DNA from: Chrysoporthe austroafricana
Taxonomy: Eukaryota > Ascomycota > Sordariomycetes > Diaporthales > Cryphonectriaceae
NCBI GenBank assembly: GCA_001051155.2
Contig: JYIP02000005.1
Span: 1 to 64,000, forward strand
DNA: 64,000 nucleotides
Direction: 5' to 3'
Shown piece by piece: positions 1-64,000 of this stretch; the first letter of the stretch is position 1, and each line of letters begins with the position of its first letter. The notes under the pieces are model-generated. The model did not search any database. It worked only from the letters and a program-made list of their open reading frames with translations, and had not been told where the DNA came from. The translations under genes were made by a program, and so were the position numbers.

Positions 1-105
1 TCTAACCCTAACCCTAACCCTAACCCTAACCCTAACCCTAACCCTAACCCTAACCCTAACCCTAACCCTAACCCTAACCCTAACCCTAACCCTAACCCTA
101 ACCCT
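1..105. repeat. Telomere repeat array, (CCCTAA)n
   Basis: About 17 uninterrupted copies of CCCTAA start the window, so the G-rich strand reads TTAGGG outward. TTAGGG is the telomere repeat of most filamentous ascomycetes. The array stops abruptly at CCCTCGCTTG and the window then enters AT-rich subtelomeric DNA. The left end of the window is therefore a chromosome end. Confidence 0.97.
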
Positions 106-950
106 CGCTTGTTATTCCCCGTATTAGCTTTAAACCCGTTTCGCTAGCCAATATTAATATAAAAGCTTAATTTCGAAAAATAGCAAGCAATACTGAATAG
201 GCTAATAGGAAGAATAAGCAATGCTTTATAGCAAGAATAAAAAGCTAAAGTACGAGAATAGAAAGCGGATATATAAGAAGGCAAAAAGCCCGCTTGAATA
301 TTAGAGAACCGGCTATAAAGCCGGAAGGAAAATATTAAAGCAATAATAAATATAGCAAGCTTAATAAATTAAGAAATCGAAAATTAGCAAGCAAGCTTGC
401 ACTGCATTTTTGCTATTTATTTTAAGCTTAATAGTTTTTTATAGAAATTCGCTATATTATATCTCTAATTAGGCTTTCCTAAACCTGGTTTGCTATAGAA
501 ATCGATTTATTTCTTTTTTCCGATTTTTTTTTTTTTTTTTTCTTTTCCTTTCTGTTTTATAAGCTGCCGAATCAGGCTTTATCTTCCTTTTATTAATATG
601 CAATTAACCGCTTCCGTTATTTCGAGAAAAGCTTAATATAAGTTATTCGTTTTAATATTAAGCTATTTATAGCGCCGGCTTAATTACGCATAAATAGCGC
701 TTTGCCTTTAGCTTAATAGCTTATCTTATTCGAAAAACGATAAAACGAATGCCGAAATCTCGTAAATATAAAGCGCTTAAAGGCTTGCGAAAACAGATCC
801 GATTAAGCCGGAATATTAGTATATTCTGCTAGCTTTGCAGCGATATAACCTTTAATCCGATAGCATAGTTATTTACGATTTGCAAAACGCTTGCGAAATT
901 CTATATTAGAAATATTCCGAATATAGCGCTAAGCCTTTTTTCGCAAAAAT
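106..950. other. AT-rich subtelomeric spacer, RIP-like
   Basis: The stretch is rich in TpA, AAGCTT-like words and homopolymers, including a run of T near 525-541. I see no gene, RNA or repeat array here. It may contain the decayed 3' end of the telomere-linked helicase that is readable further in. Confidence 0.6.
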
Positions 951-3600
951 AATTTCTTGCAATTCCTTTTACTTCCTTTCGATTTTATGCTAGGCCGGAT
1001 CTTACTGGGATAAGCAATTTGCTTTCGTATATAAAGCGGCTATGCTTTTTCGCCTTTTGCTTTTATAAAAAATATAAGCCCCGGCTTATATTTCGAGCTG
1101 CTAGATAAAAGCGTTAGCTATTTAAGCTTTCTTTTAAGCATTTCTAGCTATTTTTTTTTATGCTTAATTGGTTTTCCGTTATATTTGGTCAAAAAGCTCT
1201 TAGTTAATATTCTGATCTGCTTTATATTTGCCTTGCTATAGAGTTTTTATTTCGCATAAATTGCAAATTATTTCGCTATCCGTATATTATATTCGGATTA
1301 TATGCTTATTGAAAACCTAGTTGAAAATAATATAGCAGTATTCCTTTTCTTGCAAAAATTAGCTAATTTCGCTATTAATATTCTTAATAGCCCGGCCGTT
1401 TTAGAAAAGAAAAGCAATATTATTATTTTTATCCCGGCTTGCTTATTTGCTTTTTTGAATATAATTTCGTAATTATTTTATCAATTTAATATAAATAACC
1501 GTATAAATTATAAGAATATTGAAATTTATTCTTAATATATTAATAGCTATAATAATATACTTATTTTCTATTTATTTCTGAATAATAATAAGCTTATTAA
1601 GCATATTAGCTACTTTATTATAATATATCTTGCAATTTAGAACGGTTTCGAGCTTTTCGATATGCTAGATAGTTTTGCTATAAATAATCGCTTTGCTTTT
1701 ATTTTAATGCGCTAGGATTAGCGTAATTATTTTGCAAATAGAAATTTCAATTTAATCGGACGCAATTTTATATATTCGATAGCTAATATTCTTTCGAATT
1801 ATAGCTATCCGGAAAATAATAAAGCAAGAAATTTGTATTATACGGAAAAACGAAAGTTCGTTTCGAAAAGGCAATATAGCTATCAAAAAAATACGCTATA
1901 CGCTATAAGCTGCAATAATCGCCCCGAATTCTTATACTTTAAGCCGAAAACTATTTTTAATATCGAAAGAAATATAGCATTTATTTATAATTACCCGATT
2001 TAATTACTTGCAAATTCGGAATTAATCAATAAAAATACGAAATTGCTATATAATAGCAAATTTAAGTATAATAAAAATAATAATTGCAATACGGTTAATT
2101 GCAAACCCGGCCCAGATATGCATATCGATTTAATATACTTAGCATTTTCGGATTAAATTGCTTTATAATATAATAATCGGAAAAATAATAATTAAAATGT
2201 TTTAAGGCAAGTAATAAGCTAGGAATAGGAAAGAAAAAGCTTTTCCGCTATTAATCTTAGCAATTTGCAAAATAAGCATTTCGCTTCGTATAATCGCTCT
2301 AAATATAGCTTCTTGGCCGTTTCGGAAATATGCTTATTCCCTTATTATTTGCTATAATTAGCCGGGAAAGTCGGTTTTGTAAAGCTGCCGGAAGCGCTAT
2401 AGCCGGCTTTGCTCGAATTCTCTTTCGAAAATCTCTCTTTTCCGTTTGGAAAGAACTTAATAGCTATAAGAGTTTCGGAAGCCAAAAAAGCGATATTATT
2501 AAGTATTAGCTATTCGAAATTAATCTTTTCAGAAAGCGAATTCGAATTATCTTTGCTATAGCTCTTTTCCGTATATTATATAAGCTATTGCAGTATTATG
2601 CCCGGCTTATAAATCTAAAATATAATCCGCTTTTTCGTTATTAATTAAATCGTTTTTATTATTTTCTTATTGCTCTTACTTACGGCTGCTATTCGACCTT
2701 ATTTTGCGCTATAAATATATACCGGATTTTTAATTTATATAAGCGTATTTCGTAAATCCAATTAAACGGCATTAGTTTAATTTCAAGGCTAATAGTTATT
2801 ATATACTAATAGATTTTGGCTTTGACGATTTCGAAAAGCTTATAGCATTGCTCTTTTGCTTATTATTCGGAAATTGCTATACTAGCTTCGGCTCGTTTTG
2901 CTGCAATCTCGTTTTTGCATTCGAAATAATTTTGCGAAATAACAAGCATTCGGGCTATTTTAATTATAGCAGAATAAATACTAATATAATCGAATAGCAT
3001 TGCTTAGCCGCTATCGTTTCGGATACTAAGAACGGCTAAAGCGCTTAAGAGAACGTTATAATATTTAGTATCCTGAAACGGATAATCGAGAAACTGAATC
3101 GTAAAATCCAAATAAGCCCGATTATATTGCAATAGAATATCCGTATGCAAATATGCCGAAATGCTTTCGGCCCAATATAAAAGCTATTAATATAAATAGC
3201 TTTATACGGTTATTAATCGATATCTTAGCTATTAATCAAATAGAATAGCTTAGGTTCGCATAATATAGCTAATAATCTAGCGCTAGATATCTAAATACTG
3301 CTCTTACGAGCTAGGCTCGAGCCGGCTATCGAACGGCCGCTTAAGTTTCGTATGCTTATCTTTCCGGTTAATTTCGAAAAAGATAGAATGGCCAATAATA
3401 GTAGCAATCGCTATATCCCGTACTTGCCGGGCATTCCGCTAAAAGCTATCCCATATAGCTTGCAAAACCGGCTTATCTTCCCGAATTAATATAACGAAAT
3501 CTCTAGTTCTGATTAAGTCGAAACTTTGCAAATAGGCGGCCCAGCTTATTTTACGAAGCTATAAGTTAAGCTCTAGCTGCTTGTCCTTTTCCTGGATTTG
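950..3600 (-). pseudogene. Telomere-linked RecQ-type helicase (TLH), RIP-decayed
   Basis: On the minus strand, toward the telomere, conserved RecQ/TLH blocks can be read in order through many stops. A block reading DLxAGHNTAIAxxIYG lies near 2,590-2,640 and a RFFGF block near 2,470-2,515. Helicase motif I survives as QIAKINSGKAFSF near 2,229-2,271, and the DExH box as VIINKCY near 1,975-2,001. The helicase C region, with a readable run SKAIIYSKT and an arginine-rich motif VI remnant, falls about 1,390-1,740. Telomere-linked helicases are classic subtelomeric genes of ascomycetes. The catalytic D, E and H of the DExH box have changed by transitions and stops are frequent, so this copy is dead. 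Both ends are approximate. The family assignment rests on reading degraded protein, not on an intact ORF. Confidence 0.7.
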
Positions 3601-4559
3601 CCTATCCGTTTGATCGGTAAATATTTATTATATTCGGCAAAAAGATACGATAATTTGCTATTTCGGAAGTTCCTTGCTGCTATGCTCGTCTTTTGCAGTA
3701 TTGCTCTGCTATTCTATTTCGAATTATTTGCTAGCTTGCTAGCTCGGAAAGAGCCGTTAATAGCGTATTTGCATTCGCTAAAGGATTGGGAAAATAGCTT
3801 TATAAGCAAATAGACGGCCATTTGTACAAGGATTAACCTATCTATGCGAAATGCAATAGTAATTTCGCATTTTATTGTATTACCGGCTAATAAAATAGCA
3901 TTCTTAATAAGCAAAGCTATCTGTCTGGATATTACTGAGAAACGGGATAGAATTGCTTAACGGATTTGGAAATCGGAAATCTTGCAAGTCTTATTGCATA
4001 TAATAAATACCAAGCAAGCTTTAAATAATGCGAGCAATAAATTGTCGCTATTTTTTAGGCATTCGGTAGCATAAGATAGCTAGATACGCTAGAATTTCGT
4101 TTGCTAAAATGCCGAAATGGCATTCTTTATATATTATAATATATAATTGAAAATAAAAAACGAATGGATAGATTTGATTAGCTATATTCGAAATAAATAT
4201 TTACGATATACGGAAAGAAAGGTTTAAAAGGATAGCAAGTTTTAGCTTAGAAATGCGGGCGGGTTAAGGGTAATATAGAAAGTTCTTTAATCTGTTAATT
4301 ACTTAATCAGAATTCCGAATTAGGACTAATATAAAACCCGTTTCGTTTTGATTGGTTATTTCAAAAAATAAGGCTTGCCCTATCAATCTTTTGGGTAAAA
4401 ACTTAAGGTTTGCAATTGCAATCCTTTTAAACGTTATACAGTTCTTATATTTAGATATATTATAGACTATATTGGATAAATAAGAGATCGAATTAAAGCG
4501 ATATAAATACCTTGAAAAAAGGGTTGAATACAATTTATACAATTTTAAACCGATCCTCT
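3600..4559. other. AT-rich region without a recognisable gene
   Basis: Short open frames occur here (for example 3,598-3,813 on + and 4,303-4,542 on -), but their composition follows the AT-rich background and I recognise no family. The first may cover the decayed N-terminal part of the helicase in the opposite frame. I see no other structure. Confidence 0.5.
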
Positions 4560-5499
4560 ACTTTCGGTTTTTACTAGCGCTAAATTTTTGCCTATACAAA
4601 AAAACTATCCTTTACTTTAAAGACACTTTTACTTAAAGATAGGAATACTTAATTAAATGGAAAAGATACTATTCGAGCGAAAATAGTTAGAAACTAATTA
4701 AAAACTTAATTAATGCGAAATAAATATTCCAAAATTATTAGGAAAAAATAATATTAAAATATAAAAACTTTCCCAGTAAAACAAATTAATTAAAATAAAC
4801 CTTAAAGGCTATTTATAAAACAATTAACGTATTTAATAATTCCGGAACCGGAAATTTCGAGTATAGCAAAATTAATAGAACCCCAATTTACCTTTTCGAA
4901 TTCCTGCAATAAAAAATCAGGAAAAACCTCAAAAAGCGAACCCGACAAAATAGCGGGAATTGCAGCTTCCTTCTTAGCCTCTTTACGTTCGATACGGTCT
5001 AACTCCTTTACGCGTATAATATTTCGATAAAGCGCACGTTTTATCTTTTCGGACTATATCCGCTTTTGACAATGCAAATAATCTATCTCAAATATAGCTT
5101 AACGAAACCGGCTTTCTGCAACTTCTATCTCGTTCTCAAGCTTACGATACTAATACGCAATATTTTCCATCTTGGTAAGAAAAAGCTTTAAGATATCGTA
5201 TCGAGAGCGGCTTAAGCGAATACATTCGATATAGCGGGAAAAATCGTTAAGAGAAACCTAATAAAATGCCAAGCCCTATCCTTTACAGAAAGAATAGGTT
5301 AGCATTTCGATATAGTTTAAAAGAATTTATAAGGTTAAAGCAGTACGTTCGACCGAACTCGGAATAGAAGAATTCTTAGAACGAACTTTCTTAACTCTAC
5401 CCGATATAACGAATTAAGAAAGCGCAATCCAAAGTAAAAATGCCAGGCAAAATTACTTACGGAAAATCTTTAAGGATAAAGATTATAAAAGGGAAATAA
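4560..5499 (+). pseudogene. 3' end of a + strand Ty3/gypsy element with antisense-ORF remnant
   Basis: The order matches the better preserved elements at 49,700-50,980 and 56,500-57,780: end of pol, a short spacer, a moderately GC-richer block and then an LTR in + orientation. The block at about 4,830-5,450 reads best on the minus strand and is homologous to the antisense ORF at 56,739-57,302. For example, a run LFEVFPDFLLQEFEKVNWG can be read on the minus strand near 4,900. No functional reading frame remains. Confidence 0.6.
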
Positions 5500-5965
5500 T
5501 ATTATAAATTAACGAATAGTTCAGGTTATAAAAACAAGCCCGATTAATAAATCCAAGATTAGCATAGTACGGATCCAATATCCGGTATAAAGGAACTTGC
5601 TTATATAAGGATGCTTAGCCATTCCGAATTATATAATTAAAGGGTTAGGGTTCTTAAAGTATAATCGCTAGAGTTGTTAAGCGATTGGAACGACTAAATT
5701 GCTAGAATTGTTTAGCAATCTTACAATTCAGAACTGGAAAGCTAAATATATAAGATTAAATATTCCTTATTATTAAATAAATTCCGTAATAGCTTTTCAG
5801 TTATTAATTTAAGTATTAATTAAACTTTACTATTAATAGTCGCTTAAGACTTATAAATATTACGATATTCGATAATTTATATTTCGGTATTCAAGATTTA
5901 TACTTAACATTGCTTTTATTAATATAAACCTTTTAACTTTATAATATATTTTAAGATTGCTGCAG
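5500..5965 (+). repeat. LTR of Ty3/gypsy element (+ orientation), RIP-mutated
   Basis: It begins TATTATAAATTAACG, the RIP form of the TGTTATAAACTAACGG start seen in better copies. It carries TATATAAGG and then the telomere-like box GGGTTAGGGTT at 5,642-5,652, about 142 bp from its start as in the other LTRs. The 3' edge is approximate. A second partial LTR-like segment in the same orientation follows at about 5,990-6,240, suggesting a tandem or rearranged LTR. Confidence 0.65.
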
Positions 5966-6239
5966 CATTTATAATATAAGTATATAAGGATTAAATATTT
6001 GCTAAATAAATAGTAATAGCTCTTTAATTCTAAATTTAAGTATTAATTGAATTCTATTACTAATAATCGCTTAAAACTTATAAATATTGCGATATTCAGT
6101 AAATCGTATTCTAATATTTAAAGCTTATACTTAGTATTATTCTTGCTAATATAAATTTCTTTAACTTTATAATATACTTTAGGATTGCTATAGCATTTAT
6201 AATAGTAATATAAGTTTAAAGTTAATATTTGAAATCTTT

Positions 6240-9060
6240 TTCAAAACTTTGAATGGTCCAAGTTTCTTATAATTTAGCAAGTAAAAGGGTTTAATTATTT
6301 TGATATATTCTTTTTGTCGAACGAAATAAACTTTATTTCCTTCTTGCAGAATTAGTCCTTTAATTCTTTTGGAATTAGCATATTTCGTTATTTTTTCTTA
6401 TATAAACTTTAATTCCTTTTGAAATTCTTCTTAAACTTTTTTAATCCTTTTAATTCGTTTTTTTGCTACTTTTGCATTTATTCCTAATAGTTTATTATAA
6501 TAAGCTATCAAATTATAGCCGTATAATATATAAAATAATAATTTCTTTATCGTATTTATATTTGCGCTATTATATGCAAATTATATTAAAGGCAATAAGT
6601 TAACCCAATTGTCTTATTTGTAATTCATATAGTATTATAAGTATTATTTAATAATTTAATTCGTTCGTTCTATTTATTTATCCGTTTGTAAATAGAATAC
6701 TATAAATATCTTTTATTATATTCCGAATAGCTTTATAAACGATATTTAAAAGTTTAATACGAACTTTCTATTTCTATCGGAAATAATTTCTTTAAGCATG
6801 CTATAATTAGCTATAACCGTTCTGAAAAATATATATGCAAAGTCTTCCGCTATGCTGCTTTCTTTATACGGAAAGAAATAAGCATATTTGCTTAATTTGC
6901 AAATTACTATTAAAATACTATTGTATTGCACTTTAATTAAAAGTTTTCGTAAGAGAAATAGCTTAATAATAAAATCTTAGCTAATGGATTGCTAAACTGT
7001 TTCTGGGATAAAAAGCGGTTAGAATAGCTTATAAGGCTTATAATATTCAATCTTATTTTTCTTATAGCTATTGCATTCTTATAAGGTTTTTTCAATGCTT
7101 TTCCTTAATTTTAAAGAATTCCAGTATCTTTTAATTTTTTCGTACGTAACTCTAATTCCTTAATAGCCGTATGCTAATGCGCTATATATATTTCGGATAT
7201 ATTTGTTTTATTTTTCAGAGGTTATATTTTCTAATTCTTTTTTATTATTGCTAATTTTAATAACCATATCGAGTTCTCTAGCTTTATTTATAAAATTACT
7301 ATTTTTATTTTGCCGAAAGATATTTTAGAGTTCTTTTAGCTTTATGCTTTAATAATCCGATCGTTTGCTAAGTATATTTGCTTTGCTATTTTCCGATCCC
7401 TTATAATAAACGATTTTAAAGTCGAATTGTAAAAGGAATTCCGCTTATTTAACTTGCTATTTATTTAAGACTTTCATTATTATAAATATTATTAAGTTTT
7501 TGTAATCGGAATATATTATAATCTGGTATTTTATTCCGATTAAATAGTATTGCTATTTTTCGAATGCTTTTACAATTGCTATTAATTCCTTATTTAGAAT
7601 GCTATAATTAAGTTCTAAGCCGTTTAACTTTTTCGAAAAATTGCTTATAATTTTGAAACGTCTTTAATCGTTTCGCTAACCGAATTATTTTCCTAATATA
7701 TAATTTAATATATCGGTTTCGATTTCAAATAGTTTATTTAAGTTTATTTCGTAAAATATAAGTTCTAATATTACCCGTTTTTTAATTTCGTTAAATGCTT
7801 CTTATATTTCTTATATTTATTCGAACTTTCGGTCTTTTTTCGTAAAATCCGTAAAAGGGCGTGCGATTTTGCTATAATCCTAAATAAATTATCGGTAAAA
7901 GTTAATATAGCCGAGAAATACTTTAATTTCCTTTATTTTTTCTAGTATAAGCCATTTTTTTATTGTTTAAACTTTATTCTCTTATATATTAATCTTGCTT
8001 AATTCTATCGTATAGCCCAAATAATTAATTCTCTATTAATGGAAATAGTATTTGCTTAGTTTTATTAGGAATTTATTATTTTGCAAAATCTGTAATACTT
8101 ATTATATATATTATTTGTAAGATTTGAAATCTTTTGAATAAATAAAGATATTATCAAAATAAACGATAATAATAATATTCAAATATTCGCGAAAAATATT
8201 ATTAATTATTTCTTAGAAAGATACGGGCGTATTAATTAATCCAAAAAGTAAGATTACGTATTCGAAATATCTATAATAAGTCTTAAATGTTATTTTCTAA
8301 ATATTATCTTTTTTGATTCGGATATAATAGTATCCTTTTTTGAAATTAAACGTAATAAACTAATTTATTCCAATTAGCCAATCTTACATTTCCTTTATTA
8401 GCAATAAGGGATAGCGATTCTTAATTGTAATATCGTTAAGCTATTAATAATTTATACAAAATCGCAATTTGCCGTTCTTTTTGAATACGAAAAGGATTGA
8501 ATATTCCGCTAGTAATCGTAATTTTCGTATATAGCTTCTTTTCAAGTTTTCGTTAATATATTCTCTGAATGCTTCGAACTTTATTTAATTAAGCTTATAG
8601 ATAAAGTAGTTTTTAAGTTTCGTCTTTTCTTTTAATAAGATTTTATAATCGAAAAGGCCGTATTTTAGTAAACCGGTATTGAATTTCCTTTGCTATAGTT
8701 TTTTGAACTTGTAATATTTTCGTAATATATTCTTGAGTTCTGATATTAGTCCTTTTCCGTCTTCTGAAATCTGGAAGAATAAAAAGTACTATTAAGCGTA
8801 TCTTGCTTTACTAGCTTCCCGTTATTATTTTTAAAGCCTGATTTCTAAAGATTTGAAATATTTATTATATATTAATCTGAATTTCCTTTTATAATTTTTT
8901 CGTATTAAAAGCTGAATTTCCTTATAATTCCATAATTTATATTTCTTTTGCGCTATATCAGATTTTTGCTAATTGCTAATCGCTTAAATATTTAATCCGT
9001 CTTTAACTTGTATTCGTAAGTTCAAAATATCCGTAATCTTTTCCTATTATTTAGCAAATA
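6240..9060 (-). pseudogene. Ty3/gypsy pol (RT, RNase H, integrase), minus strand, RIP-decayed
   Basis: Reading the minus strand from right to left gives reverse transcriptase at about 8,600-7,990, RNase H at about 7,700-7,400 and integrase at about 6,931-6,746. The RNase H part reads as NYSILNKELIAIVKAFEKW. The integrase open segment contains LSKYAYFFPYKESS and IISDRNRKF, typical of the catalytic core. Stops and frame losses are dense and the element is non-functional. It continues the gag-protease part at 9,620-12,000 and is separated from it by a solo LTR. Confidence 0.75.
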
Positions 9061-9109
9061 CTTTTGCTTTAAAAGTATATTTAAACCTGTTTAAGCGCAT
9101 ATTCTTAAT

Positions 9110-9592
9110 ACTATCTTTAATAATTAAAACTTTCTTTATTTCTATTATAAACGCTGTAGCAATCTTGAAATATACCGAAATGCTAAGGGATTTATACTAA
9201 TAAAAGCGATATTAAATACGGGCTTTGAATATCGGAATACGATTTACTAAATATCGCAATATTTATAAGTTTTAAGCAACTATTAATAGTAGTAATTTAT
9301 TAATACTTAAGTTAATAACTGAAAAACTATAGTAATTTATTTGGTATTTGTCTTGTTTTTTATATATTTAATTCTTCCGTTCTATATTGCTAAATTTGCT
9401 GGGTTTAGGACAGATCTTTAAATCCGAAATTGGGTGGCTTTATAGCAAATCCTTAAATCTTCCTTACTGTATAACCCTAACCCTAGCTTATATAAGCAAC
9501 AAGGGGGGTTTCGTAAGTAAGGCTATAGATAAAGTGCTTGTCTGTCCCTTTCTTTACTTTAATATACTCTGTTTTCTTGCCAAGTTATAACA
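9110..9592 (-). repeat. Solo LTR (minus orientation) inserted between protease and RT
   Basis: On the minus strand it starts at 9,592 with TGTTATAACTTGG, the same terminal word as the other LTRs. It carries CTAGGGTTAGGGTT at 9,486-9,473 after a TATATAAG box. It runs to about 9,110, where the sequence resembles the 3' half of the other LTRs. It lies between the protease and RT parts of a minus-strand gypsy element. The 3' edge is approximate. Confidence 0.6.
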
Positions 9593-9619
9593 ATTTCGTT
9601 AATTGCGATTATTTTAATA

Positions 9620-12000
9620 AATACGGCTTATTCCTATAAAATCTGGCTAATAATCCAATCGATATAAGGGTTATGCTTTTTAAGCTAAAATATTCTTAAA
9701 ATCAATTCGTATTATACCGTATTTATAATATTGAAAGTAGTTTTTGTTATAAAGCTTTAGATCGAAATAAGTAAGTAATTAGTTTTTATATCGATTATAC
9801 CAAAATTATATGCAACTGCTTTTCTTTTTATAATATTAAGCTTATAAGGATTCTTCTTTTGCATTTAAGGAATTTATTTTCTATTAACGATTTCTAGTAA
9901 AATAAAATTTCTTTATACGCTATTATTCAATAATGCGCTATAATGTTATTCGTTAATATATACGTCCAAAATAATATATTCCTCTTTATTATTCGTAATA
10001 ACGTATAAAAACCTTATAATCCTAATCGGCTGCTATCCCTTTATAAGCAATCCTTTCCTTTTGAGTCGTTTTGTACTTATTTCGCTATTTGCTTTGCTAG
10101 CCTTCTTGCTTAGCTTTAAGCATATTGCTTTGCCTTTTCGGCTTTTTGCAATCAATGCTATTTTTTAGCTTTATCTTGCATATAAATAGAATATGCCGAT
10201 ATATAGCATTATTTCCATATTATTCTCCTTTAAATATATTTCTATAAATAATTGTCGAATAATTCGATATAAGCATTACTGTATTCGATATGCAAAACTC
10301 TTTTATATTTCCTTTGGAATTTCATAATAAGTTAAACTAATTAGTTCTATTCCTTAATTGAAAATTAATTATATTTAACTTTTTTGCTAAAATATATTTA
10401 GCAATTATAATATACGCAATATATTTAAGCAAGTTTATAATAATAAGAGTATAAGTAATTAATCCTTCTATTTTCTTGGAATTCGCATTTGCTATTTTAG
10501 AACGGAATGCTTTAAAAGAATTCTTCCAGAATAAGTCCGTATACGAAATATTCCATTTTCGTATGCTTAGTCATTCAGTTATAGTTTTCGGGATAATTTG
10601 GTTTAATATGCCAAGCAATTAATCTTCTTGTTTTTTCGATAAGTTCTTTTTTGAATATTTAAATTAGCAAATTATTTGGCTATTTGTCTTATAATATCGT
10701 TTCGTTAAGCATAGCGCTAAGTATTAACGCTTATATACTAAATTTTTCTTCTATTGCCTTTTCTTATTATTGGTCGAAATATATTTCTAAAGGGAATTTT
10801 CTTAAATCCTCTTCTTTAATATTTAGCAAATTGCTTAAGCAGTCCGAATTGCTATCGTTTATAGCCGTATTATAGAATAAGCTTCTTTTTCTTATAACAA
10901 ATTGCTATTATTCTTTAAGTTTGCGTAAGAATTATTTTAAGCCTTTTTTTGCCAAAAAGTGCAATAAGCAATAATTTTAATAGCAAGCCGTCCAGCTTAT
11001 ACTACTGTAATTAAAGTCCGTTACTTGCTTTAATAAAATATTATTGCTTAGCTAATTAAGTTTTTATCGCTAAGCAATATTAATTTATCTTTTCGGGATT
11101 AGCTTTTATTCTCGTTTTTTCTTTTCCTAATAGCAATTACGGGCAATATATCTTTTCTTATTATAATTATAACAAATAATTCCCTTATATTATTTTCGTA
11201 TAAAGGCATCCAGTTCTATAAGTCTAGCATATATCGTATTCGAATAAGCTATGCTATTTCGGTTATCGTATTAGAATTTGCGCTTTCTAGAATTGAATTA
11301 ATACCGAGAAATACTATTATAGTTCTTTTATTATTATTATCTTTATTCGTAAAGCCGATTATCGATACGAACGGCTTTGCTAATAAACTTATTAAATTTT
11401 TCAAATTAGTTTTTCTTATAAAGTTCGTCCTTAATTTCTTCTTTAAATCTCGCATAGTCAGTATTTATAAAGGACTCGTTTTCGTAATCGAGATAAGCAA
11501 TAATTTGTTTGAATTTAGCTATATAATTTGCCGCTAATCCTATTTGTCAAAATGCTTCCAATTGCTATATTACAATATATTATTCGTCCGGATTTCCGAA
11601 AGTTTTAATAAGGGCCTTTTCGAAATTGGAATAGTGCTGGAAAATACATTTAATATTTTCAGAACGAAATGCGTTATCGTTATCCAAATAATTGCGAAAA
11701 ATAAGTTCCTATTACTGGAATGCTATTTTTTCGAATCGGCTTCTTGCGAAATCGATTTTGTTATAAATAGTCCTGAACTGGGTTTTATAATGCTTAAAAT
11801 AAACCTTAAGCTAGGTTAAAAAAGCTTGAAAATCCTTGCGAGTGCTTTTATAAAGTCCGGGCTTATTAAGCTTAAAAGCCTTGGCTTATTAAAAGGCGTT
11901 AAGGCGGAAAATTTCGTTTTTGATTTCCTTAAGCTATTAATATAAGGCTATATTTTGTTTTTGGAATTGTTCGTTAATAAAGACAACCGGGTTTCTTTCT
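9620..12000 (-). pseudogene. Ty3/gypsy gag and aspartic protease, minus strand, RIP-decayed
   Basis: On the minus strand an open piece at 11,455-11,249 is followed by a damaged CCHC zinc knuckle (ICYNYNKKRYIARNC) near 11,180-11,120. Further on, at about 10,060-9,640, the protein resembles a retropepsin domain, with a run NNKEEYIILDVYINE and a final HNPYIDWI, typical of the protease-RT junction of fungal gypsy elements. The order gag then protease matches the pol segment further left. All frames are broken. The + strand ORF at 11,544-11,819 is a shadow. Confidence 0.6.
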
Positions 12001-12049
12001 TAAAGGGCTTGGTTATTAAAAAAAGATAAGGTCTAGAGCATTATTATAT

Positions 12050-12345
12050 TTCTAATATTGCTTAAAGGGTATATATTAAACCGTTCTTAAACAAAAATTG
12101 TCAAAATATTATAAACGCTATAACAATTCTGAAACGTATTATAGAATTAAAAGGGTTTATACTAATAAGAGCGATATTAAATATAAGCTTTAAGTATTGA
12201 AATACGATTTACTGGGTATTGCAATATTTATAAATCTTGAGCGATTATTAATAATAGGGTTCAATTGATATTTAGATTAATAATTGAAAAGCTATTATTA
12301 TTTATTTAATAAATATTTGATCTTTATATATCCAACTTTTCAGTA
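12050..12345 (-). repeat. Partial LTR (minus orientation), likely 5' LTR of the minus-strand element
   Basis: The reverse complement matches the 3' half of the + strand LTR at 5,760-5,990, sharing the words CTTTTCAATTATTAAT and TATAAATATTGC. It lies just upstream of the minus-strand gag. The start of the LTR is not clear, so it is partial or diverged. Confidence 0.5.
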
Positions 12346-12807
12346 TAGGATTACCGGCTCTTTAAGTAAACTAATAAGCCTAGCTTGCCGGCTTACCTGG
12401 TAATTCAATAATCCTTATTTTATTTATCTTTAATCCTTGCTTATATAAGTATATATTAAGTTTTGCAGCTAAGCTTAGAAATTCCGGCACTGAATGGGCC
12501 GTTTTAAGTAGCTTTAATGCCGTATCCTAATTTTGCATATTGGTTTATAATATTTAAGTTAAAACTTAATAAGAATTAAAGCTATAACTTTTATAAAAAA
12601 AACGAATTAATATTTTAATAAAATTTATAAGAATTTTAAAAATTAAAAGGTAATAATTAGAAAAACTCTTTGCAAATAAATTAACGAAATAATATTTTAT
12701 AATTTTATTTAATATAATAAATTAAAAAAGCGTAATCCGAAATAAAAATATTAAGCAAAATTATTTACGGAAAATTTTTAAATATAAAAATTATAAAAAA
12801 AAAATAA
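12346..12807. other. AT-rich retroelement debris
   Basis: The last 100 bp match the sequence that precedes LTRs at 5,440-5,500 and 57,700-57,779, so part of this is the 3' end of a + strand gypsy copy. I see no gene. Confidence 0.5.
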
Positions 12808-13275
12808 TATTATAAATTAATAAATAATTTAAGTTATAAAAATAAACCGGATTAATAAATTTAGAAATAATATAATACGGATTTAATATTTAAAATAAAA
12901 AACGAATTTATATAAAAATAATAAATATTTAAAATTATATAAATAAAAGTTAAAAGTAAATTATTAAAATTAAAAAATAATTTAATAAAATTAAAATCAA
13001 ATTATTAAAATTATTAAATAATTTAAATAATATAAAATTAAAAAGTTAAATATATAAAATTAAATATTTTTTATTATTAAATAAATTTTATAATTGCTTT
13101 TTAATTATTAATTTAAATATTAATATTATTATAATTAATATTTAATATAAATAATAAATATTTAACGAATATTAAATATTTTAAAATAATATTTCCGTAT
13201 ATAAATAAATTATATTATATATTATTTTTATTTAATTTAAACTTTTAACGTATTAAATACTTATATTATTTAAAA
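12808..13275 (+). repeat. Strongly RIP-mutated LTR (+ orientation)
   Basis: It starts TATTATAAATTAATAAATAA and aligns by eye to the LTR at 57,779 and 42,687, but nearly all CpA and TpG sites are lost. It is among the most AT-rich LTR copies in the window. The end is approximate. Confidence 0.55.
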
Positions 13276-15550
13276 GCGTTATAAGTTAATTTTAATAAAA
13301 ATAATAATTTTATAAATATAAAAAAAAAGCTTAAACTTTTTCTTTTAATTTATTAATTTAATTTTACATTATTAATATTTTTATTAATAAATTAATAATT
13401 AACAATAGTTTTATTTATAGCTTTTTTTTATTTATAATTAAATTTTCAATATTTTTTACTTTTATAACTTTTATAATATTATTTATTAAAAATACTTTTA
13501 TAATTAAATTAATAATATAGCTTTAATAATAATAAAGCTTTTTAATCTTTATTTTTTTAATATTATAATAATTTAAATTGCTTAATTAACGAAATAAAAG
13601 CTTTATAGCTTTATCGTTTATTATATCGTTATTCAAAATTAATTAATTTAATATATTTATAAAGTTAAAATTAAAAATAATATAATAAATATAATATTGA
13701 AAATTCTCGTTTATATACTTTCCGTTAATTATTTTTATAGCTAATAAATGCATTTATAAATTAAAATTGCAATTTATAAAATGCATTATTATAGCAAAAA
13801 TATTTAAACCGTTAAATAAAATTTAAAGATTTATTAAAAAATAAATTTTCAAAGCAATATTACGAAACTATTATTTAATATCCGTAAGATTTTTATTAAA
13901 AGCTTTAAATAGCTATTTTCTTATTATACGGTTTATATACGGTAATAGCTTATTTATTAATATAGAATTCCATATTATTAATAGCTAGCAAAATTAAAAA
14001 GCTTTAAAAATTGCAAAAGGAAAATTATAGCAAATAACGAACTTTATAATAGCTTTTTTAGCTAGCTTTATAATAACTAACGAAAAGGTATTGCTATTAG
14101 CTATAAAAGGCAATATTATTAGCTGCTTAATTCTATTATTAAAAAAGTCGCAATAATTTATTTTTTAATATTTTTTCTATATAAATTCTTTAATATTAAT
14201 ATTAATATTTTTAGCTTTATCGATAAAGCTTTTTAAAAGCCTGAAACTATACTTATTATTATCGCTATTTTTATAATATTTAAAAATAATAAATATAAAA
14301 GTTTAAATTTAATATAATATATATTAGCTAAATTAGTTATAAAAATAATAAAACTATTATTTTGCATATTTTATAATGCTATTTAACTATTTAAAAATTT
14401 TGAAAAGCTTTTTATTAAAACGCTAAATAAGCAATAAATATCTCTTTTTCTTTGCTTTAATATTTAATATTTAGCGCGCTATTGCAAATGGATAAAGCTG
14501 TTTAAAAATATAAATACGTAGCAGGTTTTTAAGAGAGCTTATAGAGAATTAAGTAGCGGCATTATTAGCTTTAATTCGCATTTAAATAAATTGGAAATAA
14601 CGGCGCCGGCTTAAAAACTAAAAAGGATTATTATAAAAAGGCGCTGCTATATTAAGCGGTTAGCAATAATAATATATAATAGAAAACAAAGCGGTATAAT
14701 TAATTAAAAAAGTAAGAAAAGTATATAGGAAATCTCTTTTACGGAAATATAAGCAAATGCATATTTATACGCTTTAATATTACTTTTTCTATAAGTCGAT
14801 CGGCATATAAAATATTAAAATAAACTTATAATTTATATAAATATAAGGCAATAAACCTTATAAGAACTTATTTAAAAGGGGCCGGTTAATTATTTATATA
14901 ATTATAAGCGAATTAATATAAATCTTCAATTATTTAATTATATCGATATTTTTTAATTGCAAACTTGAATTATTAAGCTGCTTGAATATGCTTAACTTAT
15001 TGCGTGCGCTGCCGTTGCTTTTTAAGCAAAAGATTACCTTTTTTCAAAATCTAATATTTCTAAGCCTTTTTGTTTTCGGCTTTTATTAGTCGGTTCTGTC
15101 GTTTCGTATCGGCTTAATCGGCTAGTTTGGGATATTAAAAGCTTCGCAATATAGCTAACGGTATAATAATATTACAGCTAAAGTAGTTTTTTAGCCGATT
15201 TTCAAGCCAATATAAGCGTCGGTACTTAATGGAGATTTCTATATTATATTTCGCAAACCATTTCCTTTTAATAATTAAATTCTAATATATATCGAATTTC
15301 AATATAAAATAATTTCTCTTTTATTTGCTATTTATTTCGAATATTGCAATTATAATATAAATAATTTATTGCTAACCGCTTTTATATTTATTAATTATAA
15401 ATTTTCGTTTTGGAATTAAAATTTATCGGATTTATAATTATTAATATATTTGTAAAGCTAAATTTTTATTTATAAAAATATAATTATCTATTCCGATATT
15501 ATATAAACTTTTAATTCTAATTGCTAATTCTGAATTTGTTAATATATATA
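13276..15550. other. Extremely AT-rich RIP-mutated DNA
   Basis: No family could be read with confidence. Composition and word use match the decayed retrotransposons on both sides, and the sequence is probably the same kind of material at a later stage of decay. Nothing else is visible. Confidence 0.5.
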
Positions 15551-15599
15551 TATTATAAAGCTTTTTTCTTTTAATTAATTTTTCTATATTTAAGTTTTC

Positions 15600-17000
15600 T
15601 TTAAAAATTAATAATAATAATTCAAATTTTAAAGAGGAAATTGCTTTTAAAACGTATTTTTTTCCGATTCGAATATTAATAAAGTATTTAATTAATCCGT
15701 TTCAATATTAATAATCTTTCGTTTTGCCTTTTTGCTTTTAATATATATTTCGTTAACTTTATTTTTATTCGGGCATTTCTGATAAATATAACCGATCTTT
15801 TTATATTTAAAGTATTTTCTTTTTTAATTAGCTTGCAAATCTCTAGTTTTGCAAAAGTTTATTTTCTATTAATTTAAATCTTTTAATATTTGGAAATTAA
15901 TGTTAATTTGTTTTTCTCTTTTCTATTATTAGCATTCGGTATATAAGTTTATATTCTATCGGTTTTTTTGCCTTTTCTTCTTAACAAAGTCTTAATATAA
16001 GCCTTTTCTATTGCTGCAATATTTCTAAGAGCTATAGCAAAAATATCGAAATCGATATTTTCTAAAAAATACTAGATAGCTACCGCTCGTTTTATTTCTA
16101 AAGGTATTTTCTTATAAAGTTCTTTTTTCTAATTCCGTTTAAAAATTTTAGTATTATTCGCAATAGTTAAGAATTTAATAAAGAAATTGCATTAATTGCT
16201 ATTGGTTTAATATTTTAAAGCTTTAAATTTCTCTTATACTTTAATCCTTTTATTTTTATTTTAAAAGAGAGTTATTAAAGTTTGAAAAATATTTTCAATT
16301 ATTTCAAAAGCCTTTTCTTTATTATTTTCGGATATATATAGCTATAAAAAAGCAGCCGCTATCCTTTTATATTAATTAAAAATATAATATATTTTATTTT
16401 CTTTTTCCGAATAATTCTATAAACTATTAATCTGTAATTTATATTTAACTTTAATTAGCCAATTTTTGAAATTGAATTCTTTGCTATTATCGTATTTGAA
16501 TAAATCGCTTTTGCGCTTTTTGCGCTGCTTAACTTTAATTATAATTTTGCTTATAAAGGTTATTTTTTTCTGAAAGCCTATATATTATATAGCTTTCAAT
16601 TTCGTTAATTCTTTATTAACCCGTATTATTTCGGCATAAGCCATTATTTCGGCTTTAATAGCTTTATTATACTATCGAATAAGCCGCTTAATTTTCTTAA
16701 TTTATTAATTATACAATTTAATAAGCTTATTATATTAAATTCAAATAGCTAATTATTCGGCAAAATTGCGAATTATTAAAGCTTGCATTTTGAAATATTT
16801 TTGAACTATCGATTTAATATTTTCAGTATTAATCGGCAAATTCTTAAATCTCTTATTCTAATTTTTTATATAAATTATAAATTAAATATTATTTATAATT
16901 TCGTTTATTTAAGCGATTATATCTTTTTCGATAAATTCTGCTATAAGTTTAATAAAGAATTTAATAAATATTCCTTTATTTCTTTTTATATTAATTCTTT
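15600..17000 (-). pseudogene. Retrotransposon gag-like remnant, minus strand
   Basis: Minus-strand reading gives lysine-rich gag-like protein and a damaged zinc-knuckle region near 15,780-15,850, where GYIYQKCPNK can be made out. Helical gag-like segments such as LEIKRAVAI lie near 16,100. The + ORF at 16,783-17,103 is a shadow with AT-driven composition. Family-level identity is uncertain. Confidence 0.4.
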
Positions 17001-17439
17001 TATTATTTTCAATTTCAGTAAAATATTTATAAATTTGTTAATAAAGCGCGCTTTTCGAGTATATTCTTTCAATATATTTCTGGTTAGCATTTTATATACT
17101 TAATTCGGAATTTCTAATTATCTTATCTATTAGTAAATTCTCTATTATTGCAAGATTTTTGCAATTTATACTTATCTTTCGTTATAAATATATAGATTTA
17201 TTATCGGATCCGAAATAATAATTAATTCTATACAAACGTATATTAAAGTTAATTAGTATATAAAATGGAATAAAAGAATAAATATAATATAATATTACGG
17301 GTTTAATAAGATTAATTCGAAAGATAATGCTATTATATTGCGAGAATATTATATTGAAAAGGGAAGAGTATGCATATGCATATTAACGCGTTATATAAGA
17401 TAAAATCCCCTTTATTAACCTTAATCCTAATGCATAGTA

Positions 17440-18160
17440 TTTAATGCCGGACGCTTCCGTTACATTTTGCTTCAATAAAGTAGTATTGCCATTCATTAAA
17501 TGCATATACTATTGCTATAAGTTTTTTATTTAGTATTCTGTATTATAGTTCAAATTCGTTCAGTTTCTTACTGAAATATGCAATGAGTTATAGTCTTCTT
17601 TGTTTGTCTCGTTGAATCAAGTCGCCGCCGATAGCGTAATTCGATGTATCTGTATGCATTTCAAATTCGTTTTCCAAATCTGCTTTCTGCAGTATCGGTT
17701 CTTTATTGAATCGTTCTTTGATTCCTTCGAATGCTTTTCGCTATTCGGATTTCTATTTAAGTAGTACGTCTTTTTTTATAAAGTTCGTCAATAGTTTTAT
17801 AATATTGCCGTATTTACTAATAAACTATCGGTAGTAATTGCGGTAGCTTTGGAATGTTTTGATGTCTGTAATATTCTATAGTATTAGCCATTTCAATATA
17901 GCTTCGATCTTTTCTTTTTGCATTCGTATGCGCTCTGGTTCGATAGTATATCCGAGGTAATCGACTTTCTGTACGTAAAAGTGGCTTTTCTCTAGTTCGA
18001 TTAAAAGCTTTGCGTTTTATAACTTTTGAAGTACTTGTTATAAGTTAACGTAGATTACCACTCCGCGGCGCACCCCACTCCGCGGAGTGGTGATCTACGT
18101 TATGTGTTCTTTGTATTGTTCGAACGTTTCCGAGAAAATGAGTATATCGTCGAGGTATCA
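17440..18160 (-). pseudogene. Ty3/gypsy RT-RNase H fragment, minus strand, moderately RIP-mutated
   Basis: On the minus strand the RT active-site region reads YLDDILIFSETFEQYKEHI from about 18,160. After the 53-bp fold-back insert come KLLIELEKSHFYVQKVDYLGY and GYTIEPERMRMQKEKIEAIL, then the RNase H start with MHTDTSNYAIGGDLIQRDK near 17,640. Only a few stops interrupt it, so it is better preserved than elements further left. The upstream part of RT is cut off at about 18,160 by the Tc1/mariner remnant. Confidence 0.8.
18048..18100. mobile_element. 53-bp GC-rich fold-back element with TA duplication
   Basis: Two 21-bp arms (18,048-18,068 and 18,080-18,100) are inverted copies of each other with one mismatch, read ACGTAGATYACCACTCCGCGG and flank an 11-bp loop. 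TA sits directly on both sides (18,046-18,047 and 18,101-18,102), as expected for Tc1/mariner-type insertion. It splits the RT reading frame of the surrounding gypsy fragment and, unlike it, keeps CpG-rich unmutated sequence. It is probably a minimal MITE or paired-TIR remnant. Confidence 0.65.
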
Positions 18161-18477
18161 CATTCGGCGGCAAGATGACGCACCTGCGCATAAGGCGCGC
18201 CTTACGAAGGAGCGCCTCGTCGAAGAAGGCATCCAGCAGATGGAATAGCCGCCTTTGAGCCCCGATTTAAACATCATCGAGAACGTGTGGGCGTGGCAGA
18301 AAGCCTGGCTGTACAACAACGTCGACACCTAGAATCTTTCAATGCCTGCACTACAAAACGCCATTGAATTGGCCTGGGATACAGTGCCAGAGGACTTCAT
18401 CAAGAGCTGCGCATTAGCCATACCTAGGCCGTTGCGCGTAGTCATTGCCAATGATGGTCGCAACCCCGACACTTGAG
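18161..18477 (+). pseudogene. Tc1/mariner-type transposase, C-terminal remnant
   Basis: Read on the + strand, it contains QDDAPAHKARLTKERLVEEG, then PPLSPDLNIIENVWAWQKAW and a C-terminal tail ending at the TGA at 18,475-18,477. This is the second catalytic Asp region and the SPDLNxIENxW glutamate block of Tc1/mariner (IS630 superfamily) transposases. The frame has two internal TAG codons, one where the family has Trp before PPLSPDLN (TGG to TAG, a RIP-type change). The N-terminal catalytic part is missing, so the gene is dead. Confidence 0.8.
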
Positions 18478-18480
18478 GTG

Positions 18481-19144
18481 GTGAGACCACCTCCACCGTC
18501 GCTTCAGAAACGACGAGGCTAGTGGCGACGGTAAGCGCCACAGCGATGGGATGATTGCTATCTTTGTTTTTCGATGTATTTCCTAGCTATTGATTTATGT
18601 AATTGTGTTTGTATTGACAGAAATGTAGATCTGGGATCAAGATGGATCAGCATCTTGATGAACATGACGACTGCTCGAAATGGCCTCCAAAGTCACGGAC
18701 TAGGCTTCAATAATCCTTGTGGGTTGCACTCAAAGCTCCAGCGACATCCGCCGGCTTATCCGCGTTCTTACTCGGAAATGTAACTGACTTATGGGGCGCG
18801 CATGACACAATGTACGAGGCGTTGCTGAACATTTGTTCTCGGGCCAGAGTTGTGCCGAAGGGTTGTTGCTTCGGGCAATCATTGTTGGTAAAAGGAACGA
18901 CTTATGCTCCGATTTCGCCCCGAGGCCGCATCGTACAATTTCTTTGCAAGGATCGGGTCAACATGGAAAAGGTAGTTCAACTACTAGGTAAGGATTGGAG
19001 AAGGTGACGTCGAGGCTGCAGAGAGCAATCTGTATAAGAATGTTAAGGCTTTCGTGACACCCAGGGCAAATCTTATTGCCTTGTTGCACCTCCCAGGACC
19101 CCAGTTAGACGAAAGCAGCCCATTATCTTCTCATCGAAACGAAA
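18481..19144. other. Intergenic region upstream of the dioxygenase gene
   Basis: Composition switches to about half GC here. Short ORFs are present but none has recognisable protein. The last 150 bp before the ATG, with a CT-rich stretch and CAA motifs, should hold the promoter and 5' leader of the 2-oxoglutarate dioxygenase gene. Confidence 0.5.
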
Positions 19145-20104
19145 ATGTCTTCAGCCGTGTCAGCGCCCGCACTGTCGCTGGTTCCTCTACACAAGACCTT
19201 TGGAGCTGAGGTCCGGGGCATGCAGTGGAAGGAGCCGATTCCGGAGACCGTGATCCAGCAGATCAAGGACGCCGTCCACAGATACGGAGTCTTGATCTTC
19301 CGCAACGTGAAATTCGACAACGATCAGCACATCCGATTCTCTCGACACTTTGGAGACCTCGACGATGTCTCGGCACACACGAAGGCTGGCCGTGTTCAGC
19401 GATTCCCCGACCAGCCAGAGATTTTTGATCTCTCTAACCTGGACGAACACGGCAACCTGCTGACCGACCCAAACTCGATGCGTGTGGCAGCTGCCAAGGG
19501 CAATTACCTGTGGCACGCTGATATGGCGTACAACCCGCGACGATGTTCTTATTCCATCTTGCGCTCGGTCCAGCTGCCTCCCAAGGGAACCGGGGGGGAG
19601 ACCGAGTTCCTGGACACGCGCACGGCCTTTGCGGATCTTCCGCACGACAAGCAGGCCGAGCTCGAGGCCTTGGTTACCAATAACTCGCTATATCACCAGC
19701 GAAAGCTGGCGGCCCCCGAGGAATTTGCCGATGTCCAGCCTCTCGCCTTCCCCATGTCTCGCCACCGGCTCGTGTCGCTCCACGAGCAGTCTGGCCGCAA
19801 GAACCTGTACGTCACCACGTACGCGCACCATTTTGATGGCAAGAGCATGGAGGAGAGTCGACCGCTGATCGAGGAGCTCCTGGCCTGGATCTCCAAGCCC
19901 GAGTATAAGCTCACGGTCAGGTGGGAGAACGACGGGGACCTGCTCATGTGGGACAACCGGGCCGTCATCCACCGGGCGACTCTCGGTGGATCCTATGGCA
20001 TGACGCACAAGAGAGACATGCGAAGGACTACTGTGAAAGACTCCGGTGCGTCCGCCTACGGGGAGAATGGCGTAGGCGCCTGCTGGCAGGCAGGTATGCC
20101 ATGA
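19145..20104 (+). CDS. TauD/TfdA-family 2-oxoglutarate/Fe(II)-dependent dioxygenase
   Basis: The 319-aa single-exon protein has the double-stranded beta-helix fold signatures of the TauD/TfdA family. The iron-binding HxD is in WHADMAY (H124, D126) and the distal His is in AVIHRAT (H276). The 2-oxoglutarate-binding arginine lies in the RDMRRTTV block (R290-R294). Length is normal for the family (about 280-330). These enzymes use 2-oxoglutarate and O2 to hydroxylate, desaturate or cleave small acids, with succinate and CO2 as co-products. The gene opens the pantothenate cluster and is convergent with panB, 583 bp away. The ATG has A at -3. Substrate is unknown; fungal homologues are often annotated as 2,4-D dioxygenase-like. 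I infer a tailoring step on a pantoate, beta-alanine or pantothenate-type substrate. Catabolism of a sulfonate or aryloxy acid is the main alternative. Confidence 0.93.
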   Translation: MSSAVSAPALSLVPLHKTFGAEVRGMQWKEPIPETVIQQIKDAVHRYGVLIFRNVKFDNDQHIRFSRHFGDLDDVSAHTKAGRVQRFPDQPEIFDLSNLDEHGNLLTDPNSMRVAAAKGNYLWHADMAYNPRRCSYSILRSVQLPPKGTGGETEFLDTRTAFADLPHDKQAELEALVTNNSLYHQRKLAAPEEFADVQPLAFPMSRHRLVSLHEQSGRKNLYVTTYAHHFDGKSMEESRPLIEELLAWISKPEYKLTVRWENDGDLLMWDNRAVIHRATLGGSYGMTHKRDMRRTTVKDSGASAYGENGVGACWQAGMP

Positions 20105-20687
20105 ATGGTGCACGATATGCTACCCAGGGCATAGGATCATCTAGAGGCTCGGAGTGATCGCTCACTGTCTGCCAAGGATTTCTTTATGCTCTTTGTGTTT
20201 TGTAAAACCATAGTTGCTAGACTGCTTTGTAATTGACCGCAATCCATTCTGCGAAAATCGAGAGTCGTCCAGAGTGCGAATTGTGACTTTGCTAGTCGAG
20301 AGAAAGCGCATAAGAACATCGGATCAAAAGCAAAAGTCTGAAGCAGTAGCAGCCATTATAAACAGCCGGGTTTTGGCTGTGAGAGGCCCCGGCAAATATG
20401 TGTCCCCTAATGGTCGTCGTGAGCCCGGTCTTTCGCACTTGTCACGAAGGGTAGGCTCTGAGCAGGAGCAGATGGGCTGGTTCTGATACGCGTACGGACA
20501 AACAATGAACGGCTCACGCTCCCAGACAATGAAGTCACGCGTTGGGGAACATATCTTGTTAGAGTTGCACCTAGCATGTTGTCTTATTATGGCTGTCTGC
20601 TCCACGCGCGCAAACTGTACCTGAATGAGTTTTCTTTGATTACATGGAGCGCAACATTCAGCGTCGCTGCGTACAAACAGGGGGCAC
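20105..20687. other. Convergent intergenic region (dioxygenase / panB)
   Basis: It lies between two convergent stop codons and should hold both 3' UTRs. Short ORFs on both strands have no recognisable protein. I see nothing else. Confidence 0.6.
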
Positions 20688-21865
20688 TCAGACTTGACCC
20701 TGTGCGGCCTGACTCTCTCGACTTTGGCCGCCCGTGACCTGGGTCGGCCCCATGGTCTGGTGGACCCTGAGCTCGAAATCGTAGAGCTGTTCCTTGCTGA
20801 CTGGGTATGTGTGCGCGCTCTCGGGAAACTGGCGCCTCTTGACGGCGTCTTTGTACGCGTTGACGGCTTTTAGCGACTCGCCCCAGACATCACCGTACTT
20901 CTTTACAAACTTGGGCAAGAATCGGCCCGGCGGGTAGTTGCCATTCATGTCAGCCTGAACCAGGACCTGGCCGTCACAGCCATTGCCCGCTCCGATGCCG
21001 ATCGTGGGGATTGTTAGTCTGCTGGTGATGACCTCTGCCACCTCTGCCGGTATAGCCTCGAGGACGATGGCGAAAGCCCCAGCCTCCTGCAATGCCAGAG
21101 CATCCTCAAACACGCTGAAGGCGCCTTCTGACGACTTTCCTTGCACCCGGAATCCACCGAGGGCATGGAGGCGCTGGGGTGTGAGCCCAACGTGGGCGAC
21201 GACCGGGATGCCGACGCTGGTCATCTTTGCAATGGTAGGGGCCATCTCCTTGCCGCCTTCCAGCTTGACCGCCTGGACACGACCCTCTTTGAGGAACCGT
21301 ATCGCCGTCTCGACAGCTTGCTCCGGCGAGACCTCGTAGGATCCCATGGGCAGATCGCCGACCTACAGCTTGCTACGTCAGTCTTTTGTTTATGCGTTTA
21401 GGAGCCGGAGTAGCCGACATGGATGGGTGGTGGGTGCTCGCTTACAATAAAGGCGCCCTTGGTGGCGCGGGCGACAGAGCGGCAATGGAGCAGCATTTCA
21501 TCCACCCCGATCTCGCTGGTGTCGTTCATTCCCAACGATATCATGGACAGGCTGTCACCCACTAGCATCATGTCCACGCCTGCGACGTCGGCCACGGCTG
21601 CACTGGGGAAGTCGTGCGCAGTGACCATGACTATCGGCTCTTTCTTTTCCTTCATCGCGCCGAGAGTGTTGACAGTCACTTTCTTCCTCGAAGGGCCCAT
21701 CGCGACGCTCATGCTTGATTGAGAGCTCCATCGCTGCTGCTGCTTCTGCGGCTGTGGATGCTGCTGCAGTGCAGCCGCCGTCGCCTGGGAAGGCCTTGAC
21801 GAGGATCCCAGGTGTCCCGCGCGGCGCAGGAGAGGGGCGGCCGACCTCGACAGGGCTCGATGCAT
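20688..21865 (-). CDS. panB: Ketopantoate hydroxymethyltransferase (PanB), probably mitochondrial
   Basis: EC 2.1.2.11: adds a hydroxymethyl group from 5,10-methylene-tetrahydrofolate to 2-oxoisovalerate, giving ketopantoate, the first step of pantothenate synthesis. Exons on the minus strand are 21,865-21,446 and 21,362-20,688. The 83-nt intron has donor GTAAGC and acceptor CTGTAG, phase 0, and joins GAFI to VGDLPMGSYE. The product is 364 aa. Metal ligands by analogy with the E. coli enzyme are D104 (VGDS), D143 (GDLP) and E175 (KLEGG); the catalytic Glu is E242 (VLEAIP). The first about 50 residues are rich in Arg, Ser, Ala and Gln and lack acidic residues, which looks like a mitochondrial presequence. 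The gene diverges from the decarboxylase gene and shares a 725-bp promoter region. All key residues are present, so the enzyme is expected to be active. It is probably a paralogue of a housekeeping copy elsewhere. Confidence 0.96.
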
Positions 21866-22590
21866 ACTGTGTGGCGGTGGTCACGACAAGAGTCAGGGGC
21901 TGATGTTTGCGTGGTCTTTTGAGAGTGGCTGGCGGTGGTTTTGTTTTGGCTGTGAGAATGAGAACCGATACGGCAGGAGTTCGGCCCTGAGGTGCTGTGG
22001 CGATTTGTCGCAATTATTATGCAGCAACTAGCACGCTCACACTCCAGCCCGGAAACAACTCCGCCCAATGGCACAGTCTTGGACCTGGTTTCGCGGAATC
22101 AACTTATGGACGAAGCGACCGGGGCAAATACGGGTCGGCCCTAAGTTGCCAGATACAGCGGATGTGGTTCCGGCACAGAGGCTTGTGCGGATACAAGGAT
22201 TCCAATCATTAGACCGACGCACCACGGGGCAAGCAAATGTTACTTCAATCATTAGACCGACGCACCACGGGGCAAGCAAATGTTACTTCCCGCGATAGTC
22301 GCCAGCACGCCGTGGGCCAGGAGAGTCCGCAGCGCGTTAGACGCGAGACATGCGTGGATGTGACCGAGGATCGCCAGGGCTGGGACCGACGTTGGCCACA
22401 GCAGCGTTCTAGCTACACCGACTTCAATGTCATGCTCGAGTCGCTCATGTCCTTGTAGTGCCCGACAAGGGGCAAGCCCAAGTACAAGAACACTACATCA
22501 ATACCAACTGTTGCCATCCATTCTGCTCCTCATTCCTGTCGTCGACACATCCACCACCTGTCCCAGCCCTTCAACCAATATCTAGCAGCG
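21866..22590. promoter_or_regulatory. Bidirectional promoter region panB / decarboxylase
   Basis: This 725-bp region lies between divergent start codons. It contains a perfect 43-bp tandem duplication (22,203-22,288) and a CGG-N8-CCG pair (22,159-22,172) of the kind bound by Zn2Cys6 dimers. Binding by the cluster regulator is inference only. Short ORFs here have no recognisable protein. Confidence 0.55.
22203..22288. repeat. 43-bp perfect tandem repeat, two units
   Basis: Unit 1 is 22,203-22,245 and unit 2 is 22,246-22,288. Each starts CAATCATTAGACCGACGCAC and contains CCACGGGGC. The two units look identical. The repeat sits in the shared promoter of panB and the decarboxylase gene, where a duplication would double any operator it carries. 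Confidence 0.9.
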
Positions 22591-24338
22591 ATGGGCGACG
22601 CAATGGAGCACGCAACTACCTTGGACCGTGCCAGGGAAGCAGACGATGTACGCAAGCAGCCCTGCCCTTATCTGGGAATGACCGAGCCACTGACCGCCCA
22701 GTAGCTCATCGACGCGGTGAGATCGCTCATCGTCCCCTGGATTGATGCAGCCGACCAGGCAGCGGCCACGCGGGCGACGGGAAACAGCGACGCGGCCGCC
22801 GGGCAAGATCCCGGGGCTCGCAACATACTTGTCGAGGCTTATGGTCCCGAAGCACTCGTCGAGCGGCTCGGCTTCTCCTTGCCAAAGCAGCAAGGGATGG
22901 GCCGCGCGGGCTTCCTCGATGCTGCCAGGGGCATTCTCAAGTACAGCGTCAACACGTGGGACCAGGGGTTCCTGGACAAGCTGTCCGCAAGCACCAACGC
23001 CGTATGCACGCCATGCCCGACTTCACAGCCCGACCTCACCACGCTTACTCTCGGAATCTATCTAGGTCGGAATCGCATCGGAGCTGCTGCTCTCTGTTCT
23101 CAATGCCAATGTCCGTATCTCCAAGCCGCCCGCACAGTAAAAGTTCCTCTGCTAAAACAAGTTGCCAGGTCCACGTCTACAAGGTCTCGCCCGTGCTCAC
23201 CGTGGTTGAAAAGACGACGACTCGGGACATGGCGGCGCTCCTGGGCTTCCGCGGCCCGCGCGCCGGCGGCATCTTCTGCCAGGGCGGATCGGCTTCGAAC
23301 CTGACGTCGCTTGTCACAGCCCGCAACGCGCTATACCCCGAGTGCAGGCTAAGTGGCAACGGCTCCAGGGCCTTTGTTGTCTTCACGAGCGTCTCGGGCC
23401 ACTACAGCGTCGAGAAGGCAGCCAGGACGATGGGCCTCGGCTCGGAGGCCGTCGTCAAGGTGCCTGTCGATGGCTCGGGCAGGATGGACGCGGGGGCGCT
23501 CCGCGACGCCGTGATTGCTGCTCGCAAGGCCGGAGCAACACCGCTCTATGTCAACGCAACAGCGGGCACCACGGTCCTAGGGGCATACGATCCGATAGAG
23601 GCCATCGCCGCCGTCTGTCGCGAGTTCGGCATGTGGCTGCACGTTGATGCGTCGTGGGGAGGCCCTGCCGTGTTTGCGGCGGCACACTCGCACAAGCTCG
23701 CGGGCTCTGAGCGCGCCGACTCCATCACCGTCAGCCCGCACAAAATGCTCAACGTGCCCCTGACGTGCTCCATGCTGCTGACAAACGACATTGCCGTCTT
23801 CCACCGCGCCAACACCTTGCCTGCAGGCTACCTGTTCCATGACGACGTCGGCAAGGGCGGGGGCGAGGGCGAGGGCGAGGGCGGGCACGAGACCGCCGAG
23901 GTCTGGGATTTGGCCGACTTGACACTGCAGTGCGGCCGCCGCGGCGACGCCCTCAAATTCGCCCTCGCCTGGACCTACTACGGCGCCGCCGGATTCGCGC
24001 GCCAGGTGGACCACGCCTTCGACATGGCCGCATACATGGCAACACTGATTGAGGCACATCCCGACTTTGAGCTGCTGTCCTCAAACCCGCCGCCGTGCCT
24101 GCAGGTGTGCTTTTTCTACACGCCAGGCGGGCGCGCGGCAGACTGCGCGGCAGAGAACACGGGACGGACGGTGCAGATGGCCAAGAAGCTGATAGACAGG
24201 GGGTTTATGGTGGACTATGCGGGGGGAGGCCGGGGCAAATTCTTCAGGGTTGTGATGAACTGCCAGATATTGCGAAGCACAGTAGAAGGTCTGGTCAGAG
24301 CGCTGGAGGGCGTCGGCGCAGAGCTACCGCTTTCATAG
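22591..24338 (+). CDS. PLP-dependent group II decarboxylase, candidate aspartate 1-decarboxylase (beta-alanine supply)
   Basis: Four exons are proposed: 22,591-22,647, 22,705-23,001, 23,066-23,110 and 23,169-24,338, giving 522 aa, a normal length for this family. The PLP lysine is K325 in SPHKML, with HYS (H212) and HVDASWGG (D293) as further cofactor motifs, and LQCGRRGD and FFRVV near the C-terminus. This is the GAD/CSAD/aspartate-decarboxylase fold. Eukaryotic members make beta-alanine from aspartate (insect ADC; fungal DtxS4 in destruxin biosynthesis), which is what PanC needs. Specificity cannot be read from sequence, so glutamate or cysteine sulfinate remain possible. Intron 1 (57 nt, GTACGC, CTGAC branch, TAG) removes an in-frame TAG; intron 3 has a weak donor, GTCCGT. 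A Gly/Glu-rich insert occupies about residues 360-372. The 3' end is convergent with panC. Confidence 0.88.
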
Positions 24339-25136
24339 TTCGTATCTGAATACTCCTTTGCGCAACTCTGGAGTGGTCGCAATCGGGGGCTACATCATCC
24401 AGGTATCCAGTATCATAGACATGGAGGCTCAAGATATATTCTCGTATGTCCCGCACAGTTTGCGCTCGTCATGCTGATGATTGGTCCCTACAGTGCCGCG
24501 AGATTCCATGTTCCCGAGCCTACACAATCCAAGATGCTTGGCCTCACGTAGGTCTGGGCTGACCCGCGGCATGTGTCGGAGCTGCCGCGGAGTTATCGCC
24601 TGTGGTAATTGGCAGGCTGAGCAGAGGTGCACCGGACACATGAACTATCGTACAAGATTTTTTGAAAGAGCACGAGGAGATCCCCGTGAGTTCACTGAAC
24701 AAAAGAATGGGCCATAGCACGCTAAAGAGCGCTAGCACGTTCGCATGCAACGGCCGTGCCCCATTGTCCCTGTTGGTACCATGAGACATTGCTCGAGAGG
24801 AACACATGATGATGGCGTGCGTGGGCATATATCTTCTGGATGCCACAAGAAACCATCAGCGTTGCATGAAGGCCGGGGATGACCGAGACTGCTTCAATGA
24901 CGAAACTGACCGAGGACGAAACAGTGCCTATGGTCGGAGTGAGCTGTGGTGTGACAATCAAGCTACGAAAAACAAGCACGATGGTCCTGTGGGGCTCCCG
25001 GGCAACAAGTTCGACCCGAATTACATATTTACTGACATTCATGGCAGCGGAAGCCCCAGAATTGGGAGCACACGAACAGCAACTCGCGACAATGAAAGAG
25101 GCCCAACACATTCAAAGTGTGTGATTATAGTCGTGT
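24339..25136. other. Convergent intergenic region (decarboxylase / panC)
   Basis: This 798-bp region lies between two convergent stop codons. It has ORFs on both strands (the longest 129 codons, minus, 25,111-24,722), but their proteins are unlike any family I know and they lack gene context. It is probably 3' UTRs plus spacer. Confidence 0.5.
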
Positions 25137-26195
25137 CTATCCACCAAGCCTCTCTAGGATAATGTTGTCAATAAGACGGACAGCAGGTCCCCCACTGAGC
25201 CCCAAGTCTTCTCCTGGCTGCGGTGTCTCAACCGGAACCATGATGATGGCACCACTAAGGATGGCCCCCTCCTCGGGGTTGATTTGCGTGACTTCGGCCA
25301 TGGTGTTCGGATCGGCGAGTGACAGGTAGTCCACCTCGAAACGGACCCTGCTTTCAGGCGGCATGTTCGATTGACGACCAAGTGTCTCTGTCACAACTTC
25401 GATCGCCGAGCCTAGGATGGTCTCGCGTTCCGTGGCACCACCTTGGTACTGCCTCGCTGCAGCTTGCAACGCCCGGCTGAGAACGGAAGCTACAGGCCGC
25501 CGCCTCTCGCCCAGGTAGACGTTCCGTGAGCTCATCGCCAAGCCGTCCGGCTCGCGCTCGGTCGGGCAGATTGTAATATCTAATGGGAGGAAGAAGTCTC
25601 TGGCCATCTTCTTGATGACGACAGTCTGCTGGACGTCTTTTTGGCCAAAGTACGCCTTGTCGGGCTGGACAATGTTGAACAGCTTCATACAGATCGTAGC
25701 AACACCACGGAAGAGAGTCGGGCGGCTCGCACCCTCGAGGACTTCGCTCACCGGAGTCAAGGTTACGAAGCTCCCTTTGGACTCGACCTCCTGACCGGGA
25801 ACGCCCGAGGGATACATGTCCTTGGCTGTCGGTGCGAAAACAGCGCTGATGCGGCCGACACTGGTGCCTTCCTGCTCTAGTTGGCGGTTAAGCTCGGCCA
25901 GGACAGAGCAATCGGACTCCCAGGTCTTTGGGTACGACCCCAAGTCTTCCTTGGCGCCAAATTGGGTCGGATTAACAAAGATACTGACCACAACGTGGTC
26001 GGTCTCCCGGGCGGCGGCGCGGATAAGGCTAAGGTGGCCGTGGTGTAAAGCTCCCATGGTGGGTACAAAGCCAACGGCGCTCTTCCCGAGGAAAAGCGGG
26101 CGGCGCCATGATCGGACTGAGTCCGGAGTCCGGAGAATGCGAATGGGAGTTGAGGCGATTGTCTCGCAGGAGGCTCGACGTGCAGCAGAAACCAT
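25137..26195 (-). CDS. panC: Pantothenate synthetase (pantoate-beta-alanine ligase, PanC)
   Basis: EC 6.3.2.1: joins pantoate and beta-alanine with ATP through a pantoyl-adenylate. The single-exon protein has 352 aa. The start is the ATG at 26,195; the open frame extends to a GTG at 26,234, which is not a usual eukaryotic start. Motifs of the nucleotidyltransferase fold are clear: PTMGALHHGHLSLI with HHGH at 51-54, FVNPTQFGAKEDL at 74-85, DKAYFGQKDVQQ at 179-190 and the KMSKS-like MSSRN at 221-225. The N-terminal 30 residues are Arg-rich with little acid, a weak hint of an organellar signal. An extra loop after about residue 104 is typical of fungal enzymes. The gene diverges from the MFS transporter gene across 723 bp. 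It is the last step of the pathway encoded by this cluster. Confidence 0.97.
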   Translation of the reverse strand: MVSAARRASCETIASTPIRILRTPDSVRSWRRPLFLGKSAVGFVPTMGALHHGHLSLIRAAARETDHVVVSIFVNPTQFGAKEDLGSYPKTWESDCSVLAELNRQLEQEGTSVGRISAVFAPTAKDMYPSGVPGQEVESKGSFVTLTPVSEVLEGASRPTLFRGVATICMKLFNIVQPDKAYFGQKDVQQTVVIKKMARDFFLPLDITICPTEREPDGLAMSSRNVYLGERRRPVASVLSRALQAAARQYQGGATERETILGSAIEVVTETLGRQSNMPPESRVRFEVDYLSLADPNTMAEVTQINPEEGAILSGAIIMVPVETPQPGEDLGLSGGPAVRLIDNIILERLGG

Positions 26196-26918
26196 AGTGC
26201 GAAAATGGCGAGTCCGCCAATTTCCGGCTAGCACGGCCGTAGATGGAGGGAAAGGTGTTCACCTCGGAGACCAAGAGCCCTCGTTAGAAGCCCCTGAGTG
26301 CCAGTGTTTATAGTGTTATGTGATTGGCACCGTTGTGAAAGCGTGATTTCGCAAAAGATGATTGCACCACGATCGCGGTCGATCTTTCGTCTCAGAGAAA
26401 ACATCAATCCGCATTCATCCAAATCTCTTCCGGATCTAGCCGCTGCCGGTCAAATTTATCTGGGATACGGGCAGGCACTGACACTCCGCTGTCGGCACTG
26501 ATAGACCCCCGTGCAAAAGCTTTGGCGTGATGAGCGCCCCGGTAAGACCCGGCAAGGGTAAGTCTCTGAGTGAGTAAGGCCGAAGGCTTCGAGTCTGCCG
26601 AGTCTGCCTTCCTATCTTTGCGCTCGGTCCAAAGAGCAGCCGCCTGCACGGTCCTTTTGGGCCCTGACCCTGGTAGAATTCGGGCAAAAACAAACTAACG
26701 ATACATCAAAGCCGCGTCGCGTTGGCTCGCAGAAGCCCCGCGACGGCAGTTTGTGATCATGGAGCAAATGGCATTGATCATTCTGCTTCGTCACTTGCCA
26801 AGCGACGTATCCAGCCGGCATCGATCGCGACCCCTTCGCAAAACATCGCTTCCGACAACATCGAAACGCCCCTCCGTTCTGACTGGGGCTGTCCCGACGA
26901 TAGACAACTGAACAGATT
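26196..26918. promoter_or_regulatory. Bidirectional promoter region panC / MFS transporter
   Basis: It lies between divergent start codons. TTCCGG occurs at 26,222-26,227 and 26,428-26,433, the second within CGG-N6-CCG (26,431-26,442). TTCCGG also occurs in the panB/decarboxylase promoter near 22,168. Such CGG/CCG pairs are typical of Zn2Cys6 operators, but their use here is unproven. Confidence 0.5.
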
Positions 26919-28296
26919 ATGCCCGAAAAGCTCGAAAATGAGGCACCAGCGGGATCCAGACTCGCGGGCCTAGACGGTCGCACTCCTTCCGAAGCACAGG
27001 AGGTTAGCAACGAGGTCGCGCAGATAAGAAACGAGAAGGACCAACCGCCAGATGGTGGTTTGCGTGCTTGGCTACAAGTCGTCGGGTCGTTCTGTCTATT
27101 TTGGAATACATGGTAAGTCATTCAGCTCGTATGGAGGATTCCAATGCTAACCCAAGGATTGTAGGGGCGTGCTTAATGTTTTTGGGGTCTACCAGACCTA
27201 CTATCAAAACGACCTTCTTCGAGACATATCGCCCTCGGCCATTTCATGGATCGGCTCCATCCAGTCCTGTCTTTTGCTATTAGTCAGCGTCATTGCCGGG
27301 CCTTTATACGACAAAGGATATCTGCGCTCCTTGCTGGTCTCTGGAAGCTTCCTGGTGGTTGTGGGGATGATCGCAACGAGCCTGTGCGAGAAGTACTGGC
27401 AATTCTTGCTAGCACAGGCTATCTGCATGGGGCTGGGCATAGGCCTGCTGTACATCCCCTCCGTCGCAGTCGTCCCGCAGTACTTTGAGCGGCGCAAGGC
27501 TCTTGCTATGGGGCTCGTGGCTGCCGGATCAAGTTGCGGAGGTATCGTCAACTCCGTCGTCTTCACACAGCTGCAGCCAAAGATCGGTTTCGGGTGGACG
27601 TTGCGGGTTCAAGCGCTGATCTCTCTTCTGACGCTGTCTATCGCCACCGTCGTGCTTCGCCGTCGGGAGCCTCTATCGGCAGAGATTAAGACACTCCTCG
27701 AGCTGTCTGCATTCAGAGAGAAGCCTTACCTATTCTACTGTCTCGCAATGATCACGACAAACATTGCCTTCTTCATGCCAGTATTTTATGTGCAGTCGTA
27801 TGCCTTGGCACATGGGCTGGCCGGACAATCCATTGCGCTCTATCTCGTCACCATCTTGACCGCAACCTCGGTGATCGGGCGTGTCGCGCCGTCATTGATC
27901 GCTAACAAGATTGGTCCCGTGCAGACGTTGTTCTGCTGCGTCGCCTGCACGGGCATCACGGTGTTTGCATGGATAGGCACCAAGACAGGCTGGGGCAACA
28001 TCGCCTTTGCGGCCTTTTTTGGATTCTTCTCTGGTGGCATCGTCGCACTGCCGCCCGTAGTCTTGTCCAGCTTTACAAAGGACTCGAGCAGACTTGGCAC
28101 CAGGCTTGGTATGTCAGCGGTGCTCAATGCAATTGGGTCACTGATAGGCGCCCCAATTGGCGGAGCGATTCTGAACGCGACGGGAAGTTATCTGGGAATC
28201 CAGCTTTGTGCTGGAAGCAGCGTCGTGGCCACTGCTGGTTTCCTTTTGGCTTTGCGGTTCTCCCTGACAGGCAAGAAAGTCCTTGCCAAGGCGTAG
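26919..28296 (+). CDS. MFS transporter, monocarboxylate transporter (MCT)-like
   Basis: Exons are 26,919-27,112 and 27,165-28,296. The 52-nt intron has donor GTAAGT, branch GCTAAC and acceptor GTAG, and splits the Trp codon of NTWGVLNVFG. The product is 441 aa. After a polar N-terminus comes PDGGLRAWLQVVGSF (44-58), the hallmark of fungal MCT-like permeases. About twelve hydrophobic segments follow, with a loop carrying YFERRKALAMG. The family moves monocarboxylates (lactate, pyruvate, riboflavin, nicotinate-type acids) by proton symport. In this cluster, pantothenate, pantoate, beta-alanine or the final product are plausible cargoes, and export or uptake cannot be told apart. It shares a divergent promoter with panC and is followed by panE in the same direction. 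Confidence 0.92.
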
Positions 28297-29117
28297 GACA
28301 GCGATGAACGAGTCACCCTCCATTATTGTACTGGGTGCATGGCCCGAGCACTTCCGAGAGAGGGACCGAGCAGACCGTCTCAAAGTCGGGCAGAGACTCC
28401 ATGTTCATGTTAGATAGAGGACTGCTTGGACACCACCATTGTGGTGTTCACGATACGACATGATGGCGTAGTCAGGGTGCAATACGTAATGTGTAATTGC
28501 CCGGGGCAAACTTGTTTGTCAACAACCTTAGTGTCGCAGGAAAGGCATGGTCTTGGCAATCCCAACAACTGTATTAGTAATCTAGCTGTGTGCTCTATAT
28601 CAAAGCTGCAGAGAGGGGTAACCAACACCACAACAACAACCAGAATAACAACGTTCTCAATCGCAACACTTTATTGCTGCTCATTTTCATGACTTGTCGC
28701 TCCCGCACGCCCCAGTGCGACACTCAGGCTCAAGTGCCTTTCCTAGCGTTCTACGATCATGCGCGCCACGTCTTGTCTTCCGAGCCTAGCCAGAAAGCGT
28801 GACTGGAGGGGCGCATTGTGCCGCAACGGGATGGAATAACATACATATGCAGACGAATCGGACGGCAGCTTGTTCTTCACCTCGCCGAAACTATTCGCCG
28901 GTCCTGTTAAATAATAGGTTTTAACCTCTCCAATCGGGCCCACACTCGACTGCAGCCATATTTCACAAAACCCCTTCGCTACAGATCCGTCTGATCGCAC
29001 CACCGTCCAAACCTCACGGCGAGACCAGCGAGGCTTCGGTGAATTAAGCACCACGCCCACGAAACCTCTGTCAGGACTCAGTCCGTCCCAAACCTTCCCG
29101 CCAGACCCAGCCTCACG
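28297..29117. promoter_or_regulatory. Intergenic region MFS / panE (panE promoter)
   Basis: This 821-bp region separates two co-directional genes. It should hold the MFS 3' UTR and the panE promoter. A CAA/ACA-rich stretch lies at 28,620-28,660. The antisense ORF at 29,216-28,743 overlaps the panE start and has no recognisable protein. Confidence 0.5.
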
Positions 29118-30506
29118 ATGCTGGCAAGTCAACAATCCCGATTCGTGCTCCGCGGGAGTCGGAGGATAGCCGCGTGGCGTCTGCAGACAATGACGCCAGG
29201 GAATCGACACATGCATGCCATCTCAGAGACGCCGGTAGCCTGGCTCAGGAAGATCGTGGGGGACAGCAGCGATGCCCCAACGCTCTTCGCCTGGACAGCC
29301 GCCAACCTCAACCGTGGGCCCACGTTACCGCTTGTGGCTGACAAGAAAGCTACAGCCGACGACCTTCTACCCACCAGGAATGAGCCAGGGCGGATTTTCA
29401 TAGTGGGGGTTGGGAACCTGGGCCGCTTGTTTGCCAGCGGTCTGGCGAAGCTTCCGGGGAAACCGCCCATCACCTTGGTAGTCCACCGCAAGGCGCTCCT
29501 GGAGCAGTGGACTTCGTGCCCGGGCATCGACATTTGGCGAGACGGACGGATGGAGCGCTCGATGGACCTCGACATGGAGTGGTGGACCACCGAGAAGCCT
29601 CCGACGGGTCCCGTTCAGGAGCTTGCCCCCGTCACGAACCTCATTCTGGCCACCAAGGCCTCGGATGCCATGCCGCAGGTCGACAGGCTGAGGCGCTATC
29701 TCGACAAAAGATCGACAGTGGTCTTTGTACAGAATGGCATGTGCAAGCTTTGGCCGCCGGTTGGAGAGCTCTATCAGAGTTATCGTTTCCCAGGCAACAC
29801 GGGTCCGAGCTGGCTTGCGTGCGTGACGACCCATGGATTGACATCGTTGGGTCCCTTCAGCAGCAATCACGCGTCAGCAGGCAAAGTGTCTACCGGAGCG
29901 GTCAGCCTGAACCCGGGGAATGGCGATGCACACCGTTATATGCAGGCTCAGATGGCTCGAGCAGCTGATCTCTCGGGCGAGGCCGTCTCCATGGCAGATC
30001 TCTGGGTTTTGCAACTTGAGAAACTGGTCATCAATTCGGTCATCAATCCCTTGACAGCGGTGCTGGACTGCAAAAATGGAGAACTGTTCATCGATCGCGA
30101 CGATATGCTCCACGAGCTAGTCGACAAGCTTATCAGGGAAGCAAGCGTAATTCTCACCGAGATGGCACAAGGTCCTGCGAGCGCCGACATCCTCGCCAGC
30201 AGCAATCGCGACCTGTCTTCCCAGGGCAGCTTGACACGGGACGCTCTCAGACACCGATTCAGTTTTTCTAGTCTTCGCAAAATGGTCTATGAGGTCGGCC
30301 GTAAAGTGGGAGAGAATACCAGCTCCATGCTCCAGGATGTACGGGCAGGCAGGCAGACTGAGATCCAAGATTTCAATGGGTGGTTCGTTGAGACTGCCAG
30401 GATTCTGGGCCTGCCAGACGAGGTATCAACACATCAGAAGCTTGTGTCGACTGTCGAGGATGGCCACAGGTTCTCCAGGAAACAGCTCGTCGAGTACTGT
30501 GTCTGA
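29118..30506 (+). CDS. panE: Ketopantoate reductase (2-dehydropantoate 2-reductase, PanE), probably mitochondrial
   Basis: EC 1.1.1.169: reduces ketopantoate to (R)-pantoate with NADPH. The single exon encodes 462 aa. The N-terminal Rossmann motif GVGNLG is at 97-102 and VFVQNGM at 202-208. The C-terminal helical domain has EKLVINSVINP, with K302, N306 and N310 matching the K176/N180/N184 spacing of E. coli PanE. It also has NTSSMLQDVRAGRQTEI (400-416), with the active-site Ser and E415. The 90-residue extension before the Rossmann fold begins with Arg-rich, acid-free sequence, which resembles a mitochondrial presequence. The gene is convergent with the regulator gene, with only 97 bp between the stop codons. 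All family catalytic residues are present. Other ketopantoate reductase-like proteins with unknown substrates exist in fungi, but the neighbours make PanE the best call. Confidence 0.94.
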   Translation: MLASQQSRFVLRGSRRIAAWRLQTMTPGNRHMHAISETPVAWLRKIVGDSSDAPTLFAWTAANLNRGPTLPLVADKKATADDLLPTRNEPGRIFIVGVGNLGRLFASGLAKLPGKPPITLVVHRKALLEQWTSCPGIDIWRDGRMERSMDLDMEWWTTEKPPTGPVQELAPVTNLILATKASDAMPQVDRLRRYLDKRSTVVFVQNGMCKLWPPVGELYQSYRFPGNTGPSWLACVTTHGLTSLGPFSSNHASAGKVSTGAVSLNPGNGDAHRYMQAQMARAADLSGEAVSMADLWVLQLEKLVINSVINPLTAVLDCKNGELFIDRDDMLHELVDKLIREASVILTEMAQGPASADILASSNRDLSSQGSLTRDALRHRFSFSSLRKMVYEVGRKVGENTSSMLQDVRAGRQTEIQDFNGWFVETARILGLPDEVSTHQKLVSTVEDGHRFSRKQLVEYCV

Positions 30507-30603
30507 CCAAGCTGATAAGTTGTTATGTGCCTTGCGATACCTCAATGGAGTAGACATGAAGCAAATTTCGTCAAATACGCGGCTGCCATAAACAAGCCGC
30601 CCT

Positions 30604-32713
30604 TTATATTACGTTGTTTCTAAATTCTGATAAAAACTGCTTGGCTACCACGTGGACATCCTCAAACTTTTCTACCTGCGATAGTAGCAATCTCGCGGTG
30701 TAGTCGACACTTTTCGCGTCCCGCTCTTTCTCGAACGCGTACTTGTACGTCCTCAAGCACCGGACCGCCTGTAACAGTATCACGGGCACAAAGGGGTGCA
30801 TCTTTGGTTCAGTGTTAGGCAAGTTGGCCAGAGCTCCCGGGGACCGGTGCGGATCGTGGAAATCGATGGACCAGGACAAAGTGTTGTGACTCACATTGAA
30901 ACAGCTAGCCTGGGGCAGAGTGCTCGCAAGCTGCGTCATGCTGACAATCGCGTCATAGGTTTTGTTGAGTTGCTCCTCATCATAGCCTATGTGCTCTATT
31001 GAGGTCTCGAGCAGGTGCACGACACACGCGAAGCTCAGCAGACGCGTTAAGACGTGTAACGGACGGGAAATGGGGACCGAGTGCCGTGCGTAAGAGCGCA
31101 ACCGCGTGTCGAGAAACTCGGTGAGCCAGTTGTGGCGGCCCAAGCACTGATTCTTGTCGAGTGTACCTGGCGAGACATTGCCATTGGCTTTGCCACTGGC
31201 ACTTGAGATCGCCGCGAGCCGTCTATGAGTGAGGCACCTGCCGTAAATTGTGCTTATCGTCAGACTTTCCGCGAAATCGGACGTCGATGTCGCCTCGAGG
31301 CTCCGAAGTGCGTCGGCGAGGCAGTACCTGGGACCAGGTTCGCACGCTTCAAATGCAGATTCAGAGGACGGAAGCCTCAGGTGTGCCTTTAAACCACAAG
31401 GAAAGTCCGGAGATCAGCCGCAGCCCTGCAAAGGCAAGAGCCAGTGGGGTTGTACAGGAATTTGGTATCCTACCGATTCTTCCTGGAGTGTGAAGAGACA
31501 GTGATCAAGGGTATTAATCATGCGATCGAAGCAGAACGCGACCCAGAATGTACGCCCTCGCTCTTCTTTCAAGCTCACGTCTGCATACGATCCTTGCGAG
31601 GGTGGTATCAAATGCCGGATGGTGTCTGAACTCGGGTCGACCGCATCTTCGTAGTTGAGACGGGCAGACAATACTAGGCGCAAAGGCCGGGCCGCTGAAT
31701 GTATTGCCACATGCATGCCCGCCCGAATGAACTCGCAGTGGCCCACGATCAGCCATGCCTGTATTTGTTCCAGATCCGCATCGTTTGCTGCCCACAGATG
31801 GGCCTGGTCGCCCCCTTCAAGTGTGTGTAAGAGCTGCCTCGTCTGAGCGTAAAGACTCTCGTACATGTCTTGAAATCGCGGACACAGCGCCGCTGCGAGC
31901 GTCCAAACCGCGGACCGGAGACAGGCCTGGCTAGGCGTGGGCATATCGAGATCGACCCACGAGTGAAAGCGATTTCTCTGTAGCATAGGCATGAAAGGAT
32001 GCGCTCTTTCGAAAAATGTGGCCTCGCTACCGAACAGTCGTGAATTAGCAGATGAGATCTTCATCTAGCAGGCGTATGCATTGCCGGAAGACGAAACTTA
32101 CAGGTCGGCCTTCAGTAGTTTGTCGAGGGCCAATCCCGCTTGGACCATTGGGTTCAGGGGCAGGGAAGGAATCGGCGAGGCTGCTTGGAAGCCAAGGTTC
32201 TGGGAGGATAATGTTAGGTCCAACCACTCCATAAAGTTCGGCTCGGGGAGCGGTTCCCAGCCTTGGCCAAAATCTTGGTCCGCCTCAGCCAGGAGACCGC
32301 TCCCGTTGTCGTCGTCGTGGTAGATCTCGAGACCAGACTCGGAGCTTGTGATGGCTACCTCGATAGGCCTCGTCTCTGGAGACTCTGGAGTGTTCCTTTG
32401 ATCTCCCATTTGCCGTGCGGCAAGTTGCTGCTCGAGAGTCGCTGAACACACAATCAGTATATGTCGTTTCATGAGCATTAGGATCGAGTGGTGGAATGTA
32501 GACGCAGGTGGGGGTAGTCCTACCGACCTGGGCCTTGAGACGGCCGAGCTCGCCCTTCTTGGGCCCTCTTCGAAACGTTCCCTGGATGAAGAAGCATTCC
32601 AGGCCGTTCTTCTGGCACGTCCCACACGCGGGACGGATCTTATCACACTTGATCTTACGACAGTGGCACTGCTTACAAGCTGTGGTGATGCTTGGTGATT
32701 TAGCTTTGGCCAT
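30604..32713 (-). CDS. Zn2Cys6 transcription factor with fungal-specific transcription factor domain (cluster regulator)
   Basis: Proposed exons on the minus strand are 32,713-32,524, 32,441-32,102, 32,026-31,474 and 31,386-30,604, giving 621 aa. The binuclear zinc cluster is C13-x2-C16-x6-C23-x6-C30-x2-C33-x6-C40. It is followed by a basic linker and a short coiled coil (RLKAQVATLEQQLAAR). The middle homology region contains FFERAHPFMPML and RTFWVAFCFDRM, then LRLPSSESAFE and SLTISTIYGRCLTHRR, all typical of fungal_trans domains. Introns 1 and 2 have GT-AG ends with good branch sites. Intron 3 (87 nt, 31,387-31,473) uses donor GTAGGA and an AAG acceptor; the stronger upstream CAG would put a TGA in frame. 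Binding sites are probably CGG/CCG pairs in the divergent promoters. It is the only regulator in the cluster. Confidence 0.88.
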
Positions 32714-34020
32714 GTTGAGCTTAGCTTACGACGATACATGTCAGCCGAACGAGGGGAAGTGCTCGATGATTATCCTTATAGGGCCAGTCGTGCGCCTAAC
32801 TCTCCCGCACTCTCACCACAAGTACGCAATCGCCGACGTGTAATTCCTCATCCGAGGCGAATGTACAACGCGGTGTACAGTAAGCCGGCCGCCAAGGAAG
32901 GGAGGCGGGAGGCGGAGGGGTAGTGTTGCAATGTCCATAGAGGTCATTCCTCCGAAGCTGCCGTATGCAGGGGCCATGCCAAGCTTTTTCAACCCCGGCT
33001 CATGTACAACCCCAGTAATTATGGTATCCACCCTTTAACCCTGTGCCAAGCTTTCTTGAAACTGGCTCATGAACAACCCCAGCCCTTCCATCTGTCCCCA
33101 TGCCACCCAAATGCCGAGGCTTCAAATGCGTTCCCGCGGCAAACGGTGAACTATTGGCCGCCCCCTACCCATGATTCTTGGCTGGGTGAAGTTTTCTTCG
33201 ACCTGACTCAGGGAGTCTGAGGGAGCGAGGCCTGTTTCCGGCATGACCAGCCGCACGACCAGGGACGGGACAGGGGGGGGGTCCGATTCCGCGGCCGGGG
33301 TTGCTGCTCGTGGCGGCAGGGTGCCCCCTGAGTCCTGACAAGCCAAGCCATCCGTGGATGGCAGCATGAAGTGCCTTTGCACCCGTTGATTACCAAGCAC
33401 TGGGCGTCGCCGGAGCACGGACTCTTGGCTGCGGCTTATGGTAGAGCACACCGCGAGATCGCGGAACTGTTGTCAAGTGCCCTAATGCACCCTGGCGACA
33501 CGAGCAGTCGCGAGGCCGCAAGAGCAACTCAAGGATAAGTGCAAAGTGCATGATGACACCGACATATAACTGAGCGGGGCTTCTAGAAGCTATTCGACCG
33601 ACAATGGCCGACGAGAATCTGTGGATCCCTTACGGAAGGTGCCCCAAAACGAAAGCTGCGTCTCGTTACTGCACAATAACCCTCGTTAACTCTAAATGAA
33701 CTGATCTCTCACCCAGTATAGTGCGCGGAATGAAACTTCTCCAAACACGCGGCATCTATTGACTCGTTCAACCTAAATAGAGCTGCTGGGCCAATCATAG
33801 ACTTACACTTCGCTCTCGCCTAAGCATCACACTGATTAGGGAATGCGCATTCGCTACTATAATTGGTAGGTGGTATATTCGGCAGCGAATCGGAGGAGAG
33901 TATGGTGCAGACCGGTCTGTGCTATGAATCATCCGTACATTTCCCGCTAAGCTTGACTCGAGTCGGACCAGGCTACTCCCGCCAGGCCCGCCCCGAGCCG
34001 CTCCTAGTCAACCATAACGA
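32714..34020. other. Regulator upstream region and decayed gene fragments
   Basis: The first few hundred bases should hold the promoter of the Zn2Cys6 gene. Two imperfect 38-bp copies starting GCCAAGCTTT lie at 32,978-33,015 and 33,045-33,082. Around 33,370-33,537 the + strand reads HGLLAAAYGRAHREIAELL, which resembles one ankyrin repeat, without any gene around it. Beyond this I see no intact gene. Confidence 0.5.
33370..33537 (+). pseudogene. Possible ankyrin-repeat fragment
   Basis: A 55-codon open piece contains HGLLAAAYGRAHREIAELLSS, which fits the helix-turn-helix of an ankyrin repeat (xTPLxxAAxxGHxEIxxLL). It is a single unit with no start, no adjacent repeats and no exon context. It is probably a gene fragment; chance resemblance is possible. 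Confidence 0.3.
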
Positions 34021-34031
34021 TTTCCCAGGTC

Positions 34032-35340
34032 TTGCCCCACCCGCGAGAGGGTCTATACCGTTTCGTAAACCAGATTAACGTTCAATATAACATTAGGATC
34101 CCCATTCCCGATCCAACCCTTATTCCTACCGAGAGGAGGGAGATCGAGGACTCTGCCGGGAAGATCTACAGACGCCTCGAGGCCCATTTCTTCACCGGTG
34201 GCCTGGGCACCCTCGACAAGCTCCTGAGCGAATTTGACTACGAGATCAGACGGCTTCGGTCGGGCCCCGTGAAGAACCCGCATGCCGATTCCGGAACCGG
34301 ATAACCGCCTCTCGCTACTAATCTTATGGAAAGGGCGTAGTTTCAAACGGTCTTTGATTGCATTCTCGACAAGATACAGTTAGCTGTACAGGAACCCAGA
34401 TCCTTTGGTAGAACTAGGAATGGGCCTGCTGCCTTTGGACGTTCTTGCGATAAAAAGTCGAACTTTAGCGATAGCCCGAAAGGCATTCAGCCCAAACGGC
34501 AGGCAAACTTTCAGCCCGAAAATGCTAGCAAGAGGTTAAAGGCAAACCCGATTAGGGATTTGATAGCTTTAGCGAGGTCTATAGCTATATCCTTTCGGTT
34601 AATTATCTTTTCTATTTCTAGCCAAGAGTTTATTAAGCAAGGCGCGCTGGATTAGTATCCGCCAATCTATATATAAGTATTCTATTCTCAAGATTTATAC
34701 GTAAACGTATTATTTTCAGCAATATAAAATGCCCTTTTCATATCGTTCTATAAATCTAGCAGCATTTACCCTTATCCAAGCTTTAATATTAAACCCTTAT
34801 ATTTCCTTTTATCAATATTAGCAAATATTCCCGTCCTTGCAGCTAAGAACGCTATATAAAAAACCCTAAAAAGTATTTGGCTAGCATTTTCCCGCTAGCT
34901 ATATGCTGCTTCCTTTCCGGTAATCTGAAAAGTAATTAGAATTGCCCAGAGCTATACTATAAACTTGATAACGATTAATAACCTGCGATATAATACGGAA
35001 TGGACTATACAGAAGGCTTTGCGGAAAGCTCTTTTCCAGCATAGGGCCTTTCGTAATAAGGCCTTCCCAGAGGCTATTAAGGACGTGGTCTGGACTGCTA
35101 GTCTCGACCAGTCTGCTCTCGCGTTCGACTAGCAAGTCGTCTATTCCGCATTACTGGATTTCACTAGGTCGGACCCGAAATTGCGCTTGACAATGCAACC
35201 ATTGAAGCTAGAGCAATCTTATCGGCTGGCGCGTCGCTTTAGAGCTGATCGATTTCTCGAAGCCTCTTACAGCTACGGTTTACTGTTCAGAAGCTCTCCG
35301 AGCCTGCGGCCAGCCCCTAGCTAGATAAGCGAAGTTCTTT
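34032..35340 (+). pseudogene. Probable RNA-dependent RNA polymerase (QDE-1-like) remnant, 5' half
   Basis: Three open pieces on the + strand look like one decayed coding region. The first (about 34,032-34,304) has VQYNIRIPIPDPTLIPTERR and FFTGGLGTLDKLL. The second (about 34,345-34,590) is a polar linker with Arg, Lys and Ser. The third (about 34,980-35,335) has TEWTIQKALRKALFQHRAF and then SYRLARRFRADRFLEA. The last motif resembles the R-RRFGxDRFL segment that starts the catalytic half of cellular RdRPs (QDE-1, SAD-1). The frame is cut by a TAG at 35,130-35,132 (likely from CAG), and sequence between 34,600 and 34,950 is AT-rich and unreadable. The catalytic DbDGD loop is absent. If correct, this is a dead RNA-silencing gene; the call rests on short motifs. 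Confidence 0.4.
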
Positions 35341-35948
35341 TGCTAAGCTAACAAGATTTTGATCGTTTGAGTATCAAAATTGTAACTTGTATAGTAGCTA
35401 AGAAAACGATAATTGCATGCAATAACCAGTAAAACATTTCAATGCGTTCGATATCCAGTTTACGAATACAATATAATAAAATTGCGCTTTTATAATTATA
35501 GTATAGAAAGTTAGCCACTTTCAACCTTATATTTAATATCTAGTTATAAAATCTTATAATAACCTTTAGTTTATAATAGTATTCCTGTAAAGCTAATATA
35601 AGCGGGTCTGCTATTCTTAAAAACACTATATATGCTCCTTATATAGCCCGTAAGGCTAAACGGGGAGGCGAGCGAGGATAAGGCTTTCCTAATAAAGGGG
35701 TTATAAAACGAACGGTAATAGGACAAAAGATATAATAAAAAGGACCCAGAACTATCCCTATATTCTGATCAGAGTAGAACGGATAGCCTGGGCCCTCTCG
35801 AAAGATAGCAAGGCAGAAAATAGATAGGCTGCGAATCAGGATTTTGGAAGGGAAGATATATTGATTTATATCTGGCCATGCGATCCCTTTCCTTTCGAGA
35901 GAACAAAGGGACGGCACGACCTATATATATATATATCTGGAGCCCTTG
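35341..35948. other. AT-rich spacer without recognisable gene
   Basis: The stretch is moderately to strongly AT-rich. The ORF at 35,917-35,639 (minus) has no recognisable family. I see no repeats other than the LTR that follows. Confidence 0.5.
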
Positions 35949-36182
35949 TGTTATAAACTAACGGACGGTTCAGGTTATAGGAACAGAACGGATTGTGGAT
36001 CCGGAAATAACGCAACGCAACCCGGATCTAACATCCGAGGTAAGAAACACCTTATATAAGAGTGGCAGATACTCAAGATTACATAAGCAAGGGTTAAGGT
36101 TAAGAAAGGATTATAATAGATTATAAATCCATTTATAACTACTTATAATCAATATTGATCCAGGACTGAAAAGCTGGATAGT
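35949..36182 (+). repeat. Truncated LTR of Ty3/gypsy family, little RIP
   Basis: It starts TGTTATAAACTAACGGACGG, the best preserved LTR start in the window. At 36,091-36,101 it has GGGTTAAGGTT in the position where other LTRs carry GGGTTAGGGTT. Similarity to other LTRs ends at about CTGGATA (36,182), shortly before the Fot1-like element. Confidence 0.75.
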
Positions 36183-36206
36183 TTACAAATACAAACTTAC
36201 AGTATA

Positions 36207-38066
36207 AGTCGCCCCACCCCCCTTTCGCACCCCCTACCTTTCGCACCCTCTATTTACATATACCAGAAAATCAATACATTATATTCGAACTATTATTCCG
36301 CAACCAGTTAAGCAATTACAACACAGCTCTCCTCACTATCAGATAAATTGACCTCGCCTTCTTCAACGGTACTATTTACAACTCCATTGGACTCAAGTTG
36401 AGTCTTTTTGATAGCCTCAATTCTAGCAAACTTCGAATTTGGACTCAAATCCACCCGCTTCCTCTTCCTTGGCCGTACACCTTCCAACTGTCTCTTCAGG
36501 GTATCAACTTGTAATAGTGCGTAAGCCAATTGGACGTCTTTCTCGTCAAAAGTCTTTGTAATCTTTCTGAAAAGCAATCGTCGAGTTGTAGCAGCCAAAG
36601 TAGGGGTGGTAAATTGACCCAATTGCTGCCGGACATCTTTAGCCTTCCTTGGAGTCATCCACACCTCTGAATCCTTTTGACAGTTGGTTTGCAAGGTAGA
36701 AATAGGCCTATCCAGGCCCTCTTTAGCTGAATCAACTGCCTTTTCAGCCTTTTTCGTAGACCCACTAACAACCAAAGGACTCAAAAGGGACTTTGCACGA
36801 AAGACTGGCCAAAGCCCAGTCGATTTCCACCCAGACTGTATATTTTGGCTTGATAGTCCTTCTAGTCGTGCCAAGCAATAGTTCTCAAGGAAAAGGCGCT
36901 TGCCAGCAATTGTTGAGTCTCCAAATTGGCCAAATTGACTCAGTCGTTTCCGATAGGCTCGCTTTAGTGAGGAAAAGACACCAAGATCAAGAGGCTGAAG
37001 AACGTGTGAAGTATGAAGAGGTAAATAGAGCACTTGTATATTATTTTGGAAGCATTCCCACATAAAGTCGATAGTTGTATAGCTTCCGTGGCCGTCCAGA
37101 ATCAACAATCGAGCCTCAAGAGGGTCCGTTGGTTGTATCTTAGATATAAAGACCTTGCGCAGCCACTCCAAAGCCACCTCGTTATCAGTCCACGCGCTTT
37201 CTGTTGCGTGAAATAGCCAGTTGACAAAGGGGTCCAAATTAAGGGGAAACCACTGTTGCTGGACCGTTTTCCCCTTAAAAAGGACTAAGGGGGGAAGTGA
37301 AGAGCCAGTTGCTGAGATACACTCAATAAAGGAAGTCCAAGTTCGAGATCCAGAGTCTTTCTTTTGGATTGATCGACTTTCAGCCTTTCCAAGGACTAAG
37401 CCGTTGTCCCCCATGCCCTCAATTATACCTGCTTCATCCATATTCCACCTATTAGCTAGTTTGATTTGCTTAATTGCAGGCAAGTCCAAATAGCGGAACC
37501 AAGGCCGGATTACCTCGATAGTTGCTCCATTAACCCGGTTTGAATTAATCCGTTTACTCCTCTGAGTAATAACTGAAGGATTCCTCTTCAGAAATCCCTT
37601 TACCCAGTTCTTTCCGAGAGGTTGCAGGTCGCCCTTAGTCTTCAGGATCCTCTCAACAAAAAGACGGAGTTCAAAATGGCTTGGTAGACGACCCAAATCA
37701 GCCTGAGAGTGTACCCATTTAACTAGATAGGCTTCCTGGGCAATAGAGAGTCGTTGAAGAGATTCCGAGCCAAGTTGACGAGGTTGTGTACCTTTTAGAC
37801 GATAGCGAAGAGTAGACTTTGGGACGCCCCATTCTTTTGAGGTGGATGTAACTGACTGGCCTTTTTTAACAGCTTCAATGGCCGCAAGGATCTCATATTC
37901 AGAGTATGGCTTCATTAGAAGGTAAAGAGAGAATGTGAAAAAAAATCAAGTTGCTAGGACGTAATTTGATAAAGTAGCAATATATTTAAGTAAGAGTGTT
38001 GAAATTAGGGTGGATCTCAACAGGGGGTGCGAAAGGTAAGGGGTGCGAAAGGGGGGTGGGGCGACT
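36207..38066 (-). mobile_element. Complete Fot1/pogo-type DNA transposon
   Basis: This 1,860-bp element has inverted terminal repeats of about 44 bp that begin AGTCGCCCCACCCCCCTTTC at both ends, with a few mismatches. TA is duplicated at 36,205-36,206 and 38,067-38,068. The TIRs contain two copies of CTTTCGCACCCC. Size, TIR length, TA target and a single long transposase gene all match Fot1-type elements of fungi. It shows no RIP damage although it sits between RIP-affected repeats, so it arrived recently or is single-copy. Confidence 0.93.
36308..37915 (-). CDS. Fot1/pogo-family transposase (DDE superfamily 1, CENP-B-type HTH), intact
   Basis: The 535-aa protein is encoded by one uninterrupted frame from ATG to stop. 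The N-terminus (about 1-50) is a helix-turn-helix of the Psq/CENP-B type, followed by a second CENPB-type DNA-binding domain to about residue 125. The catalytic triad is D160 (NMDEAG), D274 (LILDGHGSY) and D310 (LQPLDLGVF), with 35 residues between the last two, the DD35D spacing of Fot1. The C-terminal part is basic (RPRKRKR) with an acidic tail. Length is close to Fot1 transposase (about 540 aa). All catalytic residues are present, so the protein may be active. It lies wholly within the TIR-bounded element. Confidence 0.95.
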   Translation of the reverse strand: MKPYSEYEILAAIEAVKKGQSVTSTSKEWGVPKSTLRYRLKGTQPRQLGSESLQRLSIAQEAYLVKWVHSQADLGRLPSHFELRLFVERILKTKGDLQPLGKNWVKGFLKRNPSVITQRSKRINSNRVNGATIEVIRPWFRYLDLPAIKQIKLANRWNMDEAGIIEGMGDNGLVLGKAESRSIQKKDSGSRTWTSFIECISATGSSLPPLVLFKGKTVQQQWFPLNLDPFVNWLFHATESAWTDNEVALEWLRKVFISKIQPTDPLEARLLILDGHGSYTTIDFMWECFQNNIQVLYLPLHTSHVLQPLDLGVFSSLKRAYRKRLSQFGQFGDSTIAGKRLFLENYCLARLEGLSSQNIQSGWKSTGLWPVFRAKSLLSPLVVSGSTKKAEKAVDSAKEGLDRPISTLQTNCQKDSEVWMTPRKAKDVRQQLGQFTTPTLAATTRRLLFRKITKTFDEKDVQLAYALLQVDTLKRQLEGVRPRKRKRVDLSPNSKFARIEAIKKTQLESNGVVNSTVEEGEVNLSDSEESCVVIA

Positions 38067-38068
38067 TA

Positions 38069-38839
38069 CTACAAAGCGTTACCAAACAATATTCAGTCTT
38101 GAACAGCGGAATAGAAAGTTAACAGAATTAAGCAAATTCAGAAAGAAATTCAAATAGAACTTGCATTTATGCAAACTAAATATGCGAACTAACGAAGAGT
38201 TAAAGAACCAACTTTTAAAGAGAAGGATACAGCCTACCTTCTTCGGAAAAATATTAAAACGAAACGATTAAGCAACAAACTCGACTACAAAAGAATTGAA
38301 CTATTCAAAATCAGCAAAAAACTCTCGAACGTCAACTACGAACTTAAGCTACCAAAAGAAATAAAGATACACTCAGTATTCCACATATTACATTTTAAAA
38401 GCTTTTGTTTAGTGTAGTTAAGTATACACTAATTGTATAATACGAAAATATAATATCTTTTTAAACTTTTATTCTTTTTGTTAGCGGACGAATTCAATTC
38501 CGCGACGAGCTACAGCAAACTATTGCAGCACTGCAAATTCGCATTTAGGAATTCGATAACAAAGAATATATTTACATCAAAATATACAAAATAGATAAGC
38601 CGGTGGCCTACAACGGCACCAAAGGAATGTTACAACCCATCCAACATATAGTTAGAAAACAGGCCAACAAGGCCATGCAGGAACCCCGCAGGCAATCCAA
38701 GGGCATGAGGATTACGTAACTCAGAGTTAGGGTTGGAATCATGCCTATAAGGAATAGCAATATAGGCCAACGACTAACAGTATGCCTATAGTTTGAGGGC
38801 CGAAATTGAACTCGATCGATTGTTAGCCACACTGCCCTG
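38069..38839 (+). pseudogene. Ty3/gypsy fragments: integrase C-terminus and gag start
   Basis: At about 38,150-38,400 the + strand reads ELFKISKKLSNVNYELKL and IHSVFHILHFKSF, the C-terminal (GPF/Y-type) end of a gypsy integrase. At about 38,490-38,640 it reads FRDELQQTIAALQIRI and VAYNGTKGMLQP, which resembles the N-terminal part of a gypsy gag. The order is not that of one element, so these are rearranged pieces. Stops interrupt both. Confidence 0.55.
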
Positions 38840-41284
38840 CTAGACGCTCGCCGGCTCCCCCAACTGCATCCTATACTCGGGCGTCGCAGTGATGTCGACA
38901 CTGTACTGCGTCTTCCAGAGATGCGGCGACGTGTCGAACTTGGACAAGACTGGCGCTCTTGCTGCCTCCCGCTGTTCATATCTTGAACCCGTGTCGTTAT
39001 AGTGGCTGAACATTGTGGAAGCATCTACAGCACTGGCATGGTGGCCGGAGTATCTCTGCAGTGTATCCTCCAGCATCTGCTCAGCGATTCGCGGCGGTAT
39101 GTCGGTGAAGCGATCGATATACCTTGTACGGGTGAAACGAGGTTGTTGACTTCGTGCCTGCAGCGAACGCTGGCTAAGCTGTCTGTACTCATTGACCGCC
39201 ATCAGTCCTCCAAGCCGTGCGAGCACGGCTTCTCGCCTCTGTACATGACTGCCCTGCTCGAACAACTCCAGGTAACGTTCACGATCGCCGTGTGTGTGCT
39301 TCCGAATGAGCTTCAGGTAAGCATAATCTCTGGCCCAAGCCACCCCATGCGACGAAAGATCCCTGACCTCCCGCCTGAACTGCTCGTCAGTGCCTGTATA
39401 CTTGGTGAGGTACTCGTGTCTGATGTGCGCCATGGGATTCTTCACGCCGGCTGCCTTTAGCACAGCTTTGAGCACGTTGACGTAAGCATTGGACGCCGCA
39501 AGCTGTGCTGCTGCATCTTCGGAGTTGGTACTGAGCCACCTGACCCCGATATGGCTGGTAGAGCCGTCCTTGTTAATTTGGGTAATGCCATGGCCGCCAT
39601 AGCCGCACTCCCTGACAGGTGCTATCTGGTTCCCGCGGAGAAAGTGGCGCCCAGTCGTGTACTCGGCCTGGCCCTCGACCACCTTGCGAACGCCATGAAT
39701 GCAGGCATTGACCGTGTCCGCCGACTTTGTGAGCATCAGGGCCGAGCAGACCATGTCCCAACCGTCCTTGTCACTGTCGCTGAAGGGCCGGGACAAGTGC
39801 GTGACGACGCCACTCATGACGCCCATGGCGAGTGCGGCAAAGACTGGCGGAGTAGCCGCGGCCAGGCACAGCTGGGCTTCGGCGCTGGCCTCCATGGCAG
39901 CTCTGTTGGAACCGTGCACCTGCCTGTACTGGCAGCTCGTGACATTATGCAGGATGCTGTCCTGGAAGCTCCAGCCAGCTCTTCCCCTGCAGATGATGGG
40001 AAAGTCCTGTTCCATGTCTTCGAGCAGCTTCGCCGAGTCGGCCTCGAAGCCTTGGCCATTCCAGAGTCTCTTGTAGCCCTCATGTAGCAGCGTGCCGAGA
40101 TTGAGGTACGATTGCGGATCGTGCGGCCGCTCATGCACATCAGCCATGCCATGGTAGTAGAGCAGGATGCGCTGGGCCGCGGCCCGCTTCTTGGATACCT
40201 CCTCGGGGTGCCATCCGAGGGCGTACGCGATGTTGGCTTGCAGGAGCTCCCGAGCCTCAGAGGGCGTGTCACTGTCTGGCTGCAGCGTAGATGCCCAGAG
40301 CCCCATCGTGGAACCATAATGTCGAGGGAACAGGCTCATTCCAGGCGGCACCTCCATGCGGATAGGCGGGATATATCCCTCGCGGCTCTGGACAGTTATC
40401 TGACCCATGAAGGTGCTCGCTGGGTTGATCGCAACGCCTCCTGGTGCACTCTTATCCACAATGATGTGTTTGGCGTCTGTCAGGAGTTTTGCCACGTAGT
40501 CGGCCCCGTAGAGCCCGGCTCCGTGGACGAGCACGTCCAGGTCCTGCTTGAGACGGCCGTCGACCCAGAGATTGTTCTTCTTGTAGAATGGGCGCAAGTT
40601 TTGATCATCAATGGTTTTGTCGAAGACATTGACAGCCGGGCTGATGGATTGCATGTTGGTGGTGCCATGGGCAAGGTTGATCTCGTCACATATGTCCTCG
40701 ACGACTTCTTCGTCCTTCAGGTACGTGATGGATGGCACTTCAACGTTGACGTCGAGAGTCTCTGCCCCGAAGAGAAATTGCACGGACATGAGGTCGGGAA
40801 TCTTCGTCTTGACAAAGACAAGCACATCATCGAGCTGCTTCTGGGCCGCGATCCCACGCACAGCACGGGTGGTGCACGCTCGCGTTGTGTCAACCATGCC
40901 ATGGACAGTTGCGTGATGGACTAGGGCCGCCGCGGGAACGCTTTCCATTTCGAGTTCCGCTGCGTGCTTTGCAGGGTTGCCAATGGCCTCTCTCAAGGCC
41001 TCCGACGCAGACAGCGTAGTTCTGGGCCAGTCTGGATCGTCGAGCCTCGGAATGTCGATCTGACGTGCCACCGCACCATTGAGCGTGACAGCGCCCTTGA
41101 AGGCATTGCCTAGGGTGCGGTCTTCCGCGGTCTGTTTGTCGATCAATGTCAGGTCAAGCCTGAGACCTTCGAGGTGATTGTGCTTGATGGCACGAAGTTG
41201 GGACGCGTAAGCTGTGACAACTGCTGCTGTTGCTCTGGCCTCTGTTGTGCCGCGAGGGCCAGCACCGGAAATAATGATGTGCAT
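38840..41284 (-). CDS. Large intronless protein with two dinucleotide-binding motifs, function unknown
   Basis: The 814-aa protein starts from the ATG at 41,284; the open frame extends nine codons further to a TTG, which I did not use. The N-terminus HIIISGAGPRGTTEARA (2-18) is a beta-strand plus GxGxxG loop like that of FAD/NAD(P)-binding proteins of the GAGPRG type. A second GxGxxG, VLVHGAGLYGADYVAKLL, lies at 251-268. The middle and C-terminal parts, rich in Ala, His and Arg, match nothing I recognise. No signal peptide or clear membrane segment is visible. GC content and codon use match the cluster genes. It stands alone, with a Fot1 element and retroelement debris on one side and nested gypsy copies on the other. 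An oxidoreductase is likely; horizontal origin is possible but untested. The long + strand ORFs inside it are shadows. Confidence 0.75.
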   Translation of the reverse strand: MHIIISGAGPRGTTEARATAAVVTAYASQLRAIKHNHLEGLRLDLTLIDKQTAEDRTLGNAFKGAVTLNGAVARQIDIPRLDDPDWPRTTLSASEALREAIGNPAKHAAELEMESVPAAALVHHATVHGMVDTTRACTTRAVRGIAAQKQLDDVLVFVKTKIPDLMSVQFLFGAETLDVNVEVPSITYLKDEEVVEDICDEINLAHGTTNMQSISPAVNVFDKTIDDQNLRPFYKKNNLWVDGRLKQDLDVLVHGAGLYGADYVAKLLTDAKHIIVDKSAPGGVAINPASTFMGQITVQSREGYIPPIRMEVPPGMSLFPRHYGSTMGLWASTLQPDSDTPSEARELLQANIAYALGWHPEEVSKKRAAAQRILLYYHGMADVHERPHDPQSYLNLGTLLHEGYKRLWNGQGFEADSAKLLEDMEQDFPIICRGRAGWSFQDSILHNVTSCQYRQVHGSNRAAMEASAEAQLCLAAATPPVFAALAMGVMSGVVTHLSRPFSDSDKDGWDMVCSALMLTKSADTVNACIHGVRKVVEGQAEYTTGRHFLRGNQIAPVRECGYGGHGITQINKDGSTSHIGVRWLSTNSEDAAAQLAASNAYVNVLKAVLKAAGVKNPMAHIRHEYLTKYTGTDEQFRREVRDLSSHGVAWARDYAYLKLIRKHTHGDRERYLELFEQGSHVQRREAVLARLGGLMAVNEYRQLSQRSLQARSQQPRFTRTRYIDRFTDIPPRIAEQMLEDTLQRYSGHHASAVDASTMFSHYNDTGSRYEQREAARAPVLSKFDTSPHLWKTQYSVDITATPEYRMQLGEPASV

Positions 41285-42099
41285 GTCGACCTTGTTGGTG
41301 TTGAAGTGCAATTGTAATGAGCGTTGCTTGTTGGTGATTCTGATCTGGCTTGAGCATACATCGATTGCATCCGACAGGCATGCGTCGTTTTATAGCCCGC
41401 TGGACCGGTCACTTTCACCGTCAAGTTTGTCTGGATGCCCCTTCTGTCTGGGTAATGATGCACGCCAAAATGACTTGACGGAAAGTTTTACTCTCCGAAG
41501 TGTTCCTATGATCCCTTGCAGTGAGAGACGGAGTCCCGACGCAGGGTTCGGTCAGAGGTTGCTACGAATGTCGTTGTTTGACAAAACGCTCGGTTCACCC
41601 ATGGAGGCTACAGCCTTCTCATACCCTCTGCCTTGTGTACTGCACCCCAGTCTCTTGTGCCTACTGGCATCTTCACGGTACGGGAAAATCTTCTTGCTTG
41701 TCAGCCAAACACATGCCGGGTACTAGTGAAGTCTACTAACCTATACAGGATTGCGATGTGTCCACCCCGTGTGTCATCCTTTGTGGTCTACATCCCCACA
41801 AGCAGTTTTCACAAAGCATAATCGCGCTTTTTCAGATAGCATCAGTTTTACACTTAAACATCCATCTGACTCGGTCGATATTGGCCCATATAAGTTCAAC
41901 TTGGCGCTCGGCCGATATTAAGACCAGTGTGTCCATCAACCAAGTAAATCAAAATTTGGGCCCCTTACTTGGTTGATATTGGTTGACTACTAAACCCAAT
42001 CGGGAAATTTCTATGGTAATCAGGTACCTACTGTATAGAGACTCGGCGAGAATTTTGACCGCAAAATTGTCCTTCGGACAGAATAAATTAATACTATAG
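41285..42099. other. Upstream region of the unknown oxidoreductase-like gene
   Basis: It should hold the promoter. An inverted repeat, ATCAACCAAGTAA with TTACTTGGTTGAT about 20 bp apart, lies at 41,936-41,980. The motif GATATTGG/GATATTAAG recurs around it (41,875-41,990). No gene is recognisable. Confidence 0.5.
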
Positions 42100-42563
42100 T
42101 GTTATGAACCAACGAACGGTTCAGGTTATAGGAACAGGCCGGATCAGTGGATCCAAGACCAACGTGGCACGGATCTAACATCCGAGACAAGAACCACCCT
42201 TATGTAAGAACGCTCAGGCCTCCAGGATTACATAATCAAGGGTTAGGGTTAAGGAAAGATCATAATGGGTTATAAATCCATTTATAATTACTTATAATCA
42301 ATATCGATCCAGGACTGAAGAGCTGGATATATAAGATTAGACTTTTCTTATTGTTAAATAGATTTTATAAATTGCTTTTCAATTATCAATTTAAATATTA
42401 ATTCTATTATAATTGGTATCCAATACGGATAATAAATATTTAGCGAATTCAAATACCTTTAGAATTGTATTTCCGTATATAAGTAAATTATATTGCATAT
42501 TACTTTTGCTTAATATAAACCTTTAATGTATTAAGTATTTATATTATTTGGGAATTTATTATA
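42100..42563 (+). repeat. 5' LTR of gypsy copy 0, little RIP
   Basis: It starts TGTTATGAACCAACGAACGG and ends near TTTATTATA (464 bp). The telomere-like box GGGTTAGGGTT is at 42,240-42,250, 140 bp in. The following 123 bp (42,564-42,686) are untranslated leader, cut off by the next LTR. Its first 230 bp keep normal base composition, unlike the elements inserted in it. Confidence 0.75.
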
Positions 42564-42686
42564 TTTTAATAACTTTTGCTTAAAGATTGGTTTAATATTA
42601 TTCACTTTTAATAATATAGAAATACAATAGCTTTTCCCATTTTTATACTGTTTTCCTTTTAGCAGGTTAACCTTTAAGCTTTGTAA

Positions 42687-43163
42687 TGTTATAAACTAAC
42701 GGACGGTTTAAGTTATAAGAACAAACCGGATTAATAAATCCAAAACTAACGTAATACAGATTTAACATCCGATATAAAGAATCCACTTATATAAGAATAT
42801 TGGATATTCAGGATTATATAATTACAGGGTTAGGGTTAATTACTGCTATTACGGTAATTAAAATAATCGAATTACGATAATTATAGTAATTATTGTAATT
42901 TAAAACTGAAAAGCTAAATATATAAAATTGAATATTTCTTATTATTAAATAAGTTTTATAATTGCTTTTTAATTATTAATTTAAATATTTCTTTAAGTTT
43001 TACTTTTAAAGGAATATCCAAATAAATAATAAATATTCCGAAATATTTCTAATTACATTCAGAATTATATTTCCGTATACAAATAAATTATATTGCATAT
43101 TACTTTTATTTAATATAAACCTTTAATATATTAAGTATTTATATTATTTAAAAGTTTATTATA
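42687..43163 (+). repeat. 5' LTR of gypsy copy 2
   Basis: It starts TGTTATAAACTAACGGACGG right after the copy 0 leader and is 477 bp to TTTATTATA. A TATATAAG box precedes GGGTTAGGGTT at 42,827-42,837. Gag leader and gag sequence follow directly. Confidence 0.75.
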
Positions 43164-43700
43164 TTTTAATAACTCTTGCTTAAAGATTAATTTAATATTA
43201 TTTACTTTTAATAATACGGAAATACGATAGCTCTTTAGCAAACTCTTACTTTATTGCAAATAGGACTTTCTTAAGGAAAAGCTCCTTTTGCATTTCTTCT
43301 TCCTATTAACGAAAAATTTCTGGCTCAAAACTAGATTTTTTATAACTAATTAATCGAAATTAAAGCGGAAATTACCCGTTTTAATACCCTTTAACAAGCT
43401 AAAGCTTATAAGCTCGATAAGCCAAAATCTTATAATAATAAGCGTAGCGAATTTCAGGCTTTTCTTACTTAATATAAGGCTTATTTTTAGCATTACCGAT
43501 TCCAGTTTACTAGCGAAATAGATAAAATTGTCTTTGCAAGCAATTGCTTTGAAAGAATAGCCTTTTAGTAATGGGAACTTATTTTCCGCAATTATATAAA
43601 TAATACCCGCTTGGACCAGAATAATACGATTAAGGAAGACTTTAAGAAGTATTTAAATTTCGAAAGGTTCTTAAGGGAAACCTTTAGCGACCCAGATAAG
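43164..43700 (+). pseudogene. Gypsy copy 2: leader and first part of gag
   Basis: The + strand reads gag-like protein with TEITRFNTLQQAKAY-type sequence, then FQFTSEIDKIVFASNCF and FSDPDK, with stops. The frame stops at 43,700, where copy 1 is inserted, and resumes at 51,426. The same gag is readable in copies 1 and 3. Confidence 0.7.
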
Positions 43701-44181
43701 TATTATAAACTAACGTAGCACGAGAACAGACGCATAGCGGTAGGGTTACCCGAAACGGCCTTTTCGGAACAAAGAATTTACGGGTTAAAAGCAAACCGTT
43801 AATAAGCTTATATAAACCAGGGTTAAGGTTTGCTTAGCTCGCTTATATTGCTATTTAATATAAGCAAAACGGCTTATATCGCTTATATTATTATTTAATA
43901 TAAGTAAAACGGCTTATATCGCTTATATTGCTATTTAATATAAACAAAATTAAAGAGCTAAATATATAAAACTAAATATTTCTTACTATTAAATAGATTT
44001 TATAAGTTGCTTTTTAATTATTAATTTAAATATTAGTTTTATTATAATTAATATTTAATACAAATAGTAAATACTTTTAAAATTATATTTCTATATATAA
44101 ATAAATTATATTGCATACCGCTTTTGCTTAGCATAAACCTTTAATATACCAAGTATTTATATTATTTAAGTATTTATTATA
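43701..44181 (+). repeat. 5' LTR of nested gypsy copy 1, with 40-bp minisatellite
   Basis: It runs from TATTATAAAC to TTATTATA (481 bp). The terminal TA/TA replaces TG/CA by RIP transitions. It contains three 40-bp units of GCTTATATTGCTATTTAATA type from 43,841, and GGGTTAAGGTT at 43,820-43,830. The flanking 43,696-43,700 (ATAAG) is the target duplication. Confidence 0.8.
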
Positions 44182-47100
44182 TTTTAATAATTCTTGCTTA
44201 AAAATTGGTTTAATATTATTTACTTTTAGCAATACAGAAATACGATAGCTTTTTAACAAATACTTATTTCGTTTTAAATAAAACTTTCTTAAAGAGAAGC
44301 TCTTTCTATACCCTTTCCCTTTATTAACGAAAAGCTTTTAGTTCAAAACTAAACCCTTTATAACCAGTTAATCGAAATTAGAACGGAAATTACTTATCTT
44401 AATACCTTTTAGCAAGCTAAAGCATACAAATTCGATAAATTAAGCTTTTATAACAGCAAATACAGCAAATTCTAAGCCTTTCTTATTTAATGCAAAACTT
44501 ACTTCTAATACTATTGGTTTCAATTTACTAGCAAGATAAATAAAATTGTCCTTATAAGCAGTTATTTTGAAAAGATAGCCTTTCAATAATGGGAACTTAC
44601 TTTCTGCAATTATATGGATAATACTCGCTTGGATTAGAATAATATAACTAAAGAAGTTTTCAAGAAATATTCGAACTTCGAAAAGCTTTTTACTGAAACG
44701 TTTAGCGACTCAAATAAATAATGTACTGCTATCCGGAAGCTTAAGGAATTCTAATAAATAGGATTAGCAGCTAATTATATTATTAAGTTTCAATAAATTA
44801 TAGTTTATTTAAATTACGAAAATAATTTATTTATAAATTAATATTATAAAGAATTAAAAGATAATATAAAAAATAAATTTTATAAAATAAATTGCTTAAA
44901 TAATTTTAATAAATATATTAGCATAGCAATTAAAATTAATAATCGATTATATAAATAATGCTAGCAATATATTAAGAAATAGTTTATTTTAAAATTTTAA
45001 ATTAATATAAAATGCTTCCGATATAACGGATAGCGTTAAAGAAATTAATGAAATATAGCTTAAAACGGTATAATATATGCAGGACTTATAGAATTAAATG
45101 CAATATAAAAAAGCTTTAGCAGAAAGCAATTTCGCATATTTAATTGCTATAATTATAATAAAGCAAAATATATAATAAAAGAATATTAGCAATTATAATA
45201 AAACTATTAAAGTTAAAAACCTATTTTAGCAGAAAAAATGCTTAATGTTATATAATAAAAGGACGAATTACTTGTTAAATATGCTTTTCTAAAATAAGTA
45301 TCGGACTTTAATAAAAAATATAATAGTTTTAATTAAACTGCTTATTATAATAACTATTGCTTAATGCACTTTTCGAATAAAGAAAATAGGAACTAGTTCC
45401 TATATATATTAAAAGGCAAGAAGCAATTAGCAATAAAAAATATTAAAATAAATGCTATATTCGATTATTCTATTAATTTATTAAGAAAGATTGCTAATAA
45501 ATACGATTATTTACTCAATAATAATTCCGAATTAATAAGGATTATTAATTAAAAGGAATATGAAAAAAATAAAAGAAAATATTTTTAATTATATTAGATA
45601 AATTGCTTAGCAGAAAAACTTTTCAGCAAAACTTTAAAACTAATAACTTTTAGAAAAGAAAAAAACTCTTAAAATTAATAAACTTATAAATTACTAGAAT
45701 TTATTACTTTTAATATAAAGAATAAAGAAAATGCTATAAAATTACTTATAAAATATATATTTCTAAAAGCAATTAAATATTATATTTATAAAATAATATT
45801 AAACGAAATATTAAAATATTAACAATTATAAAATTATAAATATTAGCAATATAAAAACGAAAAAGTTAATCCTTTATCTTTTAAATATTATAAACTATTA
45901 TAAATTTTATATGCTTATAATAATTGCTAAATATATTTTTCAGAAAAAGTATTAAATAATTAGTTTTTAATAAAAGAATTATAAAGTAGCTTTTAAATAT
46001 ATAAAGAAGTTAACTTGCAATACAAAATAGTATTGAATAAATTCGAATATTTTATATATATAAAATTATTTAAAAACTTCTTTTGAAAATATTTTAATAA
46101 ACAAATTGAATAATAGCAATATTAAATAAAAACATGCAAAGTTTATATAAGCAAGAAGCTTTATATATAGCATTAACGAATAAATTTTGAAAGCTTTAGC
46201 AAATATAACCGAAAGCAAAAGCGCATATATAGCATAAAATAAATTAAAGAACTAGCATAGCAAATAGCTTAAAGCTTTAAATAAACTTTAAAAACTTTAA
46301 AAAATAAAGAATGCTTATAATAAAATAATAAATATTCGGATTTATTAAGTCTTTAAGCTTAATAGCGAATGCAAGCTAAAAGTATATTAAAATATCGGTA
46401 TAAATTAATAAGCAAATATATAACGCGCTATTAAATAATAGCGCTTAAAGAAACTTTATTTCATTACGAATTATTAATTAAGCATATATTATATAGAAAT
46501 AGAAAAGTAATCCGTATATATTATATATTATAAAAGGAAAACCGGTTTTTTATAATTAAAATATAATCGATATAAAAACTAATTATTTACTTATTTTGAT
46601 TTAAAGATATATAATAAACTTAACTTTTAATATTATAAGCATAGCAAAATATAATATAATTATAGAATTACTTTAGCTTAAAAAGCATAATTTTCGAATC
46701 GATTAAACTATTAATTAGATTTATTAAAATAATATTATACTTTAAGAGATAATTGCAATTAAAAGCGTAAAGCGAAATTTAATTATTAAATAAAGCTTAA
46801 AAACTAGCTTTTAAACGAATATTTATATTACTTTTAAATTAATAAGAATTAATAGCTTATAGAAAAGGATTATATAATAGCTAAACTTTAAAGAATAAAA
46901 TAGCAATAAGTTAATTCAATAAATAAATAAATGCTAATACGAATGCTTGGCTTAATATAAGATAAAATGGTAAAGTTAAATATTATAAAAAGAGAATAAG
47001 CAATTCTTTTTAAATTACGAATGAAATTTAAAAGCTTTAATATGCAAAATATAGAAATTTAAAAGAAATAAAAACGAAAAAAGAATAGCAAAACAATACT

Positions 47101-50100
47101 TTCTATTCTTATAAATAATAAATATAAAAAACGGATTAAAGCTAAAATTCAAAAATATATTAAAAGAGTATTATAAGTTTAAAGAAATCTTTATACTTAA
47201 AAGAAATATAAGATTTCTAGCATATAAACTATACGATTACAAAATCCTTTTTAAACCGGGAATATAATTAGCATTTAAGCTAATTTACGGATTAAACGAA
47301 ATACGATTCGAAATATTTAAAGAATACTTTAACGAATAATTAAAGAAAAGATTTATACGGAAATCTTATTTATTAACAAAATATCCGATTTTATTTATAT
47401 TAAAAAAGAATGGAAAGCTATAATTTTATATAAATTATAAGCAGCTTAATAATATTATTATTAAAAATCGATACCCGTTATTATTATTAAAAGAATTGCA
47501 TAATAAATTTTGCAATGCAAGTTAATTTATAGCATTTAACTTATAAGAAAAATATATATATACTTGTATTAAAAAAATATAAATAAAAAATAATATTTAA
47601 AATACGTTATAAGCATTATAAATACCTTATTATGCTATTTAATTTAATTAATGCTTTAATATCTTTTTAAAAATATATAAATTATATTTTGCAAAAATAT
47701 TTAAATTATTTTATTATCGTTTATTTCAATAATATTTTAATTTATTTTAAGGATTTTAAAATATATAAATAGCATATTAAGCAAGTGCTATAAATTTTTA
47801 AAAATAATAAATTCTTTATTAATAAAGAAAAAAGCTACTTTTATATATAAAAAGTCGATTATTTTAAATATATTATTAAGCTTAATAGTATTAAAATATA
47901 AAAAGATAAAGTTAAAGCAATACGAAATTAGCTGCAACTTTAAAATATTATAAGCATTAAGTTATTTTTCGAATATATTAACTTTTATTAATAATTTATT
48001 AAAAGATATATAGAAATTACTAGATTATTAATAAAGCTAATTAAGAAAAATAGGAAATTTGAATAAATAAATAAAGAGCAAAAAGCATTTAATATATTTA
48101 AAAAACGAATTATATAAAATCCGATATTGTAAAAAGCAAATTCAGTACGGCTATTCGAAATTAATATAAATATATTAATATACGCTATTAGCAGTAAACT
48201 TATTTAACGAAATAATTAAGAAAAGCTATACTTTATTGCAAATTTTAATAAAAAGCTTAATAAATTAAAATTTAAATACGCTATATTAAATTAAGAACTT
48301 ATAATAATAGTATATGCGTTTTAAAAATAAAAATACTATTTAATTAATGCAAAATAACCGATTTAAGTCTTTACGGATTATAAAAACTTTGCAACCTTTA
48401 TAATTATAAAAATATTTAATAAGAAATAAGTTAAATAAGCAAAATACTTATTATAGTTTAATATTAAAATTATTTATATTTCCGGAAAAGAAAATATTAA
48501 AGCAAATACGCTTAGCAAAAGAGCAAATTACAAATCGGAAAGAGAAATTAAAGAATAAACTCTTTTTAATATCGATAAAGAAAGCAACTTCGTATAATAA
48601 TAAAAAATTAATACGATTGTCAAAATCGAATTTCAAAATAAATAATCGGAAGAAATAACTTTTAAAAAATAAAACTAATATATCCGGAATATATATAGCG
48701 CGCTAATATACGGGCATTAAAGAATTAACGCAATTTATAAGCGCATATAGCGATAATAAAACCCGTTAGAATTTAAGCGAAAAATTTAAAGGATTATTAA
48801 GCAATATAGCAATTGCAAAAAGAATAAATTAAAGCGATATTAATTTTACGGATTATTATAATCTTTATTAATATTTAAGATTATTTGGTTATTTATTAAT
48901 TTAAATTTTATTATAAAGCTATTGTTCTTTCGAAAATCTTTAACCGGAATGCTATTTAATAGCATTTTAATAATAATATACCGGTTAAGCAAATACGCTT
49001 ATTTTATTCTTTATAAAAAAGCAAATACTATAAAAGATTTTGCTTATATATTTTTTAAAATAATAATAGTTTAATATAATATATTATAAGAAATTATTAG
49101 CAATAGAAATAAAAAGTTTATATTAAATTTCTAAGTTTTGCTTATAAAATATTTAAGAATATAGCTTAAAATATTAACGGCTTATTATTTATAAATAAAT
49201 AAATAAAAGGAAAAACTTAATTAAATCTTAAAATAATATTTATAATTTTATATAAATTACGATTAAAATAATTAAATAAAGCTATTATTGATAATATAGT
49301 TTGCATATAATAATATAAATATTAATATAATAAAAAAGTTTTTATTTTTCTTGCTATATAAACGAAACCTTATAGCTTATAATAAAGCTTTATTAAAAGC
49401 AAATACGGAAGCGGCAAATAAGAAAGCTAAGAGAATTAAGAAAATTTACGAAAAAGTTTAATAAGAATTAAAATTTATTAAAGAACGAATAATTAAATAT
49501 ATTAACTTTAAAAGGATTGAAAGATTAACTTTTAAGAAAAAGGATATAGCTTATATTTTTCAATAGAAAAAATATAATATTAGCAGATTTAATAGGAAAT
49601 TCGATTATAAAAAGCTAAAATTATATAAAATCTTTAAGAAAATTTCGAATATTAATTACGAATTTGATTTACTTTATAAAATGAAAATATATTTAGTATT
49701 TTATATTTCGCAATTAAAACCGGTAGCTTTAAGAAAAAAACTTGCAGAAAATATTATTTTAATAGCAAATAAAAATAAAAAAAAATATAAAGTTAAACGA
49801 ATTTTCAAATATAAAAGAACGAAATATATTTTAAAATACTTTATTAAATGGAAAAACTATTTAATATCGGAAAACTTATAAGAATAAAAAAAAAACTTTA
49901 GCAATTGCAAAGAATTTTTGCAATAATACGATAAAAAACAATTCGAATATAAAATTCTAATAAAATATATAATTAATAAAGAAAATTGCAAAAACCGAAT
50001 AAGCTATAAATTATTCTATATTAATTATATTAATAAGAATAAAAAAAACTATTTTAAAATATTTAAAAACTAATTAAAAAACTTAATTAAATAATAATTT

Positions 50101-50979
50101 AATTAAGCAAAAAGCTTAATTATTTAAAATAATTAAATATTAGAAAAATTAATTAAATAATTTGAAAATTAATTAATTAAAAGAAATATAATTAAAAAGT
50201 TAATTTATTAATTAATATATAAAATAATTAAAAGAAAAAATAATTAAATAAAAATTAAATAGAAAATTATATTAATTAAAAAGCAAATAGCTTATTTTTA
50301 AACCTTAAAGCGGTATTAATAAACGCTATACTATTTTTGGTTAAAAAATCTAGCTAATTTATATTATTCAATTCTTGCAAAAAGGATTCGGGAAAAATTT
50401 TAAAAAACGAACTTTTAAAAACCGATATATTAACCTTTCGGGCAGCAGCTTTAGCAGCCTTAACGCAATTCAGATTTTCCATATAAATTAAGCTATAACA
50501 AATTGTATGCTTTATTTTCTTAAATTATATTTTTTTCTATTTTCGCTTTTAGTCGATTTTAATTATTAAAGCTTATAGCTTGCTATTTAAACCCTTTATT
50601 TTATTTTCCAGTTTTCGGTATTATTTAGCAATTTCCCTTAGCTTTGCAAGAATAAAGTTAAATATATTGCATTTAAAACGATTCAAACAGATATATTCGA
50701 AATAGCGGGATAAGTTTTAAAAAAAAACTTAATAAAAAGGAAAGCTTTAACTCTTATAAAAAGAGCAGGTTAGCATTTCGAAAAAATTAGCAAGGATTTT
50801 AGCAATAAAGGAATCTCGCTTTGAAATACACTTAAAGCAATTAAAAGAAAATTTCAAAACCCGAATTTTCGCAATTCTATTTAATATAATAAATTAGAAA
50901 AATACGATTTAAAATAAAAGTATTAAGCAAAATTACTTATAAAAAATCTTTAAAATAAAGATTATAAGAAAAGGAATAA
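44182..50979 (+). pseudogene. Gypsy copy 1 internal region (gag-pol, chromodomain), strongly RIP-mutated
   Basis: On the + strand, gag lies at about 44,340-45,250 with a damaged CCHC knuckle near 45,135-45,180. RT is near 47,420-47,760 (NNIIIKNRYPLLLLKELHNKF), RNase H near 48,150-48,450 and integrase near 48,750-49,500. The C-terminal open segment at 49,681-49,881 reads VFYISQLKPVAL and then a chromodomain-like KRIFKYKRTKYILKYFIKW, which places the element among the chromoviruses. At 50,280-50,900 lies the RIP-decayed counterpart of the antisense ORF. Stops occur every few codons; nothing is functional. Confidence 0.8.
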
Positions 50980-51420
50980 TATTATAAATTAATATAATAT
51001 AAAAATAAATATATAGCGGTAAAGTTATTTAAAATAGCTTTTTCGGAAGAAAGAATTTATAAGTTAAAAGCAAATTATTAATAAGCTTATATAAGCTAAA
51101 GTTAAAGTTTGCTTAGCTTATTTATATTGCTATTTAATATAAGCACAACGGCTTATATTGTTTATATTGCTATTTAATATAAATAAAATTAAAGAATTAA
51201 ATATATAAAACTGAATATTTTTTATTATTAAATAAATTTTATAAGTTATTCTTTAATTATTAATTTAAGTATTAATTTTATTATAGTTAATATTTAATAC
51301 AAATAGTAAATACTTTTAAAATTATATTTTTATATATAAGTAAATTATATTATATACCGCTTTTACTTAATATAAACTTTTAACGTATTAAATACTTATA
51401 TTATTTAAATGCTTATTATA
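50980..51420 (+). repeat. 3' LTR of nested gypsy copy 1
   Basis: It is 441 bp, from TATTATAAATT to GCTTATTATA. It has two 40-bp minisatellite units (from 51,120) against three in the 5' LTR, which exactly explains the 40-bp length difference. ATAAA at 51,421-51,425 is the other half of the target duplication. Confidence 0.8.
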
Positions 51421-51425
51421 ATAAA

Positions 51426-54400
51426 TAACGTATTGCTATTTGGAAACTTAAAGAATTTTAATAATTAAAATCGGCAGCCGATTATATTATTAAGTTTCGA
51501 CAAATCGTAATTTATTTAAATTATAAAAATAACTTACTTATAAACTAATATTATAAAGGATTAAAAGATAATATAAAAAACGAATTTTATAAAGTAAATC
51601 GCTTAAATAACTGTAATAAATATATTAATATAATAATTAAAATCGATAATCGATTATACGAATAATGCTAATAATATATTAAGAAATAATTTATTTTTAA
51701 GTTTTAAGCAAATACGGAATATTTTTAATATAATAAAAAGCGTTAAAGAAATTAACGAAATATAGCTTAAAATAACATTATATATGCAAGACTTATAAAG
51801 TTAAATATAATGCAAAAGAGCTTTAGCAAAAAATAACTTTATATATTTAATTGTTATAATTATAAGAAAGCAAAATATATAATAAAGGAATATTAGCAAT
51901 TATAATAAAACTATTAAAGTTAGAAATTCGTTTTAGAAAAACAATAGCTAAATATTACGAAATAAGAAAATAATTAGCTTATTAAATAAACCTTTCCGAA
52001 ATAAGCATTAAACTTTAATAAAAAATATAATAATTTTAATTAAACTGCTTATTATAACGATTATTGCTTAATATACTTTTCGGATAAAAAAAGCAAGAAT
52101 TCGTTTTTATGCATATTAAAAGGCAGAAAATAACTAACAATAAGAAATATTAAAATAAACGTTAAGTTCGATTGCTTTACCGATTTATTAAAGAAAATCG
52201 CTAGCAAATATAATTATTTGCTAAATAACGATTTAAAATTTAAAAGAATTGCCGATAAAGAATTCAAAACTTAAATAATAGCAACTTTAAAAGAAAAAGA
52301 AGTTTTTTAAAATTAATAAATATACGAATTACCGAAACCCGTTACTTTTAATATAGAAAATAAAGAAAACGCTATAAAATTATTTCTAAAATGCATACTT
52401 TTAAAAATAATAAAATATTACATTTATAGAATAATATTAAATAAAGCATTAAAATATTAATAATTGCAAAGTTATAAATATTAATAGTATAAAAACGAAA
52501 GAATTAATTTATTATTTTATAAGCATTATAAATTAGCATAAATTTCGTATATTTATAATAATTGCAAAATATATTTCTCGGAAAAAATATAAAATATTTG
52601 GTTTTTAATAAAAGAATTATAAAAAATCTTTAAAGCATATAAAGAAATTAACTTATAATGCCAAATAATATTGAATAAATTCGAGCATATTGTATATATA
52701 AAACTCCTTAAAAGTTTATTTCGAAAATACTTGGATAAGCAAATTAAGTAATAGGAATATTAAATAGAAAAATGCGAAATTTATATTAGCAAAAAGCTTT
52801 ATATATAGCATTAGCAAATAGATTTCGAAAGCCTTTATAAATGCAATTAAAAGCAAAAGCGCATATATAATATAAAATAAGTTAAAAAGCTAATATAATA
52901 AGCAGTTTAAAGCTTTAAACAAATTACGGAAGCTTTAAAAAATAAAAAATGCTTATAATAGAATAATAAACGTTCGGACTTATTAAATCTTTAACTTTAA
53001 TAATAAATATAAGTTAAAAGCATATTAAAATATTAATGCAAATTAACAAGCAAATATATAATATATTATTAAATAATAGCGTTTAAAGAAATTTTATTTT
53101 ATTAAAAATTATTAATTAAGCGCATATTATATAAAAATGGAAAAAGAACCCGTATATATTATATATTATAAAAGGAAAACCGGTTATTTATAATTAAAAT
53201 ATAATCGATACGGAAATTAATTATCTATTTATTTCGATTTAAAAATATATAATAAATTTAACTTTCGATATTATAAAAATAGCAAAATATAATATAATTA
53301 TAAGATTACTTTAGCTTAAAAAGCATAACTTTCGAATTGATTGGACTATTAATTAAATCTATTAAGATAATATTATATTTCAGAAAATAATTGCAATTAA
53401 AAGCGCAAAGCGAAATCCAATTATTAAATAAGATTAAAGGAAAGGCTTTCAAACGGATATTTATAATACTTCCAAATTAACAAGGATTAATAGCTTATAG
53501 AAAAGGATTATAATAACTTCGAACTTTTAGAAAAAAAATAAAGCTAGATTAAAATAATAAGCGAACGATAATCGATTAAAAGGCTCGATTTAGCGCAAAA
53601 TAACAATTAGCAGCCAGATTGCTAAAAGAAAAAACCCGCAAAAGGAAAACCGAAAGTTCTTCTCGAATTCGGATAAATATTCCGAAATATTTAAACAAAA
53701 AAGAAAGAAACTAAGCTATAATACTTTAATAATAATTTCTTATAACTTAAAAAGTAGCGAAACCAAAAATGCTTAATAATACTTAATATTTTTTTAAATT
53801 GCAAAAATAAAAGCAAAATGAAAATTAGAACTTAAAAATATCCCGAAAGAATATTAGAAATTCATATAACTATTTTTAAAAAGGTTCAAAAATAAATTTC
53901 CAGAATACGGATTATATAATTATAAAATCCTATTAAAGGAAAGAAAGCAGCTAAAGTTCTTTTTTATTTATAAGTTAAATAAAATAAAATTCGAAATATT
54001 CAGAAAATATTTCGACAAATAATTTAAAAAAGAATATATTCGATTTTTATACTTTTTAACAAAATACTTTATACTTTTTATACTTAAGAAAATAGCAAAC
54101 TATAATTATATATAAATTATAAATAGTTTAATAATATTATTATTAAGAACTGCTATTCTTTATTATTAGTTAAAGAAATGCGAAATTAATTACGAAACGC
54201 GAAATAATTTACGATATTTAACCTTAAAAAAGGATATTATTATATCCGTATTAAAGAAGAAAAGAAATAGAAAATAGCATTTAAAATATATTACAAATAT
54301 TTTAAATATTTAATTATGCTTTTTGGATTAACTAATATACCCGTATTTTTTTAAGAAATAATAAATTATATTTTCCGCAAATATTTCGATACGATATGCA

Positions 54401-56738
54401 TTATTTATTTCGATAATATTCTTATTTATTCCAGAACCTTTAATAAATATAAAATATATATAAAAGAGATTTTATAAACGTTTTAAAATAATAAAATGCT
54501 AATAGAACTTAATAAGAGTTATTTTTATATTTAAAAAGTTAATTACTTTAAATATACGATCGAATTAAATAAGCTTTAAATATAAATTGCAAAAATCCAA
54601 GCAATTAAGAATTAGCTTATATCGAAAATAATTAAAAATATTAAAGCTTTTCAAAAATATTATAATTACTATTAGCAATTTATTAATAATTATAGTAAAA
54701 TTATAATACTTTTAACGGACTTTATTAAGAAAGATATAGGTTTCTTATAAGGAAAAAACTAGCAAGAAGCATTCGAATGCATTCGATCGGAATTCGGTAA
54801 GAAACTTATTTTCTAAAAAGCAAACCTTTCTAAAGAGTTCGAGCTATATACGGACGCTTTAAACTATGCACTCGGCAGAAATCTAATATAACGGGACAAA
54901 TAAAGACAATTACAATTTATCGTATATTTTAGTAAAAAAACTAAACGGACCAGAAAAGCAATACGGAATTCCAAATAAAGAATTAATAGCAATAGTATAT
55001 ACATTCCAAAAATAGCAATACTATTTAATCGGCGCAAAATACCCGATTAAAGTCTTTACGGATTATAAGAATCTTATAACGTTTATTACGATAAAAGCGT
55101 TAAATAAGCGATAGGTAAAATGGACAGAGTTTTTTTCCCAATTTGATATTAAAATTAATTATATTCAAGGAAAATAGAACTTAAGAGCAAATGCTTTAAG
55201 CAGAAGATCCGACTATATTTCAGAATTAAAGATTCAATAATGGATATTATTAGCCGAGAATAAAGAAGGAAACCTTATACAAATACGAGAGATTAATATA
55301 ACTCTTAAAGTCGAGCTTTAAAATAAGCAACTAGAAAAAATAACTTTTGAAAAATAAAATTAATATATTCGAAATGTATATAGCGTACTAGCATACGAAT
55401 ACTAAAGAGTTAGCGCAATTTATAAATATATATAATAATAATAAAACTTGCTAAAATTTAAGTAAAGAATCCAGAAAATTATTAAGCAATATAACAAATG
55501 CAAAAAGAATAAATTAAAACGATATTAACCTTACGGACTGCTATAATCTTTATTAATACTTAAATTTATTTGTTTATTTATTAGCTTAAACTTTATTATT
55601 AAGCTACTATTCTTTCGAAAACCTTTAATTAAAGTGCAATATAATAGCATTTTAATAATAATATGCCGATTGAATAAGTATATATATTTTATTCCTTATA
55701 AGAAAGCAAGTATTGCAAAAGATTTTATATATGCGTTTTTCAAAACGGTAATAGCTTAGCATAATATATTGCAAGAAATTATTAGCAATAAGAATAGGAA
55801 GTTCGTATTAAACTTTTAAATTTTGCTTACGAAATATTTAAAAATATAATTCAAAATATTAATAGCTTATTATTTGCAAACAAACGGATAAATAAAAAAA
55901 CTTAATTAAGTTTTAAAATAATACTTACAATTTTATATAAATTACGATTAAAATAATTGAATAGAATTATTACTAATAATATAATTTGTATATAATAATG
56001 CGAATATTAGCATAATAAAGAAATTATTATTCTTTATATTATATAAACGAAATCTTATAGCTTATAACGAAATATTGCTAAAAGCAAATATAAAAGCAGC
56101 AAATAAGAAAGTTAAAAAGATTAAAAAAATTTACGAAAAAATCCGATAAGAATTAGAATTCATTAAAAAACAAATAATTAGATACGCTAATTCTAAAAAG
56201 ATCGAAAGACTAATTTTTAAAAAAGGGGATATAGCTTATATTTTTCAATGCAAAAAATATAATATTAGCAAACTTAATAAGAAGCTCGATTATAAGAAGC
56301 TAAAACTATATAAAATTCTTAAGAAAATCTCGAATATTAATTACGAACTTAAATTACCTTATAGAATAAAAATATACCCAGTATTTTATATCTTGCAATT
56401 AGAATTAATAGCTTTAGAAGAAAAACTTGCAAAAGATATTATTTTAATAACGGATAAAAATAAATAAGAATACGAAATTAAACGAGTTCTTAAATACAGA
56501 AAATCAAAGCATATTTTAAAATACCTTATAAAATAAAAAGGTTATTCAATATCGGAAAACTTATAGAAACCAAAAGAAAACCTTAGCAATTGCAAGGAAT
56601 TTCTGCAATAATACGATAAAAAACAATTCGAATTTAAAACTCTAATAAAATATATAACTAATAAAAGAGATTGCAAGAACTAATAAGCTACGAACTACTT
56701 TATATTAACCATATTAATAGGAATTAAATAAATAACCC
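51426..56738 (+). pseudogene. Gypsy copy 2: rest of gag, pol and chromodomain
   Basis: The gag interrupted at 43,700 resumes here with ACGTATTGCTATTTGGAAAC, matching the uninterrupted copy 3 at about 59,140. On the + strand RT is near 54,110-54,480, RNase H near 54,800-55,160 (with the D-A-L-N-Y-A region near 54,855) and integrase near 55,500-56,100. The integrase C-terminus with its chromodomain-like tail is near 56,330-56,560. RIP damage is moderate, with many stops. Confidence 0.75.
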
Positions 56739-57302
56739 TTAAAAACTACTTACGGGACTATCGTTAGGCCTAATAGCCCCGGATGCTGAAAACCTTACAA
56801 AACCCGATAAGTCCTTTGCAAGTAACGAAAACTGATTCCAGAATAAGGAATTATCTAATAACAAAAAAGGCTCGGCAGCTATTATCTCCCGCAATAAAGA
56901 AATCCGGGATTCTTTATCCCGACGCTCCTTTTCTTCCAGCTTGTCTAGAGATTGCAAACCTTGGGCAACTATTTTCGCACCCCGCTTACGCAAGGCACGC
57001 TTCGTTTTACGAAAACGCACGAGGCGAGCAGTAGCCTCATTCAACTTGCGCTGAAGCTCGAGGAAACCCTCTTTAGCCTCAACCTCCTCCCGCTCGACAT
57101 CCTCAATAGCGGTAGTAATACGAGATACTGGGAAAGATTAGTACGGAAAACAAGGAGGCGGCTTACGGCGAAACTTACGAGACGCAAGCGGCATACCAAT
57201 ACTATCGCAAGTACGGGTACGACAGACGCAATTCGAATAGCGCTTCGAACCTTCTATTATACGACATTCCAACTTGCGAGAAATATAGGAGGAATAAGGC
57301 AT
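56739..57302 (-). pseudogene. Antisense ORF between pol and 3' LTR of gypsy copy 2, nearly intact
   Basis: From the ATG at 57,302 a 188-codon minus-strand frame reaches a stop at 56,739, broken only by TAA at 57,140-57,138. That codon is probably CAA changed by RIP. The predicted protein begins MPYSSYISRKLECRI, has a Cys-rich basic part (CVCRTRTCDS, then SRKFRRKPPP), and continues as a long charged coiled coil (EDVEREEVEAKEG; LQSLDKLEEKERR). It ends with a hydrophobic FLLLDNSLFWNQFSLLAKDL segment. It runs opposite to gag-pol. Decayed counterparts occupy the same place at 4,830-5,450 and 50,280-50,900. Family and role are unknown to me; a gag-regulating, nucleic-acid-binding or host-derived protein are all open options. 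The block is visibly less AT-rich than the surrounding element. Confidence 0.65.
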
Positions 57303-57778
57303 GACGATAAACCTTACGCGCTCGATAGTAGCAGAAAGATAGATACGGGCAGAAGACGAAATTTGCGCTATTAAGCGGGTTAATTTATCGGTAATTCGAA
57401 ATATTATAAAAATTTATAGAAATTATAAATATAATAAAAGAATAACTTATAAGAAGTTATAAAAACCCGGGAAGTATTATATAAATAACTAGCCTTTATA
57501 TATTAAATATAATGCTAAATATTATTAATTATTCGATAAATAACTCCTTTTTCCAAATAAAAAAAATATAATATAATTTCGTAATTATAATGCTTAAAGA
57601 AAGAAAAATATTCCAGAATAGCAAAACGCTTTTTAAATAAATAAAAAGGATTTTTTAACAAACGCCCTTTTAATATTCTATTTATAATAAATTAAGAAAA
57701 TATAATCCGAAATAAAAATATTAAGTAAAACTATTTGCAAAAAATCTTTAAAAATAAAGATTATAAAAAAAGAAATAA
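57303..57778. other. Spacer between antisense ORF and 3' LTR of copy 2
   Basis: The first 100 bp may be the promoter and 5' leader of the antisense ORF. The rest is AT-rich, and its end resembles the pre-LTR sequence at 5,440-5,500 and 50,880-50,980. No gene is seen. Confidence 0.5.
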
Positions 57779-58116
57779 TATTATAAACTAATAAATAATT
57801 AAAATTATAAGAATAAGCCAGATTATTAAATCCAAAATTAATATAATACGGATTTAATATCTGAAATAAAAACTACCTTTATATAAAAATATTCAGATTT
57901 CCAAAATTATATAATTAAAAGTTAAAGTTAAAAAAAGATTATAATAAGTTATAAATCCATTTATAATTACTTATAATTAATATCAATTCAGGATTAAAAA
58001 GCTAAATATATAAAATTGAATTTCTTTTACTAATAAATAAATTTTATAAGTTGCTTTTCAATTATTAATTTAAATATTAGTTTTATTATAATTAATATCC
58101 AATACGAATAGTAAAT
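57779..58116 (+). repeat. 3' LTR of gypsy copy 2, interrupted by copy 3
   Basis: It starts TATTATAAACTAATAAATAA (RIP form of the LTR start). Only the first 338 bp are present before a new LTR start at 58,117. The rest should lie beyond the window, after the end of copy 3. Confidence 0.7.
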
Positions 58117-58601
58117 TGTTATAAATTAACGAACGGTTCAAATTATAAGAACAGGCTGGATTAATAGATCCAAAACCAATATAATACGGATTCAATATCC
58201 GATATAAGAGAACTTACTTATATAAAATTGCTTAAATATCCAGGATTATATAATCAAAAGTTAGGATTAAAAGAAAGTTATAAAAAATTATAAATCCATT
58301 TATAATTACTTATAATTAATATTAATCCTAATTAATCCAAAATTGAAAAGCGGGATATATAAAAAAGGATATTTCTTATAATTAAATAGATTTTATAATT
58401 GCTTTTCAGTTATCAATTTAAGTATTTCTTTAAGAATTACTCTCAAGAGAAATATTCAATACGAATAATAAATACTTAGAAGCATTTTTAATTATATTAG
58501 AATTGTATTTCCGTATATAAGTAAATTATATTGTATATTACTTTTATTTAGCATAAACCTTTAATATATTAAATATTTATACTATTTGAATATTTATTAT
58601 A
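58117..58601 (+). repeat. 5' LTR of gypsy copy 3
   Basis: It starts TGTTATAAATTAACGAACGG and is about 485 bp to TATTTATTATA. It keeps the TG start. In the telomere-like box position the sequence is a degraded AAAGTTAGGATT. Leader and gag follow. Confidence 0.75.
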
Positions 58602-61600
58602 TTTTAACGATCTTTATTTAAGGATTAGTTTAGTATTATTTACTTTTAGCAATACGGAAATATAATAGCTTTTCAGTAAATACTTATTTCGTCTTAAATA
58701 GGACCTTTTCAAAGAGAAGCTCCCTTTGCACCCTTTCCCCTTATTAACGAAAAGCTTTTGACTTAAAACCAGACCCTTTATAATTAACTAATTGAAATCA
58801 GAACGGAAATTATTCGCTTTAATACTTTTTAGCAAGCCAAGGCTTATAAACTCGATAAGCTAAGCCTTTATAATAGCAAATGCAGCGAACTTTAAGCTTT
58901 CCTTACGCAATGCAAAACTTACTTTCAGCATTACCGATTCCAGTTTACTAGCGAAATAAATAAGATTATCTTTATAGGCAATCGCTTTGAAAAAATAGCC
59001 TTCCAGTAATAGGAACTTACTTTTCGCAATTATATAAATAACGCTCGCTTGAACTAGAACGATATAACCAAAAAAATCTTTAAGAAGTATTCCAATTTCG
59101 AGGATTTCTTTAAAGAAACCTTTAGCGATCCGGATAAATAACGTACTGCTATTCGAAAATTTAAAGAATTTTAATAAACAGGATTAACAGCCGACTATAC
59201 TACCAAATTTCGACAGATCGTAACTTATTTGGACTATAAAAATAGCCTACTTATAAACTAATATTATAAGGGATTAAAAGATAATATAAAGGATAAACTT
59301 TATAAATTGGATTATTCCGATAACTTTAATAAATATATTAGTATAATAATTAAGATTAATAATCGATTTTATAAATAATGCTAATAGCGTATTAAAAAAT
59401 AATTTATATTAAGGTTTTAAGCAAATATAAAATGCTTCCGATATAGCGAATAGTATTAAAGTAACTACCGAAATATAGCTTAAAGCGGTACGATATACGC
59501 TAAACTTATAGAATTAAACGTAGCGTAAAAGAGCCCCGGCAAAGGATAAACCCGTACGTTTAGCTGCTATAACTGCGGAAAAGCAAGGCATATAGCAAGG
59601 GAATGCCGGCAATTTAAGAAAAACGGTTGGAAACCCGTACTAGAAAAAAAGCACTTTAGCATAACTTAGCGAAAGGACGACTAACTTTCTAAAAGAACCA
59701 TTATAGAGCAAATATCGGATTCCAGAAAGGAGCATAATAGTTTCAATTAAACTGCTTGCTATAATAATTATTGCTAAGTATACTTTTCGGATAAAGATGC
59801 AAATAATTGGTTTCTATATATATTAAGAGGAAGGAAATAGCTAGTAATAAGAAATATCGAGATTAATGCTATATCCGATTGCTTTATTAACTCTTTAAGG
59901 AAAATCGCTAGCAAATATAATTACTTATATAATAATAATATAAGATTAGCAAAAATTATTAATTAAAGAAGAGATAAAGAAAATAGAAGGAAATATCCTT
60001 AATTATACTAGATAACCCGTATAGCAGAAGAACTTTTAAAAGAAATCCCAGAATTAGCAACTTTGGAAAAAAGAAACTTCTAAAACCGATAGCCTTACGA
60101 ATTATTAAAACCTATTACTTTCGATATAGAAGATAAAGAAAATACTTAAAACTTAGTAATAGATACAACTTTCGAGCTTTTAAGAAAAACGGAATATGCT
60201 ATCTTTAGACTTATACTTAATAAAATTTTCAAGAATATTCGATTCCAGAACGATATTTACTAAAAGTACGAAAACGAGAGAATTAGCATACGATTATTCC
60301 AGCATTATTAAATCGTATAAATCTCTTATATTTATAATAATTGCAAAGAATATTTCGCAATTAAAATAGCGAATAATTAATTCCTATAAAGGGATTAATA
60401 CTTAGTTATTAAAGCTTATAAGGAATAAAACTTTTGCTATAAAATTAAGTTTAACCGAAACGGATATTTTAATCTTATCGGACTACTTAACAACTTCTTT
60501 AAAGATTGCTTGGATAAGAAGGTTAAGTGGCAAGAATGCCTTATAGAAAAATGCGAAATCCACGCTAGCAAAAAGCTATATATATAGCATTAACGAATGA
60601 ATTTTGAAAGCTATAGCAAGCAGAAGCGTATATATAGCATAAAGCAAGCCAAAAAGCTAGTATAAAAAGCAGCTTAAAGCTTTAAATAAAGCTTAAAAGC
60701 CTTAAAAGACGAAGAACGCTTATAATAAAATAGCAAACATTCAGACTTATAAAGTCTTTAAGCTTAATAATAATAGCAGGCTAAAAGTATATTAAAATAT
60801 TAATGCAACTTAATAGGCAAATATATAGCGCACTTTTAAATAATAGCGTTTAAAGAAATTTCATTTTATTAAGAATTATTAATTAAGCATATATTATATG
60901 GAAATAAAAAAGGAATCCGTATATAATATATATTATAAAAAGAAAACTGGTTATTTATAACCAAAATATAATCGATATAGAAACTAATTATTTACTTATT
61001 TCAATTTAAAAATATATTATAAACTTAACTTTCGATATTACAAGCATAATAAAATACAATATAATTATAGGATTACTTTAGCTTAAAGAGCATAACTTTC
61101 GAATTAATTGGACTATTAACCAAATCAATTAAAATAATGCTATACTTTAGAAAATAGTTGCAATTAAAAGCGCAAGGCAAGATTTAGTTATTAAAGAGAA
61201 TTTAAAGATAAACCTTTAAACGAATACTTATACTATTTCCAAATCAGAAAAAGCTAATAGCTTATAGAGAAAAACTATACGATAATTGAACTCTATAAAA
61301 TAGAGCGATAATAGATTAATATAATAAGTGGATAGATATTAAAACAATCGCTCGGCTCGATACAAAATAAGACTTTAGAAACGAATATTATAAGAAGAGA
61401 ATCGATAATTCTTCCCGGATTACGGATAATACCCGGAAATACCGATATATAAATTATAAGAGCATAAAGAAACCAATAATAAAGATAGAATAGCAAAACG
61501 ATACCTTCTATTCCTATAAATAGCGGATATAGAAAAAAGATTAAAACCAGAATTCAAGAACATACTAAGAGAATATTATAAGTTCAAAGAAATCTTTCAG

Positions 61601-64000
61601 AATAAGAGAGATATAAAGCTTTTAACATATAAACCTTATAATTATGAAATTCCCTTCAAACTAAGAACGCACTTAGCATTCAAGAAGATTTACAAGCTAA
61701 ACGAAGCATAATTCGAAGCATTTAAGGAATATTTCGATAAATAGCTGAAAAAAGGATTTATACGGAAATCTTACTTACTAGCAAAATATCTTATCCTATT
61801 TGTACTAAAGAAGAATAGCAAATTACAACTCTGTATAAATTATAAATAACTTAACGATATTATTATTAAGAATCGATACTTATTACTATTACTTAAAGAA
61901 TTATATAATAGATTTTATAGCGCAAAATAGTTTATAATACTTAATTTATAAGAAAGATATGTATATATCCGTATTAAAAAAGGATACGAATAGAAAATAG
62001 CATTTAGAACGCATTATAGCCACTTCGAATACCTTATTATACCTTTCGGATTTACGAATATATTAATATTGTTCTAGAAATATATAAACTATATTTTACA
62101 AAAATACTTAAATTACTTTATTATCGTATATTTAAATAATATTTTGATTTATTCGAAAAATCTGGAAACTTATAAGCAATATATTTAATAAATATTAAAA
62201 ATTTTCAAAAATAATAAGCTCTTTATCAATAGAAAAAAGAGCTACTTCTATATACAGAAAATCGATTACCTCGGATATACTATTAAACTAGGTATTATCA
62301 GAATGCAAAAAGATAAAGTCGAAACAATACGGAAATAGCTATAACTTTAAAACGTTACTGATATTAAGTTATTCTTCAGATATATTAACTTCTATCGATA
62401 ATTTATTAAAAGATATACAGAAATCGCTAGACTATTAATAAAGCTAACCAGAAAAGATAGAGAATTTAAATAAGCGAATAAAGAATAAGAAGTATTTAAT
62501 ACGCTTAAAGAACGAATTATATAAGAGCCAATATTGCAAGAAGCAAATCCGATAAAGCTATTTGAAATCAATACGGACGTATTAGAATACGCTATCGGTA
62601 ACGAACTTATCCAATAAAACGACCAAAAAAAACCATATCTTATTACGAATTTCAGCAAAAAGCTTAATAGATTAAAATTCAGATATGCAATACTAAATTA
62701 AGAACTTATAGCAATAATATATACATTCCAAGAATAGGAATATTATTTAATTAGCGCAAAATACTTAATTTAAGTCTTTATCGATTATAAGAATTTGGCT
62801 ATATTTACGATTATAAAAGTATTTAATAAGAGATAAATTAAATAAGCAAAATACTTATTATAATTCGATATTAAAATTACGTATATCCCAAGTAAAGAAA
62901 ATATTAAAGCAAATACTTTTAGCAAATAAGCAAATTATAAGCTAGAAAAAGAAGTTAAAGAGTAAACTCTCTTTAATATTAATAGAAATAGCAACCTTGT
63001 ATAATAACGAGAAATCAATATATTATTCAGGATTAGCAATTAAGAAAAACGACTTGAAAATATAATAACGGAAGAATAAAACGAATATATTAAATAAATA
63101 TATAAAATACCAGCTTATAAATATTAAGGGATTATAGCAATTATAAATAGGATCTAAAGATATTGAAATTTATTAGAACTTAAATCCAGAATACGAAATA
63201 TTATTAATAATTACGATAGCTATAAGAAGAATAAAATAGAATAATATAAACCTTACAGATTATTATAACCTTTACTAGTACTTAATACGGTTTGGGCATT
63301 TATTAGCTTAGATTTTATTATTAAGCTATTAATCTTATAAGAACCTTTAATTAAAGTCGCATTCGATAGCATCTTAATAGTAGTTTATAAACTGAGCAAG
63401 TATAGCTATTTCTTACTATATAAAAAGGCTAATATTGCAAAAGAATTATCTTATACATTTTTAAGAAATATTATAAGCAATTATAAAATGCTATAAGAAA
63501 TTATTTCCGATAGAAATAAAAAGTTTATATTATAATTTTAAATATCGTTTATAAAATAATTAAGAGCAAAATATAAATTATTTATAGCATTTTACGCTGA
63601 AATAAACGGATAAATAAAAAGGATTAACTAAATTATAAAATAATATTTCAGATATTATATTAACTATAATTAGAATAATTAAATTGAATTTCTACCGCTT
63701 ATATAATTTGCTTATAATAGCGTAATAACCTTAATAACGAAAGTATTAGTATTCAAAATATTATATAAATACGAACTAATAGCATATTATAAAGCATTCC
63801 CAAGAATAATTGCAAAAATAGCAAAATAACGAATCAGAAAAATCAAAAATATCCAAACAAAACTCTAAAAAACATTTCAAGAACTTACGGAAAATATAAC
63901 GAAATACGCTAACCAGAAAAAGATTAAAAGATTAATCCTATAAGAAAGAGATAAAGTTTATTTGAAATGCAAAAATATCAAAATTAAGAAACTTAATAAC
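58602..64000 (+). pseudogene. Gypsy copy 3 gag-pol, moderately RIP-mutated, runs off the window
   Basis: The gag lies at about 58,740-59,660 and ends with an intact CCHC zinc knuckle, CYNCGKARHIAREC, at 59,565-59,606. RT is near 61,840-62,290, RNase H near 62,550-62,900 and integrase from about 63,240 to the window end. It is the least damaged gypsy copy on the right side but still has many stops. The chromodomain end, antisense ORF and 3' LTR should lie beyond position 64,000. Confidence 0.8.

What the first reader, a model, noticed from the sequence alone, without database searches (positions are those of the whole stretch)
19145..32713. Subtelomeric vitamin B5 (pantothenate) gene cluster with its own regulator and transporter
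Seven intact genes in 13.6 kb encode PanB, PanE, PanC, a PLP decarboxylase fit to supply beta-alanine, a 2-oxoglutarate dioxygenase, an MCT-like transporter and a Zn2Cys6 factor. Seen directly: motifs and catalytic residues. Known: fungal pantothenate genes (pantoB, ECM31, PAN5, PAN6 types) are normally scattered housekeeping genes. Inferred: this is a specialised-metabolite or inducible vitamin cluster. The genes are arranged as convergent and divergent pairs with shared promoters, and the island is bounded by RIP-affected repeats.
Basis: partly seen in the sequence, partly recalled or inferred. Interest (0 to 1): 0.92.

Follow-up and report, generated by a model that had tools for sequence, protein, structure and literature searches.

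The report
Candidate vitamin-B5-analogue antibiotic gene cluster
Next to a chromosome end, an unnamed fungus carries a second, complete set of genes for making vitamin B5 together with an oxidising enzyme, a transporter and a regulator; the set was apparently passed between distant fungal orders and looks built to make a B5 mimic, possibly the antibiotic CJ-15,801, whose genes I did not find described.

Summary
Window 19145-32713, about 19 kb from a telomere, encodes a TauD/TfdA 2-oxoglutarate oxygenase, PanB, a PLP decarboxylase, PanC, an MFS transporter, PanE and a Zn2Cys6 regulator. The genome has a second panB, panC, panE homologue and PLP decarboxylase on four other contigs, 45-63% identical, so this is not the housekeeping pathway. 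In Microdochium nivale the closest TauD, PanC and PLP decarboxylase (92-93, 88, 87%) lie on one contig; in Diaporthe australafricana PanC and the decarboxylase share one. Gene trees join the window to M. nivale (Xylariales), although one marker places its genome in Diaporthales: transfer between orders is the best reading. Most likely the cluster makes pantothenate and oxidises it once, giving a pantothenate antimetabolite; desaturation would give CJ-15,801, an antibiotic of the fungus Seimatosporium, for which four searches of an open-access library listed no gene report. The oxidation is inferred, not shown. Against it: the oxygenase occurs in fungi where I saw no linked PanC, and it was not seen on the D. 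australafricana contig.

The parts
19145..20104 (+). TauD/TfdA-family Fe(II)/2-oxoglutarate oxygenase, single exon, 319 aa; proposed tailoring oxidase
20688..21865 (-). PanB, ketopantoate hydroxymethyltransferase, 365 aa, exons 21446-21865 and 20688-21362
   Evidence: PF02548; LVGDS and GIGAG motifs present (motifs from passages of PMC11428646); spliced model open; second copy C5:314714-315586, 63%
21866..22590 (.). shared divergent promoter region of panB and the PLP decarboxylase, with a 43-bp perfect tandem duplication at 22203-22288
22591..24338 (+). PLP-dependent decarboxylase of the GAD/CSAD/aspartate-decarboxylase group, 522 aa, exons 22591-22647, 22705-23001, 23066-23110, 23169-24338; proposed source of beta-alanine
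   Evidence: PF00282 218 bits; glutamate decarboxylase 1 and CSAD chains are among the closest in the PDB; M. nivale 87%, D. australafricana 68%; second copy C22:1314122-1315294, 62% over the aligned exon, 56% over 515 columns
25137..26195 (-). PanC, pantoate--beta-alanine ligase, 352 aa from the ATG (frame open to 26234)
   Evidence: PF02569 308 bits; NCBIfam equivalog TIGR00018 277.7 bits over cut-off 212.75; solved PanC chains match; M. nivale 88%; second copy C12:913476-914495, 57%
26196..26918 (.). shared divergent promoter region of panC and the transporter
26919..28296 (+). MFS transporter, monocarboxylate-transporter-like, 442 aa, exons 26919-27112 and 27165-28296
   Evidence: exon 2: PF07690; best NCBIfam model TIGR00892 monocarboxylate transporter, 99.5 bits, below its cut-off 586; spliced model open
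29118..30506 (+). PanE/ApbA, ketopantoate reductase, 462 aa, single exon
   Evidence: PF02558 and PF08546 over cut-off; TIGR00745 128.5 bits, just below its cut-off 141.35; own homologue on C17, 45%
30604..32713 (-). Zn2Cys6 / fungal-specific transcription factor, multi-exon, model not fully resolved
   Evidence: PF00172 38.6 bits at 32285-32713 and PF04082 24.8 bits at 31414-32064

Best explanation
This is a horizontally acquired, subtelomeric biosynthetic cluster that makes a specialised metabolite derived from pantothenate. Proposed route: the decarboxylase turns aspartate into beta-alanine; PanB and PanE turn 2-oxoisovalerate into pantoate; PanC joins the two to pantothenate; the 2-oxoglutarate oxygenase then oxidises the pantothenate once to a close mimic, most plausibly the enamide CJ-15,801; the transporter moves the acid out; the Zn2Cys6 protein switches the set on. 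Supported by sequence: gene families, a complete second gene set, linkage in a second genus, gene trees that conflict with the inferred order. Inferred: each substrate, the oxidation of pantothenate, the product, export and regulation.
Against: No expression, enzyme or metabolite data. TauD homologues at 62-69% occur in Colletotrichum siamense, Fusarium, Clonostachys and others, and no contig length other than M. nivale's was shared between the TauD list and the PanC or PLP lists, so this TauD family is not tied to pantothenate genes. D. australafricana shows PanC and PLP decarboxylase on one contig but no TauD on that contig among the 120 listed of 988, so the core may work without the oxygenase. 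Sporocadaceae genera in the PanC and PLP lists (Pestalotiopsis, Truncatella, Seiridium), kin of the CJ-15,801 producer (family of Seimatosporium, of the others recalled), fall outside the cluster clades. The decarboxylase substrate was not determined; many names, the M. nivale and D. australafricana ones among them, say glutamate decarboxylase. No resistance copy of PPCS was seen: one weak, partial match in the genome. The order of the genome rests on one gene.
Confidence: 0.55

Rival explanations
1. Inducible extra vitamin supply: the cluster makes plain pantothenate in bulk under some condition (CoA or phosphopantetheine demand, a nutrient-poor host, feeding a partner); the oxygenase does an unrelated side task and the transporter moves pantothenate or a precursor.
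For: The core PanB, PanE, PanC and decarboxylase yields pantothenate by itself (families). PanC and PLP decarboxylase are linked in D. australafricana with no TauD seen on that contig.
Against: TauD is linked in M. nivale and close in sequence there (92-93%). A second set of the pathway genes already exists. The transporter's best NCBIfam model is the monocarboxylate type; known fungal pantothenate importers are recalled to be of another MFS family.
Confidence: 0.27
2. Precursor or self-protection cassette for a compound made elsewhere: raised pantothenate or beta-alanine feeds a distant NRPS, or outcompetes an inhibitor of pantothenate use.
For: Duplicated targets often travel with fungal clusters (general knowledge); PLP aspartate decarboxylases supply beta-alanine for destruxin (DtxS4, recalled; a homologue so named is P0299).
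Against: No NRPS or PKS model among the 10 open frames scanned (the AT-rich flanks were not scanned); a dioxygenase would have no obvious role; all pathway steps are duplicated, not one target.
Confidence: 0.1
3. A different amine is used: the decarboxylase acts on cysteine sulfinate or glutamate, and PanC makes pantoyltaurine- or hopantenate-like analogues.
For: The decarboxylase's closest solved chains are glutamate decarboxylases and CSAD, and many fungal hits, M. nivale's included, are named glutamate decarboxylase.
Against: Cluster PanC keeps the motifs of beta-alanine-using PanC (PTMGALHHGH, NPTQFG, FGQKDVQQ, MSSRN; alignments, roles recalled) and passes the PanC equivalog cut-off. Some fungal homologues are named aspartate decarboxylases (P0339, P0299).
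Confidence: 0.04
4. An inactive, decaying duplicate in a subtelomere.
For: It sits between AT-rich blocks with RIP-like indices.
Against: The six genes modelled are open over their whole length; island GC is 56% and its RIP indices are not raised; 87-93% protein identity to M. nivale for the three proteins compared.
Confidence: 0.04

Closest known systems
Housekeeping fungal pantothenate pathway (PanB/ECM31, PAN5-type reductase, PAN6-type ligase)
   Same: Same three enzyme families, all over Pfam cut-offs
   Different: Here clustered, duplicated, joined to an oxygenase, transporter and regulator; the genome's other copies are scattered on C5, C12, C17
CJ-15,801 (fungal antibiotic from Seimatosporium, Sugie et al. 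2001, seen as a cited reference only)
   Same: A pantothenate analogue from a fungus (passages in PMC8717973, PMC4103530, PMC7770189); recalled to be one desaturation away from pantothenate, which is what this gene set could make
   Different: I know of no producer genome or gene; no metabolite was measured here
TfdA/AAD-2/TauD Fe(II)/2OG oxygenases
   Different: 30% identity to AAD-2; natural substrate of the fungal branch unknown to me
DtxS4-type fungal PLP aspartate decarboxylase (destruxin cluster)
   Same: Same PLP family; beta-alanine supply within a specialised cluster is the recalled precedent
   Different: 61-62% identical (P0299, P0339) and in another clade; here with pantothenate genes, not an NRPS
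Horizontally transferred fungal metabolic clusters
   Same: Patchy, subtelomeric, tree in conflict with the inferred order, a transposon nearby
   Different: Content is a full vitamin pathway; no Starship captain in the window (DUF3435: 23 matches, none at C18:1-64000)

Membership tests
Pantothenate synthetase (PanC) | PanC equivalog score and nucleotidyl-transferase motifs | tested here: met
   TIGR00018 277.7 over 212.75; HxGH, QKD and SSRN stretches align with solved PanC
Ketopantoate hydroxymethyltransferase (PanB) | Pantoate_transf domain, LVGDS and GIGAG motifs | tested here: met
   motifs named in PMC11428646 passages. The exon-2 fragment alone scored 203.3 on TIGR00222, cut-off 207.55; the whole spliced protein was not scanned
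Ketopantoate reductase (PanE) | ApbA plus ApbA_C domains; TIGR00745 cut-off | tested here: inconclusive
   Both Pfam domains over cut-off; TIGR00745 128.5, just under 141.35
Aspartate 1-decarboxylase (PLP type) | PLP group II decarboxylase fold with aspartate specificity | tested here: inconclusive
   Family met; TIGR03799 PanP 155.6 against cut-off 606.1; substrate not testable here
TauD/TfdA Fe(II)/2OG oxygenase | HxD...H iron site, TauD domain, double-stranded beta-helix fold | tested here: met
Taurine dioxygenase / PtlD / ScoE proper | NCBIfam equivalog cut-offs | tested here: not met
   103 against 313, 91.1 against 550, 76.2 against 400 bits
Fungal biosynthetic gene cluster | Co-located enzymes, transporter and pathway regulator; duplicates of primary-metabolism genes; linkage elsewhere | tested here: met
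   (linkage for three of seven genes in M. nivale, two of seven in D. australafricana; the other genes were not searched)
Fungal biosynthetic gene cluster | Co-expression and a product lost on deletion | not testable with these tools
   no transcripts or metabolites on hand
CJ-15,801 biosynthetic cluster | Produces CJ-15,801, or present in a producer strain | not testable with these tools
   no producer genome held; no gene report in the listings
Starship element cargo | DUF3435 tyrosine-recombinase captain near the cluster | tested here: not met
   none in the window; nearest on C18 at 138481-139044, with stops

The most novel reading that the evidence does not exclude
These seven genes are a biosynthetic cluster for CJ-15,801 or a close dehydro- or hydroxy-pantothenate: a fungus copied its vitamin B5 pathway, added one TfdA-like oxygenase that desaturates pantothenate, and the set has spread between Xylariales and Diaporthales by horizontal transfer. 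It would be a vitamin antimetabolite made by a clustered duplicate of the vitamin's own pathway, the surplus vitamin serving as precursor and, perhaps, as antidote.
Probability: 0.35. Interest if true: 0.86.

Novelty: new variant of a known kind. Interest (0 to 1): 0.72.

Why it matters
A whole vitamin pathway duplicated, clustered, given its own regulator and apparently moved between fungal orders is unusual; in this genome the other copies are scattered. If the oxygenase acts on pantothenate, it would give a gene basis for a fungal antibiotic class (pantothenate antimetabolites such as CJ-15,801, active on Staphylococcus aureus and Plasmodium according to the passages read). That makes the question testable with one purified enzyme and one substrate, and the clade-specific PanC and PLP decarboxylase would be markers for finding more such clusters, which have no PKS, NRPS or terpene synthase among their seven genes and may be missed by standard cluster finders.

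Tried and rejected
Housekeeping pathway: rejected, second copies exist. Same lineage as Microdochium: the genome's other PanC is 62% identical to M. nivale's second PanC P0188, and one clade of it with three Microdochium sequences (P0172, P0188, P0201) is rejected (AU p 0.0066); that row has a long branch (1.1-1.2), which weakens the test. Vertical descent within Diaporthales: a clade of the window with D. australafricana and unnamed kin, without M. nivale, is rejected for PanC (p 0.0046) and PLP decarboxylase (p 0.0004). All three clades were named after I had seen trees.

Organism: the LSU primer motif (LR0R, recalled) is not in the assembly. HSP90 against the PDB gave yeast and animal names on top and no help. 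A uL3 exon (225 aa) is 205/225 identical to the 7r81 chain and 204/225 to a 7olc/8oo0 chain, which are 206/225 to each other (species recalled as Neurospora and Chaetomium): fits Sordariomycetes, gives no order. Endothiapepsin gave the order, from one gene. A search for '48.15 Mb' found no paper.

Regulator sites: in five promoter regions, CGG-Nx-CCG spacings 0 and 12 gave three sites each, each in two of five regions; two 8-mers occurred in three of five and no 9-mer did; no control for chance was run and I draw nothing from it. GC3 of five cluster genes (0.67-0.79; the MFS value in that call used a mis-joined exon and is dropped) lies inside the range of nine other genes (0.55-0.91), so composition says nothing on transfer. 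PPCS resistance copy: one weak partial match only. The 848-aa ORF next door: no Pfam, NCBIfam or PDB match worth naming. Taurine dioxygenase, PtlD and ScoE as the oxygenase's own family: cut-offs not reached. PDB families not listed are not excluded. The PanE homologue on C17 was picked by eye among five other places; only it was aligned.

Literature: searches aimed at CJ-15,801 or such analogues (20 of 63 papers listed; 15 of 478; 10 of 20; 15 of 89) and at pantothenate clusters (6 of 6; 15 of 15; 12 of 42) listed no report of CJ-15,801 biosynthesis genes or of such a fungal cluster. Papers were seen as listings and, for PMC10530615, PMC8717973, PMC4103530, PMC11428646, PMC9830731, PMC12172042, PMC7770189 and PMC5882169, as passages; none was read whole. 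The library holds only open-licence papers; the 2012 mechanism paper and the 2019 synthesis paper are not held. The M. nivale genome paper does not contain 'pantothen' in its main text.

Rows dropped before counts: careful PanC tree 44 of 122 rows (P0238, inside the cluster clade, was left out), careful PLP tree 42 of 122, oxygenase alignment 79 of 120 hits plus the window. The protein searches listed 120 of 988, of 7,999 and of 1,914 proteins, so absence from a list is weak evidence.
Full report
What is there. The window is the first 64 kb of a 5.06-Mb contig (C18) in a 48.15-Mb, 22-contig genome and begins with 17 perfect telomere units. Between AT-rich blocks (GC 25% and 22%) lies a GC-rich stretch (56% at 18500-33900) whose RIP indices are not raised, whereas the blocks' indices are in the usual RIP range (thresholds recalled). 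It holds seven genes in the order TauD(+), PanB(-), PLP decarboxylase(+), PanC(-), MFS(+), PanE(+), Zn2Cys6(-). Spliced models of PanB, the decarboxylase and the MFS are open; TauD, PanC and PanE are single open frames; the regulator is multi-exon and was not fully modelled.

It is not the housekeeping pathway. Searches of the same genome found a second panB on C5, a second panC on C12, five other ApbA_C places of which the one on C17 is, by eye, the close PanE homologue, and a second PLP decarboxylase on C22. These four sit on four different contigs. Identities to the cluster copies are 63% (PanB), 57% (PanC), 45% (PanE) and 56-62% (PLP decarboxylase). TauD has only distant paralogues, 46% and 45%. 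So the primary pathway was duplicated, and the oxygenase, transporter and regulator are the added parts.

It recurs elsewhere. In the three protein searches (the best 120 hits listed of 988, 7,999 and 1,914) the best hit each time is Microdochium nivale: TauD 92-93%, PanC 88%, PLP decarboxylase 87%, all on a contig of 2,569,905 bases. M. nivale has another PanC on another contig (P0188, 69%). M. bolleyi and M. trichocladiopsis appear once each in the PanC list (P0172, P0201), outside the cluster clade, so the cluster seems patchy within the genus. Diaporthe australafricana comes next among named species for PanC (73%) and PLP decarboxylase (68%), both on a contig of 317,177 bases. These are the only contig lengths shared between any two of the three lists. 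Sharing a contig is linkage, not proof of adjacency, and PanB, PanE, MFS and the regulator were not searched. Unnamed metagenome or read-archive proteins (PanC P0122, P0131, P0158; PLP P0333; TauD P0002 and kin) fall in the same clades.

Trees. In the careful PanC tree (44 of 122 rows) the window joins M. nivale with 100/99 and the cluster clade of six rows has 100/100. In the careful PLP tree (42 of 122 rows) the window joins M. nivale with 100/99, the cluster clade of four has 100/100 and lies inside a 13-row group (96/92) with Neoarthrinium, Seiridium, Pestalotiopsis, Truncatella and some Xylariaceae. In the quick oxygenase tree (123 rows) the window and M. nivale are sisters (SH-aLRT 99) within a clade of unnamed rows. 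The genome itself does not look like Microdochium: its second PanC is 62% identical to M. nivale's second PanC, and a joint clade with Microdochium is rejected (p 0.0066), though that row has a long branch. It looks like Diaporthales: a gene on C19 scores 595 bits against endothiapepsin chains and 393 against the next protease, from Trichoderma reesei (79-86% per exon); that endothiapepsin comes from Cryphonectria parasitica is recalled, and Cryphonectria is Diaporthales, as is Diaporthe, whereas M. nivale is Xylariales. If so, the window should group with Diaporthe; such a grouping is rejected for PanC (p 0.0046) and PLP decarboxylase (p 0.0004). Transfer between orders is therefore the best reading. 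Its direction is not settled; the PLP tree favours an origin in Xylariomycetidae. Caveats: the clades were named after seeing the trees, and the order rests on one gene.

What speaks against it. The oxygenase's family is wide in fungi that show no linked PanC in these lists. D. australafricana may have the core without it. Sporocadaceae in the PanC and PLP lists fall outside the cluster clades. No transcripts, enzyme assays or metabolites were available. A plain inducible vitamin supply is the main rival.

Novelty. Clusters that duplicate primary-metabolism enzymes are known; one built from an entire vitamin pathway plus an oxygenase, apparently moved between orders, did not appear in the listings of seven searches. 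I call it a new variant of a known kind.

Noticed in passing
window 36205-38068: Transposon with an open 544-aa DDE_1/Tc5-type transposase (36314-37945, minus) and 73-bp inverted ends (84%); 51 matches in the genome (itself, two cross-matches of its own ends, and 48 others at 64-80% identity, all shorter than the element).
   Followed up: partly
window 38846-41389 (minus): Open 848-aa ORF of normal GC (57%) between the transposon and the AT-rich block; no Pfam, NCBIfam or PDB match worth naming; the start (GAGPRG) hints at a nucleotide-binding fold.
   Followed up: partly
window 22203-22288: Perfect 43-bp tandem duplication in the shared panB / PLP decarboxylase promoter region; looks recent, could alter regulation.
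   Followed up: no
G000, 23 places, e.g. C18:138481-139044 and C18:499948-501075: DUF3435 (Starship captain type) matches, 16 of 23 with stop codons inside, none in the window.
   Followed up: no
G000 second copies: C12 panC (L006), C22 PLP decarboxylase (L014): Both sit on very long branches against the sampled Sordariomycetes (about 1.1-1.2 and 1.0-1.4 changes per column); either the lineage is thinly sampled in the lists or these genes evolve fast where a second set exists.
   Followed up: no
window 18190-18560: Remnant resembling a Tc1/mariner-type transposase end just left of the cluster (read by eye, no search).
   Followed up: no
window 35949-36180, 42100-42785: Related repeat pieces on both sides of the 36-42 kb stretch (67-90%), perhaps one nested repeat family.
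   Followed up: no
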